From NCBI RefSeq assembly GCF_041260155.1, contig NC_091939.1:42588370-42652369 (forward strand): a stretch of 64,000 bases of DNA, in the 5' to 3' direction. The translations under genes and the position numbers were made by a program. Shown here one piece after another: positions 1 through 64,000 of this stretch. The notes under the pieces are model-generated. The model saw nothing but the letters and a program-made list of their open reading frames with translations. It was not told the origin of the DNA and did no database searches. The stretch comes from Ptychodera flava (taxonomy: Eukaryota; Hemichordata; Enteropneusta; Ptychoderidae). Position 1 is the stretch's first letter. The number at the start of each line of letters is the position of its first letter.

Positions 1-124
1 CAGAGCATTATAAATAATAATACTACCATAAATTACTTAAGAAGATTTATGAAACTCAAATAATACATACTATTACTTTTTGTACTTGAAGAAAGTTATG
101 TTGTATCACCTATACACTAAAAAT

Positions 125-713
125 TTTCCTTCCAGTGATATTACTAGTATCAATCAACACTGCTGCTCTTTTAGAGTTGACACAGGGATATCGGTCATTT
201 TGAATTTCCAAGAACAGTGAGCCTGATTTGTTTCTCTAGTACCAAAATTTTCACATGAAAACTTACCTCTAATTCTTTAATTAAGCTTATTTTCATTCAT
301 TATTATGGTTGAAGGTTTCATGGAAGAAGATTTCATCAAAATTTAAGCAATTCAATTTCAAGGCGCGTATTGCCTTAAGTTAGCATGTAGGCCCTACCTC
401 GAAACTGAAAGTCAAAATTTCTTCAAAAAACTTTCAACCATTCTCTTTCAAAATCAAGAATATAAACCGGGGACCATCGGATAGATTTTGTACTAGACAA
501 GCAAACTATTAGCCTACACATTTACCAACATTTGAAATTCAAAATGTCCTTTATCTCAGTGTTAAAATTTGGGCTACATTAAGTTTCAGTTAAAAAGAAA
601 AGTGAAATCCTCACTCCAAGAACTTAAAAATAAGGGCATACAAGATATGGACCGGGACAGTTTTTTTCAAAAGTTTGAGAATCTGAATATCTGTCCCGGT
701 GCGCGGTCCAACT
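125..713. mobile_element. Two MITE-2 copies, head to head
   Basis: Two copies of a ~350-bp non-coding family seen elsewhere in the window (2,124; 14,530; 33,075; 56,398) lie back to back in opposite orientation. The first (125-374, 5' end incomplete) ends at TTAA at 375-378. The second (379-713) is in reverse orientation and ends at TTAA at 714-717. The intact copy at 33,075 has inverted ends flanked by TTAA, so this is a piggyBac- or Kolobok-type non-autonomous element. Confidence 0.6.
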
Positions 714-717
714 TTAA

Positions 718-2123
718 TACAGGAACAACAGCCGTGACTTTGGATAATATTTTCGTCATGATCAATTTGCAAAGTATATGTTTATTCTTCAAATCGGCCT
801 ACAGTCTGTTGAAATGCTAAATTTTAGTCTTGCCAACATAACGTGTTGTGTACAATATGCGATGCTACTATCGATAAATTAATTTAACAACACAGGATAC
901 GTAGTTCATGTCTTAGACGCCAGTCAAAGCTGTCACCCGAAGACAGTGAAATTCTAATCGTAAGCGTTTCAATAAAGTTTTAAGCTTGAGCCAACCCTCA
1001 ACAAGGAGACTCGATAAATGGTTGAAGAATGCGCTTTTTATGTTTATGTGGGACATGTCATTATCATTTCTACACTAATAACTCTATTAGGCCTAAGATA
1101 AATGTTTGACGGCTAAGGGAAAGTGAAAATATAGGAACCGCAGAAGGATAAGAGTGCAAGACTGCACATGTAACTCTAGTTACGTAAAACTTTTCCGATA
1201 AAAAAACTAAACAAACAAATACTTAGGAAATTGAAATGTCTAACAAGTTCATTACTCACAGTGACTTTCTTCATTCTGGCAATCCGGACTTTCTTTACGG
1301 TCCACAGTGAGCACGACATAGCGTACGTACGTTCAACGAAGTAGCTTCGAAGAATGAAAGCAAGAGAACAATCACAGTCACGTGATTCGTCGCAGAGGGC
1401 AGCAAACAATAGTTTCGATGGCTTACGGTGTAAACCACTGGGGTTGGGGCAAATTGATCAAAATTCTGATGCGCCTTTTGCAAAAATGGCATTTTTCACA
1501 CGTTAGTAAGAAGCATATACATTGCTTGTACACGCAGATCTTCATTGTCATGAGTATACAAGCAGAAGAAATTTTAAAAGTCAATGAGGCTACTATACCG
1601 GGGAAAATCATGTGGTTCCGATATCCCATCTAACCGACCCTAAACTTTTTCTAACGCCTGTCGTTAGCGCGGAAGTAAAAGAACCGTTAAATTACGAGAG
1701 AAAAGTTCACATAAACTTCAACGAGACCTGTGACGTCATTTATTCATATTTGCAAACAATCAACATGCATCGCAGCAAGCTATAACCACTTAGCTTGTTA
1801 GGGAGGGCGGGCTCTATTAAACAAATGCTATCACAGAGACAAACAATCTTTGTTGGCTGCTATTAATAACTACTGGACTTTCGAATAAATTGAGGGACAT
1901 TATCGAGGTTTTCCTATCGTAGCTCATAGTTGATGTGCAGGCGATGTTTCTTGGCCGTAGTTGGCCTTGCATACAAATTAGAGTTGGTGGAGCTACGAAG
2001 AACTTCACCAACATTCGCATTCTTAGTTTGCGAGAAGTCAGTAGTGTACACAGTCGAAGATGTATATGCAATCGCAACAAGAGGCCTGACTTATTTGAGC
2101 CGGCAAATATTTGCATTTATTAT
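718..2123. other. No gene recognised
   Basis: Only short, low-complexity open frames occur here, with no recognisable protein similarity. A small perfect hairpin, CTAACG/CGTTAG, lies near 1,651-1,668. Confidence 0.5.
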
Positions 2124-2474
2124 GGTAGAACGCGCTTCGGGGACGGATATTCGAACTCTCAAACTTTAAAAATATTCCTTTGGCCTACCACTTGCGGGAG
2201 CTTATTTTGAAGCTTATGGAGTAAATAAAGTTTTCACAGAGGCTTAGTATTGTAAAAATCAATTTATTTTCCTCCAGTGGTAGAGACAACACAGGGATAG
2301 CGGCAATTTAAAATTTCAAATATTGGAAAGAATTGGGTAATATCTCTAGTATCAAATTTTGCATGGTGGCCCCGGTTTTTATATTTGATTTTGAAAAGGG
2401 AATGGTGAAAAGTTTGTTTGAGGAAAATTTGAGAAAAAAATTTTAAGTCTTTCATTTTCGAGGCGCTAATTACC
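2124..2474 (+). mobile_element. MITE-2 copy
   Basis: Diverged copy of the ~350-bp TTAA MITE-2 family, with the same internal order of motifs as the intact copy at 33,075-33,431 but in the opposite orientation. The ends are degenerate and limits are approximate. Confidence 0.6.
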
Positions 2475-2494
2475 TTTGTCCGGTCACGATCTGA

Positions 2495-2680
2495 TACGCA
2501 AGCACTCTACTCAGTGTAATCATATTGGCGGCCGTAAGGATCTTATACTACTTTCCGGACAAACTCTGGCTAGCCTTGTGCCTAGCACTCTACTCAGTGT
2601 AACCATACTGTTATTATTGGCCGTAAGGATCTTATGTTAGGTACTTACAGGACAAACTCTGGCTTGTACCCAGCGCTACG
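2495..2680. repeat. Two-copy tandem repeat, about 90-100 bp
   Basis: The block containing GCACTCTACTCAGTGTAA, GGCCGTAAGGATCTTAT and GGACAAACTCTGGCT appears twice in a row with small differences. Non-coding. From 2,681 to 3,261 nothing further is recognised. Confidence 0.75.
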
Positions 2681-3264
2681 AGTATGGCGAGAGTGTCCGG
2701 CTTTGGCTACGCCGCCTCCCACCTCCGGAGGCTCTGACATGAGTCTTTTATAACTTTTAACATTCAAGGCCAGTTTATTTTTTGATGGGACTTCTTTCAT
2801 GACGTATATATTTTGTCTTGCACCGATAAGTTTGCTTTAATATTGAGGTAAAAAGATCCATGGTTTGCTGTACATAATTGTTCACGAATCAGGCTAGCAA
2901 AGTATAGGTTAATTACCATTTCGTATATAACTACTTGGTACTATTCATATATTCGTTAAATACATAATACCGGCATTTCAGTCTACCTTTCACATCATGG
3001 ATTCTATCTTATTATGAATCTTTCCTTTAAGATATATCATCTCTTTATTTTTGTCAATGATGGATATTAAGCGTGGTGTCACTTTACCATTATACCGCAT
3101 AGTACAGTCAGCAGTGTTGTTGTTGATAATCATATTCACGTCCGGACTGGAATTCATTTGTCAACAATAACAATAGTCATTATACGTGCATAGGCTTTGT
3201 TGACATACATATGCTATGGAGTTGGACAGGAAACAGCATTTGATTTACAGCACAAGAAAACTTA

Positions 3265-6200
3265 TAGTCCAGTCAATCTAAGCCAAAAAAGGGGTAAACC
3301 TAGGACTAATTGCAACAGAAATTATTTCTTCACCATGCATTTTGGAAAGGTCCCAGAAATAACATACTAAAAGTATAATAAAATCTAAGGGGTGCAACAG
3401 TGTCTAATTTGCATAAATGTAAAGGGGGCTCATGGGTATAAAATTGTCGCTGATAGATGGTTTCTACTTAAAATATGTGGCTAAACATGATTTTGATACA
3501 GGTTTTTTGGCTTATTTGCCTCGTTTTTTGTCTAGGCAATGTTGATGGCTATATTTTATCGTCATAGAAATATTCCTCATTTGCATAAATCCAATATGGC
3601 CGCCACAACACCTCACTTTTCTTTGATTTTCTCTAATTAATAACTATTTTTAAGCTACTACTGACAGCAATAGAATAATTTTTTCTCTTTGTATTTTAGA
3701 GAAGTCCCAGAATAACATACTAAAAGCCTAGTACAATCTAGAATTGTAAACAGTGCCTAATTTGCATAGATTTATTAAGATAATGGATACAAATTTGGTG
3801 CTGATAGAATGTTTCTGCTAAAACTATTTGCCTAACGTGATATGTTATGCAGGATTTTAGCTTATTTGCCTTGTTTTTGGTCTAGGTAATGTTGATGGAA
3901 ATATTTTGTCATCATAGGAATATTCCTCATTTGCATAAATCCAATATGGCCGCCACAACACCTCACTTTTCTTTGATTTTCTCTAATTAATAACTATTTT
4001 AAGCTACTCTGACAGCAACAGAATATTTTTTCACTTTGTATTTTAGAGAAGTCCTAGAATAACATACTAAAGCCTAGTACAATCTAGATCGTAAACAGTG
4101 CCTAATTTGCATAGATGTGAAGGATTATGGTTACAAACTTGGTGCAGATACAATTTTTCTGCTAAAAATAATTGGCTAAACATGATATATGCAGGTTTTG
4201 GGATTATTTGCCATGTTTTTTGCATAGGCAATGTTGATGGAAATATTTTGTCGACATAGAGATATTCTCATTTGCGTAAATCCAATATGGCCGCCACAAC
4301 ACTTTGCTTTTCTTTGTATATCCCTAATTAATAACTATTTTAAGCTACTTCTGACAGTAATAGAATTATTTTTTCACCGTGTATTTTAGAGAGGTCCTAG
4401 AATGACATACTAAAAGTCCAATACAATCTAAGGATATAACATTACCTAATTTGTATAGATATAAACGGTTAATGGGTGCAATACATTCACTGATAAAAGA
4501 AATATGCATATTGAATTGAGAAAAACGCGACATTATGTTAAGTAATGTATGCATTTATCTTATTTTTTGGCCTGGCAATATTTTTGAATATATTTTATCG
4601 CCCGAGAAATATTCCCAATTGGCGTTAATCAAGTATGACTGCCACTGTGTTTCACTTTTCTCTGCATTTTACATAAAAGTTATATTTAATCTACAACAAA
4701 AGTAGTTTATGTTTGCGCTCTGTATTAAGGAAGGGTCTCAGGACGATAAATAAAATGACTAGTAAACCCTGAGAGGAAGGGGTGAGACAGTGCATAATTT
4801 GAATAAATGTAAACTCAGTAATGGGAACAAAATCGTTGCTGTTAATAGATTTCATAAAATATATTGAGCAAATTGACATTTTATTCAAGCAATTTGATTA
4901 TTTAATGTAAATTTTTTGGTTGTAGGCAATGCATAAAATCATTTAAGATTCCTCATTTTACATAACTGCAATGTGCCCTTCCTACCACTTAACTTTTCCC
5001 TTTCTTTCATCTATAAATGATTATATATAATGTTAAAAAATAACCGAGATCATTAGAACTATTTCTTCATTGTAAATTTAGTAGGGACATGGAAATTACA
5101 TACCGCAAGTTTAATGAAGTTGTGCATAAGACAACTAATTTACCCAAATGCTAAATGGGTCATAGATGCTATACAAACCTGGTGCTGATAATCTATTTAC
5201 GAAAGTGATTTAAGAGATAAGCTAGCATTGTATGACTATGTAAGATCATTTTTGTGTTTTTAGTTTAGACAATGTTGTCAAATAAAAATGTTCTTATTTG
5301 CATTAGTCCAATTCAACCATGTCCCTTCCTTTTTCTAATTGGAACATGAATTATTTCTCACCTTAATACTTAAAAAGGTCCAATAAAAGGTATATTCAAA
5401 GTCTAATACAATCTACATTGCCCAACAGGGCTAATTTTAAAAGATTTTATAGGAAATGCCTACACTCTATTAAATGTAATACTTCAAACTGGCAATGTTA
5501 CACAATATCGTAAAGAGAGATTGGAAGTTTTTACTAACATTGCTAAATATATTTTACCTAATTTTGAGCGATTCCTCATGTGCATAAATCCTATATGATG
5601 ACCATTAAAACAATTTTCTTTAATTTTCCAAATTGACGTCAACTTATTTAATTAATTATGTTATCAGTAAAATGAGAAGTTACATTAAGAGACACTACTT
5701 GTTTAATACTTTAAATTCTTCCTATGGAAAGATGTCCATTTTATAACTTGAATGATCATTTTATAACTTGAATGAACATTTTGCTCAGTACAAAAATTGA
5801 CATGATTATTTATTTTCTGTGTATTTTAACTCATTGTAATGATTATATACTAATAGGCCTACAGAATGAAAAGCCCTGTAAAAATAAACAATTATTGATT
5901 CGTATAGTTCATTTCAATTACCTAGAGAATTTGCATAATGTCAATAACATTGGGAACTTACTGGAAGATTTGGATTTCTTAATGCATACCAAATTGCTTG
6001 GCCAAATAACCACACTTTGTACTAAGTGAGGCTGAAGAAAATTTGTGTTTCAGCTTTATTTTCTTTTATTTTCACCCTTACCCGTATTACTAATATAGAT
6101 TAAGTGTTGGTAAAATGTAATTAAAGACCAGGTTGTGTGGTCACTGGTAAATCAGATATACTTTTGACTTTGTGCATCTTGCCTGTTCATGCCACATACA

Positions 6201-8047
6201 GAAATTTATGATAATAATGATAAATAAATTATAATGATCATGATGATATAGAGGTACAATTGTTATACTATACTGCCAATTATCATGAAATATGGATAAC
6301 GAAAGCTGTTCCTTTATCAGCTAAAAGACATTACAATAATCAAAGGACACTGCTTTTCTCAAAATTTTGAAATTTCTTGAAGACAACAATTGAAAATTAA
6401 TATAAAGTCATATAATGGACTGAAGAGAGAGATTTCCTGTTTAATCTTACCGTACACAGCCATAGCATTTGAGGAAAAACTAAAAAAAATCTGTTGACTG
6501 AATCATGATAATCTAAATCAATGGTAAAAGCAAATCTAGATACTTTTCACAATGTTACATGGTCTAGCTGCTCTTTCTAATTTTTATAACCATGAAACAA
6601 GAAAACCAAAATGTGAAGGGATTTGCATCACAGAAGCTGCCGTTAACGAGTTTATCAATTAGGATATCAAATTTTGACATCAAATCATCATAAAATTGGT
6701 TATCCTGTATTTTGAACCTTATGGAAGTCTCACCTCAGATTGGCCAGACTTTCAATTCCTTGAGTGATCGATCTTATTGGTAATAATACAAAAGTCTAAT
6801 AATCTGCAAATGGGAAGTTCGTTACGTAACAGCCCCACGAGTGATACTTGCACATCTAAGATCTGATATGATACGCAGTACAATTATATCATCCTATGCT
6901 TCACATCTTTTCATTGAGTTGCCCTTCCCCATACTTATGGGTTCTACCATGAACTGCAGCAGCATGAATAACCCCGGAAGAAAGCAAAATCTAGACTTTC
7001 TGTTGTCAACGAAAGGATTCTGGCTGTAAACAAATGAACCACCTAGAGGAAGATGTAAACAGAGAGGAAGAGGAAGAAATTTTGATATGATAATGACTAT
7101 CATAATAATTGTCATCCCCACTACCATCATGGTGATTCAAATGATGTTCGTGTTTATACTAATGATAGTTTAATAATGAGAAAGATGATTCACAGGCACA
7201 ACCGTTAAGTGTGGTGAACCATTTATTAGTAACTGAATATTTCCATCATCATTGAAGATAGTGACCAAAAGCATAAAATATTCCTTCAAAAATTTTACTG
7301 CAATTGAACATGTTGTAGGAGAAAATGACTGAAAATGACAATTGATGTCAAATTATTGAACACGTCCAATGATTTTTTATGAATAACCTTATGAATAACC
7401 TTATCGTCGTAAAAGAAAGAAGAATATCCAAAGAAAGAATTCTGATTCCTTTTATTTAAACAGTAATGCTCTGAAACTCTTCTCTTTATTCATTGCATTT
7501 CTGAATAACCAGAAAATGTCAATGGAAGCTATTGTAGGCTTATTGCATTCAGAAGACCGTTTGTGTCAATTATGCAAATTAGGCCTTTTGTATTAAAATA
7601 ATTAGCATGCAAGTTAGGTCAACCTCATTTGTTTTAGGTAATTCTTGCAAAACCTTAACAATTTCATAGAGAAAAAAAATTGTTTAAATATGAGCTTAAA
7701 CATTCATTTTGTCTGAAGTAGTGGAAAAACTGCGAATATATGCAAATTACTTAATTTGCATAATCTTTATTGTTCAAGACATTTAGAAAATAACTGTTGA
7801 ACCTTACTAAATTGTGTTGCAATGATAAAAGTCACTTGAATTCAGTTTACATGCCCAAAATGTGAGTATAGCAGTTATTTTAAAGGCGATATATAGCTAA
7901 TTTGAATAATGCAAATTAACCGATTTGCACCCCTTAGATTTTCCTATACTTTTAATATGTCATTAGTGAGACCTTTCCAAAGGTCATGGTGAAGAAATAA
8001 TTTCTGTTGCAATTAGTCCTAGGTTAAACCCTAAAATGACTGGACTA
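3265..8047. mobile_element. 4.8-kb non-autonomous TIR element
   Basis: The left end (TAGTCCAGTCA, followed by CCTAGGACTAATTGCAACAG) recurs as its reverse complement at the right end, and the similarity runs inward for about 150 bp. TTA stands on both outer sides (3,262-3,264 and 8,048-8,050) as a possible 3-bp target duplication. There is no transposase-like frame inside. The left half is a tandem array; the right half is AT-rich non-coding sequence with fragments of the same units in reverse (7,560-7,930). The superfamily is not settled. Confidence 0.75.
3320..5640. repeat. Degenerate tandem array, ~290-365 bp unit, about 7 copies
   Basis: Each unit repeats the order: AATAACATACTAAAAG, CTAATTTGCATA, GGCAATGTTGATGG, ATTCCTCATTTGCATAAATC, CAATATGGCCGCCACAACAC. 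Units start near 3,330, 3,700, 4,050, 4,390, 4,733, 5,087 and 5,380. The first three are very alike and later ones decay steadily. The unit start matches the subterminal part of the enclosing element's TIR, so the array probably grew from that end. Confidence 0.8.
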
Positions 8048-9509
8048 TTAATGTATGACAACTTTTTACAGCAAATGGCCTTATATTAATATCTTTACTT
8101 GTAATTGGCCCTATAACAAAGCCAGTAGTTCTATCAAGCTAATATATACACATTTCGAACTTTTGAGTTTGGAGGGGGTGTCTCATTTTTGAAAGGGCAT
8201 CAGAGGGAAAGTCATATTTTAGAAAGGGGCAACGGGGGGGGGGGTCGGGATCCACATTTTACCTGATGGATGATCACTCTCAGTTCCTCCCACCCGGCAC
8301 TCCGTCATAATAACTGAAGGCTCTCTTATTTATAAATTCTCGATGGCGATGTCCTCGATATGCGTATTGTTTAAGCTTAGGCCGAACAAAAACAAATTGT
8401 GCTTTTCCGATAACCCGACCTACCCCATTTTTACCTGCCGAAAATTTTTAGAGCTACGTAAACACGGAAGTAAAAAAAGAAAGGAAAAAGCCCGTAAAAT
8501 CACGCGTTCGTTACTTGGCATTTGATTTTTGTTTGAACGAGGATGTCTTTTATCACCCCCCCCCCCCCCTTATATGTGTGATACATTTTCTGGAAATGTT
8601 GTAGGCCAGTATTTGACCGCGGCCCTGAACGCCTGAAAAATGCATATTTAAAAATAGAAAAATGTTGGAAAAAAAATCCTGCCGACCTACCTACCCTTTT
8701 TTTGAAAACCATGTTGGAACAGCACAATTTATTTATTTATTTATTTATTTATTTATTGGCCTTAGACATGCTCCATTCGTCCAAGATGCGCAGCAACTCG
8801 TACCCAATTGCACCTGAGGTTGTCACTTTGTCGTTTTCGAAGACAAACGAGCCCTATTATTTGTTTCTTGATTGTCTGAGGTAGAATTCATACTGCGATA
8901 GCAAGAAGAAGACTTCGCTGAGACCGAGACACCCCTACCCCCGCCCAACATGCCCCACCCCTGGGGACGGATATTTAAGCAACCCCCTTTGGCTGCACGC
9001 GCGCGCAAGCGCATTTTACGAGCATATAGTATGCGCATGCGCTGGTATATCCATATATAAAGTTCACACTGTTCTGCATGCGGAGGTGTGAATCTGTCAT
9101 TATCGTGTCTCACACTGTGTTACAGAGAAGAGAGATCCGTTCCCAGACTTGAAAAGGTGATGGTGGACTCTGTAATGAATTCACAATTCTACAATGTTCC
9201 TGTTTACCCTCTGTAAGCCGATGATCTTCCGAAATTCATGTAGTTCTGATCAGCCAGAACTCTGCGGGCGCGGGCTGTAGTGTCTGTCACGTCCACTTTT
9301 ATCGAGGGTCGGTATGTATCATACATATATATGCCTTTTCAATTACAATTTAGAAGCTTTAAGCGAATCATTTGAGATGAGAAAGTCTAGAGGGACTATA
9401 ATACTGACACTGCGCTTTTCCTAAAGGTCGCGAAAATAGATCAATGAATCACGGTCTCGTCCGAGTCGAAGACAAAAGTCGGAAACACATTCGACATATT
9501 ACCAGCACA
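8048..9509. other. No gene; simple-sequence tracts
   Basis: No gene recognised. It holds homopolymer G and C runs near 8,226-8,245 and 8,556-8,570 and a (TTTA)n microsatellite at about 8,727-8,757. Confidence 0.5.
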
Positions 9510-9637
9510 GCTGCAGTACAGTAGCTCGAGGTTTTGCCTGGGTATTTGGGTCGGACGGCAAAACCCGTATCTGCCGTATCTGGTTTTGCCGTCCGACCCA
9601 AAAACCCAGGCAAAACCTCGAGCTACTGTACTGCAGC
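9510..9637. repeat. Near-perfect hairpin, 56-bp arms
   Basis: Arms at 9,510-9,565 and 9,582-9,637 are reverse complements with one mismatch; the 16-bp loop (9,566-9,581) is a doubled CGTATCTG-type motif. Weaker pairing continues outward (CAGCACAG against CTGTG). It could be a foldback MITE or a transcribed hairpin such as a small-RNA precursor; the sequence does not decide between these. From 9,638 to 10,111 nothing is recognised. Confidence 0.85.
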
Positions 9638-11324
9638 TACAGTTGCTGTGCCAAAGGTATCTCGACCACTTTACCTAAAAAACACCATTCCCACACCGTA
9701 TGAGTTTGCATGAATGAAGACAGCTGCAGCTTTATACAAGTTCACTATCCTTTGCATTCGTTTTTAAGGATTTCACTAATTGTTATTCATTTTCTCATGC
9801 GTCTGAGCGTCAAACAAGAAAATTCAGTCACATAGGGGCTTCAAGAAGCAATGAGCAAAGCGCCTAGTGTGGAATAATACATATGCGCAATATGTAATCA
9901 GATAGTGATTATATGCACAATCACGAGCTTTTACAACTGGTGATTCCCTTTCCTGTGAATGCTGATGAATTTTGAATTCATATTTGCTGCTCTTAAAGGC
10001 CCGTATCAATAAAATCAGTCATGGGGAGGGGATCTTTCTTCAGATCCACCGCCGGGAAATGTTTCCAAATAAAATTGTTGGCCTAGACTAAATATAAACA
10101 TGGTCCCATTTTTAACCCCTTGAGTGCTATAAATTTTTCCCTCTAAAATTTTAGTGTAACATTTTATCCATTTTTAGCTCCACTGTCAGCGACGCGGAGC
10201 TTATCAAATAGGTTGATTTTCAGTTGTCGTCCGTCGTCCGTCGTCGTCCGTCAACAATTGCCTTCTCCTCTGAAACCGCAAGTCCAATTGCTTTGAAATT
10301 TTACATGCAGCTCACTTGGGGTGACTTTACTTAAATTTGTTCAAATCATGGTGAAATTTGCATATTTGTATTTTTGGGGCATTTTTTGGTGTTTTTGGTA
10401 AAAAAATCTTCTTCTCTGAAACCGCTTGTCCGATTGCTTTGAAATTTGATATGCAGTTTAACTTAGGGCGACTTCAGTCAGATTTGTTCAAATCGTGGTG
10501 AAATTTGCATATTTGTATTTTTAAGGCAATTTTTGTCATTTTTGGTAAAAAAATCTTTAAAAATCTTCTTCTTCAAAACTACCAGTCAGATAGCTTTGAT
10601 ATTTGGTACATATGTCCCTAGGGATGATCTATTTCAGATTTATTCAAATTGTGCATTTTTAAGGCAATTTTTGCCATTTTTGGTCAAAAAATGTATTTCT
10701 CTAAAAGTACTGGTCTGATAGTTTTGAAATTTGGTATACAGGTTTCTACAGACGAACTAAGTAATATATACGGAATTTCTGATGAAATCTGTAATTTTGT
10801 ATTTTTGGGGCAATTTTTGCCATTTTTGGTCAAAAAATGTGTATTTCCAAAAGTACTCATCTGATAGCTTTGAAACTTGGTATACAGGTTCCTACAGATA
10901 AACTAAATGATATTTATTGAAATTATGATGAAATCTGCAATTTTGTATTTTTGGGGCAATTTTTGCCACTTTTGGTCAAAAAATGTGTATTTCCAAAACT
11001 ACTCATCTGATAGCTTTGCAATTTGGTATACAGGTTCCTACAGATCACCTTAATGATATTTATGGAAATTATGATGAAATCTGCAATTTTGTAATTTTGG
11101 GGCAATTTTTGCCATTTTTGGTCAAAAAATGTGTTTCTCAAAAAGTACTGGTCTGATAGCTTTGAAATTTGGTATACAGGTTTCTACAGATGAGCTAAGT
11201 AATATATATGGAATTTCTGATGAAATCTGTAATTTTGTATTTTTGGGGCAATTTTTGCCATTTTTGATCAAAAAATGTGTATTTCCAAATGTACTCATCT
11301 GATAGCTTTGAAACTTGGTATATA

Positions 11325-13703
11325 CAGTCTGCCACAGAACCCCCGATTTCCGGTACCATTGTATCATGGGTAATTTGGGCCAAAATGGCGTTCTCGGCGA
11401 GACTCGCTGATCAGTGGAAAACAACAACTCTCTCAACTCGGCATTTCAACACGAATTCGCGATGCTCCGTGTTTATTTCTATTCCGACGTTGTGGCCCAA
11501 GTTCGAAAGAATACCATCAAAGCCATATGTCACAAAATTACCCAGTTTTATTGCCATGATCATTTTTTAAAATCCGGTCGCTAAAAATAGCTTATTTTGC
11601 AATAAACAACTTCAAAAACGTGTACTTTTGTTTCCAAAGAACGATATGCGAAGACACGTGTACGATTACGATCGATACCTTTCTGACTAATGGTGAATGG
11701 GTCAGCTCGGTGATCGAATGCGTCATTGTCTCGTAAAACCGCCAGAAACCACAGATGGTAAATTCGTCAAAATCGTTGATTTTACGGATTTTTAAGAGGT
11801 CGTACAGATCACAGCGTTTATTTAGTTTTGAACCAGAGAGTAGAATCATGTACAGTAACATGCCGCCATCGGAAGGAACCTGTTGGTGGTCATGCTTGCA
11901 TACTTTTACTGGCCTGTCAACAGTAGAATCCAACATGCACTATTTCCGGGGGTTGGAGCAGTACATTTTCGCGAGCGTGTACTTTTGTGTCCAAAAATGA
12001 AATACGCACAATATTGTCATCAGCGTGTAATACCGTTGACATTAAAAACCTACGTTGTAAAATTGAGTGGAATTCTGATGCGACGACTGGTTTGAAGACA
12101 CTCGAATTTCAAGTAAAAACGTAAAATTCTGTACGATTTCAACCACTTCAACACACCACTGAAATACGAAAACACACACAGCGATGCCGTTGAATTTCCA
12201 GTGGGTTAGTCCGGACAACATGCTCTTTCAAGCTGCCCATCAATATCTAGGCTGTACCCTTGTCAAACTTTAGAACGTTATCGGATCGTGATGACAGTCA
12301 TAAAATTGTAAAGTGACACATGTCAAATTCCTCAAATTAAGGGCAGTAAACACCGTTCTATCCAATCATAGCATATGCAACACAGTCTGGTCTCCTCCTA
12401 CTGAACTCTGACACTCAAATTTTGCATGATCACCCTCTATATAAGGTAAAATGGGCAGAACATGCTTCTTTTTTGGCATATTGCATTTGGCGGGAAATTC
12501 TGGCATGTCCTAAGGACACGCCCAACAATAATGTCACATGACATATTTTGGCAACCGCCATTGGCCAGCTACTTTTATTATTGACACAAGGCGACGTGAA
12601 TGAATATATTACTAACCAAGGTCACTCATCATTTACGCGCAAGTAGCCCCGAACGAAACACCAGCTCGTCTTCATCTTTGCTGAATATTTCATTGCCGTC
12701 TTCATTTTATTGTAGAAATCACTTTCAATACTGTATTCTGAAAGTTTTGATGTTTTTTGCACGAATTATGTCTACATAACGTAGGCTCCTGTTTGTTCGT
12801 GAGCGCTTTAGTAGTGCCAGCGGGTGCCAAACTAGTCCAGTTGGTGAGTGACTGGTACTGATTAAATACCTTCATGCCGAGTCGGAGTATTTTCATCGTC
12901 TTTTTCAATTAATAATCAAGTAGGTTATCACGTTCAACAGTGTGTGTTGAAAAGTCGGTGAAATATTGTATATTTTAAAGTAGATAATTATGATTACTTA
13001 GCTCTTGAGTTTATGATGCATGGCCATGCAACACGCTGTGATATAATTTGATACAGTTCATTGTTAGCAAACGTGTCAAAAGCCCTTGGCAACACTAGCG
13101 ATCACAAAATTCTTCTTTCAACGAAAATTATATTGTATCACTTATTCTGGTAAGTCTGTGAGCGAAACGTGCAAAAAGACAACACAATTGCTTTCGAGGG
13201 CATTGATAATTACGTTGATAATTAATCAACATGCTGTCAAAAAATGTTTCAACATTTGATTGGGCATGTAGCTATCTGAAACGCTACCTATTTGAATTTA
13301 GTTCATCATTGTTGCTGTCTAGCTGTGATATCGCAGCGGTACTTGTGGCGTATATCGAACGCGCTTGGGTCATTCGGGTCATCGCCACAGTCTGCGCTGG
13401 CGGAAACCATTTTTATTGTGGGGCCGAAGCGAATGCTAATGTGAGTACGGTTGGCTTGTAATTGCACAGATATTTCTAATATTTGCGATTCAATTACTTA
13501 GTAGGAGTTTCAAATAAATTAGCAGCTGAGAAAGCGAGAAATAATATAGTTTAGAAGCACTTAATAATTTTTTTTGGATCACACGTAACTGGCAATATCC
13601 CCCTTCCATAGTGAGAAGTACCATGCATAATGTCATTGCTTTAGATCCAATCAAATTGCTGGTACCGGACACACCCCCAAATCAGGGGTTCTGTGGCAGA
13701 CTG
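11325..13703. mobile_element. 2.4-kb TIR element inside the Helentron-like element
   Basis: Both ends read CAGTCTGCCACAGAACCC going inward, and the similarity continues to GGTACC. ATA on each side (11,322-11,324 and 13,704-13,706) is a possible 3-bp duplication. The core repeat of the host element resumes in register across the insertion. No transposase-like frame is visible inside, and the superfamily is undetermined. Confidence 0.8.
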
Positions 13704-13823
13704 ATAGGTTTCTATAGATGAACTAAATAATATTTTTTGAAATTATGATGAAATCTGCAATTTTGAATTTTTGGGTCAATTTTTTCCATTTTTGGTTAAA
13801 AAATGTGTTTCTCAAAATATACT

Positions 13824-13925
13824 GTTTTCGTGTCTTGTAAGCCCTTGGGGCTGGGTGTGGCAACCAAGCTGTTTAAGACCACACATGACACTTTAATAAA
13901 TAGATATAACATAACATAACATAAC
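13824..13925 (+). mobile_element. SINE-like retroposed fragment
   Basis: About 100 bp interrupt a core repeat: a unique body (GTAAGCCCTTGGGGCTGGG onward) and an ATAAC-repeat tail, ATAACATAACATAACATAAC. A short body with a simple-repeat tail is typical of a 5'-truncated SINE or LINE end. No A/B box is visible. Confidence 0.5.
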
Positions 13926-14529
13926 TGCTCTAACAGCTTTGAAATTTGGTATACAGGTTTCTATAGATGAACTAAATTTGATCTTTTGAAATTATGATGA
14001 AATCTGCAAATTTTATTTTTGGGGGCAATTGTTGCCATTTTTGGTCAGAAAATTTTATTCTCCAAAAAACTACTCATCAGATAGCTTTGGTTGACATGTT
14101 CTTAGGGATGATCCGATGTGATATATTCAAAGTATGATGAAATCTTCGATTGTGTATTTTTGCAGCTATTTTAGCTACTTTTTTCTGGCCACTGCATTGA
14201 GCTATCAAAGATTTCCACCTTCTTCATCAACATGTGTCAAAAATAGTTATTCTCTACATAAATACAGCGGAGCTATATCGGCCGCTAGGTCGCTTGTTAT
14301 GATTATGTCTGTAATTTTTTTTGATAATTTTGGACTGAATGGACATCAATTTACATTGACTACAGTTTTTGATCAAATGTTTTGGGAAAAATCCAAAGAA
14401 TTGGCTGGGTTACATGTTTTTAAGGTGACAAAAAATCTGCTTTGGCACTCAAAAGGTTAAAAAAATCCCTTCTAAAGTCTAGCATTTTAGAAATCATGGG
14501 TATTTTGTGTGAAATACTCAATGCAACAA

Positions 14530-15075
14530 AAATGTTGGGGGACAGATATTCAGACTCTCAAACTTGTACAATGCTTTTCTGATCTACCGATTGTGGGATT
14601 CATTTTAACCCTTTGAGTGCTGTATTTTTTCCCACCAAAATTTTAGTCCAACATTTTACCAATTATTATGAACTTTTCTGTAATTTTTCTGATAATTTTG
14701 GACCAAATTAACACAACATTTCATTGGCCTCAGTTATTTATCAAAATTTTTGCAAAAATCTGACAAAAATTGACTGAGGTATAATTGATAAGGGTGACAA
14801 AAATTGACTCTGGTGCTCAAAGAGTTAAAGCTCTTGGTATAAAACTTTTCACCACCTTATTTAAAAATCAAAAATTTTATTTTTCCCCATGGAGTTAACA
14901 CAGGGATGGTGGCCATTTTGAATTTTAAATATTGTAAAATATTGGGTAATTTGTAGCTCTAGTACCAAATTTTGCATGGTGACCCCGGTTTTTATTCTGG
15001 ATTTTGAAAGAGAATGGTTGAATGTTTGTCTGAGGAAAGTTTGAGCAAAATTTTGGTCTTTAGTTTTAGGGGATG
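14530..15075 (+). mobile_element. MITE-2 copy interrupted by MITE-1
   Basis: The left part (14,530-14,604) matches the start of the MITE-2 family (GACAGATATTCAGACTCTCA) and the right part (14,829-15,075) its body and end. Between them lies a complete MITE-1 inserted at a TTAA site of MITE-2. Limits are approximate. Confidence 0.65.
14609..14824 (+). mobile_element. TTAA MITE-1 copy B (216 bp)
   Basis: Starts CCCTTTGAGTGCTG and ends GGTGCTCAAAGAG, with TTAA at 14,605-14,608 and 14,825-14,828. Uninterrupted and non-coding; same family as copies A, C and D. Confidence 0.85.
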
Positions 15076-15707
15076 AAGCTGCTACAAAATGAAGAGAGTG
15101 CATATTAAATCAAAAACACTACGCAGTGAATTGATTGATCAAAATTATGCCATTTAATTCTCCAATTCTCATTAACAAAATTTTCTTCCTTTTGAATATT
15201 GTAGATTACGAAAAGTGGTATGGATACTCTTCGTAAAGCTGTTCCACAACATAGCTCCAGAAATCAGAAAAGAATATTCTGCATGAATGTCAAAAGTAAG
15301 TTTATACATACAGAGTAAACTCTAAATAATAAGAATAAGCCATGAACTCAATTATTACATGTATCATCATTTGATAATTCATATAATCTCTCAACTTCAA
15401 GTATTCTGAAAGAATATTTTTGATATTGTTTTTTAAAACTGCTGCATTGTCAACAGTATCAGTATCAACATGGAAGTTTAAAGGGAGGGTGCCAACCAGT
15501 CTGTGGCTGGGTGTATTGGACCCATACAACAAGTCTGTTCCCATACACAACATTAACATCTCTTGAGATAGTTTGCTATAGTTTTTGGTACACAAGTTTC
15601 GTAAATTTATGTAAAAAATCTTCATGTCAGACGCAATTTTTCCCTCACATTTTGCAGCTGAAGAGCAGGCAGTGAAACCTCAAGTCACAGGCAGGCCAGT
15701 TGAAACT

Positions 15708-15817
15708 GGCTGTGCTAGCAATTTTTTTGTCTTCTTGCCCGGGAACAAGTGAGTTTATGACTAAAAAATGATTTGCTCATGAAGTGTGTTTAGAAATGTT
15801 CCAGTGACGTCCAACAT

Positions 15818-15852
<35 letters not shown>

Positions 15853-16068
15853 CCTTTGAAACGGTTTAAAACGCAAAAACTGCAGAAAAAGCAGACCACA
15901 AACATTGTTTACTTTGAATAACATAGTCACATCAGTTGCACATCTTTGTGTTTTTAGTAAAATATTTGCGTGGCTAATCAATTTTCGCTGTGGCTAATGT
16001 TTTTTTGCATCAATTAGCCACACCAGCAGACCGTGGCTAATTTGAAAAAAATCCTAGCGCGAACACTG
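15708..16068. mobile_element. Possible hAT-like remnant
   Basis: The right end read inward is CAGTGTTCGCGCTAGG, a hAT-style terminus. Just inside, GTGGCTAAT occurs three times and its reverse complement once (15,970-16,041), as in hAT subterminal repeats. The left end (GCTGTGCTAGCAATTTTTTT) matches only partly and no clear 8-bp duplication is seen. A (TTTA)n tract lies at about 15,817-15,853. 16,069-16,946 holds nothing recognised. Confidence 0.35.
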
Positions 16069-16946
16069 CATACGACCTAAATAAAGTGATCGATACATCA
16101 ACTTTTAAACATAACTCGTATGTATTAGAAAAAGGGTTTTACACAGCAGTGTTGTTCTATGCCAAGACCTTGCTACTCTGGAAAACGAGATGTGTCCGAC
16201 CTAAAATGTATTGCTCTTCAAAACGATCATGGATGTTTTCCTTGCAGTGTTCAACGTTTCGTTTGTATGGATGGTAGACGTTGCAAACGCTTCAATTTAA
16301 GGGACTGCCCGATCATCCTGGGTTCATCAACTATACTGGCGTTAAAATCCAAGTGGCGACTAGCTTTCCACCATTACGCAGCGGCCAGTACTGTTGTTTT
16401 ACATTCATCAGCCATGCAACATGCTTACGGCTCCAATACACCGTTGCCCCTACATTAGTCCTTTCTACCCAGCTTCCTATGTACCACCATATATGCTGTA
16501 GTGGGTATTTAATTGCAAAGGTTGATGGGTAACTGAATTGTTTTACATGTCACACTAGGACTGAGGTAATGACCTTCAGGGAGCTACGCGAATATATGAA
16601 CTACGTAAATTCTGCGTGATCGACCCATTCATATAATGTTGCGCCCTTAGTGGCGCATCAAACGTAGATTCGAGATTTTATTGCGCGAATTGTGTAATGG
16701 CGCATCCTAGAATTAAGTCTGAAGATTACTGACATACATAAAAGGTATAAACTACCAGTGTTATAGGAATCCTGACATTGAAACTCTTGAACTAGTTGTA
16801 TGACGACCTTACAGTAAACTAAAAACATATTGCACAGAGCTGCATCCATTTGTTTTGATGCTACATTTTTATGATGCATTTTGGAAAGTCTGTGGTGGCA
16901 CTGAGTTCTTCCTTACCTGATGTCACAATCCTTGTCAAGTTGTTAA

Positions 16947-17180
16947 CCCTTTGACTGCTGAAATTTTTCCCACCAAAATTTTAGTGCAAAATTTTTCCAA
17001 TTTTTAATGAATTTTTCTGTAATTCCTTAAATTTTGGACAAAATGGACAGCACTTTTCATAGACGCCAGTTTTGGGTCAAAATTTTGGGAAAAATCTGAA
17101 AAAAAATGTTTGGACCTGAAAAAAATAGTCTGGGTTATATTTCATAAAGGTGACAAAAATTGACTTAGGCACTCAAAGGG
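16947..17180 (+). mobile_element. TTAA MITE-1 copy C (234 bp)
   Basis: Starts CCCTTTGACTGCTG and ends GGCACTCAAAGGG; TTAA at 16,943-16,946 and 17,181-17,184. Internal order is as in copy B. Confidence 0.85.
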
Positions 17181-17184
17181 TTAA

Positions 17185-20100
17185 AATTGATTTGACGTAT
17201 TTTCTGCCATGTTTTCATCATTTTTTATCATTTGTAAATACGTCAGCTGACCTTTGGGATCTGTTATGCTGATAGAGCTAATGCAAAGCCAGTTGGGTCA
17301 ATGAGGTCATTTCCAACCATTTGAAGAGCGCCCCAAAGGGTGATATTGAGAGAGTGTGAAATATATGAATTCCTTGCTACATGTACATTTAGCTGAATCG
17401 TGAAACATTGAGCATGATGACCTACAGAATGATAATTTCAAAAAGTATAAAACAAATGATAAATTTCTGGAGGTTTTGACAAAATTTATGATACCATGAC
17501 AAAAAACTTCCGATAAAACAAAATCCTGCGTATTTCACACATAATTACTTTGAAGTACGCAAAGTAAACTGACGTCTGCAGAATCCAATACGCATTGAAA
17601 AAAACGCAGTCTCCATAACAAAGACATGCCAAGGACACGTGGTTTCCCTCCTATGCGTAGTTTATCTATGACTAAAAATTAAATGTTTGCTTATAAAAAA
17701 TGTTCATGATTTTGCAACATTTTGTCCTACATCCTGTAAATCACATGGCGTCAATTGTTTCCTTCAAGGCTGTACCAATAACAATCTAACATGTTCAATA
17801 GAGTTTGTCCTTATTTCAAAAAAATGTTCTTTTTTCCATTGTGCCTGATGCGTACACTGGGCCTACACTTTTGATCAGGGTGGTACGATAGTTTTTTCCA
17901 ACTGCTATTTACAGTTTAGTCAGTACTTCCAAAATATGTCAAACGTAAGACCGTCGACAGTTTCTTTGCACCATCGAAAAATGTTGAAGGAAAAAAAACA
18001 TCAAGCGACGTTAGCCAGGCATCGAGTAGCAGTGATGTTTCAACGTTTCCATGTTTCCATGGCGACAAAGTCAGCCAGAATTGCAGCCGTGATATCAGTC
18101 TCATCTGTCCCATGTGAATGTGGGTTCGCGAGTACCCACAACACGATTAAAACATCGAAACGTATACCGGTAGTTGTCTGAGCGAAGATGTGATAAATGA
18201 TCTGATGGTGATAACAATGGAAGGCACAAAAATTTGCGAGTTTGACTTCAGAGCACCAATGATAGAGTTGAGGCAACAAATTAAGACATCGCGGATGTAC
18301 ATGTACATGTATGTCATGAGATTGACTCAGTTGACAACATACCTCTGACCAATTCTGTATTATTGCTGTGGAATCATATGATAAGAAAATGTTTAGCGAA
18401 TCTGACTTGATCCAGAGAAGTAGTCAAGAGAATTTAGAAATTTTTTGGTAGAGAAAATGTTGTGTGTACAAGTACAAAGTAAATTTACTGTTAATGCAGT
18501 ATATTTATAATGCTACCTTTGTAGGCAATGCAAACTGTAGGCATACCATAGTGCACTCAGTCTACAATACACTGTGTCATTTAAATGAAGTCACAAATGT
18601 TAGAGAGCAATAATAGCTCTGTAATGGTGACAGTGGCTTTGCATATACCTGATAATTCTTTGAACAAGTAAACAACTTTCAAGGTTCTGTGTGACTTGAA
18701 ATACCATTGCCACATACCCATAGGTCTGACCACATAAAGAAATATTCATGACTATAACTAGCCAGAGCTGATTTGCCCTACCAATCAACCCCTATTGAAA
18801 AGTATACCGGTACTGATCCAATCACACAATAAGCTGTAGGGTTCTCCTAGTGTAGTGTTAAAAGTGAAAGCTCATGTACAGCTCAACAATTATGTGTGGA
18901 ATTATTACCAGGTCTGAGCACAGTCCCTCCACGGACCGTGGTCTGAGCAAGCAGTCGGGAGACACAATTGTCAAATTCTATAGAATATACGGCTAGTTTT
19001 CAATTGGGACTTCAGTCAAATAATAAACATTGGCTAGCTACATACAGTGAAACATAACACTAAGGTGAGAGACAGTGCAATATCTGTATGGAGTCCAGTG
19101 ACATGAAGTGTCTCTGCTGAAGGTAGAAATGTCTCTGATTTTGGAAGGCGTCAGTTTTCAAGTTAATAAAGGCAAGCACAGTTTGGAGAAAATTGATATC
19201 ACAGCCTGACCTCCTCAGTTGCTCTGGCCAATTGATTACAAAACCATTAACACTACCAGTGAGTTCAAATGTCAGCCAGAGACTTTATTAGAATACATTC
19301 TAAAATTTGTGACTTTTAAACATTATGACACACAGAAGTTTGGGTTTGCATTGTTAACTACTCTGTGTGCCTTGTACACTCAATCTATCTTGCTAAGATA
19401 GTTGTTCCAGACTTTTCCAAATAAAATAATTGAAAATTACACTTTCACCAGTACATTATATCACGCTATCAAAAACTGCTTTAACTTTCATGTTTAAAAA
19501 GAGCATAAAATTCATACTCATGCTCTTTTGATTATGTTAACGGTTCAGTGTTCAAAGTTCCAAGTTCATTTTCAGGGTTCAGTGCCAGTCCACATATTTA
19601 CACAATAAAGCACACCCAGTGATGGTAGATTTTGATCAGTTCACAACATATATACATGAGCGATAGTGAGTGCATATACCGGTATGACGTGAATTGAGTG
19701 GCATACTGTAGCTGGGTGTGATTTATTGCTATTATATCATAATTATAATAGTATATTGAAATTCTGGCGTCGAACGTCAAAAATGGATTTTTGCTCACGC
19801 TGAGAGCTCGCGGGCATGCCAGCCGATATCGCCAATATACCATGGTTCTTTTCGCGTCTCAACCAATCAGATTGCTGTATTTGGGACATCAATATACAGG
19901 TATAATATAATAGAAGTTAATGTTCAGTTCATTTCATTTCTTAGGGTCATGACAGTTCAGTGTTCCAAGTCAGTGTTCTCACATACACCCAGTAGAGGGC
20001 AGTCTCATGACTTCATTTTAAAGACCGATTCTTTTATCCAAACGGTGGTTATTCAAATGGTTTTCTCATTCATGGAATACCCTCCCAGTACCGGTATGTT

Positions 20101-21943
20101 GTTTGGTAGATTTCAATCTCCCTACTGTTATACTCTTCAATGCAATGTGTACAGATTCCATCTGTACTGTTATGTTATAATGTCTTCAAGGAGATTCGTT
20201 GTGTATATGCGACTTTTGAACCTTTTCTTCAAGTGTTGTCTGAATATTACCATCAGTTTCAATCATGAGACTGATTTAATTGTCTCTGTCAGTTTCTGCA
20301 TTCAAATGTTTCTTATGCTTCAAAAGTTTCAGCTAGACTGGTGTGGCTGTGAATGAACTTGTGCAATCAGTCACTGCATAGGTAGTCACTGTTTTGCTGT
20401 TGTTGTTTTGCCAGCTAGTGTTCCCAAACAACCACTTTGCAGTGCCATTTCTGTTTGATCCATTTAAAAGTGTGAATCTCAAATTACAATTCTCTGCAAT
20501 GATGAGAGATCCATTTGACTATCAACCAAATGAAGCCATGTACTAGTTTATGTGTACACAGCACTGCGCATGCATTTTGTTGTGCCGGTAGGGTTTCTGA
20601 GTTACCTGGCAGGCCCAAACTTCTCTTCATCATGGTACTTATAGTATTCATGTCTTGTTGATAATAATTTCCCATTTGAAATGCTAATTTAGTTGAAACA
20701 AGTAGTTTTGACATTGACTATTAAACCATGCAAAATCTTAATGTCACAACGTTGCTCTTTAACTCATAGGAAATAGATAGTGTTGTGTTGTCTTGGTAAA
20801 GTAAAGCTAAAATAATATTGCAGAAAATTAGAACCATTGTCTGAAATGTGCATGCTCCTGGAATTTGTCCAGAGAACATATCAATATTCATCAAAGTTGT
20901 AAATGTTGAGAAAGTATTGCACAGTATATCTCCATGATCAGTGAAATAGGAAAGGAACGATAAAGGAAAATGCACATACATATTACCAGGTTTACAACAT
21001 AGAGATTTAGAGATTTATGAAAGATTAAAAAGTCACCAGGCACAAGACACAATCATTATGGGGCCAATGTCATAACTCTTGCTGTCTCTGTGCGTTTCAG
21101 TCTGTCAGTCTGTCCATCTGTCTATATCCATCTCTGCATGTCTACCTGTAGACCAAAGTGGTAGAGCTCATAACTAAACGAATACACTTAAGGGTTTTTC
21201 ACTCGTTCTCATTTTTCTGTGTAAATGGTATATCTTGTCTGTTTATATCTGTACAAATGGATTGATAGCAGGGCCCCCCTGTGTAAGTAAAGTCCAAGGG
21301 TTGCCTGTATTCTTGTGACTCATTATGAATCAGGACAGAATGTTTTATTCAGACTATCATAATGGTGTACATGTATTGCTCAAATAGACAGGCAGTCATT
21401 GCAGTTTTGACCAGTTTGCAGCCAGAATGTTTAGTTGTCTTTCCAAACAAGCCTGTTGAGTAAAAACAAACAACTATGCATCAGATGATCAATGGATTAC
21501 TTGTTTTAATATTGACTTGCCGAATTTATTAACTTCTAAGAAAAGCATATGCTTGAGAAATCGTGTGCAATGACGAGTGAGATAATAAAGAATTCTCAGA
21601 CTGGTTTATTTCAGCTGAAAACATTGTTCACCTGAATACAAATTATTGACTGACTCAGGGATTACCCTGACTCAAGAACGGCATGAGATAAAATCGCACA
21701 TGAAAAAAAACGGGGGGAGAATTTCAAAGTCTGTGGGACCGGACCTAACTTTCCCTGATTTTCTGCAGATTGGTTAATTTGCATAACAATACACTCAGTG
21801 AGACAGTTTTTCGGACGACCTCAGTTTTCAGACATTTAATGACATGCTGTTCGTTATACTACTTTGCTCCCTTTTGATAGCGTTTTACAAGTCATGCTAC
21901 AGCATATTAAGTCAGGTGACGCTGCCGTCTCGTTTGGATTTTT
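17185..21943. other. No gene recognised (4.8 kb)
   Basis: No frame here shows recognisable protein similarity or a convincing exon chain. It is AT-rich intergenic or intronic sequence. A small hairpin (CCACGGACCGTGG) lies near 18,931-18,943. Confidence 0.45.
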
Positions 21944-23361
21944 AGGTGCCCAAGCCCAAGCTTGGGCACCTATTGGTTTCGTTGGAATTTTTCTTTCTTC
22001 TTGTGTCAATTTTTTGCCAGCCTAGAACTTGAATAACGCCTATGCTAAACATTTCAAACTTGGTACAATGATGGGGGCCAATGAGAAGTGGTGCACCTGA
22101 CCCTTGAAATTTTTATTGGTCATGTGACCTGGCGGCCATATTGGATTTTCCAAAAACCTTTAAACGGCTTCTCCTGATGATCTAGGGGTCTGGTCAATTT
22201 GAATTTTTGTACATAGCAAGCATGACCTAAGGTCTTGAGATTTTGTAAATAAAATTGCATGCGGTCACGTGACTTTGGCCGCCATATTGGATTTTCGAAA
22301 AATACCCTTTTAATCTTTAAAAATCTTCTTCTCCAGAACCAAAACACCGTTTGAGCTGAAATTTTACTCATGTTATCCTTAGAGTGATCTCTTTCAAGTT
22401 TGCACAAAACATTTCGATCGGTCACGTGATTTGGCCGCCATATTTGATTTTGCAAAAATCGCAGTTTCATCTTCAAAAATCTTCTCCTCCAGAATCAAAA
22501 CACTGATTAGGCTGAAATTTTACATATGTCTTCCTTAGAGTGATCTCTTTCAAGTTTGCAAACGACATTTGGATCGGTCACGTGATTTGGCCACCATCTT
22601 GGATTTTACGAAAATCGCAATTTAATCATTAAAAATCTTCTTCTCCAGAACCAACACACCGATTGAACTGAAATTTTACTCATATCATCCTTAGAGTGAT
22701 CTCTTTCAAGTTTGCGAAAGACATTTCGATCGGTCACGTGATCTGGCCGCCATATTGGATTTTCGAAAAAATACCAATTTAATCTTCAAAAATCTTCTTC
22801 TGCGGAACTAAAACACCAATTGAGCTGAAATTTTACTCATGTCATCCTTAGAGTTATCTCTTTCAAGTTTGCGAAAGACATTTGGATCGGTCACGTGACT
22901 TGTCCGCCATATTGGATTTTCGAAAAATACCAATTTAATCTTCAAAAATCTACTTTTCCAACACTAAACCACCGATTGAGTCGAAATTTTACTTATGTCA
23001 TCCTTGAAGTGATCTCTTTCATGCTTGCAAAAGACATTTTGATCTGTCAAGCGGTTTTGCCGCCATAATGGATTTTGCGTAAAACTTACTTTTACTAGTA
23101 AAACCAACAGTAACTATGAAATCATGTTCAATTTCCTTCTTAACAAGAAGTAAAAGACTCTACCAATCTCAATTGTGCCCAGACCTTATTAACTATGTGC
23201 ATATCTAATTCTAGGCTCACAAATAGGGTAAGAGGGCCGAATTTTGGTACATGAGGAGTACTATAAGATAAAAATCTTTTCTCAAATAGCCGATTTCAAG
23301 GTCAATTTTTGTGTGTATATGTAATATTAGGCTTGGGCACCGCCAACGCTGCTTGCAGCTT
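21944..23361 (+). mobile_element. Helentron/pearl-like element with seven 156-bp units
   Basis: The left end is a strong hairpin (GGTGCCCAAGC...GCTTGGGCACC, 21,945-21,970); the right end has GGCTTGGGCACC and a hairpin GCTGCTTGCAGC followed by TTTAAT. Between them seven ~156-bp units each carry a form of GGTCACGTGATTTGGCCGCC, CTTCTTCTCCAGAACC and CATCCTTAGAGTGATCTC, starting near 22,117, 22,263, 22,420, 22,577, 22,733, 22,889 and 23,045. Non-coding. The same plan is seen at 10,176, but the core sequence is unrelated. Confidence 0.7.
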
Positions 23362-25626
23362 TAATTTTTGGTAGAAGCTATTTCGGGCTACAAACTTGGT
23401 GAAGTTAGCCACACCGTACGATACGAGGTGTCAAACGCAACACACAGGGACAGCCCGTGTCCGATATCTAAGCGCTATACACGTTGAAATATAGTTGCGT
23501 CGTCCATGGATTAAACGTAACTAATTATCAAGAAATATTTCCATATAGTTTTCTAAACACATCGAAATTGAAAATCGGGGTTCGCCGTTCCAAGTTTCAA
23601 AATATCAATATTGAGCCCCTTATCACATTCAAAATATGACGTCCGATTACTGCGATAGCAGTCCGATTACATGCACTCAACATGGGGGCAACAATTTGGC
23701 AACTATGACCCCCTAAATGCCACTTCTGTCGGTGTTAACAGTTTGAGGATAAACACAATGAAGTTTCGAAAGGTATGATAATAAGATTTTGTTGTGATCG
23801 TCATTTATGAAACGACTTTAGGCGAAATTCACTACCTTGTCCTAAAACTGTCACACTGAGTGTAGTTTTAATCGGAGGCGATCGAATCCATACTTTCTAG
23901 TGCAGGAGTAACGGAAGTACAGTAGTCCAGAATAGTGCATTTTCATTTTTTCTTCGCACTACCACTCGTACTGGACACGAATATTCCTTCGTAAGCGCCA
24001 TTTTGAGCGACTCCAATGATTTGTCAATGTACGCAAAACTTCCTGTTTGCAACCAATCACAAACGCAGTTGAAACGGGTAACTCTGCAACAGCTTTTTTC
24101 TAGCGTAATTATAGCGCTCTCTACGGCGACACAATGAGTGGTTCTGTACTGAAAACCTGCCAAATATTACCGATGAATTTAGATAGCGTAAAGGTATCAC
24201 GTATGCTCCATTTGAATTATCGGCGCGACTTTTTTGCCCAATTGATTTTTCTGAATGCGATTTTTCTGATTTTTTAGCGTAAATATTGCGTTATCGCGCC
24301 CCAAAGTGATCCCTGTGACTTAAAATGGCAATTTGAGACTTATGTTACATGTAGAAAAGTAATTATCTTTTTCTAAATACTTTTTTAGTATGGGAATCCA
24401 TGCATCAAAAGTGAAGTACATGTAGAAGATAAACATTGCAAAGTCTGTTGAACCCCAATATTACCTCTTTACCATCTCTTTCCTAATTTGTTCAATACCT
24501 GTACAGGTTTTTGTATTTAATAATTTTATTGGGTTTTCTTAAAAGTATAAAACACATTCTGACAAGCGAAATGTAAAAATCCAAGATGGCGGATTCACGC
24601 ATGCGCAAAAGTTACCATGACGTCAGATTTAAAGTTTGGTTTCCTGGACTTACAATAGAACGTTTTTAGCATATGCCTTTCGTAGACCATCGCGTGTGTA
24701 CCTGGCTTGCTGCAGTGGCCATTTGGCATACATGAAAAATTGAATTCCTGCCTATTTAGATTCATCATTTGCATGAGAAAGCAAGTTACCGAGTGCCTAC
24801 TTCAAATCTTGTACATTACAATTGGATTTGATTTTTGGTGTACAGCTATGACGACTGACCTCTCCCACATATCGTTTTATCCCGGTTATTAAAGGCACCG
24901 GAGATCAAAGGAAAATGACCTGAAAAAGATTTTTGAAATGCAGTATTATCCTGCAGAATGACACATGAGTACAATCAGAGATAATGGTGAGTGAGTTAGT
25001 TGTTTTGACAAAAGAAAGACTATGCTATTAAGTAGACTGAAAGACATTAACAACTTCTTCTGTTCATTTTCTATGCATTCCCTTGGAACAAAGGATCTGT
25101 AATTTTCTTTCACGCCATGAACTTGAACAAACAAAGACTTACGTGATAGTGTTTTCATAATTATATGCATACATTTTTATGCGTTCAATATAATGAAGGC
25201 TTTTCTGAATTCCAGAGCTGTTTTATTTTTCTTACAGATGTTATTTCTACTTTCTGCATTTTCAAAACACTTGACATGCAACTAGTACTTGAAATGTGAT
25301 GTTTCCCTTCTGTGAGATTCCCTTCAGTGATGTTGTACTTGAAATGTGATGTTTAACTTCTTCCAATTTAGTCCAAGATTAGAAAAGTAAAAGACTTAGA
25401 ATGAGAAAATTTATGAAATAATGGACTTTTTCAAAACAGAGGAGATTATTGAAAGGTTTTTAATGTTTTTGTATTATTATTATCAGTATCTAGTACTTGG
25501 TCTATTTTTTCTCATTACATTCAATTTCATGTTTTGCTGTTTATATGTAGTATTAACTTCCCTTACATTTTAGTTGGAAATCAATCAATCAAACAAGTAG
25601 TTGAATAATTTCTCTAATATTTTCAG
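23362..25626. other. No gene recognised; should hold or precede the RAG2L 5' exon
   Basis: No coding exon is recognised. The next exon starts in the middle of a codon, so at least one upstream RAG2L coding exon of perhaps 20 residues is expected here or further left, but none can be singled out. Confidence 0.4.
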
Positions 25627-25919
25627 GTAATGGTATGATGTCAATATACACTATAGGAGGAGGTCGATGGGTGGAAGAAAGTGTTTGGCCATTGTCAAAA
25701 GAGCTGTACAGGCTGGATTTTTTGGTCGATGACAATGATGCTGACTTGACCAGTGTACAAAGGCTGACAGGAAAAGGTGCAATGATGTCACCCCTTCATA
25801 GTAAAGCAATGGTGAATCTCTTATTAGGTGAAGACACAAAGTTTCTGGTATGGGGTGGCTACAATCTGACATCACTGTTTTGTACAAACGAGGCAGTGAC
25901 AACCCTTATGAAAATTTAG
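25627..25919 (+). CDS. RAG2L: RAG2-like, exon with first two kelch repeats
   Basis: After a good acceptor (TTTTCAG) the frame opens in mid-codon and runs 97 residues. Two kelch-type blades are visible: MSIYTIGGGRW then LYRLDFLVDD, and KFLVWGGYNL then NEAVTTLMKI. This lines up with vertebrate RAG2 from about residue 23 to 113 ([35 protein letters not shown]), including the spacing between blades. In RAG2 this six-bladed propeller binds RAG1. The frame meets TAG at 25,917-25,919, where RAG2 would continue. Either the exon ends just before, at the weak donor GCA|GTGACA near 25,893, or the gene is cut there by foreign sequence. The upstream exon with the start codon was not found. Confidence 0.8.
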
Positions 25920-26061
25920 CCTTCCCGACAAGATTTTCGGGAGCTCTCCAGAAAAGGTCCCGCAGTGGTCCAGGAGCTCTCCAGGACCATCTTTCCGGGA
26001 GAGCGTGGCATTGCTATTCAAATTAGGTTTGCTGGATCCCTCCCGGAAAGATTATGTCTCT

Positions 26062-26272
26062 CTGCAGGACAGGTTAGCTGTCGCTCTGCGGGACGGTTAT
26101 AGCTGCCGCTCTGCCGGGCTGGTTAGGTGTCGCTCTGCCGGGCGGGTTAGCTGTCGCTCTGCCGGGCAGGTTAGCTGCCGCTCTGCTGGGCAGATTAGCT
26201 GCTGCTCTGCCAGGCAGGCTAGCTACTGCTCTGCCAGGCAGGCTAGCTGCTGCTCTGCCATACAAAAATCAA
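26062..26272. repeat. 24-bp minisatellite, about 9 copies
   Basis: The unit GCTGTCGCTCTGCCGGGC plus AGGTTA recurs with substitutions. Because 24 is a multiple of three, both strands show open octapeptide repeats (CRSAGQVS on +, RAAANLPG on -), which are by-products and not evidence of a protein. Confidence 0.9.
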
Positions 26273-29200
26273 CCTACCTTCTGCAATCTGACTAACATTT
26301 ACTCCAACAACCTGAAACTTATCACTGCTGCTGAAAATCAGCCATTACCAAGCCATCATCTCACAACCTACACCACTCTGCTGCCCCCCCAAAAGAATGC
26401 AAGGGCTAAAAATTTGGTAGGAATAAAATTTAATCCACCATATTTTTAAAGCCAATCAACATGACCGATATAAAAAATGTTCAAGTGTCCGTAAAGTCCT
26501 TAACTTCATATTGTCACAACGACGGATTATTCTGAAAGACTTGTACTTGTCTGTTACAGCTTTGGTTATTGCTTGACTTGTCATCTTGAAGTTGTCCTAT
26601 GTGTAAGCTGCAAAAAATATAAAAAGTTCAAGTCAGATATAAAGTTTATCAAACTTATGACAAAATTATGTATGCAAGTTAGAATCCTCGTTGGAGTTGA
26701 AAATTTTGACTCGTTCAACAGCCATCAAACATTGAAGACTGTGAAATTTGCATGTATTCATAAAATAAAGAAAATGTTCCCTCAACTTGTGAATGACAAA
26801 ATGTGATTTATAGCAGTAGTCTCGTATCAATCTGTTCAACTTGCAATTTGCTTCAAGCTAGGAAAGTAGTAGAATCATTGGCATAAAACAAAATTTAATT
26901 TGCAGATGATTTATCCCCTGCAGTTATTCCGTTAAGATTGTAGACTTCACCATGCAAAACTCGCTTGGTTTGAGTACGCTTCATTGCATACCTACATGAA
27001 CTTTCTAAAGCCAAATTGAAACATAGTTAGAAAAAAGGTAGGTCTTTGTACTGAGCTTATATCTAAGTTGCTTATCAAAAGGTTGCAGCATTAAATGCAA
27101 TAGAATATTGTATGCATATTTTGTGATGTAAGAGTTCATGTAGAACTTCAATGAAATATTGTTATGAAATATTGTAAATTAATTACTGATTCCCCTTACA
27201 ATATGCCAGCAAAATATCTACAGGTTACATATAAACAAATGTCAAAATACGTTAATGAAAATTTTAAAATTAACTTCAATTTTAAGGACACACGTTCAGA
27301 ATGATCTTATAAGCAGACAGATGTATATTGATGTCATAGAGAAGTACGTTTTGGAATACATGTACATGTAGCAGGTACCAGACTCGGTCAAGAGTTTGAG
27401 AACTTAATTCGTATCCAACAATTCCTACATGTATTGTTCTTTCTTTGTTTTTATATCTGTCCTTTTATATCGTACATTGAGGGAAATTATATACATGAGC
27501 AAAAGTTTTACCTTTGCCAATGCAAGAGAGAAGTATATTATTGTAGATAATAGTATCGGCATGTACTTCCATTTTTGTGTACACTGTACCACGGTCCCTC
27601 TATCGTTGTACACTCTACGTTCAACCTCACGAGCTATACCAATTTATTAGAATTCATACAATTGAACTGTATCACTCGAGAATTGCGCCGAACAAAAACA
27701 GTAAAAAACTACGTCTTCACGTCGCAGAGAAGGCGAATCGAAAATGTACTTACCGAAGTTTAAACGATCACCTAGATCCACGGGGATGTTATGGTGATCA
27801 TTGTTCAAATCGACGAGCCGATCGATCTCCACAAGCTGATCATGACGACATGACTTTTTTACGCGTCGTAAACATTGCCTATAGGTTTTACATACATAGT
27901 TAGCGTGTATGAAGTCGTCACGACGATGTCAAACAGCAAATTTACGCGAAATTTTGTCAAACTTGTAGGGAAAAATCAGCGACAATTTACTCAGTAATTC
28001 AAAGGTCGTAACTGTCCAAAAATTGCCGCTGAGATTTGACCTTTGATTGTTTTACCAATCTGACCAATCATAACGAAGTCTTCACATGATCTATGATGTC
28101 ATCATGCGTGATACTATTACTTCCGGTACAAAGTCCTCGCGATCGCTGCAGTGTAACTAGCATGAAGTACAGCGGACTTCAAAGCGTTTAAAAAGTACAC
28201 TGACGGAAAGTTCATTGAAAAAACCTAGAGCGTTCGATCGACTATCCAAGCAACAGTACATTGAGAGCTCCTGTGGCCATGACTAAGTCGCGACACGATG
28301 TCAGAATATAGCAGGAATATAGTGGCGAAACCCTACGTATAGCATTCCCATATGCCGCCGTGCTACAAGTTACAACTGTGTATCGTACAAAGGTACTACT
28401 ACCGTAAATCTATAGTGTGCCTTTTCGGTTTTACGGGACCCAAGTTTCAATGAAAATTGTATTCTTTGCGACAGAGTGAGATACGAAAACCAACGCATCA
28501 GTTCAACTGTGTAAACTTGTGTTCACGTGTGTTTCTCTGGAGAGTTGAGGTTACACGTATTACGTGCACGGACATGCATCCATGGGTTGAGAACACAATA
28601 ACAATAATGAAAATGGATTTACAAGATTTATTCCCTTGTCTTAAAACTTCAAAGTCGGCGATTTAGTAACTGCACTGATCAAAGTAAAAATGATGTTTTT
28701 GGAAATAATTGTCGATGAGATAATTTGTAAGGTCAAATATTGTCACAGACGTGATGTAAATCCTATAATAAAAGCAAGCAATGAAATGTTATTGTTATCA
28801 ATTATTATTTCCTTCGTGGACTACGGCCGATTTTCTAGAGATTTTCGTTGCTGCCATGAATTTAATTTTAAATTTTCTTACGGATTAATTTATCATTGGC
28901 TCAAAAAGTAACCTGATAGGCAAAGAAAACATTTTCATAGGAATCTTTTGTGGCTGCCTATAGTGTACTCATGAAACAGCATTGTTAATCATCAGAATAC
29001 CCTTTTTAGCAGTTTGTAGCTCGATCGCCTCAATCACATCATAGCAGCTTTTACTGTCTATTAATTATCACACTGTGAATGAACTATTTAGCACTGCAAA
29101 CCCACGCTCACGTTCATACATTGCTTGGGCCTATGTCTACCATCTGCAAACTTCATTTATTTTTATTTTATTTTTTATATTTGTGATAGACAATACCGCA

Positions 29201-29334
29201 GCAAATATTAAGCTTTAATACTGATCGCCTCTGTGCAACTATGAACACATGTAAGTCGATCTGTCCTCTGCTACCTCCATGGTCTGATAGTCAAAATACA
29301 TTAAGTGCAGAGATGCTGCTCCACTCCTATCATT

Positions 29335-29460
29335 TTCTGTCGCTCTACGGGACAGATTTGTTGTTAGATATATCTGATCAGCCACAATTATTAGGCCACT
29401 AATGTTCCTGCAGAGATGCTGCACCATTCAAGTAATTTGCTGCCGCTCTGCCGGACAGAT
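29335..29460. repeat. Second block of related minisatellite units
   Basis: GTCGCTCTACGGGACAGATT and GCCGCTCTGCCGGACAGATT are units of the same family as at 26,062-26,272, here spaced apart and next to the second RAG2L coding block. Confidence 0.7.
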
Positions 29461-29494
29461 TGTAACAAAGTGATCTGCCCAGCTAGTGGGCCAG

Positions 29495-30437
29495 ATTCTG
29501 CGGACCCTTATGGACCTTATGGCCACAGTGTCCATATTCCTGGAGAACTCCATCAAAATGGCAAAATACCATTCCAAAGCTGTGGCTGTACTTTGACAAA
29601 AATACCGGGAGAGAGAACTCTGCAATTTTATTCGGGGGGATTGAAATGATGCATAAATTCTCTAGAATACCAAAGTTTACTCAGGACACCATCGATGGAA
29701 GTTTGTATCTTTTGCTTACAGATAGCCTCACTTGGGAAACAGTGGATGCCCCAGCTTTAGAGCCACATGGTTTCCATTCAGCCACTTATATACCGACTGC
29801 AGCTGCAATTTGTTATGTGGGGGGTGTTACCTTTAGGGAAGGGCATCCTTACAAGAGACACTCAGTTGATGTAGCTACACTGTTCAGTGTAGATTCCAGA
29901 AACAATTGTACTGTGAGATCTGTACATTTACCAGAGACCATTCCTCACTACTTGTCCATGTATGGGGCATTTGCATTTGAGGACAAACTAATGGTATATG
30001 GGGGCTACAGTCAAGAGACAGAATTGATGCAAGAACCTTGTCCCATTCCACATCCATCCTCTCCATGCATGTTTGTTCTGGATCCCCTGAAAAAAAAAAA
30101 AAAAGATTTTTACAAGGCACCAAGTAATTTCGCAAGTGCAGGGCCCACCCTTCACTGCTTGGACAGCACATGTATATTGAGTTTGGGGGGAACAAAAAAA
30201 CACATATTTGTATTCACAACCAAAGGTATGCGTCCAGCACCATGTGACTTGAATGAAAAGTGCACAATAAACAACAGTCCAGAAATTAGCCCAATTGCCT
30301 GTATTCAATGTGAGGGGAGGTGGTTGTATCAATTTTGTGTTCAACTACAAGTGATACCCCAGGGTAAATACGAGTGCAGTGATTGCAAAGATGCAGGGAA
30401 GAAAAGTACAAGCAGGAGGCGTACCAGGAAGAACTAG
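29495..30437 (+). pseudogene. RAG2L: RAG2-like, kelch repeats 3-6 and PHD-like finger
   Basis: The block opens with SADPYGPYGHSVHI, matching RAG2 EARYGHSINVV, probably after the AG at 29,493-29,494. Its frame must change near 29,609-29,616 (a GAGAGAGA tract) to reach ENSAILFGGIEMM, matching RAG2 GVLFGGR; after that it is open to the TAG at 30,435. Further blades are AAICYVGGVTF, KLMVYGGYSQ and CILSLGGTKK, so with the exon at 25,627 there are six, as in RAG2. The end is PHD-like: CDLNEKC, then CIQCEGRWLYQFCVQL, then KYECSDC, and a basic tail KKSTSRRRTRKN. Tyr (TAT, 30,327) stands where the PHD His is expected (RAG2 GHWVHAQC). In RAG2 this finger reads H3K4me3. A 15-A run (30,090-30,104) encodes five Lys. 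Called broken because of the frameshift, but a sequencing error is possible. Confidence 0.85.
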
Positions 30438-30468
30438 AATCTAAAGTTATTTTATTTATTTCAAAAGT

Positions 30469-30474
30469 AATAAA
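30469..30474 (+). terminator. Poly(A) signal AATAAA of RAG2L
   Basis: AATAAA lies 32 bp after the RAG2L stop codon in an AT-rich stretch, the right place and sense for its 3' end. Confidence 0.55.
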
Positions 30475-31716
30475 ACTGAGGCACTATTTACATGTACATA
30501 TGGCTTTCAACTTTGTATAAAAGGAAACATTAAATTAAAAATTTATTACATATTTTGTTGACAGAGCTGACTGAGGTGTCTGTACTTAAAAATGTTTTCA
30601 AGGATGGCTGGGACGTGTTATGCTCTAAACAGCCACAGTTAGAACATTTATTTTTTCTATATGCCACTTCAGCATTTCCTTGTAATTTAGGACTACTATA
30701 ACAGAATGATATCAGGAGAGGTTTGGACACAGACTGATTTACTGAGTTTTCAATGGTTTTGGAATAGTTTGCTGTCACATTTTGTCTGTGAGGACCAGAA
30801 GCTAGCTTTGACAAGATGAATTTTTAACTATTTTTGATTTTCATGCCAATCACAGGCTCATGTCCTACTATCCAAAGCATGTTGAAACTCATCATTTAAC
30901 TTGCAAACACTGCATCTATAAGCAAAACATGCAGTTATTATTGTTTATAGTTGAATTAGAGTCCAGACAAGAATTCACTTTTCAACAATAATGCAATGCA
31001 ATCTACATATGTATGTATCAATGTATATCAATGTATCAATCTCCCTATGCTTTGGAGACAACTACAAGAAACTGGTTGACATTAAAAACAAGAAAGATAT
31101 AGATACTAGCCCTTGAAGTCACAAGAGCTGCAACTTATGACATTTTTTTTCATGACTCTATATTTAAATTAAAATGAGTTCATAGACATGTTCTTAGTAT
31201 AATTATCCTCTGAGTGGGACTGCATGGGGAGGTTTCAGTAAGACAAATAACAAACGGGTGCCTCACCAAAATATGGCTGCCTCCATACAACTACTTGATA
31301 AACAGCGTAAATGACGCAGTGTTTTTGTTAAGGCCGGTACCCCTGTAAATGTTACCTGGGTTCCCCAGTCATTTTACCGGGGTTCCCCTTGGTACATCAT
31401 GCAATCAGATTAGGGGACAGCAGCAATGTTACCGGGTTCCCAATAATTTACCGATATTCCCAAACCTTAGCAAAAACACTGTGACGCATGTACATATTTG
31501 AATCTTTACAAATACAACATGGTGCAACCGACTGAAAGGATGGGAAAGGGATTCACTCCACTTTGACAAAAAATTTTCCGTTTTTGTTTTTGCAAAATTT
31601 TGAAAATGGCAGGAATTTGAAAATGAACAAAATTGTTCAACTTTTTGCCTATTCTGATACAAGGAAATGTTGTTCAGGCATAGTTAATGACTATGTAGTT
31701 CAATTTGCAGATTGCA
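30475..31716. other. No gene recognised
   Basis: AT-rich sequence without recognisable frames. A direct repeat of GTTACC(T)GGGTTCCC lies at 31,350-31,445. Confidence 0.45.
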
Positions 31717-32672
<956 letters not shown>

Positions 32673-33074
32673 AATGTCTGAGGAAGTTGGAGGTACCTTC
32701 AGGTTAGACAAATTTAACAGAGTTGTAGCTCATGGGCCTTTAATACCAGTATACCCCGGTACAGTATCAAGCATAAACCACTGACATCATAGCACTCTCT
32801 GCACTTTTTACATGCTGTTTTACATGCTACTGATTATATGTTTACCCTGCAGCAATTAGTTTAGATAGGTTGCAAACGGTCACCATTATGTGCAATGCTT
32901 TCAAGAGGGAAGGTATACACTTTGCTTGTAGTTTGGCACATGAGTAATGTTAGGGCAGACAATTTCACTTATAATAACAAATGTGCAATTCTGGTGTTAG
33001 GGCATCCACCCTTGAAATCAGGTAGAGGTGTGCCCAGTGGACTATGAAGCACAAACTCTTCAACTTTTCTTTAA

Positions 33075-33431
33075 GGTAGTATGTGCCTCAAAAGTGAAAG
33101 ACTTAAACTTTTGCTTAAACTTTCCTCAATGAAACTTTTGAGCTTTCTCTCACCAAATCCAGAATAAAAATCAGGGGTCACCGTGCAAAGTTTGGTATCA
33201 CATAAACAAATTACCTAAATTTATCAACGTTTCAATTCAAAATGGCCAACATCCCTGTGTTAACTCTATGGAGAAAAATAAAATTATCAATTTTCGAAAA
33301 TCTAAGACGGTGAAACATTTTCTCACACCAAGAGCTTTAAAAAGAGGCCCCCCACCACCCCCAGTGGTAGATCAGAAAAGAAATGTAAAAGTTTGAGAGC
33401 CTGAATATCTGTGCCTGAGGCATGTTCTACT
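33075..33431 (-). mobile_element. Intact MITE-2 (357 bp)
   Basis: Starts GGTAGTATGTGCCTC and ends GAGGCATGTTCTACT (imperfect inverted ends), with TTAA at 33,071-33,074 and 33,432-33,435. Best-preserved copy of the family. From 33,436 to 34,440 nothing else is recognised. Confidence 0.8.
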
Positions 33432-34442
33432 TTAAGTCTTGGGTAAAAGTCTACTTAAAAGTCCAAATACTGGCAATATAACTTTACATTTTCTACAAAA
33501 TTTTTGGTCAACATCATCCTTGAGGAATAATAGGGGTCAAAAGTCAGCATTTTATCAACATTTCCTTGGTCAATAAGTCTACCTACATGATGAAAAAAGT
33601 GGAGTTTCAAATCTGCTTTACAAAATCACATACCCTTGCTGTGGCAGTACCCTCCCCTTGGTGTGCAATGAGTTGCACAAAGTATCCAACTAATATTTTT
33701 GGAAATTGGTTTAATGGAACTGCTGGTAAACTTTGAACCTTTGGAAACACCCTAATGGGAGTTAATGCAGGGGTTTTGAAGAGATACACATGCAGACTGG
33801 AAACAATTTTTTATTTTTTTGGTCTGTTGGGTGAATTTGTTGCACTATTACGTTACATATAGACATTGATTTATAATATCTTGCCAAATCATGGGAAATA
33901 TGTGATGGCTGTAAAATTGTACACCAATTACAATTCGCCAGATTTTGTTGTCTTGTAGAAAGCCATCATAATTATGCTAGTAACCATGACATCAAGGCTG
34001 TACAGATTCCTGCTATCATAATTGTTATTTTGGTAGTTGCATGTGGTGTACCTGTGTTGGTGCAAGAGATTCTGTTAAATGTATAAACTTTGAATATTGT
34101 TGGCAAATATCTTCCACTTGTTTCTGAAAACTATCAAACAAAACACTAGACACTATTGAAATATAGCATTTTCTCTTGCCAATTTCTTTGAAGAAATATA
34201 GCACTTCAGCAAACTTCTACTTGGAGATTGAAAGTACTAGTTTTTTAAATGCTATATAATTACAATAACCATTGTAATAACACTTCAGAATACCAAAGAA
34301 ACTTCTTGTAAACAAACTGAATTTTCAAACAGTACACACTATTGAAACAGCAATTTCTCTTGCCAGTTTTTGTTTGAAGAGCGCCCTCTATTGTACTACA
34401 GCAACTCCTATTTGGAGATTGAAATAACATGTACTACTGTAA

Positions 34443-37360
34443 GGGACGATTCAGAATTTACTTCCAGGGGGAGGGTGGAGGATTTCTATTTTCTGGGTGA
34501 TTTTTTTCCACGGCCCCCCTAGTAAATTATAGAAAAATCTATGGCCCCCCCTCATCTTTCGTGTTTTTTTTTCCATGGCCCCCCCTAATATATACATGCA
34601 TGCTTATACACTATAGACATATCCAGTCTAACAAGTTGCAGGAACTGTAGTGGACATTTAATCGATGATATAACAAATCATTTCAGGGTTATGTGACTAT
34701 AAAAAGAATGATTTGCAGGGACTGCAAGTGGCACACTTTTGGAAAGGGTAGCAATAAACATATCTGGTTGTAAATTTCTGAAGAAAAGTTAATTACTAAA
34801 TATGAATACGTTTTTCGTTATATCTCACTGATACATATGATGCACACAAAGACAAGCAAAGATGTCAGTTAGAAATGGTGAACAGGAATTCAGAGGAGCA
34901 GATAATTGGCAAAGTGATATATATCTAGAAGTTTAATTGTACATCATTTGCAGATATCCAGATATTTCTGGAAAGTAAGATGTACATGTACATGCACAAG
35001 TTCAGCATATGTTTTCATTGATGATGCTGAATGCAGACTCACGGTGAAAGTTTTAAACATTAGGAATTAAAATTGGTGAAAGCCAACTTGTTTGTAATTT
35101 TCTCTTTTTTTCTAATTTGGTTGTCAAAAACCAAGTAGCTGCCACGGAAAGCAACAATGCTGAGGAATATTTTAGATCATTTCTTGAACAAAACACCTTA
35201 TCAAAAACATGAATTCACATGTTATTCTGCTCATTCCATTAACAATCCAATGTTCATATTAAAATGCAGATAACCCTGTGTAAGTCAAAGTTCACATTTT
35301 GTCAGCAGTATTTTTCAAAATTGACAGAGCATTCATATTTCAAATTTTTTTAACAAACTTTAATCTTAAAATAGTCATGATGCGCATGTTTTCAGATGAC
35401 ATGAAACAATACATATTAATTTGTTTTTTTGCCTTTTCTGCCAGCCGCCACTGAGAAATCTTTGATTATACATATCAGAATGAATGGGACACAAAAGTAT
35501 TAGCATCAATACACAATGTGTAAGCCTATCCATATTTCTCCTAGCCTCATACACACTGAGATCACTTCTTGGACTACAGCAAATTTCTTGTGTACACAAT
35601 ATTTCAACAATCCGACACCATAGCATTGATGCAGAGCCACATGATCTTCTGGATGCACATGCAGGATTATTGGAAAATCAACCCTTTTATTGTAGATGTA
35701 AGCACTGTAAAAAGTTATGTAGAACATTTAAAAAATTTAGAAAGGGTAAAATTGATGAGAATGAAACATAGAAAAAGGAGCAGAAAAGAAGAGAGGATAA
35801 AAAATACGAGGACTATGACTGGTTAAAGTTGCTCTTGAGTGGGAACCTTCAAAATTTAAACGTAAAGAATTAGATAAATACCTTGATAAACATAAATTAC
35901 ATATACATGCACAACCTTCATTCAATTAAGAAAACTGTCAGGGAAAGATGTAACAACTTATGTCACAGATGAGTCAGAGTCAGATAGCAGTGACTCTGAA
36001 TTGGAAATCTCTGTCAATGGAGTCATTGAGAGTGATGATGATGGTGTTGGTTCTGAATATAATAGTGACACAGACACTGAACTGACGAAATCCCAGAGAA
36101 CCAACGTGACCATGTTACTTTAAGAAGTGGCAGAGTAGCAAGTCGTTTTGTTTTGAATTAAGGTGGAGCTGCATGTTGCCAACACAGTTTTTTTTCAAAG
36201 CAATATTTCTCATCAAAGATGACAAGGAAACCCCCTCATACCATATATTTTCAAAAAGCAGAGACTCTAAAGTTTAGTATGGTAGCAGTAGTTACTCAAA
36301 GGATGAAGTGGGTGTATATTTGGGGTAAAAAACCTCAATTTTGGTATTAATGATAAAAATTAATTTAAGTCAAAAACTAGACAGTATTTCACTTGAAAGG
36401 AGAGTATATGTAGAATAAAACGACTATTTTATTTGGCATTATCCATCCTCATTTTAAAATTGTAGGGGTTTAAAGACTGACACTCTAATAATTGATTAAA
36501 ATCATGATCAGCAAAATTAAAATGCCTCTTATTCAAAATGCCTCTTTTTAAAAATGTAAGAGCTTTATTGCCAAACAAAACCAATTGATAGTCGTTTTGT
36601 TATATAGCTTTAAAAACATAATGTGAAATTTCAGAAAATTTGACCCAGTCGGAGTGGAGTTATATTCTTCGGAAATTTTGAAATTGGGAGGCAAAAGAAG
36701 CCAAGAAATCGGGTGATTTGCATACATTTGCACAAATTAACACTTCTTTATCATGCAACTTTACAAGCTACAAGGTAAACCCAACCTGATGATGCTGAAT
36801 ATTTGCTGTAATTTTTAGCATTTGTTCAATGTTCATCTCTGTGTATCAGCATTTGTTTGTTATTCTATCACTACATAGAACACCCAATGCTGTATTTAGC
36901 AACATACCAGTGTGAACATAAATGACCATTGTTATTGTTGATAAATGAATTCTAGCCTGGACTTGATTCGAGATCTCTTTTCAACAAAAACAACCCCGAC
37001 TGTTTACTGTATGGTTTGTGTCGACATGCTAAATACTGGACATTTCATGACGCTTCAGGGAGGAGAACAGATACTGCAGTAGATGCATAAAACAAACCAC
37101 TGTGAATATTACCGAATTTGGCAGCTAAAGGAGTTTAACTAAACACGTTGAGTTTATCTGTCACCCAGGTAGCATCTATGGTTCTCTTTTGTAGAGATCA
37201 GAAATTCTGGGCAAATATTGAATTGATGATTTTTTTCCTTGGCCCCCCCCTAAAAGATTGTGGTATTTTTGTCTGGCCCCCCTAAATTTTCTTGGGGAAA
37301 ATGGGTGGCCCCCCTGAAAATCCTCCACCCCCCCCCTGGAAGTAAATTCTGAATCGTCCC
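34443..37360. mobile_element. PIF/Harbinger-like element, 2.9 kb
   Basis: Inverted ends of about 150 bp begin GGGACGATTCAGAATTTACT and continue with G-rich GGAGGATTT and GGCCCCCC motifs. TAA stands on each side (34,440-34,442 and 37,361-37,363), the TWA target duplication expected for PIF/Harbinger. Inside is one decayed coding remnant and otherwise AT-rich sequence; no complete transposase is visible. Confidence 0.75.
35660..36161 (+). pseudogene. Decayed transposon-borne protein (SAP-like helix plus acidic tail)
   Basis: Pieces in shifting + frames make one protein-like series: NQPFYCRCKHCKKL (Cys-rich), KKYEDYDWLKLLLSGNL, then KRKELDKYLDKHKLHIHA (SAP-like helix-extended-helix), an acidic stretch (TDESESDSSDSELE) and a C-terminal RSGRVASRFVLN before TAA. 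The order KYxDYDW, LxxYLxxHxL, acidic tail is familiar to me from transposon-associated proteins of marine invertebrates, but I cannot name the family. At least one frameshift lies between the two halves of the SAP-like part. It lies inside the Harbinger-like element and may be its accessory protein. Confidence 0.45.
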
Positions 37361-37593
37361 TAACATTGAAATGTTGTAAAATATTGTTGCTAATCTCAAT
37401 ATTTGCAGTATTATAATTCCATTGTTGACTAGTTGGATTTCAATTCAAAATTACACCAAAAGACTGATCAGAGCAGTATAAACACATACATTATGTTTCT
37501 GTAAGAGAAATTGGGTTATGTTGAATTTACTTAGGTTGTTAGACATGATTAAACATTACACTGAGTACAGGCTCTCAACACCATCCATTTTAA

Positions 37594-37806
37594 TCCTTTG
37601 AGCACCAAAGTCAATATTTGTTGCCTTTATAAAATATACCACAGTCAATTTTTTGCAGATTTTTGCCAAAATTTTGATAAAAAACTGTAGTCAATGAAAT
37701 GTGATATATACTTGGTCCAAAATTATCAAAATATGACAGAAAAAATAATAAAAATTGGAAAATGTTACAATAAATTTTGGTGGGAAAAATTACAGCATTC
37801 AAAGGG
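37594..37806 (-). mobile_element. TTAA MITE-1 copy D (213 bp)
   Basis: Reverse-orientation copy starting TCCTTTGAGCACCAAAGTC and ending ACAGCATTCAAAGGG, with TTAA at 37,590-37,593 and 37,807-37,810. Confidence 0.85.
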
Positions 37807-38405
37807 TTAATGAAATGAACACCTAAACACTTACATAACAGAATACCCTAAATGTTCACAGCATATAAGACAAACCAAGACCAGAATCAACAACTTATAC
37901 TTTAACAAAAGACGTTCTGTTGCAAGAACACTATAGTGGCTACTCCATTGACAGCAATGAATTCAAATTTCCCGAGATCATGTCATTGAAGACAGGAAAA
38001 CTGTAACTATGAAGTCATTGTCCTAGAGACTGTATCACAGTCATCTATGTCACAGTGAATTGTGATACAGTCGTGAATATCTAGTGATCTGTGATCAGTT
38101 GGGTACCTCGGTTTTAAATGACTTATAATTAATGAACTTTATTTTAAATCTGACAAAGGTCAACACCCAAATCTCCTAGACCTTTGTAATGTCAAACACA
38201 ACTTTTTCAAATGAAGTGCGAAAATATAAGGGGAAAATGTTATTTTATTTGCTTCAAGCACATTCAGATTAATTCTTATCTTCAGCAAATACATCTGTAG
38301 GAAGTGAATCTCCATGAGTTCTCAATGCAATGTGGATGATGCAGTTATACGTCCTTTTATCAACATCTTTGAGATAATCCAAGCTTTGGTTCACAACTGG
38401 TGTTA

Positions 38406-38508
38406 GGGTCCACCACGTGTTAGAGATGGATTAGTTACAGGATATCCCCTTAAATCATACTTAGTATTAGCTGTGTAAGGGTCCACCACGTGTTAGAGAT
38501 GGATTAGT
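38406..38508. repeat. 30-bp direct repeat, two copies 73 bp apart
   Basis: GGGTCCACCACGTGTTAGAG followed by ATGGATTAGT occurs at 38,406 and 38,479 without change. It contains a CACGTG E-box. The rest of 37,811-38,947 holds nothing recognised. Confidence 0.9.
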
Positions 38509-38947
38509 CATTGGAGTGTATCCATGTACCACTAGCCTAACAACATATGCCAATAACGTTATGTAGGTCAAGTTACTTTGAAACCTTACCTACTTGTTTG
38601 TGAACAGTTAGTTTTTCCAAACAAACAGAAAGTTGTTGTCTGCAACAACATTTGTTTGGTACTTTGCATGAAGAAAAAACTATTGCACTCAGTATTGTTG
38701 TCAGCGGCAACAAATACAACATACCGGACAATAACTGTATATTTGCATGACAGAGAGAATCACATTGCTGAAAGTTTAGACATTCTAGACTACAGTACTG
38801 TTGTCCTGTATTTTATCATTTCCTCATAGCAGCTTCTATCAGGCTCTAACTTATTTCAGCAAATATCATTTAACTTTCCTTTGTTGCTTACCGGGATGAT
38901 TGCACAATAAAATGCAAGTCAATAAGTGTAAATATTTCAAGTACAGT

Positions 38948-41900
38948 CGGGTCAGTCACAATCAGGGTGCGCTAGAGTGTGTCACTTAGGTCAAAATTTC
39001 AAGTTCATGATAACTGTCCAGTTAATAATATGTTGAAAGGTTATGGTATGGGCATATCTTCCTAAAATTTGGTGAAGCAAACGTCATTAGTTTTACCACA
39101 GTGCACATTGTTTTATATGGTCGACGCAGTGTCACGGACGCTACAGAAATGTTGTACATGAAACACAAATGTCATAATAAAATTTTAAACAATGATTTGT
39201 TAATGCTTTCTTATGTTATTACAATATAAAAGATGCATATTGGCATTAAAATAAGCTTTACTTGGTATGATGTACTTAATTTTCCCATGAATAAACACAA
39301 CCTCAAGTTTAGTGAGAAATACAACAATATTGATCATATTTTTTAATAGGACTTTCAACTTCTCTATGTCCTTCCGCTGGTATACCGTATTTAAAAGTTT
39401 TATTGTCATGAATTAACCATGCTATAGCAACAATATTAATACCATTCAGTCTAATCAAAATGAACTTCTTTCTGAAATATTTTCTGTTCAGTATGACATG
39501 TAATTTTGTCACGGACGCTACCAAAATCAAACTTGAACGTTAGGTCAATTTGAAATATAAAAAGCAATTAACAATCTGGTTTTTTTCTTTCTCTTTTCTC
39601 CAAAACCTTTCTCTATCAAACTTTAAATTGTGAAAATTCTGTCAAAACATTGACAATTTCTTTAAATTGAACAAGAAAGCGATTATAGCAACTACTGCAA
39701 AATCAGTGGGAGTAAAAAATCACTGCAGCTGAGCTTACTTCTGGGATCAACCCTCGAGTCGTTTTCTAACGACACTCCTCATGGTCTATAAAACGAGCAT
39801 CAAAAACAAATCCTTCTTACAAAATCTAGCTCGTTATGTAACTTTTACCAACATGTGAAGGAGTAAGCAGTCTGTCGATATCCGAAACGACAACCGAAAA
39901 GTCCGGTGAGTTAATTCAAACACACTTTGCCCATATCGCTCAAACAGTTAAAAGGTTTCACGATAGCGGTTTCAACAACGGGGAAAATGAATTTTTTTTT
40001 AATTTGTCTCCATTTTATGCCACAACTTATCGTATAAAACCAAGATGCAATCTGTCATCGAATTGGTACTACAATCAACCAAACTGAAAAGATTGCTGAG
40101 CAATACAGAAAACATCATTTGGCAAAGAAAATAAAAAACTGAAAGAGCTGCCATATAAGTAATCAAAGTTGGCGGCATGAATTAAATAAACCAATACTCT
40201 CCTCAGACCAAACCGATTTCAAAGGCCGTTTACAGCAAATATTGTTAACAAAACCATGAAACCTGAGAATGGCTAAATACAGAGAAATAAGATTTATTTC
40301 TTGAAACAGCCTTTCACAACATGCTTTCAAACATCGTAAAGCAGGCACCAATATTGACCCGAAATCTATTACAAAGTCCATGAATAATTGACACAAAACC
40401 AAAAGTTCTGTTAATCAATTTAAATGCCTAAAACAAGCAATCGTTGTCAGATTAGTACAACATTTTATGTTAACATAACGAGCACTAGCAACGCTCAAAA
40501 TATGTCCTAAAACAAAATCCTTATAAGCACCCAGAAACTCCGGTCGATGCTGGGTCATGTTAATTATAATGACACCACACACTGGATCGCTCACTATAGA
40601 GTCAGTCAATAGGCTAACTCTCTCAATAACGAATCTGGCTTCTCCTCCTTGAGGACGAAGATGACTTCATCACATAACCAAGTGGAGGGGATACAAAACA
40701 AGAGAGCGACTGATGAAGGAACCCCATTTTTGGTTCCGAAACACCGTTAAGACAAATCACTCAATCAACAAACCGATTTATTGGGGACCCAGATCACATG
40801 ACTAGGGTCAAAGCACTATTGATTCACCGGTGTCTCGCCATGTATTCCACACAAAATAAATGGAATGATCCTCTTATTCACCATATCGAAATACAAAACA
40901 ATCTTGGTAGAGCCGATGTGTGGAGTTGCCCTCATTTTCCTTTATATAAAATGTGGTGGTTATTTCACATTTAGATTGGCTTATAATCTGAAAAACAATG
41001 TTTGCATTTTATTGTAGCATCCGTGACATAATGAATTGAAATGGAATACACAATAATAAATGCATATACAGCACAGAATTCATTGTTCTTTTCACTAGAA
41101 TTCTAATAACATATTCAATATAATTACTGCATTCTTAAAAAACACCAATCTAAGTGTTACAGTTGAGGCTCAACATAACTTTTGAGTGTTTTATTACTTT
41201 TTAAAAAATAAATTTTGTGCAAATTTACAATTTTATGCCTTGAAAACATTTGTAACCCAACTCCATGTATGTACACACAATACACACTAGTATTTATATG
41301 TTTCAGTGGATTAACTGCTTTAAAATGTTTTAAATAGTTATTAATTATGACTATGTAGTAAACATCGTCACGGACGCTACACCGTCACGGATGCTACATT
41401 TCCATATTTTAGGAATATTAATAGTGAACGCAAGGGAGAGTAAATATATAATTTGTTTATTTAAGGTAGGCAACTATTGACACTTAGGCCTGTGACATCA
41501 GATCTTTTATAACTCCTGTTGTCCTTAAGATATGAGTGTGTCACGGACGCTACAAGAAATTCCGACCACAACGATCTCCATTTTCATTTATTCACAAAAC
41601 AATACAATATGAATTTTATTTAAATTTTGGTGTATAAAATGATTGCCATGGATGTTGAGGTTGGAATTAAATTCAATATTACAATATTTTATCCATTTTT
41701 CTACATATAAACTAAAGGCATATGTACTTATGGTCATAAAACACAAAAACATAACGATGTTACAGTTTTGGTAAAAATACCACAGTTTCTGTTCCGATGC
41801 AAATAATCACATGAAATAACTTGTGAAAGAAAGGTTAGGTATTCTGCAATAACATATGTAAGCTAAAAATTCCACAATTTTAACACTGTTCCAAAAAACA

Positions 41901-42143
41901 TTTTGAAATTAAGTACATTTTGAAGTGAAACAGCATAACGCTACTTTTTACAGTTTTTAAAGGCATTTTTGTGGATGTACAACCAACCTGCACAATATAT
42001 GCAATATTTCTTTATGTGACCAAGTTAGTTACAACTATTACTATTTATTAGAAACAAATAAGCAATATAATATCAGTCTGAATAGCAGATATATGTCCAT
42101 AACAATGAAAATCATCTAGCGCACCCTGATTGTGACTGACCCG
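38948..42143. mobile_element. 3.2-kb TIR element with repeated 14-bp motif
   Basis: The ends are ~28-bp near-perfect inverted repeats, CGGGTCAGTCACAATCAGGG then TGCGCTAGA. AGT flanks both sides (38,945-38,947 and 42,144-42,146), a probable 3-bp duplication. The motif GTCACGGA(C/T)GCTAC occurs six times inside. No transposase is recognisable. The part from about 39,740 to 40,850 is less AT-rich, lacks the motif and may be a nested insertion; it has a hairpin GGAACC/GGTTCC near 40,719-40,738. Confidence 0.8.
39131..41553. repeat. Six copies of GTCACGGAYGCTAC
   Basis: Positions: 39,131-39,144, 39,508-39,521, 41,367-41,380, 41,384-41,397 and 41,540-41,553 on +, and 41,014-41,027 on -. Two differ only by C to T at one site. 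The surroundings differ, so the motif itself is what is kept. Confidence 0.9.
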
Positions 42144-42540
42144 AGTGCACTCACTGTGTGGCTGCCATATTGACTGTTTCTGAAGTGTTTTTAAATAACT
42201 AAAATAACGGCATCTCTATGATTCTGCACATCAAAACCTGCACAGGTGTCAGACAAAAAGCTGTAAATCATTTGTGTAAATTTCCACATCATTTGATCAA
42301 ATCAAAGTTCAACCAGGCTGAGTGATTGTAGAACTGTACCAGTACATATGAAATATTTCTCAGCATCAGTTTCAGAGAAGAAGAGTAAAGTTGATGGTGG
42401 ACCCAGGACAATCAACCCTCATATCAGAATAGCTCTGTGTTGTTGACAGTGGAACTAAAAAGTTGACTGGGCAAACATTTAGGAAATGCAAATCTCAATT
42501 CCATTTAATAATCTCACAAACATGGCCAAACAGCCATGAA

Positions 42541-42691
42541 ATGTTCTTGTAGCCAAAAATTATCATCACTTCTGGTGGTGTGTAGATATGATATTTACTT
42601 CTGCTGTCAACTTAAACTTTACTGAAGAAATAAATAGATATATCATATCTACTTGCCAATAGATGTGATGATGTTTTAGCTACAAGAACAT
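42541..42691. mobile_element. Foldback MITE, about 150 bp
   Basis: ATGTTCTTGTAGC at the left is matched by GCTACAAGAACAT at the right, with further inner pairing (GTAGATATGATAT against ATATCATATCTAC). Non-coding. Confidence 0.65.
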
Positions 42692-42769
42692 TGCATGGGT
42701 GGCTTAGAGTAATAATTGTATGGTTCACCAAACGACAACCATTGAAACTAAATTTTAGGATTGCTGATA

Positions 42770-43650
42770 TTTTTAGGTGATGTCAGAAGCTTCCAGCAGA
42801 CCAAATACACTTTCAGTCATTTCTGTCAGAGTGTACTGTACTACTGGCAAGTACATTTTGATTGTCCATATCCTAGCACTCAGGTAAAAAATTTCTTGTT
42901 CAAGTGGGTGATAAATAAAGTTTGCTTCACTGTTTCACTGTCCATATTGTTTGGTGAAAATTTAGTCCTTTTTAAATTGCATTCTATAATGAGTGGGGCA
43001 GTACATGACATAGCATTTGATTTGATTTGTGTCCCAGTACAGGGCCCAGTGGATGTAAAGTCTTTGTAATAAAGTCACGATGCATGTCAACTGTAACAAA
43101 GTAACTGTTTTTCTTTCTGCATTCTTTAGACTTTCAGTCAAACTCTGGTCTGAAAAGATGCCTGCGATACATTCTTCGAGGTCACTTATGGGTGTCACAA
43201 TTTCTGGTCACATACAACCATGTGGTGGCACTTTAAAACACACATCAATCTAATGACTCATTCTGCCAAGGTCTGATTTTGGGGAGCATCAAGCTACTTA
43301 GACAAGAGACCTCAATGGCAAGTGAAGATGGCAGACCAAATCCATGTGCAGTCATTTCCATTTATGCTCAATGCAGTGTGCTGTGTCACCAACAGGTATA
43401 ATTTGATACTCCGTAGCCTGGTACTCAGGTTAACTGTTTTATGTTCAAGTAGGTGATATATAAAGTTCGCTTCACTGTTTCACTATCCATGGAACGTAGG
43501 TGAAAAGCTAGTTCTTTTTAATGATTTATGTCCCGTTAATATCATATTACAATATTAATTCTCAAATGAGTGGGGCTGAATATGTGTCTCAGCATTGGAT
43601 TTGTGTTTAGGGCCAGTGGATACACAATGGTTGGCTTTTTAATGAAGTCA
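42770..43650. repeat. Diverged tandem duplication, about 500-bp period
   Basis: Two blocks share the order GCAGACCAAAT, CAGTCATTTC, AGCCTGGTACTCAGG or its variant, TAAAGTTTGCTTCACTGTTT, GAGTGGGGC and GCCAGTGGAT. The frame at 42,761-43,069 follows the first copy and is not kept in the second, so it is not taken as a gene. Confidence 0.6.
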
Positions 43651-43757
43651 TGATGAAACAATGACAGAAAGTACTGTTTTTCCATATGAAAAAAATAAAT
43701 CAAATTTGACATGTTTGGCTCAAATGAAACATTTACATGAGTACCAGTAGTATATTG

Positions 43758-43925
43758 AGTGTGTCATTTGGAAACCTAAAAACTTAATCTGTCCTTAGAT
43801 GCTCCAGCCTACAGAGTGTGTCATTTGGAAGCCTAAAAACTTAATCTGTCTGTGGAAGCTCCAGCCTACAAAGTGTGCAATTTGGTTCCCCAAAGTAGTA
43901 GTCTATCTGTGGATGCTGGACTACG
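43758..43925. repeat. About 60-bp tandem repeat, three units
   Basis: GTGTGTCATTTGGAAGCCTA, AAAACTTAATCTGTC and GCTCCAGCCTACA recur three times, the last unit diverged. 43,926-47,080 holds no recognised gene; an open frame at 44,775-44,990 (Ser/Glu-rich) has no known match. Confidence 0.8.
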
Positions 43926-46900
43926 GTGAATTTCTAGTCCTGATTTACATGTCTGTTATATTGGGACATTGTTTTCAATTTTGTGTCAAAAGATGCTAGA
44001 ATGTTGCATTGGGAAAAACACTGTGCAAGGAATGTGATGGTTTGAAAATATTTTGATTTAGCCATTATACATATCCTTGTTATATGTACAAACATTTTGT
44101 CTGTCAGTAAATAGAGATTCTCTATCAGGGTACACAGTTCTGCAAATTATACATTATTAGCCATTGTCTGCCCTGAAAAAGTTACTGATAGCACGGAAAT
44201 CATGTACAAATCACAGCAAGCAAAGATGTCCATCAGTGTGCCCTCTAAGGGCAGGTAAAAAATTGTTTTATGAGCCAAATTGAAGAAAAGTTGACATGCT
44301 GTGCGTCACCGCATGCATGAACAGGTTATAACTAAAAAATCAGCAGTAAGAAATATAGCGCCCTCTATGATCGTATGTCTTTCTCGATTCCTGATTATAC
44401 TCAGGCGTGAGTCAGTGAGAAGACAATGAAAACAACAATGGCTACCTACTGTACTTGCCCATTGATCGTTTGATCGGCACATAGTATGAATGCAGAGACT
44501 TACAGAAATGACATTTTCGGATATTTTTTTACCAAAAACTACAGGGAAATATGTTATCGCCTGTCATTCAGCTTAAGCGACATGTATGACATGGAAAAAG
44601 AAAAGCCAATGACCCAGTTGTGGTTTAGTCTCCATAGATACCAGTGCAATCTGATGTTCATGTTTTGATAGTGGTAAAGTTCGAAAGCAGAACTTGAGAC
44701 ACTGTATCAATGGCTACATTATTTAAAATTCCAGTTTTAGCATATTGTTAGACATGCTGCAGTGACAATCGATCTTGATCACAACCAAACACAATCGTTT
44801 GATTGGCACAAATTTTCATGGCTTTAAACCCAATAATTCAGACCAAATCGTGTCCAAGGGAACAAATATCTCAAATTCTGAGTCAGAACCTATGGGTGAC
44901 AAATCCACAGAAGATGGAGAGCAGCCGAGCTCATCACAGGCTGACAAACATCATGATATCAATGTTCAACGGGTGCTGCATGCAACATAGATGACACAAC
45001 TTAACTTGGTGACAATTGTGATGTATTGGTAAGCACAAGGCAATATCAACATCAACAGCGACTACCCCCTAAAATGTTAAGTCTGCCCCTAATTTTGATG
45101 AATGGGGCACACAAAGTGCCCTTTCAACTTAACATAAAACACTGCTCAGATAACATCCTTTTCTAAATCTTTGAGGTTTTAGAGAGTGTATATCACTGAA
45201 CAGATTTCTGAACTTCCTTGGACCTGGGTAGATGATTCACTCTTACAATGTGACAAAAAAGTTTGCTACATGTACATGTGTACTCACATTGTGAGCATGT
45301 AGGACCAGTCCAGCAACCTATACACTGCCAAATGTACGTGTATCTCTTGTAAGAGTCTGTGGTGATGGATTTACAGAAAACGTGCAGTCACCATTCTGGC
45401 AGGGATTGGTCAGGCTGCAAGGATTGACAAGTATAGTATCCTATGGAGAAAACAAAATATCCTGATATGAATGAGCATTTGGTCATTTAAAACTTAATGG
45501 ATATACCGGTACACTATCACAGATATTCTCAAAGATCCTGTCAGTAAATGAATACAGAGGTCACCGGAGACCTTTAGTCCCCACAACTCTTTTGTAGACA
45601 TGGTTTAAACAAAATCCACAGATTTTAATCGTACGTTTTGATCCAATAGATGGATTTTCAACTAAAAAAAAATACAATGTAAGAAGAGGAGGGGCTTATA
45701 CATGAACAGAGGGTTATACTTGGATGAATGCAGAAGTAAAGATGGGAGCTAGGTCAAAACTACAAAAAAGAAACCTTTTTCCTTTTTTTTTTTGTTGTGG
45801 AATATATGTTTATTCATGTCATCTAGTCAATTCCAGACTTAGTCAATTCATCATTGTTAAAGTTTACCAACATCACAAAAATATCGCCTTGCCCCTGTTG
45901 GTGACATTAGTTTTTCCAAGCACAGGAATAGACAATTCTCAAGGGCCCTCGAAATCCTACAGCCAATGAGAGGTATCCATCAGTATACAATATATAATTA
46001 GTATATTAGACCTTTGAGTTTGACCTCCGTATATCTTGTACAAGACAAATTATTGTGACAGTAATCTGAAAACTAGTAATACTTCATTCAACATCACTTC
46101 AAACTCTTTTTTTGTCATTTGTGCATTTGTGTAATACTGATTTGTCACTTTTCAGCTATATTTGGAAAAATTGACTGTTTGACACCCTCCACAAATGTGA
46201 CCCATGTACTTGCATGCAGACACTCGGGAAAGAAGTCTCAGTATTTTTGTATTAGTCTGCCTACACATTGCCTCATCAATGAGCTAACATGACCAAAACT
46301 AATTTGCATAACAATAGTTTAGCATAGCTAACAAATGCTAAATTTATCGATGGAAACTGACTAAAACAACAAATGTCAAATTCTAAAGATGTACATCTGT
46401 AATATATCTCATAATAATTTTTTTGTAGTTTTAGTCAACGTTCTCTTGTTTTCAACGCTGGTATGGAATTTTTTGCAAGGTCGGGTCTCAATGACAGCCA
46501 TTAGCCGAGCGTAATGAAATCCGTTGTGCAGACGCCATTTTATTTTATCAACTTCAGTATGCACACGTTTTTAGAGGTGAAACGTTGTCTGTCAATTTGC
46601 TTCAAATCGATATCAATGTAATAATTAAATTACCGGTACTACCGATATTTCAATGCTAAGAGTTATTTTTTGAATGCAGTGAGTATTTTCAAGTCGATCT
46701 ATGTTTGTCCGCTGTACTACCGCCACAGCATGAAAGCTATGTGTGATGTAAACAAATACGCACACACAACATGTTGACCCCATTGAGATAGTATTTCTCG
46801 GTTTGAAGGTTGGACAGAATCTTGTCTGACAATGAATTGGTCTCATTTAGTTTGTGCAGCTGAATCCTGATGGCTATGGCAAAATGGCAGATGAACTCTA

Positions 46901-47084
46901 GAACATCTAAACTTGTACTTACGCACTGAAGTTGTGTGGGATTGCAAACCCGGAAGTGTTCGAATTTGCATACTGTAATGGCGAAGTTCTGAATTACGTA
47001 CTAGAAATGTTATGTATACACTTATTTGTAAGTTGCTGCAGACAACATGTTTCATTTATTTCTCATTTATTTCTATTTCTAGGG

Positions 47085-48612
47085 TTCACTTTGGATACAA
47101 TCAGCCAGATGATGGTGGCCCAGCCCCAAATGCATTTAGATTCCGGCTGACCAGACGGGGAGTGCACACAATGACTCGAGTATACAATTTTTTTATGCTG
47201 TTTTTCACCGTGGAGGTGATTGGCCGTATATGTGAATATACAAACATATACGGCCATCACAATGTCATCTCAAACCCAAGGTATGGAGAAGCTGATGGCA
47301 GTTGGAGTGACCTTACACCAGATGAGTTGTACAAGTTCATCGGGTTGCTGATTTTTATGGGTCTGGTAAGGCTACCAAACTACGACTCTTATTGGAGTGT
47401 CCAGTCTTTATACAGCGGCTGCTGGGCAAGATCCTTCATACCATCTCGCCAACGATTTAAAGCTATATGGCTTTCTTGAAAATCAGTCACCCGATCATGA
47501 AGATGCAGAGAACAGACCATTTAAAGTTGAGGAACTGTACACACATATGAAATACATTTGTAAACAATATTTTCAGCAAGTGTCTGTGGATGAACGTGTG
47601 GTGGCTGCAAAAGGTAGGGTCCCTGTGAGGCAATTTATGAGGGACAAACCAAAGAGATTTGGAATTAAGTTATGGGTACTTGCAGATGCTGCAACAGGTT
47701 ATACCTTTGAATTTGATATTTATTTAGGGAAGAGGGGAACAAACACATCAAGGAATGGGTTTGGATATGATGTAGTCATGGGTCTTTGTAGGGATTTGTA
47801 TAATAATGGTTACCATGTTTATTTTGACAATTTTTATACTTCCCCAGTGTTATTGCATGATTTGAGGGAACAAGGTGTTCTTGCGTGTGGGACAATAACA
47901 AAAAATCGACGGGGTTTTCCAGCTTGTATGAAGGATGCCAGGTGGGAAAGGACTGCAGAAAGGGGATCAATGCGATGGTACAGGGATGAAACAATATGCT
48001 TACTTTGCAATGGAAAGACAATAGGGCAGTGTGTATCATGTCAACCATCCATACTTCATCTGAACATACCATAGTACAGAGACGTACAAAATCTAGGGAG
48101 GGAATGTTTCAGAGAATTGAAGTGAACGAGCCAGTTGCGATAAGAGACTATAATAAGTTTAAGTACATGGGGGTGTTGATTTATCAGATCAGCTGATAGG
48201 CATGTATTGAGTTGTGCATAAATGTACAAAATGGTGGAAAGAATTATTCTTTCATTTTATTGACATAGCTGTCGTAAATTCTTTCAAATTATTTCAACAG
48301 TTTCGGGAGGAGTTCCCAGAATATGATGAATTGAGGAGACCCTAGGATTATAGTCAACTTGACTTTAGGGAAGAACTGATAAGACAGCTTGCAGGCCTTG
48401 AGAAAAATTCAGAGAATCCCATATTACCAAGACTTAACACGAATAATAATGTTAATAATAATAATAAATGCATTTGCCATTTATTGAAAATATAAGAAAA
48501 AAACTGTAGACACTGCTATGCTTCACAGGGCAGGGAAATAAAATGTCAAACTAAGTGCACTGTGTGCAATATCCATCTTTGCCTCACAGCTGAAAGAGGG
48601 AGCATCATTTAA
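47085..48612 (+). pseudogene. piggyBac-family transposase (PGBD4-like), broken
   Basis: The transposase domain runs in order: GVHTMTRVYNFFMLFF, DELYKFIGLLIFMGL, first catalytic Asp in SVDERVVAAKGRVP, an RNase-H core (KLWVLADAATGYTF), second Asp in HVYFDNFYTSP, then VQRRTKSREG, third Asp in MGGVDLSDQL, and the late helix WWKELFFHFIDIAVVNSF. A C-terminal Cys-rich finger follows (RHCYASQ, KCTVCNIHLC). The reading frame changes near 47,465, 47,990 and 48,165, and there is a TAG in frame near 48,343, so it is dead as it stands. The frame starts after an intron-like acceptor (TTTCTAG, 47,082); no N-terminus or TTAA-flanked ends were found. It could once have mobilised the TTAA MITEs of the window, but their ends cannot be compared with its own. 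Confidence 0.85.
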
Positions 48613-48744
48613 ATATGTAAATAAATAAATTATAAAGATAATAAAATTTGGGGAAAAGTTTCATATACCAAATGATACTGGTATGTTCAAATGTGATATG
48701 GATGATTGACATGATCCGGAGTTCTTTGAAATACGTTTTGATTT

Positions 48745-49195
48745 GGAATTCAAAATTTATCATACAACTCTTCTGATGTAAGATCATAGTTGATCTGCAA
48801 GTTGATCTTACAATACAAATTATTGTTTTGAAAGCAGTGAAATATATTGTGATGTAGTTCAAAATTTATTGTGCAACTCTTCTGATGTAAGATCATAGTT
48901 GATCTGCAAGTTGAACTAACAATACAATTTATAGTTTGAAAGCAGTGAAACATATTTTGATGTAGTTCAAAATTTATTGTACAACTCTTCTGATATAAGG
49001 TCATAGTTCATCTGCCACAGACACACAAGCCCAACTGCCAATAAAATTTATAGTTTGAAAGCAGTGAAATATGTTTTGATGTAGTTCAAAGTTTATTGTA
49101 CAACCCTTCTGATGTAAGGTCATAGGTCATCTGCAAGCCCATAACTGACAAAACAAATCATAGTTTGAACGCAGTGAAATATGTTTTTGATGTAG
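48745..49195. repeat. 109-120-bp tandem repeat, four units
   Basis: Each unit holds GTAGTTCAAAATTTATTGT, CAACTCTTCTGATGTAAG, TCATAGTTGATCTGCAAG and AGTTTGAAAGCAGTGAAA. Starts are near 48,749, 48,858, 48,968 and 49,088. Frames on the - strand here are products of the repeat. 49,196-50,229 holds nothing recognised. Confidence 0.85.
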
Positions 49196-50232
49196 ATTTG
49201 ATAATGTACTAACACTGAATCAAGCTATCATACATGTGTACAGGTCATAATTTCAACAAACTGTGTATTTTATAGTTATTTGCTGGTCATCCTTATTATG
49301 TGTGAAACATTTGCCAGTTCAACATGCAAATATTTATGTCAAGATTGAACAGAGGAGTCTTTGAATTCCAGATATGAATATTGATGTATAAGTTCCAGTC
49401 TTATTTATATTCCTCAATTGCCATTTCATTTACTTATTATTGAATTTCAACATTGAAACACATTCTTATGTTCCAATTTGCACCTATACTGGTGAAGGAT
49501 ATTCACCTCAGGGATTTCGAAGCAGTTCTCTTATAAGAGACTTTCAGCCAATTTAAGTTTTACAACTGCAGCAAAATGAGTGTAAGTTCATTGTTAAATT
49601 GTGTTTGCATGGACATGCATGTTAGAAATAAGGACATAGTCCCATGAACGTGCCAATTTTGGATAATGAATCATTGTAAATATTTAATATTTTTAGATCT
49701 TTTCTCAGGAAAACAAATACATTGTTCATATCATAAGGAAAACAAAGAAATATTATAAGATATTCTTTCTTTTTTAATGAGAAAGCGAAGTATCATGTTT
49801 CTGTTTCCACTTTTACCAGAGTGGTACATTAAACTTATCTTTCTCCGTTTATAAAATGTATACCATAGTCTGTGTATGTATATATGTGTACATGTGTATG
49901 TACAAATGTTTGTGTATTTATAGGGTTTGTGAGTTGACATAACTGTGCTTAAATTTTTGTGATGTCATATAAGTATTTGCCTAAACAAACAAAACCTATA
50001 CTCTTTGATATTGAGATGCTCTCGTGGAAAGGGCGACTGCATCCCAACCTATTCCTAAGAGAGTGCAAAACAAATTTGCATATAATTTGCATAGAATAAT
50101 TAAAAGTGCATATTAAAAGGACAGAATGTAAAACAAAATACAACTATTGTGAACACTTATATGATAAATTATTGAAACGGGCAATATGTCACAGAAAAAA
50201 GCAAACCGTCATGTCAAAAACATGTCGCAGTT

Positions 50233-50746
50233 CACTATAGGGAAAAAGTGCGTGACTAGAGCGAGAAACTGACGCTTTCTCGCAATCGGTGAGAATCTGT
50301 TCTTATTCTCACCGCTGTCGGTGAGAAAATTTTAATCTCCACTGGAGATTGGTGAGAAATGCACTCCTTGGGGAGAATCAAGTGTGAGAACAAATTCTCA
50401 CCGGTGAGAATGGAAATTCTCACTAAGTGCAGCGAGAAGTGAAATTCACTGGCGAGAATCATCAAGACTCGCCGTTCGGAGTCTTTATGATTCTCGCCAA
50501 TGAATGGCGAGTCTTGATGATTCTCGCCAGTGAATTTCAATTCTTGCTGTACATAGTGAGAATTTCCATTCTCACCGGTGAGAATTTGTTCTCACACTTG
50601 ATTCTCGCAAAGGAGTGCATTTCTCACCAATCTCCAGTGGAGATTAAAATTTTCTCACCGACAGCGGTGAAAATAAGAACAGATTCTCACCGATTGCGAG
50701 AAGGCGTCAGTTTCTTGCTCTAGTCACGCAATTTTTCCCTATAGTG
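50233..50746. mobile_element. 514-bp palindromic element with CACTATAGGG ends
   Basis: The whole element is an inverted repeat with arms of about 250 bp at roughly 95% identity; it begins CACTATAGGG and ends CCCTATAGTG. GTT at 50,230-50,232 and 50,747-50,749 is a 3-bp target duplication. The arms are full of short GAGAATC/GATTCTC and GGTGAGAAT motifs. CACTA ends and a 3-bp duplication fit EnSpm/CACTA or Chapaev3. Open frames on both strands are mirror images and not genes. Confidence 0.85.
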
Positions 50747-51612
50747 GTTGGCCAAGACTGCTTGACATCCACTTTTGCCCTGCTTTTATACATTTCAAAA
50801 ATTACCTATAACTTTTACATTATTTAATATTTTCTTCTCAAATTTTCTCCAAGTTATTTCATGATGTGCATACATTTTATCATAGATCACTTTTGATTGA
50901 AATAACATGTAGAAAATGTGTAAAAATGTCTTTTTCCAAAATTCAGGTAAAAATGGTGGCCATTTTGGAATGATTTGCATAAATATTTGCATATATTTTG
51001 CATACATTTGCATATTTTGGGGGGCTTTACTACATATTATGCACGTCTGTTTATTTGCGGTCGATCGCGGAAAATCAGTGTGCGCATACGCGGTAAACGA
51101 GATCGCAATTCTCACGCGTGATATTTCGTGATTTGGAATATTTAAATGTTTAGAGCATGGGGGGTCGAACGTTCTTCACACTTTTCCCGCCCATTTTAAA
51201 TAAATAACCTAATATGGTGATGTCACATGAGAGTTTGGGAATACCCTTACGTCATTCACTGTGTTTACATAGAAATTTCAACGGCACCATATGCCATAGT
51301 TGACTGACGACCGTTGAAGACGGACGCAAATTTCTTGCCCTGTAAATGGCATGATTTCACAACAATTGTAAAATCGTCATATTTGTCGAGCAGAATAAAT
51401 ATTTTTCAGAGTTTAAACATTAATGAAATGAGTTTTTATGTATTTTATGCTGAATTTAGCGAAGTTTGATCATGGGTATATGTCCGGGCGTAGTCTCTGA
51501 TGCCGGGGCACGACGTTCAAAAATGTTACAATTTTCGACGATTTTAAACCTGTTACGCCAATTAATATTTCTAACGGTCGGTACAAAACTCAATCATCGA
51601 GTTCTAATCAAT
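50747..51612. other. Upstream region of RAG1L
   Basis: Non-coding. TTTGCATA-type octamer-like motifs cluster at 50,965-51,020. The frame before the chosen RAG1L start is open back to 51,466 with an ATG at 51,472, but the sequence there is not RAG1-like. Confidence 0.4.
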
Positions 51613-52653
51613 ATGTCAGTTGTGGCTGACCTCGAACTTCATCAAAAAGCGATCGAGTTACGATGTAGACTTTGCTGTGGCAATGTAAACAGACCCGGAA
51701 GTCGTAGGTACAGAGTACGTGAGTTTGTCGGAGATATCAAGGTTACTTTTAGTACTGATGTTACGAGCGATGAAAACGGGGTTCATCCTTTGCACTTTTG
51801 TGGCAACTGTCACAGAAAATTGTTGCATGTAAAGCAAGCCATACTGCTGGGAAAGGTCTATCAATTCAATGGAGAGCCTTTTCATTGGTCTAAACATCCG
51901 CGGAATGGGGTGTGTTGCATCTGTTCACTGTTAGTGGCCAGCCAGAAGGGAGGCAGATCTAGGAAGCAACTGAAGTCCCCCCACAAATATGTAGCTCAAC
52001 CATCATCATCTCTAAGCTCTGCCAATGAACTTAAAAAATCTGTTCAACAGTGCCCCCCTTCAGAAAAGTCAGCAAACATAGATGACATATTAATGAAAAT
52101 TGAAAGTGAAAAATCTGAGAGCTTTCAAGGTGGCAGTGAAATATGTCTCCAACCTAGCATATTTGTTGACCAGATTTCTACTGAATTTATGTGCCCAATA
52201 TGTAAAGAGGTGCTCGATGGGCCAGTACAAATAGTATGTGGTCACATATACTGTAGTGAGTGTCTCCGTGAATGGGTTTCGGCATCAACAACTGTCAGTA
52301 GATGTCCCATTTGTCGTTTTGGAATCACCTCACCTACCTGTATAATAAGATGCGCCATCCCGTTCAATACCTGTCTTGGGGAAAAGTACATGACCTGTCC
52401 AACTTGTCAGGATACCCTACAACTCTGTCAACTAAAATCGCATAAGTGTAGTGATGTCAACCCTGCTGAGGCTTCAAAACCAACGACCCCGAGTGAGACC
52501 GAAAATGCAGTTTCTGTGCTTTTGAGGCCTGGCGTCACACTTTCTAATATTCCTGGCTTTGAAGACCTTGCCACTAAATGTCTGAAGGAGAAAGTGGACT
52601 GCACACCAAATTCACAAAGTGGTGCTCCTGTGCGTTTTAAAACAGGTGGTCCT
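51613..52653 (+). CDS. RAG1L: RAG1L exon 1: N-terminal zinc region, RING and zinc finger
   Basis: 347 residues from the ATG of MSVVADLELHQKAIELRC, chosen because similarity to RAG1 begins just after it. CRLCC (Cys18, 21), VHPLHFCGNC (Cys63, 66) and HPRNGVCCIC (about 97-104) match RAG1 CRICG, IHPTEFCHNC and HPHTPSCDIC. A RING finger follows at residues 194-234 (FMCPICKEVL, VCGHIYCSEC, SRCPICR), a likely E3 ubiquitin ligase as in RAG1. Then a second zinc motif at 262-279 (MTCPTCQ, LKSHKC) matches the zinc finger after the RAG1 RING. The exon is fully open and ends CCT|GTAAGT in phase 0. Confidence 0.9.
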
Positions 52654-53123
52654 GTAAGTTTTAGATTTTATTGTCACTTCTTTGAGATCAGTCTCACTTT
52701 TTGTAGATTGATGATAATATGTGAGCAAAACCAATCATGAAAAGTAACAGAAAATACTGCATGATCCAAACAACAAAAATTTCAGATATTTACTTAATAA
52801 CTTCCATTAAAAGAAAAACAATATCACTGTGAGCACATACATTATGGTGTGCAAACACCAACTGTATATGTAATTCCTATGATATTGTTGAGAAATATAA
52901 TGTTGAATTCAATAACCAATATCAGTGTATCTTGTCTGTGATATTTCTGGTTAGCCTTAAAGGGAAAAATATCTAAAAAAAAGATTTTTTGCTCGCCGCT
53001 CCTGAGCCTTGGTCCAAAAGATCCGATGAACAAGATTTTTCTTCTCTGGCCTAATATGAATACACATAATACAAGGTATGGGGATAATCAGCAGTGGCAT
53101 TTATGCACTTTTTATTTCTTCAG

Positions 53124-53410
53124 CCAATTTATATGCAGCGCATAACGAAGCCAAGGAAAGACAGTGCATCAGTGACTCCCAGAACCAAGTTAAACAGAAG
53201 TAAAGTCATCTGTCAACTTAGGAACCAAGTCAGTGGTGGTAATTCTGGACTGTGTGAACAGTTTTCCTGTGATATCAAGACACTTGATAAGACAGAGAGG
53301 GCAGCTGTCCTTAGTAATCTTGGTCTCCTCCCAGACATGAAAGCTGGTGATGGTCTCAGTATGAAAGTAGACATGCGTCTGACTTGGTATCAATTCCGAA
53401 AACTGAAACA
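53124..53410 (+). CDS. RAG1L: RAG1L exon 2: basic DNA-binding region
   Basis: Acceptor TTTCTTCAG, donor AAACA|GTGAGT, ending in phase 2. It encodes about 95 residues: a basic start (RITKPRKDSASVTPRTKL, then RSKVICQLRNQV) in the place of the nonamer-binding domain of RAG1, and MKVDMRLTWYQFRKLKQ, which matches the RAG1 stretch LSCSQYHKMYRTVKAITG in position. No disruption. Confidence 0.85.
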
Positions 53411-53764
53411 GTGAGTAAAGCAGCTCAGTAGTCTTTCAGTACATGTCTAACTTTACAGTTGAAACTTGTAAAAACTTGATTCAAGTATGAAAAATATTTG
53501 AGAACTTCCATATGGCTGGTTCTAGGAAGTGACAACACCAGCATCTCTAAATCTGATATATTGAACTTTTAATCATGTGGTAACTGCTGTCTGTGTTATT
53601 AGTTTAACATACTCTCATGGCTTCAGCAACATTTTTACATTGTATGTCTCTTTCAAAAACACGTTGTCAATATTGACTTGACAGAATATATATTCTATAA
53701 GGGTTGTTTGATATTTTGTGTGGAGTTTGACTTACTAATGCATGGTCATTTTATTTTCATCAAG

Positions 53765-53980
53765 GTGGCTGAGAAAATGGAAGCTGAGTTTGAGAAGTGA
53801 GGTGCATGACAGGAAGGAGTTTGCTGCCCTTACACCATCACTGTATGCAGAATACCTTCCATTTACATTTCCTGTCAAAACATCTACGGGCAAACAAAAG
53901 ATGGAAATACGATTGGCACCACTGGTTGGCTGTGATGACTTGCTTGCTCTGGTTGAGCAACACTTAGCAGCCAATCATGA
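53765..53980 (+). CDS. RAG1L: RAG1L exon 3
   Basis: Acceptor TTTTCATCAAG; the first base completes the split Gln codon of exon 2. It encodes WLRKWKLSLRSEVHDRKEF through QHLAANHE, ending GA|GTGAGT in phase 2. This is the linker between the DNA-binding region and the catalytic core. The frame is open. Intron 3 holds a (GA)n microsatellite. Confidence 0.85.
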
Positions 53981-54042
53981 GTGAGTAAATAGTTTGCCTT
54001 TCCAGATAAATACAAAATATCTTACAGGTACCATAATATATT

Positions 54043-54043
<1 letters not shown>

Positions 54044-54118
<75 letters not shown>
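54044..54118. repeat. (GA)n microsatellite in RAG1L intron 3
   Basis: About 75 bp of uninterrupted GA repeat, 145 bp before the exon 4 acceptor. Confidence 0.95.
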
Positions 54119-54120
<2 letters not shown>

Positions 54121-54262
54121 TGCAAAGCAATGCCACACGATTACATTGTCATTGATCAGTATTTTAGAATATACATTCACCATAGCGTGTCTGTGTTACT
54201 GACATGTGCATCCATTCTCCCTGCCTAATTTTTAATGGGATGAAGATAATTTTGCATTTCAG

Positions 54263-54508
54263 ACTTGGTAGGTTAACCTGACATTGTGGAACCATCCCTG
54301 AAGACATCATCCAAATTAAAATTGGAGGTGATAAAGGAGGTGGATCAATGAAGTTCATCTTTGAAGTCTGCAATCTGGAGCATCCAAATGCAAAGGAAAA
54401 CACTGTAGTGTGGTTGTTGTTTGAGGCCGGTGACAGTCATTACAACACGACAGTGGCACTAGAGAACTATGCCCAGGTTGGTCACAGTTTGAACGGACAC
54501 AAATGGAA
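54263..54508 (+). pseudogene. RAG1L: RAG1L exon 4: first catalytic Asp, with in-frame TGA
   Basis: Acceptor TTTGCATTTCAG, donor GGAA|GTAAGT; phases join exons 3 and 5. Read in that phase it gives ELGRLT, a TGA stop at 54,279-54,281, then HCGTIPEDIIQIKIGGDKGG with the first catalytic Asp, and KFIFEVCNLEHPNAKENTVV. The stop differs by one base from TGG (Trp), a plausible original. Further on are LLFEAGDSHYN and QVGHSLNGHKW. No other AG lies between the stop and the coding part that would avoid it. Confidence 0.85.
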
Positions 54509-54677
54509 GTAAGTCTGAAGCAAATTATCCATAAAATATACCACACTGGTCTTGCCATGTCATTGAGTAACTGTGATTCAGCCGTTTGATGAAGGTGTCT
54601 CTATGTGAAGTTAAGCCAAAGGATTAAATATTTTCCAAAGTCTATCACTTTTAAGTCATTTAGCAGTTGTTTGTGCA

Positions 54678-54760
54678 TACAGTGTTTTCCTTTGCATTTG
54701 GATGCTCCAGATTGCAGACTTCAAAGATGAACTTCATTGATCCACCTCCTTTATTACCTC
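54678..54760 (-). repeat. Inverted 83-bp copy of exon 4 inside intron 4
   Basis: The reverse complement of 54,678-54,760 matches 54,325-54,407 of exon 4 at 82 of 83 bases, covering the codons from GGDKGG to KENTV. The one difference turns the catalytic GAT (Asp) into AAT (Asn) in the intronic copy. A transcript could fold exon 4 onto intron 4 with a loop of about 270 nt. Confidence 0.95.
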
Positions 54761-54857
54761 TTTATGTAATATTTTCAGTTGAGTGAGCGCAAACAATGTA
54801 ATCTCAATCAAAGCTATATGTACATGTAAACACAACAATTTGTTCGATATTTTGCAG

Positions 54858-54934
54858 CAAATACACAATAGAGGTGGTTATGTGTGGTGACTATGAGTAT
54901 GAGACAAAGATGTATGGCTTATCTGGCGCTGCTG
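54858..54934 (+). CDS. RAG1L: RAG1L exon 5: second catalytic Asp
   Basis: 77 bp after TATTTTGCAG, ending GCTG|GTAAGT. It encodes KYTIEVVMCGDYEYETKMYG then LSGAAG, in the place of RAG1 [23 protein letters not shown] with the second catalytic Asp (D708 in mouse). Undamaged. Confidence 0.85.
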
Positions 54935-55138
54935 GTAAGTTTGGTAATTAATATTTTCATCTGAATATGATCAAAATTTTAAGAGAAAAGCTACTATAGA
55001 ATAAAGTGATTGGGCATATACTAATGCAGTCTGTTGATCTTGGCAGGTATTTCAGTGATTGTTCTATTGAAGTATATTCTGACTGTTTGTGTTCATGTCA
55101 AGCAAATTATAGTGCCAATTGTGTATATCTCATTTTAG

Positions 55139-55341
55139 GTAAACATTTCTGCCTGTGGTGCAACATAGATAAAGATCTGGCCAAGGAACCTCTGTCTGAG
55201 CGTGGCAAACAATGTCCTCGAACAGTGGAAGATATCATCCAATTCAATAACAGTTTTGTAGCAGCAGGAGCCAGATTAAAAGATGCATCCAAATACTTCA
55301 ACTGTGTCCATCAGCCAATGTTGATGATTCCAATTAGCCAG
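55139..55341 (+). CDS. RAG1L: RAG1L exon 6: zinc-type CLWC segment
   Basis: Acceptor CTCATTTTAG, donor CCAG|GTGAAT, phase 1 to 0. It begins KHFCLWCNIDKDLAKEPL, matching RAG1 VYICTLCDATRLEA (zinc ligands of the core), and ends QPMLMIPISQ, in the place of RAG1 KPFIETVPSIDALHC. Undamaged. Confidence 0.85.
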
Positions 55342-55452
55342 GTGAATATAAAACAACTTAAGTACAGTACTGTATTCCATTAAGAGCAGTCAATGATAAC
55401 AAATACATAACAATGAAAATAATGCTTTTATCATCTTTGCATATTTTGACAG

Positions 55453-55818
55453 GTTTGCCCACCAGCATTGCATCTAAGCCTTGGAATCTTCTTGAAGCTA
55501 TTCAACTTGCTAGAGAGTTACTGCATACCTCTGGATGTTCAAATGTATCTTCAAATACACAAGAACACTCCTGACAGTAACTCTCAACCTGCAACACAGG
55601 TCCGGGCAGATTTTAACACCTATCTGGCCCTAGCAGTTGAAATAGCTTCTTTAAAAGATACCATGGCAAAGATCGATGAGGAGTTGTTGGACATAGATGG
55701 TCAGATGATTTCTTCCATGTTAGATGACCAACAGGAATCAGACTCTCCACAGACTAGCACAGACATGAATTGGTTGCAGGCTGCGAAATGTGAAAAACAA
55801 AGAGAGCTACAAACTCTG
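55453..55818 (+). CDS. RAG1L: RAG1L exon 7
   Basis: 122 residues in phase 0, from VCPPALHLSLGIFLKLFNLL (RAG1: [20 protein letters not shown]) through a helical, partly charged stretch (KDTMAKIDEELLDIDGQM) to KQRELQTL, ending CTG|GTTAGT. The middle is likely coiled-coil. Undamaged. Confidence 0.85.
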
Positions 55819-56067
55819 GTTAGTAGGCTAATGTCATTCTCAGTTGTGATACTAGCTATTCAACTACGCAGTCATGTTTTGATGAAAATACAGTATGAAA
55901 AAGACATTCACTCTCAGGAAATTTGGTACTACTTGCTGCTGATGCAATACATTTTTTAGCATAGAAGATTGAATGCATTTGTGATTACATGTACATTGCA
56001 TTATGACATGGATTATACAGTTATAACAGAGTACTAGTATATTGATTCTTGTTATTTTTTCCTGTAG

Positions 56068-56220
56068 CAAACAAAAATTACTACAAAACAGAAAAGCTTG
56101 CCAAGTGAGACTGGTTATATCATCCAGGCCATTGATATGACACTGCAGAGTATTAATGTTAAACGTCAGGCATATCATGGAAAGAGCTTCATTGGAAACC
56201 ACGTAGATACTTGTTTAAAG
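56068..56220 (+). CDS. RAG1L: RAG1L exon 8
   Basis: 51 residues between TTTTTCCTGTAG and AAG|GTTGGT. It ends RQAYHGKSFIGNHVDTCLK, the most strongly RAG1L/Transib-like motif after the active site. Undamaged. Confidence 0.85.
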
Positions 56221-56397
56221 GTTGGTATCATTGTTGCCACAACATTGTTTTTAACTCATGACACTACCTTCTGATAGAATGCTCCTGATTGGAACTCATA
56301 TTTTTACAACTCTTTTCTGGTTTACCATGAGTGGGGTTTATTTTGAAGCACTGTGGGTATGAATTGTTTTCACTGGCTTGGTTTTGTGAAAATTCAA

Positions 56398-56623
56398 AAT
56401 GTATTTTTCCTCCTTGAGTTAACAAAGGGATTTCTATCCATTTCAAATTTCAAGTGTCAATAAACATTGAGTGTAATTTGTTTCTCTAGTACAAAATTTG
56501 CAAGGTGACCGATGATTCTTAATTCTTCTCAAATTGGTGAAAGTACGGTTGCAAGTTTCTCTCAGGAAAGTTTCAGAGCAAATTTAAGATTGAAGTCTTT
56601 CATTTATAGGACATATGCTACCT
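56398..56623 (+). mobile_element. Partial MITE-2 in RAG1L intron 8
   Basis: Matches the body and right end of the MITE-2 family and stops at TTAA (56,624-56,627), 20 bp before the exon 9 acceptor. The left end is missing or unrecognisable. Confidence 0.6.
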
Positions 56624-56647
56624 TAACACGTATAAATTCTATTTTAG

Positions 56648-56831
56648 CCCAAGAACATCAACAAGATTTGTGCGACTGTGGTTAACTGTGTGCAGTCCAT
56701 GTGCCCATCACTTATTGACATGGCACATGAGATCCATGACTTGTTTGAGCCTCTGCTGCTCAAATTCAGTAGATGTCACTCTCTGTACAGCGTCAGTAGA
56801 CCACTATCCCCCAGTGAGATCAGTGAGTTTG
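56648..56831 (+). CDS. RAG1L: RAG1L exon 9
   Basis: 61 residues after TTCTATTTTAG: PKNINKICATVVNCVQSM, LIDMAHEIHDLFEPLLLKF, then PLSPSEISEF, ending TTTG|GTAAGT in phase 1. Helical region before the last catalytic residue. Undamaged. Confidence 0.85.
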
Positions 56832-57331
56832 GTAAGTAAGCTGATGTAAGAAACCCTGTGATAATTGAATAATTTTAAAGGTACTTGACCTGAAAACCTT
56901 TCATAAAATCGATGCACTTTGGTAGTTCAAATTGTATGTATATAAAATGCATCAGACGAATGCACGGTCACCATTAAAGGTCACTTCATCAAAAGCATAT
57001 GGCCCAAAGGTCAAATTGCAGGTGTATAATAGAAGCCCTAGTCCACATAGCATGGCATACAATTTCAGAAGTTTAAGGTTGTAAAAATGTCATCCTGTTT
57101 TCTCTAAGTCCAAAACAGAGTTTTATACAAGACTTCTTTGATTATTTTCCCTTGTAATTCTACACATGACAAAATCTCATGCAAAATGGCCTTCTCGTAA
57201 GAAAGAAATAAATGATCATGAGATCACACAAACTCATTTTACACATTTCAGTTTTATTTTCATCAGTGATTATAGGATGGGGGTATAAAACCTTAGTTTT
57301 TTCAGAAAAACTATCCATATTCAATTTTTAG

Positions 57332-57554
57332 GACATAACGTAGAAGACTTATGCGATATTTCCGCAATAAGTTCCCCAACGAAAGTGTCACACCTAAAAT
57401 GCACATCCTAGAAGATCATGTGTTACCATGGATGGAAGTACGAGGTGTTGGATGTGGCCTCCATGGAGAACAGGGAATGGAAGGGGTGCATTCAGAGTTC
57501 AACAGCTGGGTGCAACTTACAGCAGGATGCCAGACAAACTTCAGCGCTACAACA
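57332..57554 (+). pseudogene. RAG1L: RAG1L exon 10, first part: catalytic Glu
   Basis: After CAATTTTTAG the phase gives GHNVEDL; the frame then slips one base (about 57,350) to MRYFRNKFPNESVTPKMHIL, EDHVLPWMEVRGVGCGL and HGEQGMEGVHSEFNSWVQL, which holds the third catalytic acid (Glu). It slips again near 57,525 to MPDKLQRYN. Both slips equal one lost base. The exon is then cut by a 4.3-kb TIR element. Confidence 0.85.
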
Positions 57555-60500
57555 CTGTGCTCTCGCTGTCGCTCGTAACGTTCGTAAATTACGAACAAAA
57601 ATGAAAATTTACGAAAAAAAATACATGCCCGATCGGCCATTTACGAACAATTTTGTTATTTTTGAAGCCTGATTTTCGGTCGAGATTATGAATTCCGCGG
57701 AAATACTGTCATATTTCGTCTTTCAAAAACTACTCTGCCCCTATCATCGGCGCATCGACGATGGTAATAGCTGTGGACTTTGACCTGTGCTAACATGAGC
57801 ATGCGCGAAAAGGTTTCAAGATCCCCGGGTCGTGTACCCAGATACTGGTGTGCTATGCATTACGGTAGTTTCGAGATACCCAAACACTCACATGCTGTCA
57901 ACTTTCCGAATGGACGCTGGTGAAGCGGATCGAGGGAAGCGGGCAGTTACAAATGCTTTAGCTGTAGTATCCTCAGCTGGGAAAGAAAGTTAGGCATAAA
58001 TACGGCACCTGATATGAAAAATTGGAAACAATGAAACCGCCGAGAAGAGATCAAGACAGTGAGCCGGAAAGATAGTCGAACTGCAATCCGGACCGCGCAT
58101 GGTTGAACGATGTACCGTACTGCAAAGTGTTTGTCTGTACATGGAGCGGAGGTGGAAAAGAGCCGGAAATCTTAGCCGGAAATCGTAGTTGTCATAGATT
58201 TGTCATTTAACGATCTGCAGATTGAATCTTTTTAAGTGAACTTGCCAATTTTAATAGGTTTCCTTCAAAATATTTTACAAGAAACTGTCTCAGCAAATGT
58301 TATGAATACTGATAGTTTTCTTTGATGATCCGAAGACAATGCTATGCACACTCCCAAGACGAAAACGTTTATCCAGACAAAAAATAAATGACGATCATCT
58401 GCAGCGTTTTAAAAGTAAAACTGTCTCTAAGAAAACATTAGCAGGATCACCAGTCTCAGTTTGCGTACTTAAATTTGCTGTTATAATCAGACAAAATTTG
58501 TGCGAAACCACAGACTGCCAAATGTTCTGATCAGTGGTTGTTTTAAAAGAATTTATATGGCATAATGACTGCAGCTACCAAGAGGCACCACACACCTATG
58601 GATAACATGCATACTTTCAAAGTAACAGAGCTTTCCAAATATGAAAAACAGGTCAGAGATTTTCTAGCATCTAAACTTGTGCAAACACTGATAATATTAA
58701 TGATCACTTCATATATTAATATAAAGCACTGACTACACACACAAAGGGAGTTACGATTTGTGTCACAATATACTTGAAAATGTTATGTTGTGTAAGAAAG
58801 ATCGATTAATTGAATAACATTCATGGGCCGGTTGACCAAAATGACACACTTTATTGAAACAAGGAAGAAATTTCAATGTTACAAGCCTGTGCTCTCGCTG
58901 TCGCTCGTAACGTTCGTAAATTACGAACAAAAATGAAATTTACGAAAAAAAATACATGCCCGATCGGCCATTTACGAACAATTTTGTTATTTTTGAAGCC
59001 TGATTTTCGGTCGAGATTATGAATTCCGCGGAAATACTGTCATATTTCGTCTTTCAAAAACTACTCTGCCCCTATCATCGGCGCATCGACGATGGTAATA
59101 GCTGTGGACTTTGACCTGTGCTAACATGAGCATGCGCGAAAAGGTTTCAAGATCCCCGGGTCGTGTACCCAGATACTGGTGTGCTATGCATTACGGTAGT
59201 TTCGAGATACCCAACACTCACATGCTGTCAACTTTCCGAATGGACGCTGGTGAAGCGGATCGAGGGAAGCGGGCAGTTACAAATGCTTTAGCTGTAGTAT
59301 CCTCAGCTGGGAAAGAAAGTTAGGCATAAATACGGCACCTGATATGAAAAATTGGAAACAATGAAACCGCCGAGAAGAGATCAAGACAGTGAGCCGGAAA
59401 GATAGTCGAACTGCAATCCGGACCGCGCATGGTTGAACGATGTACCGTACTGCAAAGTGTTTGTCTGTACATGGAGCGGAGGTGGAAAAGAGCCGGAAAT
59501 CTTAGCCGGAAATCGTAGTTGTCATAGATTTGTCATTTAACGATCTGCAGATTGAATCTTTTTAAGTGAACTTGCCAATTTTAATAGGTTTCCTTCAAAA
59601 TATTTTACAAGAAACTGTCTCAGCAAATGTTATGAATACTGATAGTTTTCTTTGATGATCCGAAGACAATGCTATGCACACTCCCAAGACGAAAACGTTT
59701 ATCCAGACAAAAAATAAATGACGATCATCTGCAGCGTTTTAAAAGTAAAACTGTCTCTAAGAAAACATTAGCAGGATCACCAGTCTCAGTTTGCGTACTT
59801 AAATTTGCTGTTATAATCAGACAAAATTTGTGCGAAACCACAGACTGCCAAATGTTCTGATCAGTGGTTGTTTTAAAAGAATTTATATGGCATAATGACT
59901 GCAGCTACCAAGAGGCACCACACACCTATGGATAACATGCATACTTTCAAAGTAACAGAGCTTTCCAAATATGAAAAACAGGTCAGAGATTTTCTAGCAT
60001 CTAAAACTTGTGCAAACACTGATAATATTAATGATCACTTCATATATTAATATAAAGCACTGACTACACACACAAAGGGAGTTACGATTTGTGTCACAAT
60101 ATACTTGAAAATGTTATGTTGTGTAAGAAAGATCGATTAATTGAATAACATTCATGGGCCGGTTGACCAAAATGACACACTTTATTGAAACAAGGAAGAA
60201 ATTTCAATGTTACAAGCCTGTGCTCTCGCTGTCGCTCGTAACGTTCGTAAATTACGAACAAAAATGAAAATTTACGAAAAAAAATACATGCCCGATCGGC
60301 CATTTACGAACAATTTTGTTATTTTTGAAGCCTGATTTTCGGTCGAGATTATGAATTCCGCGGAAATACTGTCATATTTCGTCTTTCAAAACTACTCTGC
60401 CCCTATCATCGGCGCATCGACGATGGTAATAGCTGTGGACTTTGACCTGTGCTAACATGAGCATGCGCGAAAAGGTTTCAAGATCCCCGGGTCGTGTACC

Positions 60501-61544
60501 CAGATACTGGTGTGCTATGCATTACGGTAGTTTCGAGATACCCAAACACTCACATGCTGTCAACTTTCCGAATGGACGCTGGTGAAGCGGATCGAGGGAA
60601 GCGGGCAGTTACAAATGCTTTAGCTGTAGTATCCTCAGCTGGGAAAGAAAGTTAGGCATAAATACGGCACCTGATATGAAAAATTGGAAACAATGAAACC
60701 GCCGAGAAGAGATCAGACAGTGAGCCGGAAAGATAGTCGAACTGCAATCCGGACCGCGCATGGTTGAACGATGTACCGTACTGCAAAGTGTTTGTCTGTA
60801 CATGGAGCGGAGGTGGAAAAGAGCCGGAAATCTTAGCCGGAAATCGTAGTTGTCATAGATTTGTCATTTAACGATCTGCAGATTGAATCTTTTTAAGTGA
60901 ACTTGCCAATTTTAATAGGTTTCCTTCAAAATATTTACAAGAAACTGTCTCAGCAAATGTTATGAATACTGATAGTTTTCTTTGATGATCCGAAGACAAT
61001 GCTATGCACACTCCCAAGACGAAAACGTTTATCCAGACAAAAAATAAATGACGATCATCTGCAGCGTTTTAAAAGTAAAACTGTCTCTAAGAAAACATTA
61101 GCAGGATCACCAGTCTCAGTTTGCGTACTTAAATTTGCTGTTTATATCAGACAAAATTTGTGCGAAACCACAGACTGCAAATGTTCTGATCAGTGGTTGT
61201 TTTAAAAGAATTTATATGGCATAATGACTGCAGCTACCAAGAGGCACCACACACCTATGGATAACATGCATACTTTCAAAGTAACAGAGCTTTCCAAATA
61301 TGAAAAACAGGTCAGAGATTTTCTAGCATCTAAAACTTGTGCAAACACTGATAATATTAATGATCACTTCATATATTAATATAAGCACTGACTACACACA
61401 CAAAGGAGTTACGATTTGTGTCACAATATACTTGAAAATGTTATGTTGTGTAAGAAAGATCGATTAATTGAATAACATTCATGGGCCGGTTGACCAAAAT
61501 GACACACTTTATTGAAACAAGGAAGAAATTTCAATGTTACAAGC
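57555..61544 (+). repeat. Three tandem 1.33-kb units
   Basis: Units at 57,555-58,886 (1,332 bp), 58,887-60,217 (1,331 bp) and 60,218-61,544 (1,327 bp). They are almost identical; differences seen are nearly all one-base changes in homopolymer length (for example AAAC against AAC, TTTTAC against TTTAC). Confidence 0.95.
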
Positions 61545-61826
61545 ACTCATGACCCATGATGTACTGTGTTATTTAATGGATCTTTTGAAAATGTGTATCA
61601 AAATATGAGTGTTCATTGTCAAAAAAAACTAAAAAGGAATTTTTCACTTTCCTTTGTTTATAATGAAATCATTCATCATTTCTATACCCTTAACATCATT
61701 TATTGAGTACCAGAAGTGCTCGTTGAAAATGGGCGGGCTCAGCATTACATAATTTATGCTTACTAATTTATTTTGAACCAAATTCGTAAATTTACTAACA
61801 ATTTCTAAAGGCCAGGGAGAGCACAG
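57555..61826. mobile_element. 4.3-kb TIR element inserted in RAG1L exon 10
   Basis: It begins CTGTGCTCTCGCTGTCGCTC and ends, read inward, CTGTGCTCTCCCTGGCC, with similarity reaching the TAAATTTACGAA motif about 40 bp in. CAACA on both sides (57,550-57,554 and 61,827-61,831) is a 5-bp target duplication. Most of it is three tandem copies of a 1.33-kb unit, each starting with the same TIR, followed by a single right arm. A 63-68-residue frame (MLCTLPRRKRLSRQKINDD) recurs once per unit, but nothing resembles a transposase. The 5-bp duplication and CTGTGCTCTC ends suggest a hAT-like or related non-autonomous element; the superfamily is not certain. Confidence 0.85.
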
Positions 61827-61831
61827 CAACA

Positions 61832-61916
61832 GCTTATGAAAATGCACCACTTGTCAGTACATCCCGTCAAATCATCAGACAAACCTGAAATTAAACGGCG
61901 AAAATTAAAAACATAG
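61832..61916 (+). pseudogene. RAG1L: RAG1L exon 10, C-terminal end
   Basis: Directly after the target duplication a frame opens as MKMHHLSVHPVKSS then KPEIKRRKLKT and TAG (61,914-61,916). A basic tail after the RYNSL-type helix is what a RAG1-like C-terminus should look like, so this is taken as the displaced end of exon 10. It is one base out of frame with the part before the insertion. Confidence 0.7.
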
Positions 61917-62083
61917 TTTAAAATTGTAAATTGAAATCACATTTTAATGAACTGATAATTGAATCAACAATCAATTTTATCTCTGAAAAAACAAAGCTTA
62001 GTTTATCACTCCTGAGGTGTTATGTATTTCCCATCTTTTACCATAGCTAATGTATGTGGCTGTGAAAGGGTTAAACCTCTTAC
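61917..62083. other. Spacer between RAG1L and the - strand gene
   Basis: AT-rich sequence of 167 bp between the RAG1L stop and exon 2 of the - strand gene. It includes the donor (GTAAGA) of that exon; no AATAAA is seen for RAG1L. Confidence 0.5.
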
Positions 62084-62294
62084 CTGCCATTGCTTGACAT
62101 CATCCACAGATTTGTCCAGTGTGTCTTTCATTTCTTTGACTGGTGAGATGACTTTAGTCCAACTCTGCATCAGATCGTCAAGGTCACGTTTCAAAGTCTC
62201 AGCTCTCTGTTGAGAGGTTGAGTTCTTCACAAAGTCAGTACATGTTATACAATGTAAGGGTTGATTGCTGTCATAGAATGGTCTGGTGCAACTC
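62084..62294 (-). CDS. Unidentified host gene, coding exon 2
   Basis: On the - strand, acceptor GATAG and donor CAG|GTAAGA frame 211 bp, open throughout. The first base completes the codon split from exon 1. It encodes SCTRPFYDSNQPLHCITCTD, then FVKNSTSQQRAETLKRDLDD and MKDTLDKSVDDVKQWQ. The Cys pair CITC follows shortly after another Cys, and the rest is a heptad-like helix, probably coiled-coil. I do not recognise the family. It ends in phase 0, so further exons lie at lower coordinates, in or beyond the RAG1L locus. Confidence 0.6.
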
Positions 62295-62976
62295 CTATCA
62301 AACAGAAATTAAATGTATGAAATTTAATTTGGCATTGGAAAATGAGGAGTTTTAAGCCTAGGTAAGAGACAGGCAAAATCAGTATAAAGTCAAAAACAAA
62401 ACAGAATTAATAAAGAAAAAAAGCGTACATGAAGTAGAAGAATGCAATAATTACCATTTACAGCATCTTACAGATATTTTTCTCTCATATTTTTTTATAA
62501 CTATTAAAAAACACATTTTCATTCATTTATCACTTCTGACTCTACTTTGTTGCAGCTTACAATTTCCATCAGTCAGCTGTGCAGAATGATTGGAGTCCAA
62601 GCTAAGCACGGCCGTCAGTAAGCTGTATTCAGTATAACTGGAGTGCTAAGGCGAGCTGCAGTATTCTCAACAAGCATACGCCGAGGAGCCATAGCTACTC
62701 TGTGGGTATGGAAGTCTGCTTGATTGATCGTCTGCTCCATCAATCGATCTTGAACTCGGTATTCTGCCCTCTGTCCTAACTAAATATTACTTTAAAGCCT
62801 AAATCACAGAGTACGCGTTTGAGGGGAGTAGACTAACTAGCCGATAAGCGGCTGCGTCAGGAGCATCTGCTGTGAAATTTTACTGTCTTAGTGTCTAACT
62901 CTGAGAGCGATGGCCCAGATATTAATTTTAAACTGAGCATTATATTGCCACAAAGGAAACTGTTATTGTGACTCAC
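62295..62976. other. Intron of the - strand gene
   Basis: The interval between the two coding exons; no other feature recognised. Confidence 0.5.
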
Positions 62977-63068
62977 CTTCGACTCCTGTTTGGTCGCACG
63001 ATATATCTAAAATGATTCCACATTAAATGAAATATGTTCGGGAGGTAACTTGGATCGTTCCTAGCCAT
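62977..63068 (-). CDS. Unidentified host gene, coding exon 1
   Basis: On the - strand an ATG at 63,068 opens MARNDPSYLPNIFHLMWNHF then RYIVRPNRSR and ends CGAAG|GTGAGT in phase 2, which fits exon 2 exactly (AG+G, Arg). The short Arg- and aromatic-rich N-terminus could be a targeting or membrane-proximal segment; this is only a guess. Upstream (63,070-63,470) is CpG-bearing and promoter-like. Confidence 0.55.
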
Positions 63069-63477
63069 ATCCGAAACGCAGTGCACTGTATATACACTTG
63101 AATATCGTCAATATGCACCGCCATCTTGTCCGTCACTCACAGTACAGAGGAAGCCCGGCAGTGGATCTGATGAAGCGTGCAGTTCTCGTCAGTTCCTTGC
63201 AAGTCTCTGGCTCAGAAAACAATTATCCTTCACAGAGAAATGTTCCGTGGATACTTTCAGTGATACGTTCCAACTTAACAGTAATCACTGACTCTGAAAG
63301 ATAAACGACGTTCACATCGAGCCCTAGGGCCATACATCGCGTAAGTTTTGCTTGTGGACGGTAATTACTATGTCTGACGCCTTGGAAAAATTTACACCAA
63401 TGGTATTCTTTAGCGCCCTCTATATCTTAACGAAAGTGCATCTCGCCGTATGAATGCAGTCGTCCTGTGTACCAGTA

Positions 63478-64000
63478 GAAACTGAGGAACTGGTCAGTTT
63501 CTTTCGCCTGGGAGCGGTGAATTCATGGGAGGTCACCCTTTTTTTACTTTGGTGTTGGGGTCACCATGTCTTTGAAACGCCCAATAGAGGTCAGAGTGTT
63601 TTTGAATTTCCACACGGGCCCATACTTTTCTAAAATGCATCGTGTCAGCAGCAAATTTCATCATTCAGTTGCATTTTTCGGTGCGCCCTTGGGGCGTGTT
63701 ACTTTAATAATCAGACATATTTTTCAGACCTACATATATCAGAGATATTGTATATTCAATATTTTACAATGGGCTCTTCGGTTGCATTAGGGACTGGTCA
63801 GTTTCTTCGCTGGGGGGGGCGGTGGATTCATGGGGGGTGTCACCCTGTTTTTGACTTTGGTGATAGGGGGTCACCATGTTTTTGAAATGCCCAATGGGGG
63901 GGGGTCAGTGGGTTTTTGAATTTTGACACAGGCTCATCATTGCCTAAAATGCATTGTGTCAGCCACATATCATTCAGTTGCATTTTTCATCGCGCCCTTC
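63478..64000. repeat. Tandem copies of the GGGACTGGTCAGTTTCTT family, running off the edge
   Basis: Two ~310-bp copies (from about 63,478 and 63,788) repeat ACTGGTCAGTTTCTT, GGTGAATTCATGGG, GGTCACCATGT, TTTGAAA(C/T)GCCCAAT and CATTCAGTTGCATTTTTC. The second is cut by the window end. Same family as 31,717-32,672; the frame at 63,566-63,790 is a by-product. Confidence 0.75.

Follow-up and report, generated by a model that had tools for sequence, protein, structure and literature searches.

A probably decayed Chapaev-type transposase gene with a RAG1-like N terminus in Ptychodera flava

We analyzed a stretch of 64,000 nucleotides from Ptychodera flava (contig NC_091939.1, positions 42,588,370 to 42,652,369 of the forward strand; here called the window), in which a gene on the plus strand had been read as RAG1-like from its letters. 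The best explanation, to which we give a probability of roughly 0.78, is a decayed copy of a Chapaev-type transposase gene of the subgroup with a Chapa domain and a RING, with a DUF1280-type, RNase H-like DDE core; the full protein is probably lost. Seen this way, the gene looks like an ordinary relation of the immune recombinase, which would not descend directly from it.

The multi-exon coding chain on the plus strand is real. As rebuilt, it has 11 exons (Table 1), the first ten of which hold 996 codons with a single stop; as triplets across the window include stops at a rate of 0.057, this is far beyond chance. The GC content by codon position was 0.49, 0.40, and 0.41, and that of the introns was 0.33. 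The zinc region, the RING, the GGDKGG and GDYE aspartates, and the EGxHxEF glutamate named by the sequence-only reading were all found in this one chain. Its picture of ten exons that are phase-consistent throughout did not hold, as the rebuilt chain has 11 exons, an in-frame TGA, and weak or ambiguous late junctions.

Table 1. Features of the Chapaev-type gene and of the RAG2-like sequences (positions in the window)
Feature	Positions	Strand	Basis
Kelch-like open frame	25605..25919	+	By eye; without Pfam or PDB match
RAG2-like fragment: kelch blades and probable C-terminal PHD	29487..30437	+	Amphioxus RAG2L 6b40_M, E 1.7e-25
Exon 1: Chapa/RAG1_imp_bd zinc region (aa 45-143), RING (aa 193-235), probable Cys/His finger after RING	51613..52653	+	PF12560, RING families, PDB RAG1
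VHPLHFCGNC motif	51781-51810	+	
RING	from 52192	+	
Exon 2: DUF1280 match starts at exon end	53124..53410	+	GT-AG chain; PF06918
Exon 3: inside DUF1280 match	53765..53980	+	PF06918
Exon 4: in-frame TGA and first catalytic Asp (GGDKGG, D538); DUF1280 match ends	54263..54508	+	
In-frame TGA	54279..54281	+	No splice alternative tested avoids TGA
GGDKGG motif	54324-54341	+	
Exon 5: second catalytic Asp (CGDYE, D608)	54858..54934	+	
CGDYE motif	54883-54897	+	
Exon 6: C(2)C motif CLWC, 19 residues past D608 (mouse RAG1: D708 to C727)	55139..55341	+	
CLWC motif	55150-55161	+	
Exon 7: ALH motif, H697 at position of RAG1 H795	55453..55818	+	
Exon 8	56068..56220	+	Splice chain
Exon 9: 3' end uncertain, 56831 or 56835	56648..56835	+	
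Exon 10: H(4)H motif and catalytic Glu (E972); start and 3' end uncertain	57344..57554	+	
HILEDH motif	57402-57419	+	
EGVHSEF motif	57480-57500	+	
Tandem array, three 1.33-kb units (1332, 1331, 1327 bp), between exon 10 and candidate last exon	57555..61544	.	
Candidate last exon: basic C terminus ending KRRKLKT*; acceptor ambiguous	61811..61916	+	

The N-terminal half of the product bore out the claim of a RAG1-type front, in that a Chapa/RAG1_imp_bd domain precedes a RING, the arrangement of RAG1. Exon 1 matched the Pfam model RAG1_imp_bd (PF12560) with 31.3 bits against a cut-off of 23.3, and RING families also scored above their cut-offs. Pfam has no model named Chapa; that Chapa is a truncated RAG1 N terminus is taken from the available text of PMC4411706. 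When residues 1 to 179 were compared with PDB at E values up to 10, all three matched sequences were RAG1, with a best whole-sequence E value of 4.3e-4 and a best single stretch of 0.0092, and the alignment paired VHPLHFCGNC with IHPTEFCHDC of RAG1. Entire exon 1 matched 177 PDB sequences at E values up to 1; the best 60 listed were mostly other RING proteins, with RAG1 included, and the RING alone is therefore not RAG1-specific. NCBIfam gave three matches, each under its own cut-off, the best being rad18 (4.7e-8) over the RING. As for the zinc finger proposed to follow the RING, the RAG1 matches in PDB do extend past the RING (query 191 to 296), and a Pfam match of its own is absent.

The core was assessed with the 684 residues that follow exon 1. 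They matched a single Pfam family, DUF1280 (PF06918; 6.3e-12; 46 bits against a cut-off of 25), over residues 72 to 232. This match stops about 40 residues beyond the first Asp, and the remaining core has no family match. The Pfam RAG1 model did not match these residues at E values up to 1, and PDB chains gave no match at E values up to 10. As a positive control, the mouse RAG1 core was searched against the same PDB copy and matched amphioxus RAG1L at 2e-44; no Transib structure was listed for that query at E values up to 0.001. Local alignment with the mouse RAG1 core was no better than with shuffles, 82, 204, 573, and 434 of which per 1,000 reached the score under four settings. A genuine RAG1 core was thus not supported by profile, PDB, or pairwise tests, and the statement that every RAG1 domain is present fails for this half of the protein. 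A 193-residue core segment was also searched against viral contigs, without a pattern match, and against bacterial and archaeal contigs, where none of 16 pattern matches was confirmed; these searches reach close relatives only.

Since the alignment stayed at shuffle level, the link to the RAG1 core is drawn from motifs and the literature. The order of D538, D608, C(2)C (627), ALH (H697), H(4)H (946), and E972 is that of RAG1, and three measured intervals are similar to those of the mouse protein: 19 residues in both from D to C, 70 against 68 from C to ALH, and 26 against 25 from the first H to E. The interval from ALH to the first H is unlike that of RAG1, at 249 residues against 142. The first Asp of RAG1, D600, lies outside the mouse fragment compared. 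The roles of D708, C727, H937, and E962 in RAG1 are background, and their positions were confirmed in the mouse sequence. Compared with vertebrate RAG1 as a whole, the gene shares the homologous N-terminal zinc region and the RING that follows it, and differs in a core that profile, PDB, and pairwise alignment do not recognize as RAG1.

H795 is described as an active-site residue of RAG1 in the available text of PMC7204232. In the CMC/Transib/RAG1 clade of DDE enzymes, C(2)C and H(3-4)H are common to the members, according to the accessible part of PMC12730594; here the three acids are present in the order D, D, E, and both zinc motifs come after the second D and before the E. DUF1280 proteins are putative transposases of Chapaev transposons and group in the same clade of RNase H-like enzymes as RAG1, as stated in the part of PMC3985635 available. 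The available text of Kapitonov and Koonin (2015; PMC4411706) gives the Chapaev transposon protein a Chapa domain, behind which two subgroups have a RING in the RAG1 order, and a core only distantly related to other Transibs. In these sources Chapaev and RAG1 are distant relatives, and the gene is therefore RAG1-related as a Chapaev and not as RAG1 or RAG1L. We assign the core putatively to Chapaev on one profile match, that to DUF1280.

Chapaev proteins with a Chapa domain and a RING have thus already been described, in the available text of PMC4411706, and the gene is one more such. It is likened to them by published description and by profile, in its Chapa zinc domain, its RING, and its DUF1280-type DDE core; it is unlike them in that terminal repeats were not found and a stop lies in frame.

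The reading as a relative of RAG1 therefore stood for the N-terminal half and not for the core half, which gave DUF1280 instead of RAG1. Best matches to unrelated DDE families had been named as evidence against it, and the core did match another DDE family, although one that is thought to be distantly related to RAG1. The identity that had been proposed, RAG1L proper in the manner of ProtoRAG/TransibSU, would fit the RAG1-type N terminus and the D-D-E motifs at RAG1-like spacing. We nevertheless consider it extremely unlikely, because the core matched DUF1280 and gave neither a Pfam RAG1 match at E values up to 1 nor a PDB match at values up to 10, while the mouse control reached amphioxus RAG1L in PDB. 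Kapitonov and Jurka, in 2007, are said to be a further source on Chapaev transposons.

We examined the state of the copy at the stop and at the late junctions. The TGA shares its exon with the first Asp, and joining every GT donor in 53900-54059 to every AG acceptor in 54100-54309 gave no stop-free in-frame join around it. The junction into the exon with the Glu is in frame with the donor GTAAGC (6/9 of the consensus) and an acceptor with 4 pyrimidines in 12 positions; the alternative donor GTAAGT, four bases earlier, gives a frame that stops at 57409-57411, ahead of the Glu. Exon 10 possibly contains a frame break after HSEFN, past which the alternative frame reads LGATYSRMPDKLQRYNTV. Judging by relatives, LGATYSRMPDKLQRYNTV may well be the true continuation. 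For the last junction, which spans the tandem array of about 4 kb, there were seven in-frame joins among the enumerated sites, none clearly right. The in-frame TGA and the weak late junctions count for a fossil, and the gene is probably a fossil copy.

The units of the tandem array differ in 12 alignment columns, 9 of which are one-base indels, so that the assembly may carry indel errors; with an assembly apparently prone to indels, part of the decay may be artefact. The units had no other match in the window at E values up to 1e-3. An origin of the array as a transposon insertion was considered and set aside; its flanks are ACA and ACT, and a target duplication is thus not seen.

These data bear on the alternative that the host has domesticated a Chapaev transposon and expresses the gene in intact form, with the stop and the frame problems being assembly errors. 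Some 1,000 codons open save for one stop would suit such a gene, as would array differences that look like sequencing noise (9/12 one-base indels) and the lack of detected terminal repeats. The TGA, however, is not explicable by an indel in a base run, and the late junctions are weak or ambiguous. We judge domestication unlikely, if the most serious of the alternatives, and tentatively favor the fossil transposon copy over it.

Several repeats lie in or near the gene. Positions 54325-54407 of exon 4 (83 bases, with the first catalytic Asp) recur inverted in intron 4 at 54678-54760 with 99% identity, and the two copies could form a long hairpin in the transcript. Part of intron 8 (56295-56626) is an interspersed repeat that matches 33071-33397, 14863-15052, and 174-253. 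The start codon lies about 870 bases downstream of a foldback at 50233-50746, whose arms of 245 bases are 96% complementary and 24 bases apart. Farther upstream, a piggyBac-type transposase (Pfam DDE_Tnp_1_7; 46979-48074, plus strand) is present in two overlapping frames and is frame-broken as assembled. Rfam gave no match at the gathering threshold.

The flanks of the gene were searched for transposon ends. With CA..TG termini, duplications of 3 to 5 bases, and at least 15 of 20 positions matching, no pair was found (left, 46000-51612; right, 57600-63974), while three of nine control placements gave one or two pairs. In narrower flanks (left, 48100-51611; right, 61910-63969), termini of any kind at 16/20 gave no pair, and CA..TG termini at 13/20 gave four, the best at 14/20; five shuffles of the latter search gave 0 to 3 pairs, the best up to 15. 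Repeats with a target duplication were therefore not above controls, and transposon ends are not shown. The ends of the Chapaev gene may have been lost. An autonomous and still active Chapaev element, whose ends were missed by the search used, would agree with the conserved catalytic and zinc motifs. It is very unlikely, given the in-frame TGA, the weak late junctions, the 4-kb tandem array close to the 3' end, and the ends that were not found.

The window also holds a RAG2-like fragment, 21 kb upstream of the Chapaev gene on the same strand. At E values up to 1, it matched 14 PDB sequences, with amphioxus RAG2L the best and the other 13 being ING-type PHD proteins; neither vertebrate RAG2 nor other kelch chains were among these 14. 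The ING-type matches cover the C terminus of the fragment, with a best E value of 0.0014. In Pfam, two kelch-type families matched under their cut-offs (best, 4.9e-6), and neither a RAG2 nor a PHD model matched, so that the PHD is indicated by weak matches. The kelch-like open frame farther upstream is perhaps the 5' part of the same gene. About 3.5 kb with GC-rich repeats separates the two pieces, and by eye the frame changes near 29.5 to 29.6 kb; the RAG2-like gene is broken, a fossil. At opposite ends of the stretch that splits it are a 24-base GC-rich tandem repeat (26060-26259) and a 53-base repeat (29306-29461), which look alike by eye, a likeness without a blastn report.

A RAG1 core was not detected in the window by a mouse core search, which would not see cores that are strongly diverged or split into small pieces, or by six-frame Pfam scans in which 36 translations covered the window. 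Those scans can overlook real domains, as PF12560 was not among their matches even though exon 1 by itself scores above the cut-off of that model. The 2.1 kb of the window downstream of the Chapaev gene gave neither a kelch nor a RAG2L match. The RAG2-like fragment is the point of likeness to ProtoRAG and the invertebrate RAG1L-RAG2L transposons as described in the available text of PMC7204232, and the remaining argument for a true RAG1L gene; unlike in those elements, the core is not RAG1L, and the fragment lies upstream on the same strand rather than tail-to-tail. RAG pseudogenes and unlinked RAG2L genes are known, according to the part of PMC8355894 available. The same text describes N-RAG-TP of Aplysia, which by that description is a mobile element too and encodes a protein resembling the N terminus of RAG1.

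The accessible part of PMC9435367 reports that Aureococcus has RAG2L upstream of RAG1L, with both genes pointing the same way. Because of this arrangement, we keep as a reading that the Chapa-RING Chapaev gene and its RAG2-like neighbor, which share the plus strand at a distance of 21 kb, were once a single element or a functional pair; its support is entirely positional, and we give it hardly any credence. Shared ends for the two genes as one unit gave no pair at 14/20. The RAG2-like gene alone gave three rows, representing two distinct terminus pairs, at 15/20 without a control, and we draw no inference from them. A Chapaev with RAG2L is not described in the available text of PMC4411706. If such a linked element were true, a Chapaev transposon would have gained a RAG2L apart from the Transib/RAG1 line, and a RAG2 partner would have been recruited twice, or before the two lines split.

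For the favored Chapaev-type transposase, a mode of action can be proposed by its motifs. An intact protein would bind the ends of its element, cut with the D-D-E triad, and then paste the element elsewhere. C(2)C and H(4)H would hold a zinc beside the active site, and the RING, by analogy with RAG1, would act as a dimer scaffold or as a ubiquitin ligase.

A fossil RAG2-like fragment in a window where a RAG1 core was undetected is a small data point on the scattered remnants of RAGL genes. The gene itself indicates that a RAG1-type N terminus, a RING, and the D-D-E order are insufficient to identify RAG1, as Chapaev has the same front with a different core. It also adds a data point for the view, published in the available text of PMC4411706, that the common ancestor of Chapaev, Transib, and RAG1 already had this N terminus linked to its catalytic core.
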